A stretch of DNA of 64,000 nucleotides from Branchiostoma floridae. Taxonomy: Eukaryota; Chordata; Leptocardii; Amphioxiformes; Branchiostomatidae. This document shows, one piece after another, positions 1 through 64,000 of this stretch. Below the pieces are notes generated by a model that was not told the DNA's origin, did not search any database, and saw only the letters and a list, made by a program, of their open reading frames with translations. The DNA is taken from NCBI RefSeq assembly GCF_000003815.2, contig NC_049987.1, forward strand, positions 14,635,713 to 14,699,712, read 5' to 3'. How positions within the stretch are numbered: position 1 is the first letter of the stretch; each line of letters opens with the position of its first letter. Made by a program: the position numbers and the translations under genes.

Positions 1-3000
1 CCTGAAATAATAAAAGTGTATGACAATTATCCATCATTGTTTACAGTCAAACAAATCATTCTTCTAAAAACGCTGTTGCTATATCTTCACTTCATTTTTC
101 ATATTAACAGCACAGAATTGAAACGATTTCAATTGAGAAGAAGGAAAGTCATTTCAATGTTAAAAGTTTGCGAATATCTTGTTTAGAAACAGAGGTGAAG
201 ACTGATTGACGTTACCACTTTATAAACAAGAACGGAATCCGAGAAAAAAATTATAAGGAAATACAAGTGCTGCTAGGGCATTTTCAAAACACGCTTTCGA
301 AAGATATTGAGGTAGATTAGACATGAAGGGCGCTTCTTTCCAAGCAGAGGTTCGGTTCCGTCTGTTTTTGACGTGTTTTAGGCGTTAACACTTTTGTCGG
401 GCATTCTATTTGGGGCTGTTTTCGTACGTTTGGCGAGATGTAAAGAAAACTGTACAAGATAGAAAAGCCGACCAAAACGCCTAGAACCTCCCAACAACTT
501 CAAAAACAGCCGTAGCCGAACCTCTGCTTGGAGAGTAGAAAGACAATACCTTTTCCAACTTTCACGCGGCATCTTTTCTTGATGGAAGCCACAGAGTCAA
601 CCAGGCTCACATCGTTGACTGAGATCGTGTAGGGGCCTTTCTCTTCAGACTGAAGTTGTACGAAAATCTGAAAGTAGTGATGTATGTGAGCACAAAACGA
701 CGTCAAATCTGACATGTCAATATAATGTAATATTGTATCTTCTCTACCCATTGGTACACATTGTTTTGAATCGGAATTATGGTCATCCCTTCCGAGATTT
801 AAACGTAGCCTGGATGCCAGACTGTTTTCAGGGCCCATACAGCCCAAATCCTCGGCTCCAGGGCCCAAGGAAATCTAAAGCAGGCTCCCTGAGTTAGACC
901 CTGATAAAACACGATAGATATTATTGAGATCGGGCCGGGGTATTGTATCGGTACCCTGTTGTTAGACAGTCCGAAAGAACAATACACGTAACAAAGTACT
1001 TGCAAATATGTTAAGTGTAGCATCATGGTGTTTTCAAATATTTCTCACGTTCTCCTGGTTCATACAATTCACTCCGGAAAGGGTTCTATCTACAATTTCC
1101 TAGACTAAGTAGATGAATTCATCATTTTGCCAGCGGTAACAATACGGTAGATGGTACCCAAGGTAGAAACAAATGCACTCCTCGATATCATCTCACCTGG
1201 TGGCCTTTAGGACAGCTTATCTTGTTGACATCCACGTTTCCAACTTCGTAACACGGGCCCAGTAGGTGACCGCATTTCAGTTTGATCTGAGCCAAACAGG
1301 ACGTCTTGCAGCGGCCTACAAGGTGTGCATCTCCGCAAGGGTGGCCACAGGGGAGTTTAAGTTCGCATTCCTTAATGTCTGGAAAGATGAGGAGGAGTTA
1401 GCACAGCGCAATCAAAGCAGAGTAGAAAATGCACAAGGGGAACAAAGGGCCTAGCATACATGGGCCCGATGTAATGCTCTCGAAGCCCTGAAATGCTTTT
1501 CCATGTAGTGGCAAACTTCTCATAGTATGCTTATGTACAGTGCTATCCAACTTCTAAGTGATGGTCGCTTGTATTGTTGCCGTGGGTGGAAGTTTGCAGT
1601 CAATATACAACGGACCTCTCAGCAGGCCTATGCTCTGAACTCGTAGTGATATAACATTGCTGAAATAAAAATAGGCAATGATATATGGTAGCTTCTCGAC
1701 CCCTTTTATTTACTTATAAGAGAATCTTCGAGGTTCGTAGGGCGTCCCTATACATGGATGGCACACCCAGTGAAGTTCAACTGATCATGCAAACGATACA
1801 TACAAACTTGAAAAATGCTACTGTCTTAAGTGATAAGACTGATTTAAAACAAAGACAGTCAGAAACGTTGACACTTGCTATGACAGACCCACCCAGCAAC
1901 TTGAACCATGGCTATGGACCTTGGTGCAGATCCCCCGGGCGTCAAATTAGGGCGTTTTCATTGAGACACAAAGTCCCGCTGCCACAATTAGCTGTCTTGG
2001 TCGAATGACGTAAAATTCTTACCTCCATGGACGGACCCTAAAGTGAAGGATGGCGTCTTAGTGTTCTCGTCGAAGGTCCGAGGGGGCATCTGCCCAATAC
2101 TTGGGACGCTCTCCGCTTCAAGAATTTCCAGTCGTTTCTTGGTGTCAGACCCAACGACAGTGATCTGGTAGTCACTTCCATACGATAAAAGGTTTTCTGC
2201 AAACTCTACGGTACTTCCAAGGTAGGCAAGCTTGCTCCCGGCGTCATCTTTTTCTGACAATAACAGTTTTTGCCGGAATGCTGAAATTTTCCTGTTTTCT
2301 ACCCGGAGAGATTCTTTCTCTCTGTCTACTTCCGAAATGATGATCTTCTTCAGCTTGGAGGCTGTGTCAACTATTTGTTGGTCGATGACTTTTTCTGCCT
2401 GTTTTTCTTCCTCGATCTGATTTTGCAGCTTGAAGCGTATGACGCGGTATACAATTGTTTTTGATTTGACCTTGTCGATTTGACCTTGCACTTCAGCCCT
2501 CACCAAGGCACTGTGTTCCTTAAGATGTGTGAAGGAATGTTCCCTGTGTTTGAGCAGTGCGCAATGGCGACACATCGGTACCTGGCAAGTTTCGCAGAAG
2601 AATTTGACGACCTCGTCTGTGTGCTCACTGCAAGTGTGCTGCTGTCCGTTTCGCACACTTAATGCTTGTCCCTCTCCCCTCAGCTCATCCAGCCCTAAGA
2701 CTGTGTGGTCTCTAGTCACTTTGATGCGTAAGTGAGCTGCTACACACTCGTCACACAAGAGTTCGTCACAGTTTAAACACCGAGAAGCAGCAGGACCCTT
2801 TGAGTCGCAATAAGGGTCGCTGCAGACGATTCCTTGTCCTTCAGAATGCAACGTCTTGTGAAGGTTCACGGTATCCTTCAAACTTTCGACGAAAAAGTTG
2901 TTCTTGAGTCCGTCAACGTTCCCACTCGGAAGTGGTGACTTGCATCGGCAGGTTGGGCACTCTATTTGGTCGTCTTCGACACTGTGGGCCTTCGTATATT

Positions 3001-3124
3001 CCGCCAGACATTCTTTGCAAAAGGTGTGCAGACATGGAAGTATTTTAGGCGCATGGAAGGGTTGCAGGCAGATCTGACACTCGAGAAAGTCGTTGGATAT
3101 TTCCTTCAGAAGTGATGCCGCCAT
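1..3124 (-). CDS. RING/B-box/coiled-coil (TRIM-like) protein with NFX1-like zinc region and C-terminal ubiquitin-like domain; left copy, 3' end off window
   Basis: Minus-strand gene with coding exons 2023-3124, 1197-1378 and 550-667; a fourth begins at base 1 and runs off the window. Junctions are GT/AG and the frame stays open. Exon 1 (367 codons) encodes a C3HC4 RING (CQIC at 16-19, CLHTFC 31-36, CPTC 56-59), a B-box1-like zinc region (about 101-140), a B-box2 (about 165-200) and a coiled coil. Exon 2 is Cys/His-rich, with LPCGHPC and LKCGH motifs like NFX1-type zinc fingers. Exon 3 gives the first half of a ubiquitin-like fold (IFVQLQS...VASIKKRC). The RING predicts E3 ubiquitin ligase activity; substrate and pathway are unknown. 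Exon lengths equal those of the right-hand copy (1102, 182, 118 bp) and exon 1 proteins are about 89% identical by eye. Start chosen as MAASLLKEIS, shared by both copies. Confidence 0.85.
340..531. repeat. Hairpin MITE-like element in intron 3 of the left TRIM-like gene
   Basis: The arm CCAAGCAGAGGTTCGG (340-355) is repeated inverted at 516-531, with further inner pairing through AAAAACAG and AGGCGTT. A diverged copy occupies the same intron of the right gene (about 6236-6425), so insertion probably predates the duplication. Confidence 0.55.
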
Positions 3125-4211
3125 CTTGTTTCGAATTCTTCTTGTTCTTCGAATAGCCTACGTCATAATACAGGTACGAATACCGCAAGTCATGTCGGGA
3201 ACAACTTTTCAGTTTGGACTGTATGTTTCATGCAAATTTCCAAAAATGAATAAGTAGCTTTACCTATTGATATTCAAAAGTCCGTCGCATACAATACAAG
3301 AGTTCGGAGACCTCATACCGCCAGGAAATATTTAGAGCCTTAAAGTTGTAATTAGCATTGCATATTTTACTTCTGATTGTATAGAAGTCCCTTTGTGTGG
3401 CAAATGTCCATGTTTCCTTTAAATTTCATAAATCATGCAAAGGGCATGTGTATACCATTAAAATGATACACGTCACAATTTACCACTATGGAAATTAACG
3501 TTAATTATTACATTCACCACTTTACTCGTTTGTATAATAATTATCTGTTAGTGTTTCTCCTTCCATGAATTATACACGTTAACGTTACATGTAAGAAAGT
3601 CCTTTCAGAAAACACTAGAATTACAAATTTTTCTTAACTACGTCATTAAGTCTTGATTCGCATAATTTGCATGTCATGGTGTACATCTCTATTTAAAGGT
3701 GAAACACAGACAAATTCTTACTATGCAAACGAGATTCTTATTGCATAATTATTGAAGAAATAGTAACTGTTGACGTTAACGTTATACCGCTAATTAAATT
3801 CCACAGTAGTAAGTTGTGACATGTATCATTTAAATGGTATAGCGTAGATTACGTCCTTTGCATAATTTATGAAAAAAAGGAAACAAGGACCTTTGCCAAA
3901 CAAAAGGAATTCTACAAAGTAATTTTGGTTAAGAAGATCATCATAAGTATAAAAAAAAACCTTTTTTGCATAATCAATGAGAGAAGATGAAATGGTAAAT
4001 CTTCATAGGCTCTAAATATCTCCTAGCGATATGAGGTCTCCGAACTCTTGTATTGCATATGACGGCCTTTATCAATAAGTAAAGCGTTACTTATTCATAG
4101 TAAGTTTCGCATCACGTACTGTCGTACACTACAGTCCCTTGTTCAAACTGAAAAGTTGTTCCCGACATGACTTGCGGTATTAGTATTATGACGTAGGGGA
4201 ATCGAAACAAG
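3125..4211. promoter_or_regulatory. Shared palindromic upstream region of the two TRIM-like genes
   Basis: This 1087-bp spacer between the two start codons is an imperfect palindrome, so each gene carries a mirrored copy of the same 5' flank. A CRE/ATF-like TGACGTA motif sits within about 50 bp of each ATG (3159-3165 in reverse, 4189-4195 forward). The rest is AT-rich, with several ATTATGC/GCATAAT motifs. Promoter activity is inferred from position only; I see no clear TATA box. Confidence 0.45.
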
Positions 4212-6885
4212 ATGGCGGCCTCACTTCTGAAGGAAATATCCAACGACTTTCTCGAGTGTCAGATCTGTTTGCAACCCTTCCGTGCGCCTAAAATACTTCC
4301 ATGTCTGCACACCTTTTGCAAAGAATGCCTGGCGGAATATACGAAGGCCCACAGTGTCGAAGACGACCAAATAGAGTGCCCAACCTGCAGATGCAAGTCA
4401 CCACTTCCGGGTGGCAAAGTGGACGGTCTAAAGGACAACTTCTTCGTCGAAAGTTTGAAGGATACCGTTAACCTTCACAAGACTTTGCATTCTGAAGGAC
4501 AAGACATCGTCTGCAGCAACCCTTATTGCGACTCAAAGGGTCCTGCTACTTCTCGGTGTTTAAACTGTGACGAACTCTTGTGTGACGAGTGTGTAGCAGC
4601 TCACTCGCGGATCAAAGTGACTAGAAACCATACAGTTTTAGGGCTGGATGAGCTGAGGGGAGAGGGACAGGCATTAAATGTGCGAAACGGACAGGAGCAC
4701 ACTTGCAGTGAGCACACAGACGAGGTCCTCAAATTCTTCTGCGAAACGTGCCAGGTACCGATGTGTCGCGATTGCGCACTGCTCAAACACAGAGAACATT
4801 CCTTCACACATCTTAAGGAACACAGTGCCTTGGTGAGGGCTGAAGTGCAAGGTCAAATCGACAAGGTCAAATCAAAAGCAAGTGACTACCGCGCATTGTG
4901 CTATCAGCTGCAAAATCAGCTCGAGGACGAAATACAGGCAGAAAAAGACATCGACTTTCAAATAGTTGACGCAGCCTCCAAGCTGAAGAAAATCATCATT
5001 TCGGAAGTAGACAAAGAGAAAGAAACTCTCCAAGCAAAAAACAGGAACATTTCAGCTTTTCGGCAAAAACTGTTGTTGCCTGAAAAAGATGGCGCCGGAA
5101 GCAAGCTCGCCTACCTTGGAAGTACCGTAGAGTTTGCAGAGAAACTTCTATCGTATGGAAGTGACTACGAAATCACTGTCGTTGGGTCTGATACCAAGAA
5201 ACGACTGGAAACTCTTGAAGCAGAGAGTGTCCCAAGTGTTGGCCAAATGCCCCCTCGGACCTTCGACGAGAACACCAAGATGCCATCCTTCACTTTAGGG
5301 TCCGTCCATGGAGGTACGAATTTGAAAACAGCTAATGGGGGACACACGGCCGTATTTCCGGGAAAACCGCTTCCATTTGCTTCAATTGCGCTATGTTTTA
5401 ACCCCCCACCCCTTTCATTTTTCCAGATATTGAGGCATGTGAACTTAAACTCCCCTGTGGCCACGTTTGCGGAGACAAGCATCTTGTAGGCCTCTGCAAG
5501 ACGTCCTGTTTTGTTCAAATCAAACTGAAATGTGGTCACCTACTGGGCCCGTGTTACGAAGTTGGGAACGTGGCTGTCAACAAGATTAGCTGTGCTAGAG
5601 CTCACCAGGTGAGAGGATACCGAGTGGGGATTTTTTTTCTAGCCTGGCAGGGGTACCATTCTCCATAGTATTACCGCTGGCTCTTTTTGCTTGCTTACCA
5701 CGGAGGGTGGTACCCAGGTTGATTTTTTTTCACAATGCAGTGAATGGTTAGATGGTTACATTTACTTAGTCTAGAAAAATATAAATTTTAGATAGAAGCT
5801 TATTCAACGATTGACACGCGTCACCCTTTCAGTGCAGTGCTTGAATTACTTGTATGAACCAAGGGAATGTGACAAATATTTGCAAACAACGTGATGCTGT
5901 ACAAAACATGTTTGCAAGTACTTTGTTGTTGTTCTTTCGGACTGTAATGGTACCGTTTAGATCTCAGAAAGGATGATTATGATTCCGATTTACGACAATG
6001 TGTACAAGTGGGTAAAGAAGATACAATATGACCCTGAAGTGACAAAATTACTTGAAACATTTCAGCTTTGACATCGTTTTGTGCTGACATACATCACTAC
6101 TTTCAGATTTTCGTACAACTGCAGTCTGAACGGAGAAGTCAATGGACGGTTACAATCAACGATGTCAGTCTGAGCGATACGGTGGCTTCCATCAAGAAAA
6201 GATGCTGCGGGAAAGTCGAAAAAGGTAGTGATGTTCTACTCTACATGCAGAATTTCGGCTTCGACTGATTTTCATGTGTTTTAGGCGGTTTTGTCTGGCT
6301 TAATGTTTTATACCGTTTTCCTTATATCTCGCGGCCAAACGAAAACGGCACAAAATAGAAAGCCTGACAAAAACGCCTAAAAACTAGTCAAAAACGGCCG
6401 GAACCAAACCTCTTCTTGGAGAGTAGAGCCCTTCATATATATGTCTATTCTAAAATACCATCGAAAGCGAATTGTGCAAATGCCCAAGCAGCACTCGTAT
6501 TTCCTTACGCATATTTTTTCGGGTATCGTTCTTGTTGATAAAGTTGGCAACATCTATCAGTATTCGCCTCTCTTTCTTAGCAAGATATTCGCAACCTTTT
6601 GGCCCTGGAAACGGCTTCCCTTCTTTCCAACTACAATCGTTTCAACTCCACGTTTTTTATTTGAAAATTGAAGTGAAGATATGGCAACAGCGATATACAG
6701 TTTTCTTTAGAATAACGATTTGGTTAACTGTAAACAATGATAATCGCCATACACTTTCAGATAATGCCACATTGTCATTGGTGTTTGCTGGCAAGACTCT
6801 CCGAGATGACCTAACGCTGGAGGACTACGGAGTCGGCTTCCAGAGCACGATATTCTTGCACAGAACCACAACAACAGAGACATGA
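4212..6885 (+). CDS. RING/B-box/coiled-coil (TRIM-like) protein with NFX1-like zinc region and C-terminal ubiquitin-like domain; right copy, complete
   Basis: Coding exons 4212-5313, 5427-5608, 6107-6224, 6761-6885; 1527 bp, 508 residues, all introns GT/AG and phases agree. Order: RING (C16, C19, C31, H33, C36, C39, C56, C59), B-box1-like (C101, C106, C116, C119, C124, C127, H131, H140), B-box2 (CSEH at 165-168 to about 200), coiled coil about 205-330, Cys/His-rich NFX1-like segment about 368-428 (KLPCGHVC, LKCGH), then a ubiquitin-like domain about 429-508 split over exons 3 and 4 (LVFAGKTLRDDLTLEDYGV in exon 4). The end lacks a Gly-Gly, so the Ubl is probably a built-in domain rather than a conjugated modifier. 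E3 ligase activity is family knowledge; an immune role is only a guess from TRIM biology. One position of the exon-2 zinc segment differs from the left copy (PCGHVC against PCGHPC). A polyadenylation signal lies at 7178-7183. Confidence 0.88.
6236..6425. repeat. Diverged copy of the hairpin element in intron 3 of the right TRIM-like gene
   Basis: It contains GTGTTTTAGGCGG near the left and CGCCTAAAAAC near the right, then ACCTCTTCTTGGAGAGTAG, matching the element at 340-531 in position and order. Confidence 0.5.
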
Positions 6886-7177
6886 GATAACATATATAAA
6901 TACTACATATTTCAAGATTCTAGATACCAGAAGTAGATTTGACTATAATCTTTATATCCGACAGTCCTCATAGTGCCAGGATAGGTAAATACATAAAAGA
7001 TTGCTTTGTGATTAGAAAAGACACGTTTAACCCAACCTGATATTGTTTGATTAGTAGAATCTTATTATCCTATACTGTCTAATTAGTAGCATTGTAAGAT
7101 GTATTCTGTATTCTTCTCTCTTTTTTCGTTGTAGTTTATAGTTGGCCATACAAAAGTGACTGTACTTTTTTCGTGTC

Positions 7178-7183
7178 AATAAA
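7178..7183 (+). terminator. Polyadenylation signal AATAAA, right TRIM-like gene
   Basis: Canonical AATAAA about 293 bp after the stop at 6885, in an AT-rich 3' UTR. Confidence 0.5.
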
Positions 7184-7235
7184 GCTTCTTGTATCAAAAT
7201 GTGACGTGGAGGGGGGGGACCAAAATACCTGAAAC

Positions 7236-7240
<5 letters not shown>

Positions 7241-7301
<61 letters not shown>
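7241..7301. repeat. (CAGA)n microsatellite
   Basis: About 15 uninterrupted CAGA units. Confidence 0.95.
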
Positions 7302-7302
<1 letters not shown>

Positions 7303-7304
7303 TG

Positions 7305-7530
7305 TCACTTAGAGATAGGAGACCTCATACCGTCATGAAATATTTTGTCTCATTGATTATGCGAATAAAGCTGTTTTTAGCCTTACCTAAGTTATTTATG
7401 ATGGTCCTTTTGTTTATTTGTGATGGTCTTTCAGCTTCATCTTTCACCTGCCATAAATTACAAACGTTACGTGTATGGAAGTCATGAAATGGGAAACACT
7501 ACAAATTTACCTTATCAATTATGCAAATTA
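7305..7530. repeat. Degenerate third copy of part of the TRIM promoter region
   Basis: GGAGACCTCATACCGTCATG resembles 3305-3325 and the reverse complement of 4030-4055, and TCTCATTGATTATGC matches the reverse complement of the right arm near 3970-3985. It may be a dispersed repeat that also lies in the promoter, or a remnant of the duplication. Confidence 0.4.
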
Positions 7531-8532
7531 AGTAATGATTTGTATATCATTCTCTACATCTCTGTCTGAACTATCTGCATACCGAATATTATGGAAATTC
7601 GTATTTCTTTCGTTTACTTATCCTCCTCGAAATATCTTTTTAAAACCGCCCCTGCCGTTCCAGAGGAATATTCTAGGTGGCCCTACGTCACTTCTTCCTT
7701 ACACCAAAACATACAGACAGTCGTATGTCTAGGAGAAAAGAAACAAAACAAAACGTAAGTTCAACTACAGTATCAACTATCAAGGAACACACAAAATCGA
7801 CCTTGGCCTTCATCTCCCAACCCACATAGCAAATACCATTACGATCCATCCAGACGTTCTAAAGTTACACTGACTACAAATATCTAGAAATACAAACAGA
7901 CACACAGACAAACATACTGACACCAAAAACAAGGCCTATACTTTATGAAGGTTATATGACGATAATGATTTGAAATCAGTGATGCACATTGATAGAAGGC
8001 TTTACAGTTTGTAGTTATGCTTTTAAAGATTGAAAAATGCCTCCACATCTTGATGGTGACATGCCTGTATTATGTGTAGACTTTTGTCCGGGATGAGTTG
8101 GTTTGCAATATTTGATGCCCCTATACTTTTTATTTTGAAAGTACGTCTTAACCCAGTTGCTAGGCCAAGGCCAAGTTACATTTTAACAATTGGAAAACAA
8201 TCTAGATATATATTGTACAAACATGATTTTCTCTTGCGCAACAAAACTGAGGAGAACATATTGAAAAACGATTCTGCAACGCTATCAAAAATTCTATGTC
8301 CCTTGCCATAGGTTGACTAAAAAACTGCTAGTTTCGTCAGGTTTTGCTAGAGTATGTTGGGTGACCGTAAGCACAGCATTTTGCCCTTTGACACAACATG
8401 GCATAATTATAACCTGAAGGCAAAATCACACCTGTAAGGTTAACTTTTTAGGTCAGTTTGCGAGGAAGTGTGATACGCATTTCAAAATACTATACACTTC
8501 GAAACAGCAATACGAGGCTTCGTCTTTTGTGA
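7531..8532. other. Intergenic, no gene recognised
   Basis: AT-rich sequence with short unconvincing ORFs. A reverse-strand AATAAA at 8129-8134 could serve the transporter gene that ends at 8533. Confidence 0.5.
8129..8134 (-). terminator. Possible polyadenylation signal for the EamA-type gene
   Basis: AATAAA on the minus strand about 400 bp after the stop at 8533. Confidence 0.3.
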
Positions 8533-10130
8533 TTAATTTTTTGGTAATGTGAAGTTAAGTTCTTTTATGAATGCCCTGTGCCTGTTTGCTTTCCAACGAG
8601 CAAACGCCTCCCAAATCGCAACACAAGAGGTCCCTATCAGCACACACCCTAGACCAAAACCTTCCAGAACTGTAGGGACAAAGCCTAGCATTAACCATTG
8701 TAGGCCATAGGCAGGAAATACATTGACTTGATACAGGGCAGTTATTGCGTTAACCTCAACTAGCTTCAGAGCAAGGTAGAAGAAAAGCACTCTGAATGCA
8801 GTACTAAAACAACTTATAGATAGCATTGCGGCGGTAAACAGTTCGAGGTGCCATGTTACACTGGTAAAACATAATGCTATCCCTGCGCAAACCGTACTTA
8901 TTACATATGTATACACTATCATCATCGTTCGTGAGGTGTTCTCCGCCAGGCCTTTAGCGTGAACGATAATTGCGCCGTGAAATATTGCTGAGAATATGGC
9001 CAGACCCATTCCCAGACCAACGTCCCAGTCTGTTGATGACCCCTTGTTGACGAAGCTACCGTAGCCGAGAAGTACAACACCAGCGATGCACCAAAGACTG
9101 CCAACAATGGTCGCACAGGATGGATCCTGAAGTGACGCAGAATAGGAACACGTTTTAATTGGTTACACCTTACAATTTGACAACTGCGTGGGTGAAGTCT
9201 GAAGTCATCTTGGCTCTGCAAGCTACAACCCCATTAATTGGACCATAGCCAAACCATACTTACGATTCTCCAAGTATCCTATTACACCACTGCCGCCTTA
9301 CATACTGCAACCCTGCAGTATTCACATAGCTGCTTACGCACAACAAGACAAACACCAACTGAATGCTCCCTATATAGTCAGCGTAGTTATAGTTATGGTA
9401 GAGACTAGATCTCTTTCAATTGTTTTTTTTACAATGGGCCATGGCATGTAAATTTTATGGATGACGTTAGTACGCGTATATATATATGTTCCTGATTTCG
9501 ACCACAGATGGTCCACATGACAAAGAACACAAAAGGTGGGAAGACATGTCGTGTGGCAATTGCGATTTAAAGCGACACTAATGTAGGTAGCCTTGAGTAC
9601 AGTTGTCAACTTTGTAACTTTATTTCTTGCTACAGCTTTTATGGTCACTACTTCGAAAATTTAGGCATCTCTTCCTATCCCTCTTGTTGTTTATTGCACT
9701 TTCTCAACATATTTCGAGTATGAAGAGGCCACCATCCATGGAATTAAGATACTGTGGCCTACACACGTTTACAGCTTACCTCTTGAAGGAAAGTACAGGA
9801 AAAAATGACACAGAAGACCGGAGCGCTGGCGTTGTGAACTGTCTCTGCGTTGGCTGGAGGAACGAATTGGTATGCATAGATGTGGCAAAGAATATTGACG
9901 AATCTACCCAAACCTTGAAACATCAAATGAAGCGCCTGCTTATATTCCTTTAGGCGGAGGTTGGTCTTTTGGTAGGCGACGATGCAGAGTGGGACCAGAA
10001 GAATGAGCACATCGTTAAAGAGATGCAGCTGTATGGCGGTGTATCCCCGGTCCTGGACATACCGGGATGTTGCAGGCACCAATCCTGCAAACAGACCTCC
10101 CGCCAGACAAGCCGCCACACCCAACTGGTT
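8533..10130 (-). CDS. SLC35G/EamA-type (drug/metabolite transporter superfamily) membrane protein, 5' end not found
   Basis: Two minus-strand coding exons are clear: 9780-10130 (117 codons) and 8533-9126 (ending TAA). Both junctions are GT/AG and phase 0. The 314 visible residues are very hydrophobic, consistent with about ten membrane spans in two EamA-like halves; LGVAACLAGGLFAGLVPATS looks like the first span. The segment AETVHNASAPVFCVIFSCTF corresponds to the conserved span after helix 3 in SLC35G proteins, and DPSCATIVGSLWCIAGVVLL opens the next exon as in that family. The upstream exon with the start and N-terminal tail was not identified. Likely a multi-pass transporter; substrate not predictable. 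The family call is from motif recall and would need a profile search. Confidence 0.72.
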
Positions 10131-10235
10131 CTGAAGTAAAGATATAATAGTATAAGTACTGATAATAATGAATGAGTTTAATGATAATGACACCAATAAT
10201 GTACTTATAATGGTATAAGTGATACTGTTGGTGAT

Positions 10236-10280
10236 GGTTAAGATGATGATGATGAAGATGATGATGATGAAGATGATCGG
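10236..10280. repeat. (GATGAA/GATGAT)n simple repeat
   Basis: Imperfect trinucleotide/hexanucleotide run. Confidence 0.9.
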
Positions 10281-10399
10281 ATGGCTATATCACGCCCTAA
10301 AAACTATTTCTGTAGATTTCTGCCCAAGTGATGAATAAATATAGCCAGAGTATCAGCCTTGTTAATTTACCCAAGGAGGTTTATCTTAACCTCAGTGGT

Positions 10400-10835
10400 T
10401 TACCGGGGCTCTCATACTCCCCGTGCCTTGACACAGTGGTATTGTGTCCGCCTCGTGACCGAGAGGTTGCGGGATCGACTCCGCCTGCCGTGCTGCCGAT
10501 CTTGTGCCCTTGGGAAAGGCACTTTACACGACTTTCCTCACTTTACTCAAGTGAAAATGAGTCGTCCCTCGGATAGGACGTTAAATGGAGGTCCCGTGTA
10601 AGAGGAGGGCCATACCCCGGGCACGTTAAAGAACCCGCCACACGTGCGATGGTGCGGTGTGAGCGGTTCAAAACCTACAGTACCTTGGCCGCACCTGGGG
10701 CAATTGCTGTCGTATTGAGGTCACCTGAGTGGCGCCGAATGGCAGCTCGCTCCAGACCCTTGCGATTTAGCCCCGCCTATTGTAAGCTCCTCGCAATTCA
10801 GCCCCTGGCTGCAAAGAGAGAGTAGTCGGCCCACC
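10400..10835 (+). mobile_element. tRNA-derived SINE-like element with conserved body
   Basis: The head resembles a degenerate tRNA (B-box-like GGGATCGACTCC near 10480). The body has CCTTGGGAAAGGCACTTTACA, also seen reverse-complemented around 60100-60262. The tail (GGTTCAAAACCTACAG to CCTGGCTGCAAAGAG) recurs alone at 38150-38330. Three partial copies in one window argue for a dispersed Pol III-type repeat. Confidence 0.6.
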
Positions 10836-12873
10836 CAATAACCAAATAACCAAAAACCAATGGGAGCCCCGGAAAAGCTGACGTCACATTTCTACAAAGA
10901 GGCCCAGCAAGGCAGTTATGGGGAAGGAAAAGTACGATATAAAAGACAACAAAAACACAAAACGGACCACAAATAATTCAACATCATGCCTTGTGCATAT
11001 TTATCGGCATAGACTTTAATTTTTCGTTTCCGCAAACAGCCAAGCCGGGCCCGGGTTGAAAATGTGACGTAGGTCTAAACTAAGAAGCTGGTAGTACTCA
11101 GGCTAGAATAAATACATACATACATAAAATAAAGTTTGACAATATAAAACAGAAATGCATCAGTTCACTGATATTTTCAACATCATGTGTTTAGTTATAC
11201 GAACAAACATTGTGCAATTATCGAAATGGGAACATGTTGGAAAACTATTTTGTTAGATGGAACATTTTATGTCTCTTGTCAGAGGTCGACACCCCTAAAT
11301 AGGTAGGGTCGGTAGGCTTTTGGTACGATCCGTCGTAGGTCGGTCGGGCATTACCGGAAATACAACCTTTTCCTAGGCCTTGTTCTCACTGGTCTGTGAT
11401 GCGTTGGCGGCACTGCTGTGTTCTAAATTGAGTTAATGTTACCCTTGACTTTATAATGGGAATATTATACAAAACGTGCACGTATGACTAAAAAAACGTA
11501 AAAGATTCGTTTTGTCGATGAAATCTGCTGAGCGTACCACAGCTTTAGTGAGATGCCCCCCTTTGTACCATCATTTGATACTGAATGCGTAACTCTTGTA
11601 ACACTGAAAATAAGAGTTGTCCACGTAGCTTCTATTCATGTATTTTTTTTACACAAAAACAAAATGATGAAATGTGCCTTACCTTGAAACACGACCGCCA
11701 AGTGGTGCCCTTGATCTTGTCTTCAGAGTGTTCTATGTCCATCTTGATTTTATCGATGTCTTCATGCTGGCTTCTTCGTCAATCTTTCTTCTAGTGTACA
11801 AATGGTATCAATTATATGTATATGTATATGGACTTTCATACTGTTATCCGTTCTTTCTGGTGGGTAATCTTTAACTAGGTATACGCTGTAAAAAAGGGTA
11901 CTGATCTTAAACCAGATTGTGGTCATTGTTGCATGACATGTGCACAAATCTTGCATAACTTTACACAAAAATACGAGTACATGTTGTTGGCATTGATAAC
12001 CGAGATTGTTAATAAACACAAGCATGGACCCGTATTTCCCTTTTCCCTAATCTGTCACAGAATATGGCAGGCAACTAGTTGCAACACCTTATACTGTACT
12101 CTACTATGTCCGTCTTAGTACTAGTAGTCCGTACTCGTCGTCCGCCAAAACATAACTGCCAATTCAGCTTCGTCACTAGACTTCTATTTTGAAAAAAGAA
12201 GAGGGTTTATGAAATACATGTACTACAATGCCAATGGATACGCCTACATACCCTCTTCTTCAGTCACAATATTCGCCATCTTGACCCTCAAAAAATGCAA
12301 CGTGACATGTAGGCCAAAAAAAATGTTGTCTTTCTAGATAGTTACCCGACCTACCCTAGCCTATTTTAGGTTGACCTGAGCAAAACCTAACCAAAGTCGG
12401 CTTTGTACTAGGACTGCTATTATAATCAAGACATGAGTGTATGAAATACAACAATGTCAACAGATACACATACATACCCGGCTCTTCTTTAGTCATAACG
12501 TTAGTAATCTTTCTTCAAACAATGCAACGCGGCATGGACTAGTTACAGGTACACATAAACCTACTTTTCAAGTCATACATAACCGGCTAGCCACAAAGCA
12601 CAGACAACTGTCCCCTGTCATACATACCCATCAAACCTGCATCGTCCAATTTTATTTCGTTAAAAGACCATCTTAAACAAACTGTCTTCACAAACAATCA
12701 TGTCCCACCAAGACGCAAAGTTGAGGACGATTGCTCTATTCACAAGGCAAAATCAATTGAGCACATTGATATGTTTTGACTTGTTGTGACCTGTACTGAT
12801 GTACTTAGCTCGGTCGGGCAAAACTGTACAATAAAGGTCTTCATTCATCCATTCATTGACGTAGTGTAAAATA

Positions 12874-13079
12874 CTGTAAATGCAGAAATGTTCGCGGTGG
12901 ATTAATGTTCGCGGTTTTCTCGGTGACCACTATACCGCGAACATAAAACCACCGCGAACATTTTTCTCATGGTATTCGACTGCAGTCTATGGTGTTACCG
13001 CGAAATTAAATCCTCCGCGAAAAGTCCCTTTTCCCGCTACCGCGAAATTAAATCCCCGCGAACTTAAATGCATTTACAG
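12874..13079. mobile_element. MITE with TA target duplication (family A)
   Basis: Terminal inverted repeats CTGTAAATGCA / TGCATTTACAG are flanked by TA on both sides (12872-12873, 13080-13081), as in Tc1/mariner-type elements. The interior holds many CCGCGAA/TTCGCGG motifs. Other copies: 48686-48893 (opposite orientation), 27380-27571 (degenerate), 41323-41410 (partial). Confidence 0.8.
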
Positions 13080-13325
13080 TACCAGAAACATGAAGTTATT
13101 TTAGGAACGCACAACAAACACAAAGACCACATTTTAATGTTTAAGAAACATAGCTTTGATTTATCAACGGTTTGTTGAAGTTCGCATATATTATAGTGAT
13201 AAGTTTATTGCAAATACTTGCCCGAGGGCTAATTGCAAGTGACAAAAAATGACAGACAAATAATGGTAAACACTAAATAAAACAGTATAGTAAGCGACTA
13301 CTCTAGTCTAACTTAAAGATGTAAC

Positions 13326-13715
13326 TTATTGGGTTTGACTTCTTTTTCTGAGACAATGGAAGACGAAAGATCCCACTTTTTCTGTAATGTGTGGGTTTCG
13401 CGACGTTAAAAGGAGAGTAATTTTCTTTTTGTCTGTAAACGTGGAGATATTAGGATAGAATTTGGTAGCTTCTTTTAAGAGCTCTTTTCTCTCTTGATCA
13501 TAGAAGGGGCAGTTTGAAATACATGTAGAATGTGTTTCGTTTTCTACCATATCTAACGTACAGTATTTACAAGTTCTTTCGCACACGGGTAACTTCTTTA
13601 TATGTATAATATTTTTATATAATGACATATATAATATTAAAAACTGTGGGCATCTATTGCGTCTGTGGACATGTATTCTGTGGAATAAGATGTTTTTTTC
13701 TGGGTTAACCAACAC
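13326..13715 (-). pseudogene. C-terminal fragment of a non-LTR retrotransposon ORF
   Basis: Open frame of 129 residues with the zinc-binding C-terminal pattern of many LINE ORFs: CKYC (Cys-x2-Cys), then ETHSTCISNCPFYDQERKEL. No reverse transcriptase motifs lie upstream on this strand, so the copy is 5'-truncated. Confidence 0.6.
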
Positions 13716-16700
13716 GGCTATCTGGAGCCAATATTGCTTAGGTTGCCTTTATTGAATTCATATTACGTTGTTACCAAATACATGTACTAGTATGTGTAAT
13801 TGATACTACAGTGTGATGTACATATAGTAAATTAGCTATCCCGCCAACCACGCACAGTTGTACTTGAAGCGGTGTGTGTAAAAGTTATCTGAAACGCCGT
13901 CTTCTTAAAAACAAAGGATTATTCTAAAAAGGTGTGAGTGGACCGATCTCGATAAATAATAATGTAAATCAGCCGACAATCGAGCCGCGGACCGAAAGAG
14001 AAAATTGGGAGAACACCTTCGGAGAAAAACAATGGCGACGTCCAATTTTGCTTTCGCGGCGGTGACTTCCAGCTGACGCGGTGTCCTTTGTTTTACTTTA
14101 CCACGAAATCTCTTCTTTAGGAGGTTATGGTCAAGTCGTACAGCCATGTCATAAAAATCAGACATTTTTAGTCAGTAAAAGCAGCAAGGATTTCCGTGTA
14201 TAAAATGTGATTTTGGGGACGACACAAAACAAGACTAGGCGAGACAGTACAAATCTCTACTGTTTCGATGAACCATTTTGCGCGCTGTTTTCTCTCAAGG
14301 GAGTTAAATCCTTTAATCCAAGAATAATAATTCGCTACTTTACGGTAATGATTCACCCGTCCAGTTATACCGGGCTGATAAAACTAGTCTGAGACTAGTC
14401 GGAAACTACAGACGATATAGGTACAGATAACGAAACACCTGCAAGGGGGAGGGGGGCAATGGAACGATTGGGTCAGGAACAATAGATTTCGTAGAATAGT
14501 AAAAACGTGATCTTTTGGTACACTAGGCACATTTTTTCTAACAGAGTAGAAACTGGTCAAATGGAATTAATAACACACCAGAGGAGTAAGCCCGCCATAA
14601 TTTTTAAGATTTTATTTTGCAACCCATACAGGCTTTGTTTCTTTCACTCTTGACGCTTCTTTAAATCAAGTTGGTACAATTTGCTTAACTTATATGATAT
14701 ATCAGTATATCATATAGTTTTAGAAACAGAACAGAAAAGAAAAAACTTCAGAAAACGTTGATTTTTTTATGTGAAATAAAACAAAACCGAAGAGGATTTT
14801 CACGTGTATCAATGGGAACAAGTGATTTTATGAAAGGTGAAAACACAATGCTAAAACGACTGCTCAAAACATCACTGATTCTAGTCGATTGAAATTCGAA
14901 AAAGTCTATCTGAGTCACAAAGATTTTAAGCCGAACAGGAAATGTGTCTTTGTTGAGGTATTTCCTGCGTCCACCCACGTGTTTCGACCTTTAATCTTGA
15001 TGACGTAATTAATGTCATTTGTTGGTCAGTATTCTCGGAATTCAGACGACAGGATGAGCAACCGGACCGAACCAAATCCCTCGCTCCTATGGGCGCGCAG
15101 GGTAATCAACTAAAGTGCCATCTGCGAGTGGACACATTTTATGATTCACACACACCTTCCTTTTTCCTGTACCTTTTTGCTAATGAGGAGTCCAGTTCGT
15201 TACTTAGAAGACTTCCCAGGAGACATTTTGACAGAAAGATGGAAAGAATCGCGCCTCTTTCGCCCGAACGTGAGAAAAAATGGACGACATCAATCAAATC
15301 TGCTGTTTCAGACGTTGATGGATGAAGAAACACAACCCCAAGGACATATTTTTTTGCCTATCAATTTCCTTTTACCTACCATACTTAACAATAGTGTATA
15401 GATTAGTGCATTTAGATAAGACCTAGATCTTCTGTGACTTCTAGATCCTACTAGTATGTAGTCTCGACTTTCGAGATGACAGAGTGCTTGGACGATCTAG
15501 GCTAAAACATCATTGTATAAAACCTTGATAGTCTCTCAAAATATTCGCCAAGTTTTATAGCCTTTTGGGGATGTGAGTCATTTTCTAGAAGAGATAATTA
15601 GCATTTTATAGCCAATTGTTAGTTTTGTACGATTTTTCCTTACACTCTGACGAAAATGTCAGATTTCGTTATCAAGTTTTGCTATCGTCAGAACAGCCGC
15701 CGTTAGCTTCTTTATGCAAAGTATAATCTTGTCATACCACATGGGATTAATGATCAATCCTTTCTTCTTCTCAAAACGCTGCCATTTTTTTCAACAAAAC
15801 GACAAAATATTAATAGCTATAAGTAACTCCAGTGGAGGATTTTTGCCTCACATTACGTTCATGTAAATCGCTTTGCAACATGTCAGCGAATCGTCTTTAT
15901 GATTGGGAACAGAGAAACATGAAGGCTTTGTCTGAATCAGATAGCTGTAGCGGGGATCGCTTACGTCGTCGCCCGGCCACCTGCCGCGGTGAGAGAGTGA
16001 TTATCGTCCGGGGCTCCCCGAGGGTTTGTCGGGAATTTACGCGTGCCATTCTCCTGCCTAGACTCAATTAGACCCTTCTTTCCATCACCACGGTGGATTT
16101 TCACCTAAATGGCAAGACAAAGGCCAAACTCCCGGCAGTTAGGTTTTGTTATAAGGTGTGCATTATTTTGAAGTTCATCAAATCGAACTTCATCTGCATG
16201 TGGTTTATAATGTTATACTTGCCAGACATGATGTTTGTAACTTTGAAAATTCTTAGAGAACACTCCATACCGTAAAAGAGAAAGAATGCTCAATTTCGTT
16301 GAGAATTTGGGAGAAAAGAAACAAGATTTTTGGGTCTTTCACCTATATGCCTAGATGTGCAATAGTCCCGAAGGCAGCGGATAGATATGACAATCTTTTA
16401 CTTTTCTCTCTAAGTTGTAACATATGATTGGATATAGTCTTAACCACTTAACCAATGAGAACAAAGAAGACATACACGACCAACCGTTTCCTCGGGACAA
16501 GGTTGTTTATTCTTAGTCTCAGAGACGGAGTATAAAATATACCCCACACTAGGTGTGGAATAGACCTTCTGTTTTATGATATGGTTACTAAAAAAACTGT
16601 TCCTCCAAAACATGGCACTCTTTGGAAATGCGAGGCTCTTTTTTGGCACAACTCTCTTCTTTTGAATCAGTAAATACAGCAGCAATGCTCACAATATTAC

Positions 16701-18077
16701 AAAAGTCATTTGCATAGACTTATCCTTTCTTGCAACAAACAAATGCCAAACACAATCGCTAATGCAACATATCGCTTGGACTTCTTTTATCATCAAGTAT
16801 TTCATAACTATCTAATCGTAGGGCATCTACTTTCCTAAATTTCTACTCCTAAGAAAAGAAAAGTACGAAAACGTAGTAGGATCACATGACATAAGTATGT
16901 GTACAACATGTATAGTATAAATCAATAATAGTCGGAAAATGAGCAGCGAAGGATCTTACAAGTTACCAAAAAACGACGAAAATCCGCACACAACCCACAG
17001 ATGTTGTGGGGAGTGGGGGATATGCATATTCAAACTATTGCACAATAGGACGTGGAATTGCACATGGAAACGTGTGACGTGTTTTCCGTAACAAAGGAAT
17101 GTTTACATCTGTTTGGAATTTCGGGGATTTCTAATGGAAATGCCACTTTCTCGTGTTTTGGTTCGGGGTTATCCGAAAAAGAAATATTTTCAGTCACAAA
17201 GATTTCCTCAACGACAAAATGACGTTGCTACGACCGGGCACTTGTTTTTCTTACCAACTATCAGATAGTCAGACAACAACAAAAGCCGTTTGCCAAGTTG
17301 TCTACCAAAATCGGCCAAAGAAGCAAAGAATGGCAGATGGGCCAGATTATGAAAAATAAGCCAATCTGTGGCGCCAGGGGCACTGGGTTTGTTTTGATTT
17401 CCATTCAAAAGTGCCAAATTGGACTTAATTTGTAGCATTCGTAACAAACTTGTCCCCTTGTTCGAGCACAAACTGGCGAGATATTTCGTGACTGTTTTCT
17501 TGAAATTGACACAACTTTTATCTACCTAGCAACTTTTTACGTGGTTACAATTGCGAATTTGAACCCTTGTCCATAACACAAAAGTCCTAACAGAAACTAG
17601 AGATACAGCGTTACACTATTACATATAAATTAGTCTCATAACATAGCTGCCATTCGAATATCAACTAATAACTACCCGACACCCAAAATGTACAAGGTAA
17701 AGCGCTCTGAATACAATACTTAACTTTTGTCCTCAATTCTAAAAGAGGCTCACAAAGTTTACGTCATTTTTCATATCACGATGCGGAAAAAAAACTAGCC
17801 GTCCAATTTTTCAGGGAAGCAAGATGCCCTCATTTGTTGTGTTAGAGTTAAACTGTACAGACGCCAGAAGCGAAAACAAATCTGACATATCAACAAAAAA
17901 TAAACGGTTGCGTCTAGAAAAATAAAACATGGCTAGCATTACACCTAGCGGCCATCGTTGACAGTCCAGAACGTGGCTTACATAAGGCAAAACGTAGAAA
18001 AGTTGCTGTAATAGAGACAGCCCTTACAACGTTTAAACGGCTTTTTTGGCGACGCGTTGGAGGTGGATCTCTTACAG

Positions 18078-21000
18078 TTACTGTGAGGAGATGGCGGCAG
18101 GGCTGTGAGCAGGCATCATGACGTGGTGGTGATGGTGGCCGTTATGGGCCAGGTGGTGCGGGATGGGGGAGGGCGCTCCTCGGTGGATGTCGATGTCGTC
18201 CCCGCCGTTGTACATGCCGTGGCCGTTGGTCATCAGTCCGTTGCCGTTGACGTGCCCGTTGGCGTGGCCGTTGACGTGACCGTTCATGTGGCCGTTCATC
18301 CCGTTGACGGCGTGGTACGGCGACATGCGACGTTCCTTCTGGCGGCGGTTACAGAACCATACGCGCACAACCTATGTGGGACAAAATATTAAGAAAGTGA
18401 ATAAAAGACCAAAGCGTCAAAGAAAGCCATCGTTACTGTCGTTTCGATTCAAATAGTAATCGTTGTCCTAAAATATAGTTATTGGATGTGAAAGGCTCTG
18501 ATTAGTGATAATAAAGAAGAAATCAATCATTATCAGTCAACATCAAATTCTGTACGTGCTCAAAGGACGTTATATGAGACGTCCTTGCGTGCTCAAATTA
18601 AGAAGTGAGTGGGTCAGTTTCTAAAAGAAGGTGACAATTCCGTTACAAATTGAATGACATTTTCTAACTTTTGTTAGAAAAAAGTTGATCATCATCTTTA
18701 CCTCTTTGTCAAGGTTGAGTCCCTCAGAAAGTTGGCTAATCTCGATCGCAGACGGCTTGGGCTGCTTGTAGAAGAAAGTTTCCAATGCACCTTTCACTGA
18801 CACCTGGGGGACAAAATAGTCTGGTATCAGTACATGTAAACATTTGATAAGCTTTGCAGTGTCGTATTTACTTTTTCTTTCAATAGTAGTTATTGTTATT
18901 GAAAATCATAACCATCCAAATGATCAATCCTAGAAGCCTTCAAAAACAAAGAAAGGCTAGTTCAAAACAAGTATTTAGTTTCTGCTTTTGTTCTTAAAGT
19001 TCCAGAATGTCATTTCAATCAAACATTAACTTGGAATAAGTTACCATTATTAGCATTAAAGCGAATAAAAGTAACTAGTAAACAGTAGAAATGAAACTTT
19101 TGACTGATAACTCGTTTACTTCTGTGTTGAAATGTTATGAAGCTTTGAAAGTCGTCTTATGTTAGGCATAGCTTGGAATGGCATGGTCTGTCGCGTGGTG
19201 ACAAGACGAAAAATGCCCTCCAGTCTTAAGACCTATAATCAAGCAGTGATGACGCAGACCGAACACGTTTCGGGAAGTCAAAATGATAGGGTTAGAGTTA
19301 GACAGGAAATACACGCACTTAATCACATTAAACATCTGCACTAGAGGGTAGATCCGTAAAATTGGTAAGAAAAGGGGAAATGGAAAGAAAACGAAAACAT
19401 CAGAAATATACTGCAGTTTTTCAGAGGCACATTCGATTGGCAAAATACTAATAGGAAATGACTTTTTTGTCAAAATTAAAAAAAAGCAAAGAAATGGAAA
19501 ATTGGAAGCAGAACTAGAAATGGAAGAAGCAAAAACGAACCAGCAAAAACAACAACCGTGGCTTTGGTAAAATACTAAGAGATAAAGAACGAAAAAATAA
19601 AACAAAAACAATTCTGTGTCATTGTCAGAGAGTGAAACTTTGGGATTATGCATGCATGTATGATACCCGAATCAGCGAGGATTCACATGCATCGCCGCTT
19701 AAGCAGATCTTCATTAACCTCATCTCATACGCAAACGCCGCCTCTGTTTGTCCACATAATTATGGAAACTTCTATTATGAAAACAAACCAAACTTAAGAT
19801 CACACGCTGGGTGGTGGAGTCTTGAGATTTTGAGACACGTCAAACATTTCAGAAGAAAATTTCACGAAAAATAAAGTTCGTCCATCATTCCTAAGTCTAA
19901 GAAATAAAACTTCACGAAATATTAGAGAGACAATGTACATGGTTTTCTTTGTATGTTTTTGATAACTTTTTATACTCTTTCACCACGGGACGACCAAACT
20001 ACTTTGAATAAGCTAAACAAGCCATCTATCAAATGGACAGTTCTCAGTGAGGTGGAAGGCCAAAGTGCTTGTGATACAAATGTATCTAATTACCGCTAAT
20101 CATACCAAAACCAATCTTTATCTTTTAGGAACACATTTTTCCAGCTTCAGTAAAACGTGTTCTTATATACACTTTGAAAAACAAACGTACATCTATACCC
20201 AACACTTAAATAAACTTTATACGAAGGTTTCTTTTTAGGGGCACTTAGCAACGGACCACCTTGGTTGAAAACCAATTGGAAAGCACTCGTCAAGTGAGGT
20301 CAAATAAGAAGTATTTGTTTACGTGTTTATGCCAATAGTGTTTACTACTGGTGACGTTTTTGGAGGTTTTGAGTGTGGGGCATTGGAATGCCATGTGTAC
20401 TTTGTGTTTTTGTCATAATAATGATAATATTTTTTTGCGCAGCGCCTCTCAAAGTTACTTAGTTTTAGGTTTAGCGATACGAGAAACTAGTATTTGTGGT
20501 AGTTAAAGAAAGAGACTATACTTACTTCGATGCTTGTGCGTTTCTTGCGCTTTCTCCCTGGTGTGATGACCTCCCCTCCTAGCCCTTCGTCTTTGGGTAG
20601 AGAACCTGGGCTCATGTTGGAGTCAGCGGTCTCCAACCACTTCTGTAGAAGCGGTTTCAGCTTGCACATGTTTTTGAAGCTCAACTGCAAGGCCTCGAAC
20701 CGACAGATGGTGGTCTGACTGAGAACGTTTCCGTGGATCGTTCCAAGTGCTAGGCCAACGTCAGCCTGGGTGAAGCCGAGCTTGATTCTCCGTTGTTTGA
20801 AAACCATGGCGAATTGTTCGAGCTCGTCGGCGGTGGGAGACTCCTCTCCGTCCGCCTGTTCCCTGTCGTCGTCCCCCTCTGTGCTGGTTGAACCGCCCGA
20901 GCCGGCGCTGCCGTTGCTACGATGCTCGTTACCGTTGGGGATCTGTACGATAGGCGGCTGGGTAGCCGACGTGAAGATGCCGTTGAGCCCGCCGTGGCCG

Positions 21001-21497
21001 TTGACCATGCCGGTGTAAGCGGAGTGAGGGAAGGCGAAGCCCGCGGGGGTACCTGCTGTGGTTATCGGGGGGATGAAGCTGGAAGGTACGGTGGTAGGTA
21101 GCGAGCCGCCCGGTGGTGGGTAGCCTCTATGCAGACTTACCGGGTGGCCCTCTCCGTTCTCTCTGACCCCGTTGATCTTCCCGTTGAGCTCCTGCGGGTG
21201 CAGGCCCGCGAACCAAGGCGGAGAAGGCGATGTCTCTGACAGTCTAGCCCAAGAAGTTGCGTACGGGAAGGAGTGACCATTTCCCAAACCATTCGTACTA
21301 CTCTGGTGGCCATTCAGCACGTTTAAAGAGTGGCCGTTCTCCGGCGACTTGTGTGTACCGTGGTCTCCGAAGCCGTTGTACGGGGGCGGTATGCTGAGCA
21401 GCCCGGTCCCGTTCTCCAGATGAGGCGGCGAGTTACTCGAGGACGGCGAAGACGAGCTCTGGCTGAACGGGCTCGGGGAAGTCGCCATGTTTTCCAC
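18078..21497 (-). CDS. Pou3l: POU class III-like homeobox transcription factor (amphioxus Pou3-like)
   Basis: Minus-strand exons 20526-21497, 18702-18803, 18078-18371; all GT/AG, phase 0; 324+34+97 = 455 residues. POU-specific domain about 221-293 ([18 protein letters not shown] ... [14 protein letters not shown]). POU homeodomain about 315-374, starting [10 protein letters not shown] and ending in the recognition helix [15 protein letters not shown] with the POU-typical Cys in WFCNRRQK. The [17 protein letters not shown] signature and POU-specific sequence are closest to class III (Brn1/2/4), but the middle of the homeodomain ([20 protein letters not shown]) is divergent. Vertebrate class III genes are intronless; here two introns cut the homeodomain. 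Both flanks are low-complexity and rich in NGH/NG ([13 protein letters not shown] in the C-terminal tail). It should bind octamer-type DNA in the nucleus. The symbol follows the described extra amphioxus Pou3-like gene and is inferred; class III membership is surer. Confidence 0.85.
18804..20525 (-). other. POU gene intron 1
   Basis: A 1722-bp intron between the POU-specific exon and the first homeodomain exon. AT-rich with no convincing ORF. Confidence 0.7.
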
Positions 21498-22100
21498 TCA
21501 AACAACGCGGTCCAAACTCTGCAATTTACTTTCCTTACTCTCTGTATTATGCTAAGAGAAAACGCACACGACCGCAGGTGACAGGACTACCAAACATCTG
21601 ACAACTCCAAAGCCCCCACGGAAATTAGATTATTACCACCTCTCACATTTCTAATGACGTCGAATAATAATTCGTCGTGATTGGAGGAGACTAATTTGAA
21701 TTTGAATATAGCGAAGCGGCAGAACCTGTGATGACCAGTAACGCGGGCGTTGATTGGTCGCCGCCTAGGATATCGCACACTGTGCGCTGTTGTTTTAGCC
21801 ATTGTTCTCCTTCGGCCTAGCCTGACAATGACAGAGCCTTCCGAGGATTCCACAGCAACAGCACATTGCCTATCCTCATAAATATTCATAAACCTCCACT
21901 ACTCGCGATACCCCTTGTTTTCACTCGCTTTCTTCTTTTAGAGAAAGTTGAGAAAAACTTTGTTTTCTGTCGGCGTCCGCAAACTCACACCGCCAAGTAA
22001 CCGCCAATCGACGCGTGGCTGACTTCAGCGGGACTATATTATCAGTCCATACAGGAAATTTGAGGGATGAGTGTGGTTAGCTCACAGACAATCGTTAACG
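21498..22100 (-). promoter_or_regulatory. Putative POU gene promoter region
   Basis: Upstream of the POU start, with ATTGG (inverted CCAAT) motifs near 21680 and 21753 and moderately elevated GC/CpG. Start site not identified; inferred from position. Confidence 0.3.
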
Positions 22101-24416
22101 AGTTTACCAACTTCACACCATGGAGAGAAAACGCCCTGTAGTTATTAAACGGGTTGCCTGCGATCAATCATTTTCAAACTACCCCTTCCCCTGTACACAA
22201 ATCACATGCATACAAGTCCGGGCATTATGTTTTCACATATTTACATCTATAGGCAAGAAATAAAAGGTTGGGGCGGTGTCGTAATGTATTTCTGTGCTTT
22301 GGAAGTGGTCTGGGCGACTTTTGGGTGGCCATGTGTTCTTTTGGCGGCCGTGCCACAGCGAGTGGTGTGACGGGTGCCTTTTGAAGCGGCAGGCTCTAGA
22401 CACGAACATTTGCATCTGACTAGCACACCCCCGGTCTGATACAGCCGAAGGGAAGCTTCCAAAATCCACAATAGAAGTGTGTGAACTCCGTAGGAGAAAA
22501 ACAAAGAAGAGAAAATTAAACTGGCTTTTGTATCGTTTTTGCCAAAAGAGTGGAACAAGGATTTTTTAATCAAGGCGGCACAACTTTGTGAGACGCGGTC
22601 GTCCGATGAGGGCGCGACACCATTCTATTTGTCTCTGAACAGTTCTGTGATTGTCTTCATTCCAAAACATAGAAAAAGAAACCCCAAACTCTATGAACTC
22701 AAAGAAAACCCCTCAAACGGTATACTGAGATGAAGAAAAAGCTAGCATAGTTTGACTCTCGAATCATCTTCATTAACTTTGTTGTCAAAGAAAGTTTATT
22801 TCGTACATTTTTGTCCCTATGTAGACAAACGCAATCAAGAACGGCATTTTTTTTTTCAGACATAAAAATCAAGTCTACTGCCAAGAACAAGCCTGGCGCC
22901 ACAAAATCAAGCGTTAATCTCTCAAAACAAACAAACAAGCGTGGATTTTGGTAACTTATAATCTACTAGGATGATTGTTGTACGGCAAACAAACATCACA
23001 ACCTGTTCGCAGTTTTAGTTGTACAAGACGAATATTTTCTTTTGCGTCGACAAGACCGTGAGAACCACTTGAGACTGTCTGTTTGATAGTCCAAAGTTTC
23101 AATTACTTACATGTAATGTTAACTGTAGTGTTATACTTATAGTGTTGAATTGTGGACGAAGAAATCGAGTAATGATTGATACGACCGTTTTTGTTACTTC
23201 TTGTAGGGTTTCTCTATGGGTTTTATGCAGAATTTGTCAATATTCATGCATTTTCGTTGATAGAAATGTTAAAAATCTCACTCCTTTATCTTAGAAAAGT
23301 CCAGTAAATTCTAAATGATCATAATACCAAATTTCTGAAGTCAATACTACCACAACATTCGCGGTTTCATATATCATGGCGATTCAGAGATTCAATGTAC
23401 ACTAAATTCAATACTAGGTTGACCAAATGACCTATAGATAACAGCCTATTGTTATGGAGCAGTGTCCTATCCATTTATTTATCCTTTATGTATCGTTGTA
23501 CCAAGGAGGTTAAAGAAAGTGATTCTTTAACCTCCTTGGTTGTACATTAGCAATAGAATTTGTATATCTTCACACTATTTCAGCATGACACTGTAGTTAC
23601 CCGCCCAGTCACTCTTTGTCAAAGACCCCTATCGGAAATAACACAAAGTGCAGCACTCTTTCGGTTATCGTGTTTGACGATTAAAATTCCGTTGCGAGCA
23701 GAATATACAAAAGTCATCATGTAAAATGTTCTTATGAATAAACAACTTCACAATAACAATAAGATGTTACCGATTATCGTTTAATGAAGAAAAAGTTTTC
23801 AACATTTCAGACCCCCCTCCTCAATGTAGTGGGAGATTCCATTTCAAGCATGATGGGAAGAAAGATGGCGGGAAATTTGCCCAATATTTTTGTACAAACT
23901 TTATCAACTGCGATTTAGACGTTTTAATGTGCTTGATGTAGAGTTTGATCGAAAGAAAACACAGAAGTCGTGAGATCTTGAATCATGGAAGTGTAAAAAG
24001 CAATCAGGTGCGTCATTTTCTTCAGATGATGATGGCTCATAAGTGCAATAGTTGACCATGAGAGCCGGGGTGGGAGGGGGGCAGAAATATCCTTAGACTG
24101 GCCAACCATTGTTTGTTTGTTTGTTTGAACCTTTGTTTCTTCATGAAAGCTCACGTCAGCCTGCGGCCGCTTTTCCTTGAGGCTATGACTCTTTGAGGGA
24201 GGAGGAAAGTGTTATTTGAAGTATATAACAGAGATACAGTTTACATGCATATATATAGTTTAATGTAGTTGGGCCTTGCTGTGTGATTGGGATCTTCTAT
24301 CCACCCTATTACTAGTAAACATAATTGCTGATAATCATATCATACATGCCTTACCACAAGGTTGTTATAGTGAAATATATTATTGTGAAAGAAGCACGTA
24401 ACACCACAAAAACATA
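22101..24416. other. Intergenic region between divergent POU and MMS22L genes
   Basis: Mostly AT-rich, no gene recognised. It contains a perfect 17-bp-stem hairpin at 23501-23539. A 5' untranslated exon of MMS22L may lie here but cannot be placed from sequence alone. Confidence 0.45.
23501..23539. repeat. Perfect hairpin, 17-bp stem and 5-nt loop
   Basis: CCAAGGAGGTTAAAGAA (23501-23517) is followed after five bases by its exact reverse complement (23523-23539). Similar CCAAGGAGGTT text occurs near 10370, suggesting a short dispersed repeat. Confidence 0.75.
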
Positions 24417-24602
24417 GTCTCTACCAGACTCCGGATCGCTGGAAAATTGTAGAAATGGAACAAATAGAGAGGAAATAACCGGCCAGGGAAAAGCTCGCGA
24501 TCGCGTGCTGTTCCCTTGCCGGTTATATTCCTCTGGCCGGCTTACTCCTCTGATTTGTTCCATTTCTATGATTTTTCCAGCGATCCGGAGTCTGGTAGAG
24601 AC
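24417..24602. mobile_element. Hairpin MITE with long inverted arms and TA target duplication
   Basis: Arms start GTCTCTACCAGACTCCGGAT and end with the inverse; pairing extends through TAGAAATGGAACAAAT for about 50 bp. TA flanks both ends (24415-24416, 24603-24604). A CGCGATCGCG palindrome sits near the centre. It lies about 150 bp before the MMS22L start codon. Confidence 0.75.
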
Positions 24603-24758
24603 TAACAAAAACGGGTGTAGTTTTATTATGATAATTTTGAGGACGATGCTAGGGAAAATTTCCTGCATTTGCTTGCAAATTTTCTCCCCATAATTCTCAC
24701 CGTCGATCTTTCTAATGAAATGAGTTGACAGACGTTATTTTGATATGTGCAGACACAG

Positions 24759-27700
24759 ATGGGGTCATATGAGGACAGTTATGAGCTGGAGGGGTCGATG
24801 ACCCCACCCCTGTCTCCATGTGAACCAATGATGATTGACAGCGACCATCATCCCCCCACAAGTGCAGACTTCTCACAGGAGGGAGGTGAGATAGATTACT
24901 AGTATTAGCTTGTCGTAGCCTGGTTTTCAAATATTAATATTACATGTATATAGCTGCCAAATCTTTCTCTTTGAAAAATATTATGATGAAAGAGATTTTG
25001 CATGGAAAAGAAGGGTTTTAAAGGATTTATTGGTATTAGAATCCCCCATTTGAGCCCTCCAATGTGCAAGGCAACTCTGCCCTCTGCCCGAACATCTGGA
25101 AGTAGATTTTTGAAACCTCCTTCATGTCTTTGGCACATGTAAATAAATTAATTAAAGACAGCACAGGCACGGTGAGCTCTTCTCAAAATTCAAAAGTAAT
25201 AATGTAGGTGTGACCCCTGCTGCTACCCTCCTGTCAGGCGAGGAAACTGATATGTGGCAGGGACAGCCTTCCTCTATACTCTTAAATTCTACTTGACTGG
25301 ATGGCAAATGAAGATTAATTGTGAGGTGGTGCTCTATCATATAGAGCAACTGTGATTTCAAATCTGGCGGCACAGTATGCGGGATGTGCGATCATTTCGG
25401 TCGCACTTAAGAGCTCTCTTCAAACAGTATGTTTCTGGGAGTCAATGAAGGTAAGTAGCTGTTTGTTACTTTCAGATAAAGAAGTCACAGCCTATTGCAT
25501 AGTCTTGTATTACATTTTTACAAAGATGCTAATGACTTTTTGCTCTTGATCTTGATTCCACAGATAGTGGCTGTTCCTTGCAACTTATCTGCTTTAAGTG
25601 CCATGGAGAAGTCACTACAGAAGGAGCGCTGCCTCCTTACAGGAACACTTATATCTGTTCAGGTGTTCTGCACAGGTAAGACCCTAGTGTAGGTATACTT
25701 GTATTAGGTTTGGATACCAGTACAGAAAAATTCAGGTACAGGCAATTCAAGTACAGGTATGGTACAGATCTCGAGGATCAAGTCCAGGAAAAACTTGTTA
25801 TGTCTTTGTTGATTACCCCTGTGACACAAGAGCACATAGTATTGTTTTTGTGGCCTCTATTTCTGTGTCTGAAACTGCAAAGTCACAAAAACTTGTTTGA
25901 GGATGTCTGGTGATCTCTTGATTTCATCAATGTGTTGTTCCTTCTATTTTTCCTCGCAGACTTCTAGAAGGAGAGGACCTGAGTCCCCAGCTGTTCCGAG
26001 GTCGTTTGTCGGAGCTGTTTGGGTACAGAGTCCTCACAGAGTCTGCAGCTGTGGAGTCAACACAGAAACTCTTCTACATGGGCAGGTCAGGCAGTTTTTA
26101 GTGGTCTTGTGAGCTGTAACGCTAACTCACCTTTATCTATGGTGTAACCTAGGTTCCTTGTTGTAAAAAAACTGGGTATTTAGACTTAATTAGAGGTTTC
26201 AGGTCAACGACGTGGGTTTCAAATGTCAACATTTTCAAAATACTTAGTATGGCAATGTGAAAATACCTTCCGTCAACTAAACGATCCCCAAATATCCTAT
26301 TTTATGTACAACGGATATAGGTTACCCAACGGATATAGGTCAGGGCTCGAAATACTGGGTGCATGTGCACCCTGATGCACCCAAAATTGGAGCTGTGCAC
26401 CCAATTATTTTCTGTGGGTGCACCCAAATATTTCCTATGTTTATGTATGTAAAGATTTTTTGTTTATGTATGTATCAAAGTATACATCATATTCTTGACC
26501 TCTACATGTTAGATAATAAAAATGTCTGCCATGGTACTTGTTTAAGAATTTGATAGCTTGTAGCTAAGTTTTAATATTAGGTTATCACTTAAATTTAAGT
26601 GGTGCACCCAAACATTTTTTGGTGCACCCAATTTTTTAAGCTGGGTGCACCAGTGCACCTAATCCCCCAAATGAATTTCGAGCCCTGTAGGTGAACTAAC
26701 GTTATATGATAATAATGTCTAAAGGCTAGGAAAAATGTTTCCAGTTACCTAACGGACCCTAGGGGTGAATACCAGTTGTTGGCTTAATAAGGTCCAACTT
26801 AATCAAGTCCAGGTTTAGGTCCAGAGGTTCAGGCTCAACTCTGGACCATCATAATTCATATTGATATTTGATTGATGTGTCTATTTTTGATTCCTTTTTT
26901 ATCCATGACTAACAAGCAGAGGGGAGATAAAAAATACTTTAATGTTTATCAAACATATCCTAGAAGCATGAAACGCTAGTTCACCTTTATTCGCGGAGTA
27001 ACCTATATCCGTTGTACCTAAAAACAGGATATTTAGGAATATGACGTAGATGGACAGTGGTTTCAAATTGCATTTTTTTTCTTCATTATAATGCAGTTTG
27101 GGACCTCCGTCCGTCAACTTGATATCCCTAAATACCCTGGTGTTAAATACAACGAATAAAGGTTACCCTGCGAATAAAGGTGAACTAGCGTTATCTTTTA
27201 TCAGTTGCATTTGATAAAAAAAAACTACAAACCAGACTGGTGTGGAAAGTGGAAGGATCTTTATGATATTTACTAGTAGCTGTTTGCAAAATTAAATTTT
27301 TGTTTCCCCCCCCCCCCCCCCCCCCTTTCTGGCAGCTTTACTAGTTATTGTAGCAGTTCTGGTTTACATACATGATATATTGTAAACACAGAAATTTTGT
27401 GGTAGTTTCATTTTTGCTGTTTTGTGTTGCCAATTCATTGCGAACTTAAAACCACCAAAAACATTTTTCCACGGCAGTAAGATACTACAGTGCATGGTGC
27501 TACTGCGAACTTCAAACCGCCGTGAAAAGTCCTCCGAAATTAAATCCCTGCAAACTGAAATGCATTTACCGTATATCGTTCCTAATTGTTTGTTAGTGGT
27601 TACTGATTTGTGCTGTTTTACCCACAGACAACAGTTTGGCCAGTTGGAACAACTCACAGAGGAGGGGTCATCCTGGGTCACTGGAGGTGGGTGTGGTAAA

Positions 27701-30700
27701 AAAAAATGTCATTGCAGTTGTTTCTGATTCTTTTAATGGTTTTGTCAGATTGTCAGTTTATGAGATATTCCAACAGAGGGCTGAATGGTCTTTGTTCATC
27801 AAACATGTTAGTTGATAAATACAAATTACCATTAAACAATTCATATCTACTGTCTTTTATTCTTTTTTCCTATGTGATAGGTTCTGTAAACACAGAGGCA
27901 CTCCATCTCAGGCAACAAGTTACAGACTTCCTACAGTACATCAAAGTCTTCCTACACAGGTACAGGATCTCAGTATTTGAAAGCTGTGGTAACAGGAAAA
28001 TAAACAAAACAAGAAAAAAATATGATATAAGATGGCTGCATTTTCATTAATTGATTTGATTAATGAAAATTCTTACTGTATTGTATGTATTCCTAGAATG
28101 TATGTAACGGCATATAGAGCATACCTAAACATAGACTTGCTCCCGTCTGTCTGGTCCATTGGTTGTTTCTGGAGAACCGCCATATCTATTTTAGGGTTAA
28201 CATGATACATGTACTAAGTATTTGCGAGATTGCTTCATGAAAATGCTTGGATAAGTAGAATTGAATTTTGTTAAAAATAATATTTTTCAAAGTAAAATCA
28301 ATTTCTGATGTACTGATAAAATGACTAGGCTTATGAATTGATTTTGTTTAATTAGTTTTGTTTGTCAAAAAGTTTACTGCAATGCTGAAATGTGAACATA
28401 AATGCATAATGTACTCCGGTCCATCCGCTCCATCCGAAAAACTGACGAACAGACAGTATGAACATTACTACTTTGCCACAGGTACTACAACCCACCAACA
28501 CNNNNNNNNNNNNNNNNNNNNNNNNNNNNNNNNNNNNNNNNNNNNNNNNNNNNNNNNNNNNNNNNNNNNNNNNNNNNNNNNNNNNNNNNNNNNNNNNNNN
28601 NCAGTTTCCTCAGACTCTACTGCAGGAGCTACAGGGGCTGCTGTCCCATGTGGGACAGATAGGGGGCATACATGAGAGCACTATCAGCTCAGCTGTGTCC
28701 AGGCAGGCTGTCAAGGTCAGGTGGATTTACTTTGTTTTTGGCAACACCTCAGGGGTGCAACCTTTAAACATAGATTTGCTAAGGTCCACTGCTGTTGCTA
28801 TTGTAGTTTAATGTTTTTCACAATTTACCATGTTTAATGATTATTTGACGAATTGGCTAACGATTGTTTGTTTTCACTTTTCAGACTTCTAGCCCTTCCC
28901 ATAGCTTTTTCCATGTTGTTCTTGACGTTTACTGGTCGTCAGTAGAGATTCTCTACATATTACAGACAAAGTGGCCAGGTAAGTTCTACCCAGAAGTTGA
29001 TGAATGAATGTATGAATAAATGAAAGAATAGATAAATGAATCAGCCCTGGCTGTTTGTAAACAGCTGAACAAATAAATAAATAAGTAAATAGATGAATCA
29101 GAAGAAAAAGATGTACTGAAACTAAGACAAAGCTTAGATAAATGGTGACTACTGTTAATCTTGAGTGGTTCACAGTGGTTCTATCAATTTGTGGTTTCTT
29201 TTTTCGGTGACAACCTTGACTTCATTACACTTCAAATAAGTGTTTCCAATGTTTTACTACTGTACAACAAAATTGTTTCAACCATGAATCTAAAACACTG
29301 TTCCCTTTTATCGCAAAATACAACCACTCCAGAACTAAATAGATCTAGAGTATGTAACAGCTTTTCACAAATGTAAGTCAATGGTAAACAAGCTGTCCTT
29401 TTTTTCATTTTCCCTTGGAAACTAAATGCAGAATTTCAAGAGAATAGTATTGTACATGTAGAACCAAAGTTTATCATTATTTACTTGTTTTTCCCCCACA
29501 GATCTGCCTGTACATATGGACCTGTCTAGTTTCCTGCCTAGTGAAGACATAGGAGACAGAGACCTCCTCACACAGCTACTCACAGCTCTACTCTGGGACC
29601 TGCTGGCACTTGCTGCTAGAACTTTTAACAAGGTAGATGTGCTTTGGTTATTATTTTCCTGATCTGTATATGGGAAGGAAGACTAGTCTTCAGCTTTGAA
29701 ACAGACTTTCACATACGGCCACATTCGTTAAAGGCCATCATTTGATCCTGATGTTGTATAATGTTCAAGCAGGCTGTGCAGGGCTCTAGCCAGCTCGAAA
29801 TTTTTTTTCCGTCAGCCAATTCCCATTGTCGCGAAAACCGCGAAAACACTATTCCAGGAGTTAGAGAGACTGAACTGAGATCTTGAAAAACGGGTGTTTG
29901 ATTAGATTATCGTATGGGAAAGGGCGCCGATACACATTATCAACAATCATAACAATAGCAAGACAAACACTGTGTGGCTTTTACGGCCGTGGACAGCGTC
30001 CCCAAGCCGCCTGTAGCTTCTACCAAGGAGGATTGTTGTCCATCAAGGTTGACGGATTGGTTTTAAAATTTTTCCGTCAGACGCAGCAAATTTCCGCCAA
30101 TTGACGGAAAAACGGATGCTGGCTAGAGCCCTGAGGCTGTGACAGAACCAACTGTTGGCAAGAAACTAAGGCAGCTTTCTCTGAATTTTGTATGATGTTT
30201 CTGCAATTTGTGACGATTGTACGACAAATGTGACGGAACCCTAAGTTTTGCTTTATACATTAAGTACTATCACTTTTATCAGAAATTGTAGTGAAAAATT
30301 CGACTGCAGCAGAATTTAGCATTCTTGTTTGGAAAATTGAAAACAAATACAGATTTTCTTTAGAAATGGTTGATATGTTCAGACTCATTCTGATTTTTAA
30401 CCACAACATTCGGATCAAATACTAAGTATACCGGTCCTGTAGCCCCGCACACTTCTGTTAAATGTACAATTGCAAAATAATAAAAAAACATTTAAGTTAA
30501 GAAAGCGCAGTCAAACATCTCATTGGTCAAACTGCTAATTCCCATTCTCTCATTGGTTGAATTGCTAATTGGTATTTGGCAATTTTAAGTCTGTAATTTT
30601 TGTTGCTACACGCTTNNNNNNNNNNNNNNNNNNNNNNNNNNNNNNNNNNNNNNNNNNNNNNNNNNNNNNNNNNNNNNNNNNNNNNNNNNNNNNNNNNNNN

Positions 30701-33700
30701 NNNNNNNNNNNNNNNTACTCCAAGAGACTGGTATGTACTATATGTACTATATGTGCTATATGTGCTAGGTTAACCTGTGGGAACCTAACACACAGGCAGT
30801 GGTGCTGGTCTGGGAGTACTACTCCAAGAGACTGGTATGTACTATATGTGCTGGGTTAACCTGTGGGAATCTAACACACAGGCAGTGGTGCTGGTCTGGG
30901 AGTACTACTCCAAGAGACTGGTATGTACTATATGTACTATATGTGCTGGGTTAACCTGTGGGAACCTAACACACAGGCAGTGGTGCTGGTCTGGGAGTAC
31001 TACTCCAAGAGACTGGTATGTACTATATGTACTATATGTGCTATATGTGCTAGGTTAACCTGTGGGAACCTAACACACAGGCAGTGGTGCTGGTGTGGGA
31101 GTACTACTCCAAGAGACTGGTATGTACTATATGTACTATATGTGCTATATGTGCTAGGTTAACCTGTGGGAACCTAACACACAGGCAGTGGTGCTGGTCT
31201 GGGAGTACTACTCCAAGAGACTGGTATGTACTATATGTGCTATATGTGCTAGGTTAACCTGTGGGAACCTAACACACAGGCAGTGGTGCTGGTCTGGGAG
31301 TACTACTCCAAGAGACTGGTATGTACTATATGTGCTGGGTTAACCTGTGGGAACCTAACACACAGGCAGTGGTGCTGGTCTGGGAGTACTACTCCAAGAG
31401 ACTGGTATGTACTATATGTACTATATGTGCTAGGTTAACCTGTGGGAACCTAACACACTGGCAGTGGTGCTGGTGTGGGAGTACTACTCCAAGAGACTGG
31501 TATGTACTATATGTGCTAGGTTAACCTGTGGGAACCTAACACACAGGCAGTGGTGCTGGTCTGGGAGTACTACTCCAAGAGACTGGTATGTACTATATGT
31601 GCTAGGTTAACCTGTGGGAACCTAACACACAGGCAGTGGTGCTGGTGTGAAGAGACTGGTATGTACTATATGTGCTATATGTGCTAGGTTAACCTGTGGG
31701 AACCTAACACACAGGCAGTGGTGCTGGTCTGGGAGTACTACTCCAAGAGACTGGTATGTACTATATGTGCTAGGTTAACCTGTGGGAACCTAACACACAG
31801 GCAGTGGTGCTGGTCTGGGAGTACTACTCCAAGAGACTGGTATGTACTAACGGGAGGTGCCCCAACACGGTACGCTTTTTCTTGTGCTCAAACTCATGGC
31901 GCTCCATCGCTAGTTGCCTGAGAGTGGTCAAATTTTGATGACTGAATTTTTACACATAGATTTGAACAACATACTTGAATAAGAAATGCATTCATGTGGT
32001 TCGTGAACCTTTCGCGCTGCATGTTACAAGCGGCAAACACTGTGAGACAATTTCGTGTATGTAACCTTCCAATTTTGTGCTACGCTGGACAGTGTGCCTA
32101 ACTCGGTACGCTTTTTTTTACATTTTGCTTTCTTCAGAAGTAAGTGGTAAATTTAAGTACACAGAAAAAATTAATAATATGATATTTTAGCTTTCTTTTG
32201 ACAGTAAAATCGGGACTGTATGTACTTCTTGTCTCACATGAGGAAGGCTGTACCTAGAACAATCCAGCTCATGTTTTTACGGGCAATGGGCTGAATGCAC
32301 TGATTGTGAATGCCCTACTAAAAAAAAACATTACGAAAAAAAGACACCGCTAACATCAACAAAACTCGGTCTGATTATATGAAAATATCATCTACATCTC
32401 TCTATCAAGTCTTATTTTCATAGACAGCACGAATCATTTGTTACAGTCAAATAAATCTTTGGAGCGTACTCTAGTCTGTCACCTTCACGGCCACACGCCC
32501 TTGGGAGTACAATGGTGGCAATGTTTATGTCGCTTCCTTTTGGTTGCTTTTCTACTCAACAGACATTTGAAGACCCATATTCATAGTGTTTTATAGAGCT
32601 TTATTTATGTGTATCATCGCAGTTGTGTGACTGCTTGAAAGAGTTCGTATAGTTAGCGACACGAGCCGCCAATACGCAGAGGCCGGTGACCGCAGTGATT
32701 CAGCACTGTCAACATTACTGTTAGAATTCTGTTTTTAAAAAAAACATGAAGTAAATATGTTAAAGTATACTTGGAATGCAAATTAAAGCTGTGTGCATGG
32801 ACTTGGTTTATTTACCTTTGTAATCAGCATAGTCAGTGGCAACAAACACGGTGTACTTATGGATGGTAAGATCAGCAAAAAATCCGTTCCGTCTTACGAC
32901 GGGGGCCGTCTTAGGGCGGCCCCCGTTACATGTGCTAGGTTAACCTTGAAACATTCTTAAAATCTTTGACTGACAGAAGCCATAATTGTAATGCTTTGAT
33001 AACTTTTTTTTTCCATTGGTCAGATTTGTAATTTTCCTACAAGGGTTTCTCTGACCCATGCATAATTTCAATATGATTGGAACATTTTAGAAATACATTG
33101 TAAAGTCTTTATACACTATTTCTGTACAGGAAGGAAAGCACTTACCAACAAGTTTTTAATCAGTCCTCAAATAGACATGATCTGAATTCTATGTCATATG
33201 ACCTGAACTGAAGCGTGATGTCAACAATGGGTCAAAGGTGCTTGGCAGTTGGTAACAGCCCCTGTCTCGGTTGAGGGATGGTTTTATGTCAAGGATGTAC
33301 TGTGAGAAACTTAAGTCAAGTTTACAACCAATCAAACATTCACTTGAGTGGGATTTCTTTTTCAGAACGACCTGTTTCAAGTGCCAGGGTTGACACTACA
33401 AGGCTTAGCAAGTGTTAGGTAGGTAATCACTTGAACCCATAGACAGTACTTAATGTGTGAAATGTGGCAATGTCATTATGTATCTAATGCTTTGGAATAC
33501 ATGTAAATCAATGTAAGTCTTCTGATTGTAAGAAAGCATTCACTCTGGTAAAAATCCTGTGTAATTTTCACACTTTTGGGCAGAATATATTTAGATGTTG
33601 TAGTAAGGAAATTTTAACACTATCAAGAAGTACTTATGTCTTTAAATAATGTTTTGTCTTTACCCTTCAGCAAAACAGCTCTGTCCTGGTATGAGAAATG

Positions 33701-36700
33701 TAAAGAAAGNNNNNNNNNNNNNNNNNNNNNNNNNNNNNNNNNNNNNNNNNNNNNNNNNNNNNNNNNNNNNNNNNNNNNNNNNNNNNNNNNNNNNNNNNNN
33801 NNNNNNNNNTGATTCTTTGCACATTGAGGTATGTTGTGACGACCTTTTATGCATTGATTTGAAATTCATTCTCCTTTTTCTCAGTCGAGACCAGGAGAAC
33901 AGTTTTCAGCTGTTTCTGAGACTACTGGCAGTGCAGCTGCGCCACCCGACGGCCAGTGGGGAACTGCAGGGATGGAAACAAATCAAGGGCAGGTCAGAGA
34001 ACTACACATGATGACATTTGATGTCAGCAAAAATGTTTCATTGCTTTCTAAAATGTGTTTTCTTTTGCTTTCTTAGACCCATGCTTCTTTCTCTTATTTC
34101 TTTCACGATGTTTGCTTCTACATTTCAGCTGAAAATGATAATTATAAAGAACTTTCTGTATTGATGTTTCTCTGTAACTTTGAAAGGTTCTACTCCAAGT
34201 TTCACCAGAAGAGAATGCAGGAGCTGACAGCCATTGGTCTGAGTAACTTCATCACCCTGTTCCTCACACTGGCACTGGTGGCTGATGTCAACGATGTGGT
34301 GGGTACTCTCTCTATGTATAACGCTAATTCACCTTTATCTGCGGGGTAACCTATCCGTTGCTTTTATATACATGGTATTTATGGATGTCAAGTCGACAGA
34401 CGGTGGTTGAAAGAATTGAAAGAATTGAAAGAATTGTAATATGAAGCCGCTGTCCATTGATATCCCTAAATAATGTACCACTTTTTAAAACAGGGATATA
34501 GGTTACCCTGTGGATAAAGGTGAACTAGCGTTATTGAGCGCAGTTGAGCATTTCAGCATAGGGGGGGGGCCCACCATGCTGTGATGTGTATCCCGTATGC
34601 TGCAATTTAGACCCCTACACTGTGTTTCAATCAGTGTTGGGGGTTTTCTGTTGTTTTACAAGGGTAAAAAATATATTGACTTAATTTTATTGAACTTGGC
34701 CCTCGAAATGCAGGAAATAGTGTTTCTGAGGGTTACAAATTTAAAAATTTTCAGGGAAAGATACCTCCAGACCCTTGTACAATGCAAATGCCTGTGCTGC
34801 TTGCAATTTAGCTTTACCGTGCTAAAATGACCTCTTCGGCCTATGCTGTGAAAAAATCCTGGTCAGAACCCCACTTTGGTCAGTACTGACCATGGCAAAA
34901 TCTTATGTTAATTGATGTCAGCCCTACAGCTTCGGCTATGGCTAAACAGTTGAATGGATCAAACCTTACGATTTGGTCTTATGCAGCTTGTACTTACTAT
35001 ACAAAATTGATGTGGTATTGGTAGTGTTCCATCTAACAGCAATTTACCAATTGTACAAACAAATGACAAACCAAGAGTAAATGCAGGAGGGTTTGTCTCA
35101 CTTGTGCATGTGTATGAAACTGTCTACATTTGAATACCATCCAATGAAGTAATTTTCAATTCAAGAAAAGCTAGATATTGTTGTTTATTTCAGGCAGGAA
35201 AGATGCAAGACCTCCTAGATCTTCTAAACCATGGGTTGATGGACTTTCAAAGGAGGACCATTATCTGGAAAGGTAACAATAACATTTACTATGCTGAGTA
35301 CATGTACTACAAATGTACGTGTTGTATATGCTGAGTAAAGGTCTATTGTTCAAATTGTTCTAGCATGTTACCTCAAAAATCACTATTTTCCCTTTAGAAT
35401 TGAGCTCTTGATATAATTTTGATCATGTAGTCCAGATTCTATGTGTTTCTGACATTGACACCTGTTGTTTTCCCCTATGCAGGTGTGTTTGCCCTGATGC
35501 AGGTGCATGAACACAGACAGGTGGACATGGCACACCTGGCTGACAGGATGGCCAAGTCCTTCAACAGGACCTGCAGGTGGGCGTGGTCTCAGTTTGATTG
35601 ACAGCTCCATCTGACAGCTTTTCACAATCTCACAGTTGCCAATTTTACTTTTCGCATTTCGGTTCTTTTTGCTTCTATATGATACAATAAAGCGCTGTAA
35701 AGTTCTATAATGTGGCTTTAAAGAAATTTGGTTTTACTAGAGGATTTTAGTAATTTTGTTTTTTCATCAATGAAGAACTTGAATATGTAGATAATAAAGT
35801 AAAGGCAAAGTTTAACTTTCTTTCAACATACTGTAAATCCTAAAGTGTTTGTGGTGGTTATATCTTTGCACTTGTCGCATGAGATTGAAAATATGTGTTT
35901 TTGTATTAGAGTGTTGTTTTGACTTTGAACTTAAAAACACAGCAAAAACCTCTTTTTTTACTCTTACNNNNNNNNNNNNNNNNNNNNNNNNNNNNNNNNN
36001 NNNNNNNNNNNNNNNNNNNNNNNNNNNNNNNNNNNNNNNNNNNNNNNNNNNNNNNNNNNNNNNNNNNNNNNNNNNNNNNNNNNNNNNNNNNNNNNNNNNN
36101 NNNNNNNNNNNNNNNNNNNNNNNNNNNNNNNNNNNNNNNNNNNNNNNNNNNNNNNNNNNNNNNNNNNNNNNNNNNNNNNNNNNNNNNNNNNNNNNNNNNN
36201 NNNNNNNNNNNNNNNNNNNNNNNNNNNNNNNNNNNNNNNNNNNNNNNNNNNNNNNNNNNNNNNNNNNNNNNNNNNNNNNNNNNNNNNNNNNNNNNNNNNN
36301 NNNNNNNNNNNNNNNNNNNNNNNNNNNNNNNNNNNNNNNNNNNNNNNNNNNNNNNNNNNNNNNNNNNNNNNNNNNNNNNNNNNNNNNNNNNNNNNNNNNN
36401 NNNNNNNNNNNNNNNNNNNNNNNNNNNNNNNNNNNNNNNNNNNNNNNNNNNNNNNNNNNNNNNNNNNNNNNNNNNNNNNNNNNNNNNNNNNACTCTTTTT
36501 TTCTCTTACTTCAACCTAAATCCATGCGAAAATAAACAACTTTACAGTAAGTTCCTGAAAGTTTCACTGTATGATCTCTAGCCTTCTTCAAGTTTGTTGT
36601 TGTTTACAGACCAACAAATGGATGATAGATATGGATAGAGAATAAGCTGTCTGAAATAACATGTACTTTTGATATTCTAAGTATTTTTTACTAAAATGCC

Positions 36701-39700
36701 AGAAAAAAATAGGTTCTGAATGCTTCTCCAATGTTTTTCACGAAAGTCATCGTTCCTATTCCCCAGTGAGTTTTCCCAGAAGGGTTTAGATCCGTCCTTA
36801 CGGCACCAGCTGTGGGCCCTGCTCAGTATCTATGTGGAGTCCAGCCAGGATCTATGTGAGAACAGCACTCTACTGCACCTCTCACAGGCCAAGCTACTGG
36901 GTAAGGGCAACAATGCTGTGTATTATTCTCACATTTGAATTCTGACCTTTGAAGACAGCCAGTCGGTACCCAAAGAGTAATGAGGCTGCGCAAAAGTTAG
37001 GACTACGGGGTAGGAGCTTCTGGTCTTCTTTCCTATCTTCCTTCCTTCCTTTCTTTCTTCATTTCTCCCTTCCTTCCTTTTATTATAGTTATGTTATGCA
37101 TGTTATACAGTATGTTATGCAAACTAAGGATCTGCTCCTGAATATCATAATTATGTCTATAATTGGATAAATGTCATGTTGTCGCAAGTAAGTCCTATTT
37201 TTAGTGCTGAGTGAAGTATGTTACGTGATTTTGTGTGCACAGAAACCTGGTTGTATTCTTGCTCTTTCAGAGGAAAGCTCCAATCTATCTGGTCCATCCA
37301 GTAGCATGACTTATGCTTTACAAACGGTCAGTTCTGCTTGGTATGACCAGTTTGAGAAAGAGCTTCTTATCTGTTGAAGTTGATCAAAAGGCCTTTTTTT
37401 CTCCCCTTTTCTGTTTTCTAGCCTCAGGGTACTCCCAGCTACTGCCAGTTTGTAGGGAGACTGAACTGAGGACAGTCTTCAACTTTATACAGACACTGCT
37501 GGCTAAACACAGGTAAGAAAAATGTTTTGGAAGAAGAATTGAACTATGTGGAAAAATCCCTAAATGTGACATACAATTTGTGTAACACAATCAATAGGAC
37601 GTTTTGCTCAGAACCCAGAGGTCCTGGGTTTAACACCCCTGATATGCCCGGATGTTTTTTTGTGGTTACACATACATTTTATACCTCTCTCTGTCAACAT
37701 TTTCCTCTTTCTTCCATTAGACGGTCGTTTCAACAGGGAACACAAAGCAGATTTTCAGCATGCTGTGAACCTAAATGGATTTACTGTAGCACTGTAACAT
37801 TATGGTCTCCCACACTTGTGTCCCTGCAGAAGTCTGTATAAACGAGCCCTAAGACAACAGGAGGAGGGAGTTCAGCAGATACAGTCTACCAACATGGCAG
37901 TTCTACAGCAGCAGTATAGAGGTGTGCAACATTCTCTAACTTGAATATTGTATCAAACAGATGATGATGATGAATATTGTTATTTGATAACAAAGCATTG
38001 TAGGAGCATGTTTATGCAATTTTTTTTGATCGAAGAAATGGGTTTACATTTGAGCAATTTTTGAGTTTGAAGCCAATTCGTAGCACTCTCTTCTGGAGAA
38101 TACACCTCAAGCTTAACATAGAATCCACCAAAGTTATAAGAAAGAGTTACTGTAGTGGTCCTTATCCATGTGACTGGTTCAAAACCTACAGTCAAATGGC
38201 CGTACCTAGCACCAAATGAGGTATCATTTGAGGTCACTGAATAGCGCCAAATGTAATTTAGCCCAGCCTATTCTAAGGGCCTCGCAATTCAGGCCCTGGC
38301 TGCAAAGAGTCAGCGGTGAGCCCACCTGATAACAGTTAACTGTTTGAAATAAGAGTAAGACTTTTGTGACAAGACTAACAAACTCACCAAAATGCATTGC
38401 CAAATTTCCCAATTCTGTATACAGTAGTGCATGCCTACATGTACTAGTTCTGTTGCCCATCCCCAGATATAGCGGATGCCTTGTGGACCCACATCTTCCC
38501 CTACAGTAATGCATGACTACATGTACTGTTGCCTATCCCGAGATATAGCGGATGCCTTGTGGACCCACATCTTCCCCTACAGTAATACATGACTACATGT
38601 ACTGTTGCCTATCCCCAGATATAGCGGATGCCTTGTGGACCCACATCTTCCCCTACAGTAATACATGACTACATGTGCTGTTGCCCATCCCCAGACATAG
38701 CGGATGCCTTGTGGACCTACAGTAATGCATGACTACATGTACTGTTGCTCATCCCCAGATATAGCAGACGCCTTGTGGACCTACATCTTCCCCTACAGTA
38801 ATGCATGACTACATGTACTGTTGCCTATCCCCAGATATAGCGGATGCCTTGTGGACCCACATCTTCCCCTACAGTAATACATGACTACATGTACTGTTGC
38901 CTATCCCCAGATATAGCGGATGCCTTGTGGACCACCTATTCCCCTACAGTAATGCATGACTACATGTACTAGTACTGTTGCTCATCCCCAGATATAGCAG
39001 ATGCCTTGTGGACCCACCTATTCCCCTACAGTAATGCATGACTACATGTACTAGTACTGTTGCCTATCCCCAGATATAGCGGATGCCTTGTGGACCCACA
39101 TCTTCCCCTACAGTAATGCATGACTACATGTACTAGTACTGTTGCTCATCCCCAGATATAGCAGATGCCTTGTGGACCCACCTATTCCCCTACAGTAATG
39201 CATGACTACATGTACTAGTACTGTTGCCTATCCCCAGATATAGCGGATGCCTTGTGGACCCACATCTTCCCCTACAGTAATACATGACTACATGTACTGT
39301 TGCCTATCCCCAGATATAGCGGATGCCTTGTGGACCCACATCTTCCCCTACAGTAATGCATGACTACATGTACTAGTACTGTTGCTCATCCCCAGATATA
39401 GCAGATGCCTTGTGGACCCACCTATTCCCCTACAGTAATGCATGACTACATGTACTAGTACTGTTGCTCATCCCCAGATATAGCAGATGCCTTGTGGACC
39501 CACATCTTCCCCTACAGTAATACATGACTACATGTACTGTTGCCTATCCCCAGATATAGCGGATGCCTTGTGGACCCACATATTCCCCTACAGTAATGCA
39601 TGCCTACATGTACTAGTACTGTTGCTCATCCCCAGATATAGCAGATGCCTTGTGGACCCACATCTTCCCCTACAGTAATGCATGACTACATGTACTGTTG

Positions 39701-42700
39701 CTCATCCCCAGATTTAGCGGATGCCTTGTGGACCCACATATTCCCCTACAGTAATACATGACTACATGTACTGTTGCCCATCCCCAGACATAGCAGATGC
39801 CTTGTGGACCTACATCTTCCCCTACAGTAATGCATGACTACATGTACTGTTGCTCATCCCCAGATTTAGCGGATGCCTTGTGGACCCACATCTTCCCCTA
39901 CAGTAATACATGACTACATGTACTGTTGCCCATCCCCAGACATAGCAGATGCCTTGTGGACCTACATCTTCCCCTACAGTAATGCATGACTACATGTACT
40001 GTTGCTCATCCCCAGATTTAGCGGATGCCTTGTGGACCCACATATTCCCCTACAGTAATACATGACTACATGTGCTGTTGCCTATCCCCAGATATAGCGG
40101 ATGCCTTGTGGACCTACAGTAATGCATGACAACATGTACTGTTGCCTATCCCCAGATATATCAGATGCCTTGTGGACCTACATCTTCCCCTACAGTAATA
40201 CATGACTACATGTACTGTTGCCCATCCCCAGATATAGCGGATGTGGACCCACATCTTCCCCTACAGTAATGCATGACAACATGTACTGTTGCCCATCCCC
40301 AGATATAGCAGATGCCTTGTGGACCCACATCTTCCCCTACAGTAATACATGACTACATGTACTGTTGCCTATCCCCAGATATAGCGGATGCCTTGTGGAC
40401 CCACATATTCCCCTACAGTAATGCATGACTACATGTACTAGTACTGTTGCTCATCCCCAGATATAGCAGATGCCTTGTGGACCCACCTATTCCCCTACAG
40501 TAATGCATGCCTACATGTACTAGTATGTACTGTTGCTCATCCCCAGATTTAGCGGATGCCTTGTGGACCCACATATTCCCCTACAGTAATACATGACTAC
40601 ATGTACTGTTGCCCATCCCCAGACATAGCAGATGCCTTGTGGACCTACATCTTCCCCTACAGTAATGCATGACTACATGTACTGTTGCTCATCCCCAGAT
40701 TTAGCGGATGCCTTGTGGACCCACATCTTCCCCTACAGTAATACATGACTACATGTACTGTTGCCCATCCCCAGACATAGCAGATGCCTTGTGGACCCAC
40801 ATCTTCCCCTACAGTAATGCATGACTACATGTACTGTTGCTCATCCCCAGATTTAGCGGATGCCTTGTGGACCCACATATTCCCCTACAGTAATACATGA
40901 CTACATGTGCTGTTGCCTATCCCCAGATATAGCGGATGCCTTGTGGACCTACAGTAATGCATGACAACATGTACTGTTGCCCATCCCCAGATATATCAGA
41001 TGCCTTGTGGACCTACATCTTCCCCTACAGTAATACATGACTACATGTACTGTTGCCCATCCCCAGATATAGCGGATGTGGACCCACATCTTCCCCTACA
41101 GTAATGCATGACAACATGTACTGTTGCCCATCCCCAGATATAGCAGATGCCTTGTGGACCCACATCTTCCCCTATGTGAAGAAGCACAGCATGACCTTGA
41201 CCCCTCCCCCGACCTTGGCAGACGTGGCGGCAGGCTTCACCTTCCTCGCTCTCGATCTGTGAGTACTGACAAGCTTGTTCAAGTCTGAATTCTCTTATTC
41301 TCCAAAGCATGGTTTTTATACTACTGTAAACGCAAAGCGCGGTGGTTTTATGTTTGCAGTTTTTGCAGTGACAACTTCACCTCCAACTCAAAACCACAGT
41401 GAAAATTTTTGTTATGTTTTCTCCCTTCCTACCTCTTTGTGAAAATGCATACTATCTAATGCTTACAAATTGAACATAGACCCTTTCTAAGAATATTTAC
41501 TGCAGTGGAACTTCTGGTTTTGATTTATGGTGTTCTGGACATGCCATGGTCTTGATTTTGGGATGGTAGAGTATAGTTCTTGCTTGTACTTAAAACTAAA
41601 AGATCCACATTATAAAGAAATTGGTTATCAAAAATCAACTCATTCTATTCCAGTCCATCTACTCCTGATTTCACCAGACAGCAGCAGACATTCTCCAGCA
41701 TATTCCAGTACTTTGGCCCAGAGGACAGTGTGTGTGCAAGGTAAGTCAACTGGTAAACAACTGTACAACAAGAAGAAGGAAAAGGGGGGGCAATATTGCC
41801 AACAAAAATCTCATCTACCCTTTGAGATGTAGTACTTATAAAAGTTTATTCTTTGATTTTGAAGCAGTTTTTATCATGGGAAACATCTACAACAAACTGT
41901 TGATAAAAGAATAATCTGACAATCCTAAATTCACCTTTTCATTTTTCCAAGGAAATGAAAAGGAACTTCAGATTCTATAAAACATTTTCTTTGGAATCTT
42001 GATTCAGAGAAAGGACTTTGAAAGGAATCTTTAGCCTTGCAAAGTAGGGTTGTCCCCCTAGCAGCTTACTTTTTTTGCCGCTGAATAGCACCGGCTTTGA
42101 ATAGACAGAAGCGGTTGGTTCAACCATTCGTTTGTATGCATGGATGGATGCATGGATCAGTCAATTTAACCAAACCCTTCTAATAGGCCTTCTATAGCTA
42201 TATGCCTGATTGCGTAATTGAGTCAGCGTGGTCGAGCGGTCTAAGACACAGTACTTAATATAGCAGTTGCTTCTGCAGCCGTGGATCGTGGGTTCGAACT
42301 CCACATGCTACAATTTTTTTGCTTTGTTAGACAAATCTCATGTACTGTTTTTTAATAGAAAAAAGACCACTACAGTAATTCGATGTTTAAAAACTCTTTT
42401 TCGTGTGATTTTGTTTAACATCCAGGCTTTTTCCAAAATACACACAGGCCAGCTTTTTTCAGAAGCTTTCTTGTTAAAACTAAGTTATCATTAACAATTC
42501 AAGAATTACAGGAGTAACGCTTTAAAGCTTCTGTGATGAACTCTTCTCTTTTCCTTCCCAGTATCTGTTGCCGGTACCTGTGCCACCTGATTCCTAACCA
42601 GTCCTTTATGGACCAGTTGTCGGCGGAGTGTCCGGCGTACCAGTCCGGTATCGTGCACGCCTGGTTCAGGTGCGTTATGCAGACATACGGAGACGACGAT

Positions 42701-45700
42701 CAGATGCAGGAACTCACCAGGTAAGGAAAAGACTTTAGAGCCTCTTGCTGTAGTGATTGCACAACAGTGTGGCCCCTGGGCTGTAGAAATGCTGTTTTTC
42801 TACGGAGCGATTTCTGAGAATACCGGTACAAATGAGGACCAGATGTATCAAGACGAGTCAAAACGTAGCTCCACCTGATTGGTCTAGATAGTGTGGCCTG
42901 ACCCTGTGCGTTGTATTCTCGTCTTGAGCTCATCGCACACGGACACATCAGTTCGTCTGTCCAACAATTTTAGATTTTAGCTTGTTTTTCTCCGAAAGTT
43001 GCAGCTCCTTTCTGGACACGATCCTGTGGTGTCTGCGAGCGTGTGTTGCTTCTGTGTGGATTGCACGCATTCTGGACTGTTTCTTTCCCTATACACCGAG
43101 ATATAAGTTTTGGGAAGGATTTTAGCATGTGCTTAAGTTATTTTCCATGTATGAGTGCACTGTGTTTAGTCTTCTTTTAGGTAATACAGTAGTAACTAAT
43201 TTCTTTTCCAGACTGGTGTTGAGGTTACCAGAAATGGAGATCATACTACACAGCCAGGTATGCTTTCTGCAGTGTTACATGGATTTCCTTTTTGTTGCTG
43301 AAATATTAAAACTGGAATTGTGTTCTTATTTATATAGTACACTTTCTAAATATTCAATATACTTAAATTGTGGTGGGAAAATATGGTATATTCAATGTCT
43401 ACTGCCTTTCACCGTTAATATCATCTTTGTTGGCTAGTTGTATTACACAGAATGTTTGTCATTGCCATCCATCTAGTTTTACACATTCTCTCTATATCCT
43501 ACAGCATGTTACTATAGAGCCATCAGACAACCCAGAGACTGTAGCAGTGAAGTTTATTAAAGCTATCGGCAGGCACTTCAACTCACTACAGGTATTAGGC
43601 ATGACAGGTTTTTACATTTCTGTCCTTGTACTTGAATGATGTTACTGTATAGAATATTGTAAATGTATGTTTGTATATGCTAGCTTGTTTGTATATGTAG
43701 TTTAGGGAGGCCAAAGGCCAGATAGATGATTGTACCTTTCTTTCAATACTGAAATTTGATGATATATTTTATTTTTAATCAGAAATCTTCCAAAATAAAT
43801 TAAGAAAAGTAACTGTTATGAAATGCACTGTATTTTAAGAGAATACCGGCTGTAAATCTTGAAATGTTTGCCCTGGTTTGAATTTCTAGGTGACCTCTTT
43901 ATGTGGAATCATAACACTGTGATTGTGTTTTGTAATTACTAGTATACTGAATTGTGTCAACCATGAATTTTAACTGCCGCAAAAAACTCATTTTTACCTC
44001 CTGTCGTGAATTGAAACAGCATCAAAAGTAAGTGAATTTACGTAATAGTTACCTTTCTCTGACAATTCTTCAAATCTTTTCGTAGTCCCTTCAAGAGAAG
44101 ACAGAGTTCAGAGACCAGGTACTGTTGTACTATGGTAACGTACTGCGGTACATGGGTCCGTACCTGAAGAACTCAGGACCAGCTGAGGCTCTGAGGGTGG
44201 GGTATCACATGGTGGGATGTATGGTCAAACACTGTACCAAGATCCTATATGTACAGGTAAGTGTGTGTTTGTCTCAAACTATGAAAATAATATCTTTCAG
44301 CTTTTAGCAAATTACACTTACTGTAATGCATGTTTGGTTAGATACACTTGGAATATATGTACATGTATCAACGACTCTTTGAAAACATATCAGATATGTA
44401 CCTACACATTTTCCATGTGTGTTCAGTACATCTTGATCACAGAGTGACCTAGTCTCGCGAGAGATCACGAGACTAGGTCCGAGACTTGGAATATAGTATT
44501 CACTTAATTCCCAACATTGTATGATCTGGGAATTTGCACGCAACAAAGGTTGCCATTGGCCAACATTTGCTATGGAATATATGTAGTGTGGCAGAGATGT
44601 ACACTCTTTCCTGCATTTTGAGGGCCACATTTAGTAAAATAAAGCCAGCATTTTTTAACTTTGTTACAAAACAATAGAAAAGCCCTCTATGCTCTTTGAA
44701 ACACAGTATTGGCCCAAATCATATTCTTTTGTTACCAGTCGAACCCCCGGTCCCTACTGCCCAGTCTGATGGACAGGTTGGTTCTTCCCCGCGCCATCTA
44801 CAACCCAGAGAAAACTCTACACCCTGCAGTTATGGGGGTCATCAGGGATCACCTGCACCTGGTAGGGCCATCTAAACTTTGACCTTTACATTGTGAATCT
44901 TTCATTCAGCATACATTTCATACTTGAACTGTACGATAAAACTTGTGACATTGGGCAAGAGATAGACTAGAAAACTCTGCGTGACTGAAAAAAAATTGCC
45001 TCATTTTATGAAATAGCCTCCACCCCGGTGGTGTTGCCAAATATTCAGCGGTAAAAGGACGATGGAAATACAGCTATGAGACATTTTGAAATACTCAAAA
45101 ACTTATGTTTGATACACCAGTTTATCCAGGGTTTGAGTAAGCTGAGCTATAAGAGGGACCCATTTGTGCAGAAGGCCCTGAGAGACATTTTACAGCAGTA
45201 CTTCCACAGGTTCTCAGTGGTGAGTGGGCCAGGCTTTGTCACTTTCATGAAAATAGAGGTTATAGTTTGCTGGGCATGTGTGTAGGAGCATGCAGTTCTT
45301 GTGCTATATCGATGATACTACTGGGGGTACGGACATTTAAGGGGTATGGACACTACTGGGGGTACGGACACTACTGGGGGTACGGACATTTAAGGGGTAT
45401 GGACACTACTGGGGGTACGGACACTACTTGGGGTAAGGACACTACTTGGGGTAAGGACACTTCTGGGGGAAATTACGTTTCTCTGAAGATATATGAATTG
45501 TTAAGTACATTCTGTCTTTCATTAATTCAAATGTGGGAAGTGATCCAGAAACAAGCTAGTTAATTGTTAGACTTATTCGCTTTTCTCTTAGTCAAGTCGT
45601 TGAGTAGGTTGGGACTTTAAATGAGTCTGAAGTTTGTATTTTTCTATGTGAAATGGTTCAAATTTGTGTTATTAGAAGTCTGGGAGTTTTACTTCTGGCC

Positions 45701-48700
45701 AGGCACAAGCCAACCATCCTCTACTGGTATGTACACTCTTTCTATTCCTGGTATTGTTTTTATTATATGTAATAATCCATTGGTGAAACCAAAACAAGTA
45801 ATGCTAGTTGACTATTATCTGCAACTTTTATCTGATCTACTTGAATACTGAGTATTTAGGGATTTACAGTGTATAGCTAGTATAAACGCCCTTCTGCATA
45901 ACACACCAGCTTTGGTCGTATTGATGGATGGTGGTTTGAATGGGCAATATTTTTAAGACATTGCAATTTGAAATCACTGTTGACATCCTTAAATAGCCTG
46001 TTTAAAACAATGGGTATAGGTAACCCCACGGATTAAGGTGAACTAGTGTTATGTGTATACAAATATACGGTTACGTAGTGTTGCCTTTTAGATAGAAGTG
46101 TGTTTGTGTGTAAATATTGAAGGTATCATTCTGTCTTTTAAGACATTTAAGATTTATATGATATGTTGATAATACATTAACTACAGTAACTGTCATCAGT
46201 TATAATTCCAGATAATATATTTGATGTATAAGATCAATTGTGTTGAACTAATTACTTTCAGCTTGCCTTGAGTGAAACCATGTCAAATAGTCCCAGCACT
46301 GAAGCAAGGTGAGCATGGGTAGCTAATGCCTTTACCTATGTCTTATTGCCTCCATAAAAAACGGAGGTGTCTGTCTGTCTGTCTGTGTTTCCGAATATTT
46401 GCACTCAGCATAACTTTTGAAGCTCTACATAGATTGTAATGATATTTGATATGTGGGTAGGTGTTGGGAAGACAGAGGTCAAGATCAACTTTGGGCCCTC
46501 TGGTGTGTGACCCTAGTGTTGCAGCAGAACTTCTCATTTTAAAAATCTTTTGACCCGGACATGATATGGTTTTAAAACTTTTAGTTTTGGGGTTGCAGAT
46601 AGCTTATACTAAAAGGAACATGTGGTGTAGGTATGGTCAGCTTGCAGGGGCACTTAGAATTGTGAAAATATTCCAAGGAGGACTAAACAAAGGAACAACA
46701 AATTTTCATGATATTTGGTATGCAGGTACTTAAGACAGACATTTACATAATGACATGCAAATTAGAACTTAATTTTCATAATCATTGAGGAAAATCAGTA
46801 ATCTTATTTCTTTACAGCCTCTTCCGTGTTCACCTGTTAGAGGGCATCAGGGACATGTACATAACCTTGAGGTCTGGATCTCTCCCAAACAGGGTTACTG
46901 AGGTAAGACTTAACTGTAAACACTGTCTTTCAGGTCGCAGCAAGTGATTTCTTTAGATCACATCCTCTATAGATCCTAAATCTAATGTTAGAGCATGAAA
47001 AAAAGATGGGTAAAAAAAACAAGATGTCTAAATGAAATTTTCAAATTAGAAACCATAAATGTAACAAAAATGAAAGCAACAGAAATGGTATCGTGCAGTC
47101 AACAAGTCTTTTAACCCTGTATTTGAAAGTGCACAAGTGACACTAGTGTTGTAGCCTAGTGTAATACCATTTGAATTAACAACAACACTCAAGGCTCCTC
47201 ACCTCACCCCACCTATCCCTTGACCTCCTAGTGAGTCATTTGGGTACCATGACTATTCGGTGCACTATCCTTCTCCTCAAGGCTACCACACAATATGTTT
47301 TCCCACTTTCGGTACTAGTAGTTTCTTCTCCTCTCAGGAGGAAAACAAAATCTCTCGTTTATTTCATCATGAGGCAAAAACCAATGCACGCACTGAGGTC
47401 GTCCTTAACATTACCTTTTTAGTTGGACCAATGATTGGACTTATCACTGTCACTGAACAACTTTCCCTTATGTGACTAACGTTAACATGCTTTGTCTTCA
47501 CAGACTTTCTCCTTCATACTGGAGTTGTTAAGAAGAACACAGACATCTGGTCAGATAGCAAGGTAAGCTATTGTTTAATTTTTAGATAAATGCATTGCCT
47601 AACAATGTTGGTAAGGGCACTTTCTTACATCCCATAATTGCAGTGACAAGTAATTGTAGGAGTACTGTATTTGGTAATTTTATTGAATCACATTGGTAAA
47701 TATATTAATTACGTATGATATTCTTTTTGTAGAGACACACCTGTACTGTTTGCAACTGTCATGGAGTATCAGCTTCTATGTGACCTGCCTGCCATCAAGA
47801 AACAGGGTTTGTACAAGATAAATTCCATTTCGTTGACAACTCTTAGACATTTTAATCTTTCTATTGTCTTTCCTACATTTGGTTGCTATGGTTGGTAAAA
47901 CTGAATGAATGAATCACTGCCAAGAAGTAATGTTGTAGCAGGTTCTTTGAAACAAATAACAATGTGCTTTTGCACCCAAAATTGCAACAGTCAAATTTTG
48001 GAAACAAACTATGTAGTACTGTACTATGCACACAAACATTTATAACGTTGTGCGAGAGAATTGTGAGACCTGTGACCTTCAACTCTTAGTGTTGCACTAA
48101 AAAAATACAGAAATAAATAGATAAATGAATTATATCGAGATTGCTGTATCATGACTGTCGACATGGACTTCTGCCATTTCAATCACATCTTGAATGATTC
48201 TCCTCCACTAGTGTCTGAGATGCTCCAATTCATGATGGAGAGCTGTCAACAGTGTCCTGATGTGACCCCAAGGTAGGTCATCACCATTGCAACAAGTCAA
48301 CAACCTTTCTGATTTTCTTGTTACAAATAAATGCAAAATAAAAGCATAAAAATAGAAATATTTCACAGACATGCAGCCGCTCCGGTTGGTTAAAAAAGTA
48401 CTAGTTCTAATTGCCAAGCTATCATTGGTTGAAGTCTTTCCCTCACTTTCTTTGGTTACCATTGTTCTTTACCAGGAGTGTGCTGTTACCCATCCTGAGA
48501 GACTTCTTAGGCCGGAACCTCAGGCTGCACCAGAGCAGGACGTTCAGGCCGTTTGAGACACTAGCCCTGCTGTACAAGGTTGGTAGAAACAGTTTATGGT
48601 CTTCAGAAAAAGTCTATCTTCTATGTGTTAATCGTGATGTTTGGAGTAGTGAGTAGCATAACTGTCAGTCTGAAAGGTACACATACTGTAAATGCATTTA

Positions 48701-49267
48701 AGTTCGCGGGGATTTAAGTTTGCGGTAACGGGAAAAAGGACTTTTCGCGGTGGTTTTATTTTCGCGGTAACACCATAGACTGCAGTCTTATACCATAATA
48801 GACAAATGTTTGCGGTGGTTTTAAATTCGTGGTGAAGTGGTCACTGTGAAAACCGCGAACATTAATCCACCGCGAACATTTCTGCATTTACAGTATTTGA
48901 CCCTAAGGATTCCATTCTTTTGTTTGAACAGGACCTGATAGCAGACCTGATCCCAGTCTTCACCAATGCTGTCCTGGAGGTTGAGCAAAAGAGGGGAGTG
49001 GGCGCAGACACACAGCTTAGGTTAGTGTTGTTTATTAAAAGAAATTTGACTTATCCAAGTGTTCGACTGGTCGACCACAGTCTTTGTTTTGATGATTCTG
49101 TTGACTAGAATTTAAAATGATTTGCTGCTGTAAACGTGTTATGTAACGGCACATTGCTCTGATTGGTCTTCAGACAAGCGTACACATCTCTGCTGAACCA
49201 GCTTGGGCAGAAGGGACAGGAACAGCTGGATGCCCTCAACACTGAACAGCATGATCAAATCATGTAA
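24759..49267 (+). CDS. MMS22L: MMS22L, TONSL partner in homologous-recombination repair of stalled replication forks
   Basis: Thirty-four coding exons read in consistent phase: 24759-24885, 25564-25675, 25960-26085, 27628-27686, 27881-27959, 28482-28715 (holds a gap), 28885-28978, 29502-29632, an exon ending at an array donor (first visible end 30730), 33366-33418, 33671-33709, 33885-33992, 34187-34298, 35194-35272, 35483-35576, 36767-36900, 37422-37512, 37830-37921, 41138-41258, 41654-41740, 42562-42720, 43212-43257, 43505-43591, 44086-44256, 44739-44861, 45121-45219, 46262-46308, 46818-46902, 47504-47562, 47733-47806, 48212-48272, 48476-48578, 48932-49020, 49174-49267. The translation follows vertebrate MMS22L end to end, e.g. 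YICSGVLHR, WEYYSKRL, FYSKFHQKRMQELTAIGL, RETELRTVFNFIQTLLAKH and the tail LLNQLGQKGQEQLDAL. Known role: nuclear MMS22L-TONSL complex that binds post-replicative chromatin and helps load RAD51. About 130 codons between 29632 and the array are absent, probably in the gap at 30616. The start codon follows an acceptor at 24752, so a 5' untranslated exon probably exists. Confidence 0.93.
26119..26702. mobile_element. TA-flanked MITE (family B) interrupted by a nested element
   Basis: Ends ACGCTAACTCACCTTTATC and GGTGAACTAACGT with TA flanks. The left and right parts are separated by the element at 26341-26687. Other copies: 26973-27191, 34321-34531 and a degenerate one near 45880-46050. Confidence 0.7.
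26341..26687. mobile_element. hAT-like non-autonomous element nested in a MITE
   Basis: Termini CAGGGCTCGAAAT and ATTTCGAGCCCTG are inverted repeats, with an apparent TAGGT duplication at both ends. The interior is rich in GTGCACCCA motifs. The CAGGG terminus suggests hAT, but the duplication is 5 bp, not the usual 8, so the class is uncertain. Confidence 0.6.
26973..27191. mobile_element. MITE family B copy in an MMS22L intron
   Basis: ACGCTAGTTCACCTTTATTC at the left and AAAGGTGAACTAGCGT at the right. Confidence 0.7.
27307..27326. repeat. Poly-C tract
   Basis: About 20 consecutive C in an intron; length is probably unreliable. Confidence 0.9.
27380..27571. mobile_element. Degenerate MITE family A copy
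   Basis: TGTAAACACAGAAATTTTG at the left and GAAATGCATTTAC at the right, with matching interior order (GCGAACTT, GTGAAAAGTCC, GAAATTAAATCCC). Confidence 0.6.
28502..28601. other. Assembly gap (100 N) inside MMS22L exon 6
   Basis: The exon is readable on both sides (RYYNPP before, QFPQTLLQELQGLLSHVGQI after). The round length suggests true size is unknown. Confidence 0.95.
29779..30133. mobile_element. hAT-type non-autonomous element with 8-bp target duplication
   Basis: Termini CAGGGCTCTAGCCAGC and GCTGGCTAGAGCCCTG are perfect inverted repeats. AGGCTGTG is duplicated at 29771-29778 and 30134-30141, the hAT hallmark. No transposase inside. Confidence 0.85.
30616..30715. other. Assembly gap (100 N) at the start of the donor array
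   Basis: About 130 codons of MMS22L expected here by comparison with the vertebrate protein are not visible, so the real gap is probably larger than 100 bp and may contain more array units. Confidence 0.85.
30716..31847 (+). repeat. Minisatellite that amplifies an MMS22L exon 3' end with its 5' splice site
   Basis: About 13 units of 86, 95 or 104 bp; the 9-bp steps come from an internal TATGTACTA/TATGTGCTA sub-repeat. Each full unit carries up to 66 bp of coding text (WEPNTQAVVLVWEYYSKRL in frame, matching vertebrate MMS22L) followed by the donor CTG|GTATGT. One unit near 31642 is shortened. Only 20-38 bp separate a donor from the next coding block, too short for an intron, so units are competing donors rather than separate exons. 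The next exon (33366) joins in phase 0. Confidence 0.9.
31850..32926. mobile_element. 1.08-kb non-autonomous DNA transposon inserted in the donor array
   Basis: Flanked by TA (31848-31849, 32927-32928); array-like text resumes after it (ATGTGCTAGGTTAACC). Termini ACGGGAGGTGCCCC and GGGCGGCCCCCGT are imperfect inverted repeats, and the right end also folds as ACGGGGGCCG/CGGCCCCCGT. CGGTACGCTTTTT occurs near the left end and again near 32105. No ORF of note. Confidence 0.65.
33710..33809. other. Assembly gap (100 N) directly after an MMS22L exon
   Basis: The exon at 33671 runs to the gap edge in phase 2, exactly the phase the exon at 33885 needs, so the donor is probably the first hidden base. 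Confidence 0.9.
34321..34531. mobile_element. MITE family B copy in an MMS22L intron
   Basis: ACGCTAATTCACCTTTATC at the left, GATAAAGGTGAACTAGCGT at the right, TA at both ends (34319-34320, 34532-34533). Confidence 0.8.
35968..36491. other. Assembly gap (524 N) in an MMS22L intron
   Basis: Exons on either side join without missing codons, so the gap is intronic. Flanks share CTCTTAC/ACTCTTTTTTT text, suggesting a simple repeat. Confidence 0.9.
37030..37080. repeat. Pyrimidine-rich (TTCC)n tract
   Basis: Imperfect CTTCCTTCC run in an intron. Confidence 0.85.
38150..38330. mobile_element. SINE tail fragment
   Basis: Matches the 3' half of the element at 10400-10835 (GGTTCAAAACCTACAG, CCTCGCAATTCAG, CCCTGGCTGCAAAGAG). 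Lies just before the acceptor array. Confidence 0.6.
38462..41174 (+). repeat. Minisatellite that amplifies a 3' splice site plus the start of an MMS22L exon
   Basis: About 36 units, mostly 76 bp (variants 82, 70, 61-62). Each has TGTTGCCTATCCCCAG, a good acceptor, followed by about 40 nt of coding text (DIADALWTHIFPY). The last unit is the genuine exon start (41138), which continues as VKKHSM. In the other units the text turns into CAGTAATGCATGA, giving an in-frame TGA, so a decoy acceptor without a further splice would truncate the protein. Variants alternate in places (GATTTAGCGG/GACATAGCAG pairs), and about 280 bp at 40057-40337 reappears at 40897-41174. Confidence 0.92.
41323..41410. mobile_element. 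Partial MITE family A copy
   Basis: ACTGTAAACGCAAAGCGCGG then a degenerate interior; right terminus missing. Confidence 0.45.
42222..42310 (+). pseudogene. Leucine-type tRNA-like sequence, probably a pseudogene
   Basis: A-box TGGTCGAGCGG and B-box GGTTCGAACTCC are excellent, a GCAG/CTGC variable arm is present, and a T-run follows. The acceptor stem pairs only if one inserted base is bulged and the anticodon stem does not pair, so it is more likely a pseudogene or SINE head than a working gene. Confidence 0.5.
44446..44479. repeat. Short hairpin
   Basis: GACCTAGTCTCG and CGAGACTAGGTC, 12-bp perfect arms separated by 10 bases, in an intron. Confidence 0.7.
45325..45470. repeat. Minisatellite of about 18 bp units
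   Basis: Repeats of GGGGGTACGGACACTACT with variants, in an intron. Confidence 0.9.
45880..46051. mobile_element. Degenerate MITE family B copy
   Basis: The right end GATTAAGGTGAACTAGTGTT matches the family; the left end is poorly preserved. Confidence 0.45.
46340..46780. repeat. Dispersed repeat with CTGT microsatellite
   Basis: GCCTCCATAAA...CGGAGGTGTCTGTCTGTC opens it. Later text (CATGATATGGTTTT, TGCAGGGGCA, GGTATGCAGGTA) resembles 55500-55740. Confidence 0.45.
46970..47440. repeat. Dispersed repeat copy
   Basis: AAGATGGGTAAAAAAAACAA and later text (ACTAGTGTTG, GGCTACCACACAATATGTTT) match the order at 51600-52040. Confidence 0.45.
48686..48893. mobile_element. MITE family A copy, inverted relative to 12874-13079
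   Basis: CTGTAAATGCATTTAAG to CATTTCTGCATTTACAG with TA at both ends (48684-48685, 48894-48895). Confidence 0.8.
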
Positions 49268-49338
49268 TGGATCAGAAAAACTGCTGGATGAGATCTTGAA
49301 CTATAATATGAGATCCAATAATTCAGGTATAATAGTCT

Positions 49339-49344
49339 AATAAA
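49339..49344 (+). terminator. Polyadenylation signal AATAAA, MMS22L
   Basis: Canonical AATAAA 72 bp after the stop at 49267. Confidence 0.55.
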
Positions 49345-50183
49345 ATTAACTTCTTTCATCCAGTGACTCAGATTCTATTCCACAGTAAAGAGAAAGTTTG
49401 AACATATACTTTTTGATCCTTGGAAAGAGCAAGGAGGTTTTATCAAGCCTCCTTTTAAAAAGTTTCTTCAAGTGTACTTGTTTAAAAAAAGAATTTGTGG
49501 AAATGTTCGTACATCTCTGTTGGTGGTCTCAATTTACCCTGAAGTTTGATGTGCAAGATACTAGTATATTTTTATTGGTGAGCACACACACACACAGTCA
49601 CACACACTCACACACTCATGTCCTGGATAAATGGGTATGGAGAGACTTACTAGTATGAATACTAATTGCTATGGTCTGAACAAGACACAAATACATAGGG
49701 CCAATTTTCATTGGGACTGGTTGTCAGGTAAAGGTAGTCCCATAGCCGTTTTGAGGCAGTTACAGCGGTTGGTTGTTATCTACTGTGTCTAGGGTATGGT
49801 ATTGGAAGGTGGAGCCCATCCCTCTACTTCCACTGCCTTTTACCTTCCCAATCAAAGACAGGTACCCATTTTACACCTGGGTAGAGTGAGGACAGTCGTG
49901 TGAAGTGCCTTATTACGTCTAGCGAGGAATGTCATGACCTCTTGATCTTCTGTCTGCTAGCCTAGCCACTAGGCCATTCATTGCCACATATGTAGATACT
50001 TCAATGCCACCACATATATAGATATACTGTGTATAGAAACAACAACAGACGAACTACAAGTCTCTAATGTAGATGTATCATTTTATTGATGTAGAATAGA
50101 TACATATTTTTAGTAACAGATCTTTTATTATGTTCCAAACCAAGCTTGTTTACTTGCTCTTGGGTACTTCCTACCACACTTAA

Positions 50184-50733
50184 AGGCGCCCAGAGCAGTT
50201 TTTAGTGCATTAAAATTGGGGATATTCTGGATGAGACAATCGGTACGGTATTGACATTTACTTCACCATTCTAGCACATTTGTGTCATTATTTCGTACTT
50301 TCAGCGTTTAAAAGGACGCACAAACATGTCGCAAACGGACCCCTTTGATTTATTATATCCTACAATAAATCAGCACAGGATCGAGCCACTAACGGTTTCC
50401 CGTCGGTACTTTTCGGAGATTTTCGAACGCATGAGGTCACCGAGCAAATTGAATCTGATTCGCCCGTTCGCAAATCGAAACTTTATTCGAACAAGTGACG
50501 GCATCTCCGGAAGCGTTCGGGATTCATCGGTCATGTTCGCGTGCGTTCCACAAATTTGAAATAATGACATGTGCAGCGCTCAGATTTTTAATGAGTTCTC
50601 ACCACTCAACGACGTATCATCTTTGCTCAATAAAGGTCGATATGCAATGAGATAGTGTTATTCAAGCTTACTGTGTGTAAAAATGACTTGAAAATTAAAT
50701 TTGAAAAGACTAAAAAAACTGCTCTGGGCGCCT
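50184..50733. mobile_element. piggyBac-type non-autonomous element (TTAA target)
   Basis: Termini AGGCGCCCAGAGCAGTTTTT and its inverse are flanked by TTAA (50180-50183, 50734-50737). The corresponding site in copy 2 near 61815 lacks it. The small ORF inside (50326-50559) has no recognised domain. Confidence 0.85.
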
Positions 50734-51599
50734 TTAACCTCCCTTTCATAACGTATCGTTTGCAATATCAAAGCCATTGTAGTTGTTGTCTGGCTTACAT
50801 GTATATGTTAGCAAGTTGTTTATCCGTGATTATTTTTTCATGGCACTTTTACACATTACACAAATCAATATGCTTGTGAAGAAGTCATATTACCATTAGA
50901 AACTTATCAACCTAATATTAGAATGTAGCATAATGGTAAATGTAGTTTCTTACAATCACTGCTTACAATGATTAGCAACTACAATTTAGATATTATTATT
51001 GCGATATCTGATATTCTTATATGATTATGAGCTGTTATCAAAAACCTATTAGATGTTAATGGAAACATATTGTTGTTCAACTTCGCTAATCCTTGTGTCC
51101 TATATGAGTTAGGGAAAGTCAATATATATCTGACTTAATGTTACTTGCAAAATCCAAGTTAAATGTCACTTATTTCAATTCATGAAACTCGATCTTTATA
51201 CATGTGTATCAAAATACAAGAGATGAAGACATTTAGCAATCTGTATGATGACAGTTTATATATTCACCACAAGTTAATTTACCCTTCTTTCTTCACAAAA
51301 CAAACAAACAAACAAACAAACACAAGCATTCTCTGTTGAGAGCCTAGTTATTGGCTATACCGATCAGCTGTTAACACAATGAATCCGTAAAACTTTTAGG
51401 TTTTCTTAAGAGATTGACCAAATGAATTATACATTCAAGTATTTTGTAACAGTTTATGAACATCTGGATAACAATTAGATGTCTCCATGCAGAGACATGG
51501 GCAGTTCTGAAGAATCGTTCAGAAATCCATCAGCCATAATTCTGCAGTATTGTATATTATATTAGGCCAAAGCAAGTAAATTCTATGGATGACACCCTA

Positions 51600-52040
51600 T
51601 GCAGAGTGCAAAAATAATGAGATAGCACAAAAAAAACAAGATGGGTAAAAAAAACCAAGATGGCTAAATTTTCAAAATAGACACGATAAACGTCGTACCA
51701 AGATTTGAAGTGACAAAATGTGGCATCACAACTAACAAGGCATTCATTCCTGTGTAGTAAAAGTGATACTAGTGTGGGGCACTGGTATCACTTGCTAAGC
51801 TGGCAACTACATTCATGGCTTTCATATTGGTGCAACTTTTACCCAACAAGTTTCACTTCTGCAACTACATTATGGCTACCTCCCTAGTGTCACTTCTACA
51901 GGTATCATTATTAGGCTACAACACAACATGTTTGCCTATTTTGGCCTATTTGACCATCCCCGAAGAGGAAAAAAAGTCTGATGTCATCCAAAAATTTACT
52001 TGCTGTGGCCTTAGTTATTGGTATTCTGTCATGATGTGAC
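51600..52040. repeat. Dispersed repeat copy
   Basis: Matches 46970-47440 in order; absent from duplication copy 2. Confidence 0.45.
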
Positions 52041-52109
52041 ATCAGATGTCAAATAATATTATTGTCTTATCAAATTTTGTGTTTCCTGTTGTTCTGGAAT
52101 ATCGGCGAT

Positions 52110-52369
52110 GTAGCCCTGGGCGGGCCCCAACACCACAAAATTTATCCCGGTGCTCGCGATTAGCATACGGCATCTATGTGTTACCGGGCCCCGGGTTAAT
52201 TTTAAGTCCAACTTAACTACGACCTGTGGTCGGCCGGGACTAAAAATACGCTAGGAGCCACAAGGTGTCCCGTGGAGCCACGTATGGGTTATGTCCGTAA
52301 GTGCCCCAAAATAGCCTGTGAACGTTAGCTGTCCGGCAGGGCCCCCTTTTTCCGGTTGGGGCCGTAGTC
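52110..52369. repeat. GC-rich block with short inverted ends
   Basis: GGGCCCCAAC near the left and GGTTGGGGCC near the right, in an otherwise AT-rich region. Possibly a transposon remnant; it also contains the 3' flank of the kinase-like gene. Confidence 0.35.
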
Positions 52370-55230
52370 TTAGATAACTCCCCATCCCTGGATTTCCTTC
52401 ACGATCCTCACCAGATCTGTGTCTGGAGGTTGAATCATCTGGCGTAAGATACGCTGGAACCCCCGAACGGACAATCGGCCTTGAAGTCTGCCTTCAACTG
52501 GTCCAGCGTGTAGCTCTGTAGGCCCATGGATTCTGGAAGAATATATGTTATTTGTTAAAATGCATAGTTTATGTCTATCGATGTTCTTGTTTCCCTTGTT
52601 TGCAAATGTGACATATTTGAATAGTCCTATCATGGGGCGCATTGGGTTTACATGTGTATAACATTTCCTGAATGATTATGTGAGTCAGATAATGATTGGC
52701 ATAATCATAATTAACATCTAAGTATGTCAATCATCATTTAGGCTATCATCCGGGCAGGTATCCAGATTCCGGGCACAAGCTGCTGTATTGAATGCTGCAT
52801 GATACAAAATGCAATACAAAATTAAAATGCTTTCCACAATTGCAATGTAGACTAGGGCCCTTATTTGCATGATATAATATATTTCGTTTATCATCACCTA
52901 GGGTACCTTCTTGTAAAAAAATACAATCTTTCAACCCCTGCTTGAGTTTTCCTCCAAAGTTTCCAATAAAAAGTCCCAAAACAGGTCCGAACACTTTCTT
53001 TGGCGAAGGTGGCAAAGAAAATGTAGACGTAGAACTTGAGTGCTATACTGTGAAATAGGCACACTTATAAGCTATTTCGCAGAGTGTAATACGCATGTGG
53101 CGTCGACAGGAATCCATGGTAATATGTCAAAGGTGAAGGCCCTTAGACGTTAACAGTCTGGTCTCATCGGCCATTGTCTCAATTTTTGTAACAACGTCCA
53201 GAACGTGTCTGCAAAATGGCGGAACGTTTACTTTCTGGGGCCTTCACCTTTGACACATTACCCAGAATTTCTGTCGTCCGCACATGGGCAGTGAACTCTG
53301 CGAAAGAGCTTATTACCGATCTCACCGTTTGGGCCAAGTGTCTCCTGCAGTTTGTGGTGATAGTGAGCCAATATGTCGTCCCTGTGGTTGTGGAAGACGT
53401 CCCAACCGGTGTTACACACCAACAGGAAAGCCAGGTCTGAGCTTGGTGGCAGGTACCGAGGCATCTGCCAGTCCACCAGCCTTGCGTCAATGGGTACGTC
53501 TCCTGCATGCTTTGTGTGGGCCAAATATCGCAGGAACCATAACTTTTCTTGTAATACGATTAAAGAAAACCAACAAGGAAAACCAACAAAACGCAACAAA
53601 GATATTCATTATCACCCCAGATAACCAAGGAGCTTTCATCAACTGGAAGTTCCTTGAGATAACCGTTACATTTGAACAGGAAAAGGGTGATAAGAAATGC
53701 TTGTCAAATAAGATGGTCACGCAAGCTATAAACATAATGGTGAGGATGCAACGGTGGCCGAAGATAGTTTGTAGGTAAAAGAAAAACAACCACATTGGCA
53801 CAGTGCCCAATCCTAGCAGAACGAGAGGAAGAAGATTATGGTAAAGGCTCCACAGAAACGACATCGCCGACAAGCCGAGCGGATGCAGTAGCTATCTTTT
53901 CAAAAACATTTTTTTTATTGAACAAACACATAAAGGCAAAATAACAGACAAGTAGCGTCCCAGTCCAGTTAAGACAACTTCTTTCGGTGCCGCTATTTAA
54001 AAGAAAATAAGAATAACATATGATTGACAAGATGCAGTAAATCTGTGCAAATGGTATACTAGTGTATTGACTGATGGAAGCGCAAGTCCTGGTCCCCCCC
54101 CCCCCCGGAAATATAGGACACGGAAAAAAACATGGTTAGAAACGGCCAGTTTGCATAATGAAGTTCTGAGTTGGAGACATAATCAAACAGTTTGTGGAAT
54201 AGTTACAAAGGGAAGTACCAAATAAAAGTAGTAAATATTTGATTTCACCATCAGAGAGAGAGAAAATATTGAAAAATAGTAGCTATCTGTATGCAGGATG
54301 AACTGGAAAGGCACCTAGGTGTGCAGCTGGCCGGAAAGCTGAGACCGGGGCACTAAGCTACGCAAAAGAGGTAAAGTAATTTCCTACCTTTAACATAATG
54401 TTATTGATCCAACAATCAGAATGGCAAAGCACTCTGACCCTCGGGTCCTCCGGGCCGATGAGAGGGGGGCGTAACTTTTCCAACCGAGCTACAAGGTCTG
54501 CCTGGTCAGGAAAAGCTGCGGCAAAGACTTTCAGGTTGGTCTGATATTGGTAGGTTACTGCATCCACCACGTCACTAACATCTGAGTGAGTCATGATCCA
54601 GTCGTACTTCTCGGGAAGGGGGACGCCTGAACGGAGCTCCAGACGATGTGACAGGCCGTGCAGCTGCGCCAGGGCCCCGGCTGTCAACATCGTCTCCTCA
54701 CGGCTCAGTGGTTGCCCTTTGGGTTTTATGGAGAACCCCTGAGCTTTCAGGTTCTCCATAACCCTGACGGACAGCATGGAGCTCGGGTCGGTGGCCGCGA
54801 AGTAGCATTTTGGGAGGAACAAGGACTCAGCATGAGGGCGATTTTCGTCATCTTCATCCCCAGATTTTTGCTCTGCGCTTTGGACTGCAACAGATAGAAG
54901 CTCGGGGACCGCCTTTGAGTAGAACTTGACTTCGGTCGTCTCAGCTCTGATCTGAAAGTCCTTTGACCACTGTTTCATCACCGACCACGGCCGCGCGAAG
55001 TTCGTCAGTTTGGCGACGAGGCTGTATCGCTGACTGGTGCCGTTCCTGGTCCCCACGGCATCAAAAGCGATGATGTCGCTAATGAACCCCTCTCCTTCGC
55101 TGATGTTTCCTTTGACACTGACGTCCGTGATGGTGACGCCCGGTAGGTCCTTCTGCAGTACCTGCTGCACCCAGGAGGGGGCGATGTCTTCGGTAGACTG
55201 CGGAATGGCGATCTCGGCTGTTGAAGCCAT
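52370..55230 (-). CDS. CHK/EcKinase-like (choline-kinase-like, DUF1679-type) protein; frameshifted last exon, possible pseudogene
   Basis: Minus-strand exons 54388-55230 (281 codons), 53326-53542 and 52370-52532. Exon 1 carries the catalytic-loop-like CHSDCWINNIML (family form HGDxWxxN) at its end; exon 2 has VDWQMPRYLPPSSDLAFLL, the DxQ metal-binding region and following helix; exon 3 has the family-like SYTLDQLKADFKAD. Together they match the aminoglycoside-phosphotransferase-like CHK kinase family; substrate unknown. Two oddities: the exon 2 acceptor is poor, and using AG at 53543-53544 adds LWFLR compared with the family; and in exon 3 the frame hits TGA at 52435-52437, while two bases fewer in a GGGGG run near 52470 would continue it to a family-like end (WGVI, TAA at 52370). 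This is either a recent pseudogene or a homopolymer error. Start chosen as MASTAEIA at 55230; an in-frame upstream ATG at 55332 exists. Confidence 0.7.
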
Positions 55231-55499
55231 CTTCTGCAGTAGTATTTCTCGAACTATTAGGAAATACTTGCACAGATACGGAGTTTTCTCCGAAGACAAA
55301 GATATACTGACATTAATTGTGCTTGTATTCATAGAAACCCTACTAACGTTGAGTAGTATTGCATAGTTGCTCCCTCGTCCTTTCGTCTTTGACAGTAAAA
55401 TGTACTAAGTGAAATATAAATTATGCAAAGTAGGAGGAAATTTGATTAATCAATGACAATATATTATCATAGTAGTTGTTTTAATGGAATTTCTGTCCT

Positions 55500-55740
55500 G
55501 GGCATGATGTGGTTTTGACATTTGGTTGGAACATAGCTTGTGACATCAGGACAAGGTGTGACAAGTTTGACCCCCTAACATTTGATTTTGAAATTGCAGG
55601 GGCATCTTTGTCATTACATGATTACATTACAATGATGATGACTGAAGAAAGGAACGACAGATTGCTGTTATTTTAGGCATGCAGGTAGCTTAGGCAAAAT
55701 ATACAATGATATGCATTTATGCTAATAAGTATATTCCATA
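55500..55740. repeat. Dispersed repeat copy
   Basis: Resembles 46545-46780 and, in its last part, 60720-60820 (GATATGCATTTATGC type text). Confidence 0.35.
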
Positions 55741-55744
55741 TTCT

Positions 55745-55935
55745 AGGGGGTGTCTGTGTGGCGCAACGACTAGAGCGTTGGAATCAGAATCAGTAGGTCC
55801 TGAGTTCGATACTCGCCATGCCCCTGCCCCCATGACGGTGGAGTGACGCCCACCGAGTCTCACGGCCTATCTGTCTAAAGGTGCCAATAAACACCTACGG
55901 ATTTGGTGTTGCCAGTGTGACAACATCTGCACACT
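55745..55935 (+). mobile_element. tRNA-derived SINE-like element
   Basis: A-box-like TGGCGCAACGACTAG and B-box GAGTTCGATACTC at tRNA spacing, followed by a non-tRNA body. Confidence 0.55.
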
Positions 55936-56118
55936 TGCCACTTGTCTGACGAAAACAACATGTGTAGACATGTTCCTTTGTCCAGATGGCTTCTAATGTA
56001 GCCTATGACATAGTTTGACCTCTGAACTGGACTGTACCAATGAGTTATAGGGGATAGAAGGGCAAACTTCAGAGAAATAAGTGTTCATTGGGTGATGGTC
56101 ACGACGAGATGCTGCTCT

Positions 56119-56421
56119 TCAAACCCTGGTGATCTCTAAGGACTCCTGGTTCAGGCCCTCTGGATGTAGTGTCCTGAGTTGCTGAATCCAGTAGGACTCC
56201 CGTTGCAGGCGGCGTTGTCTTGTGGTGTCTTCATGTCCTGTGTAGCGTAGTTTTTCGATTCCAAGAACTTCAAGGTCTGCAATGTTGTGATCTGTGAGGT
56301 TGAAGTGGGCTGATACCGGAGTGTCCTTCTTCGTGTTGATGGATGATCGATGGCCGTTCAGACTCCACCTGAGGACAACTCTACAAAGGACGACTGGGGC
56401 CAACTCCTCTCCACACGGCAA
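56119..56421 (-). pseudogene. Penelope-like retroelement fragment, GIY-YIG endonuclease C-terminus
   Basis: Open frame with SLNGHRSSINTKKDTPVSAH, then RRLQRESYWIQQLRTLHPEG and LNQE, the signature of the C-terminal GIY-YIG region of Penelope-like elements. The GIY-YIG start and the reverse transcriptase are missing. Confidence 0.75.
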
Positions 56422-56599
56422 GCTAAGACTACAGCATATTTACTATTGTCTCTTTTGTAATAGTCACAGCCATGTATGCATAGACAAGTCTTGTTTTTAC
56501 CTCTGTACAAGTGCTCATAGTTAGCCGTACCGCACTCCATGTCTGTATCTCCCGCCTAACGGATGATGTCATAGAACAAAGGGCATAGGGCACTAAATG

Positions 56600-56975
56600 T
56601 AACCTGATTGGCCAGTAGAACAATCGTCTATGAGACGAACTACCTTATTGGTCAGGAGAACAATGGACTACGCTCAGAGCGCCCTGACCTGACTAGACAT
56701 AGGCTCTGATTGGCCAAATCTAGTTAGTGCAAAACGATATGCTGTAAGCTGATTGGCCACTGAACCCAATACTCTGATTGGCCATACAGCCAGTGCAAGA
56801 TGACATCCCATAAGCTGATTGGCCGGGAGAACAATGGACCACGCTCTGATTGGCCAGATCTATCCAGTGCATAACGATATCCTGTAAGCTGATTGGCCAT
56901 TGAACCCTATACTCTGATTGGCCACATAGCTAGTGCAATATGATATCCTGTAATCTGATTGGCTATCTCCTGCCC
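56600..56975. repeat. Cluster of about ten inverted CCAAT motifs in a degenerate tandem repeat
   Basis: CTGATTGGCC or close variants recur roughly every 20-60 bp. Longer units, with GCTGATTGGCC then ACTCTGATTGGCCA, recur about 140 bp apart. Adjacent to the Penelope-like fragment, so it may be its terminal repeat. Confidence 0.7.
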
Positions 56976-57027
56976 TAACTGCTCAGGGCGCACTGCCCTA
57001 ACTAGAGTAGAGGCCAGTGCGGTACCA

Positions 57028-57095
57028 CTCTCTTGTCATTCTGATGAAGACTTTTGAATAAAAGGTCGAAACCGGTAAACCGTTGTGTCTCAGCC
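57028..57095 (+). ncRNA. Hammerhead-ribozyme-like motif
   Basis: CTGATGA (57041-57047) and GAAA (57068-57071) bracket GACTTTT...AAAGGTC, which pairs as stem II. A short CGG/CCG stem III follows. Penelope-like elements are known to carry hammerheads. Stem I is not obvious and the strand is opposite to the nearby GIY-YIG fragment, so activity is doubtful. Confidence 0.35.
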
Positions 57096-57205
57096 GTCAT
57101 CCTTCTGACGCCTTATCGACACTGACTGTGTGGCCTTATATGGACACAAACTGAACTGGCCACTAAGACCCGTGATTTTTTTTTTAGTATATACCATACA
57201 GGCAT

Positions 57206-57230
57206 TTGATTGATTGATTGATTTTATTTT
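57206..57230. repeat. (TTGA)n microsatellite, 3' tail of the non-LTR element
   Basis: Four TTGATTGA-type units at the 3' side of the minus-strand retrotransposon, as in CR1/L2-type tails. Confidence 0.7.
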
Positions 57231-57661
57231 GCACTTTAAAAACAATCATAAATACAGCAAATTAAAGAAAACAACAGAACGTGCAAGGGGAGAGAAAAAG
57301 CCGTGTGGCTTATACAACCTCTACCCCCTTCAAAATTTACAAATCATAATGCTATTAAATGAATATGAAGACCATACATCAAACCATAATAAATCAAATA
57401 AATCAAATGAAACCCAGTGATCATCATGACGCAACAAATGATCTAACTAAAAAAAACTGAAACAGACAAAACTAAACATGATCTACAGATCATAAAGAAA
57501 TAAGTCAAAATCATAGAATTAACCTGCTAGCAAATACCGGATGAAAGCAAATACAGAAAATCAAAGCAAGGGATGCAACAAACAGGCACCAAATACATGG
57601 TATAATACTTAAAAATAACTGAACATAATATAATCAAGAAGCAAGGGAACAAAAAAATAAA

Positions 57662-59650
57662 TCAGGAGCAGATAGTTGGCTTCTCTATGAGGTTGTTTTT
57701 TATGCTTTTCTTGAAAACGGAAAGCGACTGACAATTTCTGTTGGAAAGACTTAGAGTGTTCCATATGGATGGGCCCCTAAACAATATAGTGAATTGTGTT
57801 AGGTTAGATTTTGTTTTAATAGGTCTAAGTCTGTTTTGCTGCCTCGTACTGTGATCGTGAATATCTGAGTTGTACTTGAATATGTCTTTATATAGGACTG
57901 GTAAAGAGGGACTGTTGTGAATAACTTTATGGACGAAAATGGCTGACTGTAATTTGTTTATGTCATATACTGTCAAGATTTTCAGATTGTGAAACAAAGC
58001 TGCTGAGTTTGCTATAAATGAGGCGTTTGAAGCAATTCTAACAAAACGTTTTTGTAGCAGGTGCAGAGGTTTTATTGAGGTCGTGTAAGTACTAGCCCAG
58101 ATGATATTACAATATGTTAAGTAGGGGTATATCAAGCTGTGGTAAAGAGTCATAAATATTTTACGAGATAGACAATTTGCAACTTTTCTTATAATACCAA
58201 TATTCTTAGAAATTTTCTTGCAAATAATGTCAATGTGAAATTTCCACGTGAGTTTTTCATCTATAACGACTCCTAGAAACCGTGCATTACTTACATGTTT
58301 AATGGGTTTATTCTCTATGTATATCTTAGCCATTTCTTTACTGTATTTCTTATTTCTTCCTGTGAAAATTATGAAATTTGTTTTGTCAATATTTAGGGAC
58401 AGCTTATTTGACTTAAACCATTGATTTAATTTGCAAAGTTCGTCATTTATTGTTGAAATAAGTGTATCAAAATTTTTATGCGAAATAAAAAGATTGGTGT
58501 CGTCGGCAAATAGTAAAGCGAAAAATTTCTCTGATATCATGGGTAGGTCGTTTACATAAATCAAAAATAAAAGAGGTCCTAGTATGGAGCCTTGCGGGAC
58601 ACCACGTGTTACAAATTTCTGGGACGAGACAAAACTGTTATTAGAAACATACTGCGTTCTCTCTAACAGATAATCTTTTAACCACTGAAGGACAGAGCCT
58701 TTGAATCCATATGAGTTGAGTTTGCCAAGTAATATGTTGTGATCGACTGTATCAAACGCTTTAGAGAGGTCTAGGAATATTCCAATTGTGAATTCTTTAT
58801 TTTCCAGGGCTGACGTAATTTTGTCTATGAGTTGTAGAAGGGGCATATAAGTTGAATAGTTTTTCCGGAAGCCATATTGGTGTGCATATAGAATATTGTT
58901 ATCATCTAGGTGCTTTAGAATTCTTTTGTATACTACTTTTTCTAAGATGTTTGAAAATACAGGTAATATGGATATGGGGCGATAGTTTGTGAACAGACAG
59001 GGATTTCCAGATTTGTAAAGAGGGATGACCTTGGCTACTTTTAAATCGGAGGGTACTTTGCCGGTTTCAATGGAAGTTCTAAAGACATATGTAATGGGTT
59101 CTACAATTTCTGAAGCCACCTGTTTCAGTAGTGAGGCCTTGATTTCATCCTTTCCAGGTGCTGCATTTTTTAGATTAAGAATTATGTCAAGAATTTCCGC
59201 TGTGCTGGGCGCATCGAACAAACTGATGGCGGGATATTCATTTTGCAGGTAGGATAAGGGTGAATGGTCAGTCTTGTCGATTTTGTTTGCCAAAGAAGGG
59301 CCAATATTTACAAAAAAATCATTAAATTTGTCGACTATGTTTTGTTGATTAGTTATCTCGTCTTCTCCATCCATAAACTTTGAGGGAAGGGTAGCACTTG
59401 CCTTTTTTCTGTTAAGTAGTTCATTTATAAGTTTCCAAGTATTGCGTATATCGTTTGACACAGTTGTAAACCTATCCTGATAATATTGCCTCTTAGACGT
59501 GCGAATCAAACCATTAAATTTATTTCTATAAGTTTTGTATTTTTGTAAAGTTGTTGGTGTGGGGTTCTTTAAATACTTCCTGTAGAGGCATGTAAGTAAG
59601 GATGCGAGACTGAAATAAACATGCATTTCTTTGGTCAGCCTCTGAGGCAT
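57662..59650 (-). mobile_element. 5'-truncated non-LTR retrotransposon with intact reverse transcriptase ORF
   Basis: Open frame of 662 residues without stops. RT motifs: NAAPGKDEI (about 162-170), TNYRPISILP (221-230), KAFDTVDH (297-304), GVPQGSILGP (350-359) and catalytic FADD (381-384), followed by a thumb/connection region and a long C-terminal domain. No apurinic endonuclease domain precedes it, so the 5' end is truncated near 59650. The motifs fit the Jockey/CR1-like non-LTR group; finer placement is not possible by eye. The uninterrupted frame suggests recent insertion. Confidence 0.9.
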
Positions 59651-60099
59651 TACATTGATATGTGCATTTCAAGGACACACCGCGAGCACAAGACATCAGG
59701 TGGCATCAGTTACGCTGGCTATGTGCCAGTTCACAGTTGTGCTGGTGGTGGGGTCAGCTCAGACGGATGTGAAGACGTGATATCCAAGTAGAAGTGAGGA
59801 GGTAATCTCCAAGAAGGTGTGAGGTGCGCCCCCAACCCAAACCCCGCCATCACAAAAAACAAAACAAAAACATTAACCCCCCTTACAAACACTCTGGATA
59901 TTTCACTCTGGAGGTATGTGGTCTATGAACTCTAGTTTTTTTGTTTCTTGATTGTTTTTTGCTTTCAGACAGACGAGGGCAATGTGGCACTGCACTTAAG
60001 TTTTAGTAACGTATTTCAACAGTGCCACACACAATTATGAAATAGACAACCATAAACCTACATGGTAAAATGTATGAAGGTAATGGGTAAAGGTAGTAT

Positions 60100-60262
60100 T
60101 TCACCTCCCCGGCTGAAGTCATGTGCCCATCAAGTGAGGAAGGTCGAAATAGCCTTTCCCAAGGGCACAACGCCGGGGGCACGGCGAGTATCGAACTCGA
60201 GTCGTACCTCTCAGGTTCCGAGCCCAACACTTTACCAGTTACGCTACACACAACGTTAACGC
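60100..60262 (-). mobile_element. tRNA-derived SINE-like element, reverse orientation
   Basis: On the minus strand: B-box GAGTTCGATACTC, then TGCCCTTGGGAAAGGC and a tail like that of 10400-10835. Confidence 0.6.
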
Positions 60263-60599
60263 CACATCGTAGTTTGGTGGACTACGATAAACTTGGCTGA
60301 AGTATGTCGTAGTAAAGTTTGACTGAAACAGAAAAACATAAACCTCCGTGGTAAAGTGTATGATTTCAATCAGACTGAAACGTTTTTTATCAGACTTACC
60401 TTACAGACTGGATGGCAAGTCCAAAGACGTGCTACGAGACACGTTGAATGTAGTATTTCTGTGGTATTGGTTAGATTGGACCGCTGCACATTTGACCCGC
60501 CGCCTGCTGGTATTTTCCATTCGTGGCTTGATTCCAAGGTAACTTTTAAACCCCTTTAAAACCAGGTGTCCTTGTTGAGACCGGAGAGGAGATAAGCGC

Positions 60600-60720
60600 C
60601 GCCAGAGGACTAAAATGCCTATTGATACAGCACAACATGTTGTGCTGCCCCTACGGCTAATTAATCAGCCTACGGCTGATTAAAAGGCTATGGGACGAAT
60701 GAATGAATGAATGTCCTTGT
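60600..60720. repeat. Double-hairpin repeat with (GAAT)n tail
   Basis: A perfect 20-bp palindrome at 60628-60647 and TTAATCAGCC-TAC-GGCTGATTAA at 60661-60683, followed by GAATGAATGAATGAATG. Hairpins plus a microsatellite tail resemble a non-LTR or SINE 3' end. Confidence 0.6.
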
Positions 60721-61434
60721 TGATTCACATAGGACAGCCACTATATGAAGCCATGTACATAATGATGTGCAAATTATGCAAATTCTGACTTGATTTGCAT
60801 ACTTAAAGAGGAAAATCTATATTCACAGTGTTGCCTTTATAGGACTTAAATTCATGTAGCGTACGCGCGCATGTAGTTTGTGGCAGGTGGAATATTAGCA
60901 GAAGCCAATTATGCAAATAAATCCCTAATTTGCATAATTAATGTAAAAGTGACAGTAGATAGATAAACTTTGGTACTGTGCTGTTTAAAACAGTGATGGG
61001 TTTTGTTTAATAGTTGATGCAGCATCGTCTTCATGACGTTTCTGAACAGTTCATGTTTTTGTTCACCAGTAACGTTACTACATCATAGTACATGTACATA
61101 ATAATAAACGTACAAAGCTGTTCTTATTTCTTTTCGCTTGCTCTAAAGAATTTGATTTTTTTTTTCTGTTCGATAGATAAATTCAACTACATTCTGGGAG
61201 GAGATAACCCTTACGGTGTCCACATAGGTAAATGTATAAAATAATGTTTAGCTTTAGAACCAATAGTGTAAATGACATGCTATACTCAACATGTTGACTT
61301 ATTCACATCTATAGATATTCATACATGTCTGTGTATATGTAACGTTACTGTAAGTAGTTGTAATAGACCTTAGGAAAGTCGCTGCACTTTTCTTATGTCA
61401 ATAAAGATATCTTATGTAACGTTAACATGTGTAA

Positions 61435-62750
61435 CGTTATCCACTGTGTCTATAGGGCACGTTGTTGGATGGCAGAGCCCATCCCTCTTCTTGCACTGTC
61501 TTTTACCTCCCCAACCTAAGTCAGGTACCCATTCTTACACCTGGGTGGAGTTAGAAAAGTAAATTTTAAGAGCCAGTCTACGTTCAGCCAGGAATGCCAT
61601 TGCACCAGGAATCAAAATGGTGACCTCTTGATCATGTGTCTGCTAGCCTAGCCACTGAGCCATTTGATGCCACCACATTCATGTGTGTAAATATGATGTG
61701 TATGAAAACTACAAAAAGATGAACTACAAGTCTCTCTAATTGTAGACACATCTTTTTTGCAATTCTTCTTTTATTTTCCATAACAAGCTGGTTTTATTTG
61801 CTCTGAGTTACTTCCTCTTACATTGCTTCCTAGTATCGATACCAAGTTATTTGCCATGACAAAGCCATTTTCTTTGTTGTCCGGCTTCCATGTATATGTT
61901 TTCACATAGTTTATGCTTGGTCCTCTTTTCAGGACACTTTTATACATCACACAAATTAATGTACTTGTACAAAAGTCACATTGCAATTAGAAACATGGGT
62001 TTTTAGATCCAGCAAACTTAATATTAGAGTGTAACCTGATGGTATATATAACATTTCTTACAATAATATCATTATCAGCAATAACAGTTAAGACGTTATT
62101 GTAATATCTGATATTATTGTATAGTTCTAATATTCATTTGAGCTGTTAACGAAACCCTTTCAGAAATACTAGATGTTATGAATGGGAACATATTTTGTAT
62201 TGTTCAGCAACTTTGTTCATAATTATGTCCTATAGAGTAGGGAAATTCAATATATATCCGAGTTAATGTTACTTGTAAACTCTAACACTCATTTCCTAAA
62301 TCTAGATGATCTTGTTCATATATCAAAATGGCTAAGAAGATATTCAGAGATATGTATCATTATAATCTACATCTTCCCACAAGACAATTGTTCATTCTTT
62401 CTTCACCAAACAAGCAAACAAACAACAAATACAAGCATTCACTGTTGAGGGCCTAGTTATTGGCTATACCAACCAGCTGTTAACACAACAGGTGACGCAA
62501 TAAATCTTGAAACTTTTCGATTTTTCTTAAGAGATTGACCAAAGGAATTGATACCTACAAGTATTTTGTAACGAAAGTTGATAAACATCTAGATAACAAT
62601 TAGAAGTCTCGAAGGACAAAGCCATAAAAGGGCAGTTCTTCAGAATTGTTCAGAACATACATCAGCCAGAATTCTGCAGCATTGTATATTATATTACAAT
62701 AAAATATGTTTCCCCTTAGTTATTGGTATTCTGTGATAATGCGACATCAG
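61435..62750 (+). repeat. Segmental duplication, copy 2
   Basis: Counterpart of 49770-52050, without the TTAA element and the 51570-52005 repeat. Ends where the satellite starts (GCGACATCAG then ATCGTAAG). Confidence 0.75.
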
Positions 62751-64000
62751 ATCGTAAGTTGTCGCTTTTTTGCGGTTACCGAAGGGTTCGCTTAGCGGTT
62801 AGCGGTTATCCCCCAGGTGAGCCTTCATTCGTATGTACAAAAGTTACAAAGTAATTTTGGGTACTCAAATCACTTTTTACCTTTTGCCCACGGGTTTTAC
62901 TATGATACTCAAGTGTTGAAAGTAACGCACATTTTGTTTGAAATTTCGGAAGTCCGATCGTAAGGGGTCGCTTTTTTGCGGTTACCGAAGGGTTCGCTTA
63001 GCGGTTATCCCCCAGGTGAGCCTTCATTCGTATGTAGAAAAGTTACAAAGTAATTTTGGGTACTCAAATCACTTTTACCTTTTGCCCACGGGTTTTACTA
63101 TGATACTCAAGTGTTGAAAGTAACGCACATTTTGTTTGAAATTTCGGAAGTCCGATCGTAAGTTGTCGCTTTTTTGCGGTTACCGAAGGGTTCGCTTAGC
63201 GGTTAGCGGTTATCCCCCATGTGAGCCTTCATTCGTATGTAGAAAAGTTACAAAGTAATTTTGGGTACTCAAATCACTTTTTACCTTTTGCCCACGGGTT
63301 TTACTATGATACTCAAGTGTTGAAAGTAACGCACATTTTGTTTCAAATTTCGGACGTCCGATCGGAAGGGGTCACTTTTTTGCGGTTACCGAAGGGTTCG
63401 CTTAGCGGTTAGCGGTTATCCCCCAGGTGAGCCTTCATTCGTATGTAGAAAAGTTACAAAGTAATTTTGGGTACTCAAATCACATTTTACCTTTTGCCCA
63501 CGGGTTTTACTATGATACTCAAGTATTGAAAGTAACGCACATTTTGTTTGAAATTTCGGAAGTCCGATCGTAAGGGGTCGCTTTTTTGCGGTTACCGAAG
63601 GGTTCGCTTAGCGGTTAGCGGTTATCCCCCAGGTGAGCCTTCATTCGTATGTAGAAAAGTTACAAAGTAATTTTGGGTACTCAAATCACTTTTTACCTTT
63701 TGCCCACGGGTTTTACTATGATACTCAAGTGTTGAAAGTAACGCACATTTTGTTTGAAATTTCGGAAGTCCGATCGTAAGGGGTCGCTTTTTTGCGGTAC
63801 CGAAGGGTTCGCTTGGCGGTTAGCGGTCATCCCCCAGGTGAGCCAACATTCGTATGTAGAAAAGTTACAAAGTAATTTTGGGTACTCAAATAACTTTTTA
63901 CCTTTTGCCCAGGGGTTTTACTATGATACTCAAGTGTTGAAAGTAACGCACATTTTGTTTGAAATTTCGGAAGTCCGATCGTAAGTTGTCGCTTTTTTGC
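62750..64000. repeat. Satellite DNA, about 206-bp units, continues past window
   Basis: Six units starting at about 62750, 62956, 63154, 63360, 63566 and 63772 and part of another at 63977. Lengths are 206, 198, 206, 206, 206 and 205. Each has TTTTTGCGGTTACCGAAGGG, GCGGTTAGCGGTTATCCCCC and TTTACTATGATACTCAAGTG. Units differ at few positions, so the array is young. Confidence 0.95.

Follow-up and report, generated by a model that had tools for sequence, protein, structure and literature searches.

Minisatellites that straddle an exon-intron boundary have been described in lancelet genes as "mirages," a name that PMC3087553 and PMC3902484 trace to a 2002 paper. The cases described earlier are Adh3 and the globins BflGb6 and BflGb9 (PMC3087553), to which TnC and PGBD5 have been added (PMC3902484); similar structures are also cited for retinol dehydrogenase and presenilin genes. 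According to the available text of the two papers, Adh3 data and the authors' own RT-PCR of the globins suggest that regular splicing is undisturbed (PMC3087553), which is restated for Adh and TnC and supposed for PGBD5 (PMC3902484).

We analyzed a 64,000-nucleotide stretch of the Branchiostoma floridae genome (the window, to which coordinates refer) that carries two arrays of this kind in MMS22L (Table 1). Judged from its sequence, array B is a lancelet mirage at a 3′ splice site, so that the kind is already known and the locus is new; arrays A and B together represent what appear to be two mirages of opposite polarity in one gene. Both are tandem arrays that straddle an exon-intron boundary, the boundaries having been placed from the reading frame and a Pfam match. 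In this they resemble the mirages in the available published text, where both 3′ and 5′ boundaries are affected, and array B further shares with them splice signals in many units, an attached copy at the edge (here the last unit), and homogenized units. Array B has 36 units, compared with 6 and 3 in the BflGb6 haplotypes, the only locus for which copy numbers were compared. It differs from the mirages described in that text in its host gene, in the opposite array within the same gene, and in having the real exon start within its youngest block. New here are the MMS22L locus, the number of units, the near-identical 650-bp block with the real exon start inside it, and the second mirage in the gene. 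A literature search by titles and the beginnings of abstracts found no account of an array in MMS22L, which says little, as most subscription papers lie outside its coverage. Most work on how a splice site is chosen among identical competitors relies on artificial duplications. MMS22L, with 36 near-identical acceptors in one intron and, in another, no fewer than 13 donors, would offer a natural test of whether the attached exon decides. Because the phenomenon is already known in lancelets, the locus is of interest as a strong example accompanied by an opposite array in the same gene.

Table 1. Positions of the MMS22L features within the window (a slash marks the exon-intron junction)
Feature	Position	Strand	Description
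Assembly gap, 100 N	30616..30715	.	Adjoins the 5′ end of array A
Array A	30716..31849	+	13 visible copies of MMS22L exon end, CTG/GTATGT, and 20-38 nt of intron
Upstream MMS22L exon, SLYKRALRQQEEGVQQIQSTNMAVLQQQYR	37830..37921	+	Phase 1 end at GAG/GTGTGC
Intron containing array B	37922..41137	+	MMS22L
Array B, putative 3′ splice-site mirage	38422..41174	+	36 units, comprising 35 decoys and the real exon start
650-bp block, first copy	39690..40339	+	2 substitutions relative to 40525-41174
650-bp block, second copy	40525..41174	+	Final 37 nt are the real exon start
Real MMS22L exon, DIADALWTHIFPYVKKHSMTLTPPPTLADVAAGFTFLALDL	41138..41258	+	Donor TCT/GTGAGT at 41259

Two other systems are close enough to be compared. 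Dual-specific splice sites, as described for human UBC in the available text of PMC10809524, are similar to array B in that splicing acts on near-identical tandem sites. In contrast to these sites, where an AGGT in every repeat works as donor and acceptor alike, array B lacks AGGT, its monomers are intronic and non-coding, and their spacing is, with one exception, not a multiple of three. AGGT was absent from the printed contexts of 151 of the 155 GTs in 38421-41137, and the remaining 4 have scores below what AGGT would reach under the weights used. The same paper also names recursive splice sites and introns within introns, which resemble array B in providing extra intronic splice sites. The array B acceptors, however, are followed by AT or AC (CCCCAG/AT or CCCCAG/AC), and the decoys rebuild no donor.

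Each array B unit consists of the 3′ end of the MMS22L intron and the first 37 nt of the next exon. When cut at a CAGTA..TG motif, the units are 64-86 bp long, with 20 of the 36 measuring 76 bp. The intron part is 39 nt, extended by an insertion to 45 nt in nine units and 49 nt in one, and the exon part is 37 nt, reduced to 25-36 nt in six units with deletions. The preliminary description had reported an acceptor and exon start amplified about 36-fold inside MMS22L, and this is borne out by the 36 units, by TRF (period 76, 35.7 copies, 38450-41174), and by a junction-spanning 28-mer that, with up to 3 mismatches, gave 34 matches compared with none in each of 100 shuffles. An origin of array B by chance is excluded. 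The exon starts run from 38467 to 41138, and, as had also been proposed, the last unit alone runs on into the exon, which proceeds beyond the array as TGTGAAG. The number of copies is given as it stands in the assembly. When the MMS22L exon was searched against the whole genome, all 31 matches at E ≤0.001 fell within array B; no second haplotype of the array was among them in this one assembly.

The assignment of the gene to MMS22L and of its phase in the preliminary description also proved sound. The upstream exon joins position 41138 in frame, and the junction reads QYR-DIADALWTHIFPYVKKHSM. The peptide of the exons around the array, joined by eye, matched the Pfam family MMS22L_N at 584-707 in one stretch (E 3.2e-29, 102.4 bits). 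The same peptide with a decoy ending matched 584-702 (E 6e-29, 101.5 bits); because the real and decoy endings score nearly equally, these matches support the gene and the phase, not the choice of acceptor. One forward frame of 22000-50799 contained matches to both MMS22L_N (1e-21) and MMS22L_C (1.1e-15). A vertebrate MMS22L-like text that served solely as a local probe gave ordered matches along the window, including one at 41140-41304 (E 1e-5) that passes array B and enters the exon. It is on this continuation past the array that the reading of the last unit as the real start of the exon depends. Shorter queries gave less: a 71-aa junction peptide reached E 0.026 in Pfam, under the cut-off, and two of eight short pieces, including the exon after array B, had no Pfam match. 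In a PDB search, a 71-aa peptide retrieved no MMS22L structure, with three matches at E ≤1, the best of which (0.018) was to an unrelated protein.

The splice signals are present throughout array B. AG is kept in 36 of 36 units, and the CCCCAG that the preliminary description had placed in every unit occurs in 35 of them, unit 2 having CCCGAG. TGAC, which may be a branch-site-like motif, is found in 33 units and is replaced by TGCC in 3; its distance from the intron end is ~26 nt (~32 nt in the longer units). The coding text said to be conserved in each unit is more variable than described, with the exact peptide DIADALWTHIFPY in 14 of 36 units, including the last, and substitutions or small indels in the remainder. 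All 35 upstream decoy acceptors are followed by an in-frame stop, as had been claimed; the stop is not always TGA (TGA in 30, TAG or TAA in 5), and it comes 12-41 residues on rather than after a few codons. The TGAC motif itself supplies the TGA at which these 30 decoys stop.

We then consider the donors with which these acceptors could be paired. None of the 155 GTs in 38421-41137 scored above the real donor at 41259 (best decoy 0.10, compared with 1.14, using textbook weights). The real donor is itself weak relative to the other scored MMS22L donors (3.21, 3.44, and 8.46). Decoys 29-35 could pair with it to give exons of 192-636 nt, the three nearest giving 192, 268, and 332 nt. Exon definition would therefore not by itself keep the nearest decoys from being used, and some erroneous RNA is expected. 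RNA structure that hides the decoys was considered and rejected: the single piece folded, 40927-41300 (374 nt), folds no better than its shuffles (z 0.62; 75 of 100 shuffles folded at least as well). Rfam returned no match at gathering thresholds.

Exon definition is an established concept, and array B is, in our judgment, probably a boundary-straddling mirage whose last copy is spliced by this route while the other 35 are removed and errors decay. From the anatomy, the stops, the lack of competing donors in the array, and the presence of the same class elsewhere in the genome, all of which are observed, we infer the acceptor choice, exon definition, decay, and growth mechanism as follows. A founding unit of ~76 bp would have happened to straddle the intron-exon boundary, so that every copy came with a branch-site-like motif, pyrimidine tract, AG, and exon start. 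The array would have grown via unequal exchange or replication slippage, with the 650-bp block copied recently. The last copy would be picked because its acceptor is followed, within 121 nt, by the exon remainder and a usable donor, and the remaining 35 copies would be spliced out with the intron. RNA occasionally spliced to a decoy would meet a stop within 41 codons, and its nonsense-mediated decay would be expected. The preliminary description had offered, as an alternative, a mechanism favoring the 3′-most acceptor; this is plausible and is the version we prefer, since only that copy adjoins the exon remainder and its donor. Exon definition also fits better than choice of the first acceptor transcribed, which would truncate MMS22L from every B-type allele, yet the exons of the gene look intact.

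The second copy of the 650-bp block ends exactly at the end of the array, so that the initial 37 nt of the real exon are part of a block that was copied or converted recently. Unit 25 equals unit 36 across the 85 aligned columns compared. There are ~22 distinct sequences among the 36 units, and the first unit carries private changes. Substitutions make 8 of 39 columns variable in the intron part and 8 of 36 in the exon part, counted without insertion columns and the last column. Variability is thus similar in the two parts, which is what drift of the unit as one block would produce. Purifying selection on the decoy signals, or their decay, was rejected on this comparison, whose power is low because the units are young.

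In a different reading, the array would be regulatory: decoys would compete with the real acceptor, decoy-spliced RNA would decay, and the length of the array, variable between and within individuals, would tune the amount of MMS22L. The 36 intact AGs and the stops in all 35 decoys agree with such a role, as do the exons of only 192-332 nt produced by the three nearest decoys and the length and somatic instability reported for the Adh3 mirage (PMC3087553). However, the same inherited TGA is the stop in 30 of the 35 decoys, and the 35 stops are therefore not independent evidence. The splice signals are, moreover, not visibly more conserved than the remainder of the unit, in a comparison of low power, and RT-PCR of other mirages suggests normal splicing, as far as the available text of PMC3087553 and PMC3902484 goes. 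We regard regulation by array length as quite improbable. The preliminary description had raised the array as a possible hazard with length-dependent decay; this stays hypothetical, and the same published results suggest no interference with splicing at other mirages.

It is less probable still that array B, or much of its copy number, is an artifact of short-repeat or two-haplotype assembly, which we consider very unlikely. The 650-bp blocks differ at 2 positions, and this pair could be an assembly duplication; array A adjoins a 100-N gap, and the BflGb6 mirage was apparently misassembled in a genome draft (PMC3087553). In contrast, ~22 distinct units of several lengths, with private changes in the first, are unlike the stutter of one read, and the class is known in lancelets from RT-PCR and from two haplotypes, according to the available part of PMC3087553. 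The suggestion that the units are extra coding exons that lengthen the protein can be given almost no credence. Although the exon parts retain readable MMS22L-like text, only 1 of the 35 spacings between successive acceptors (81) is divisible by three, every decoy frame reaches a stop, and no GT in the array scores >0.10 as a donor.

Array A affects the other type of boundary. CTG/GTATGT is present in 13 of 13 visible donors, and the 66-nt consensus that precedes them, VNLWEPNTQAVVLVWEYYSKRL, matches MMS22L_N at 392-412 (E 1.5e-4, 20.8 bits; family cut-off 27). Together, the match and the donor copies indicate that array A repeats an exon end and its 5′ splice site. Unit lengths are 73, 86, 95, and 104 bp. 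The gap truncates the first visible copy and probably hides the authentic exon and further units, and the copy number is at least 13. A non-rigorous check for other mirages in the window by self-comparison (lags ≤3000; arrays A and B and an array at the right edge excluded) gave 6 pairs, none placed on an exon edge.

To place the MMS22L arrays in context, we examined the genome (513,431,437 bases in 431 contigs). A globin search gave 9 matches, and one of these loci, L030, carries a mirage and serves as the positive control; an ADH search gave 25 matches. At L030, an array with a period of 158 bp and 4.2 copies runs into a globin exon. Its unit comprises intron end and exon start. The acceptors, three of them decoys and the fourth at the exon, are spaced 154-158 bp from one another, and in the globin frame each of the decoys runs into a stop. 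This is the layout published for BflGb6, as given in the available text of PMC3087553; a globin mirage of the BflGb6 form is therefore present in the same genome.

The frequency of mirages was gauged from twenty 10-kb pieces (200 kb), 19 at one fixed position on contigs C1-C19 and one near the window. The sample held 20 minisatellite arrays with periods of 25-400. All 20 were scored for donors, and one each in L003, L009, L012, and L016 was inspected by translation. Only L003 had a donor score >5, a mark that would miss array A (3.44). At L003 (contig C2, minus strand, 7452-6093), 24 recognized donor copies begin right after a likely exon ending in KERVRSVPR, the exon being proposed on the strength of an open frame and both splice signals rather than of a family match. 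Of these donors, 14 read CCCAG/GTAAGG, 9 read CCCATGTAAGG, and 1 reads CCTATGTAAGG. L003 is thus a likely donor-type mirage, giving a very rough estimate of 1 case per 200 kb. The exon-attached copy is the last in array B and L030, which are acceptor arrays, and the first in L003; as attachment is the reason for calling a copy authentic, its position is not independent proof of use.

A broader proposal, which we offer tentatively and consider doubtful, is that lancelet genes often carry mirages (~one in every few hundred kb) and that the attached copy wins, whether first in donor arrays or last in acceptor arrays. The exon edge would share the turnover of the array, with coding sequence being rewritten, and the share of MMS22L mRNA that is productive may depend on copy number. 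If mirages are indeed frequent, they would form a large natural experiment on splice-site choice, pitting one exon-attached copy against dozens of near-identical acceptors or donors. Gene prediction and short-read mapping may err at mirage exons.

The arrangement of the array B units was also examined. In a test of unit order over lags 1-17, lag 11 came out best (mean difference 6.52), and 58 of 5,000 shuffled orders did as well at some lag. We read this as a single block duplication rather than a regular period, and a regular higher-order repeat was rejected. The junction between units, where CCCCTA is joined to CAGTA, shares ~2 bases with both outer edges of the array, which would fit an origin via short homology.

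The array on the minus strand of L003, a 10-kb piece of contig C2 from a 200-kb sample of the B. floridae genome, is likely a donor-type mirage, that is, a lancelet minisatellite straddling an exon-intron boundary. It was placed after a K/E-rich likely exon, and the G before GT is missing in 10 of its 24 copies. At the globin locus used as a positive control (L030), the mirage consists of three decoys and the acceptor at the exon, with a spacing of 154-158 bp.

Features in the window and at two loci elsewhere in the genome
Feature	Location	Strand	Details
Likely donor-type mirage	L003 (C2:3000001-3010000) 7452-6093	minus	24 recognised copies, ~50-bp unit
Globin-gene mirage	L030 954-1601		form of published BflGb6
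TRIM-like open frames (n = 2)	1991-3157 and 4197-5486	opposite strands	RING plus B-box
POU-domain open frame	20490-21497	minus	Pfam Pou, E 5.9e-36
Array A	30716-31849		
Ecdysteroid-kinase-like frame	54361-55404		
Reverse-transcriptase frame	57665-59668	minus	RVT_1
Tandem array	62750-64000		206-bp period, 6.1 copies inside window

Array A is a second boundary-straddling minisatellite of MMS22L, in which the 5' splice site is copied at least 13 times; it starts inside a 100-N gap. The POU-domain frame lies ~4 kb away from MMS22L. In the human genome, POU3F2 and MMS22L likewise share one region.

By eye, two segments (~42222-42311 and 37590-37650) resemble tRNA-derived short repeats with a GGTTCGAA-type box, and ARAGORN found no tRNA despite this tRNA-like appearance. 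The TRIM-like frames are separated by ~1 kb, and the 206-bp array extends past the right edge of the window.
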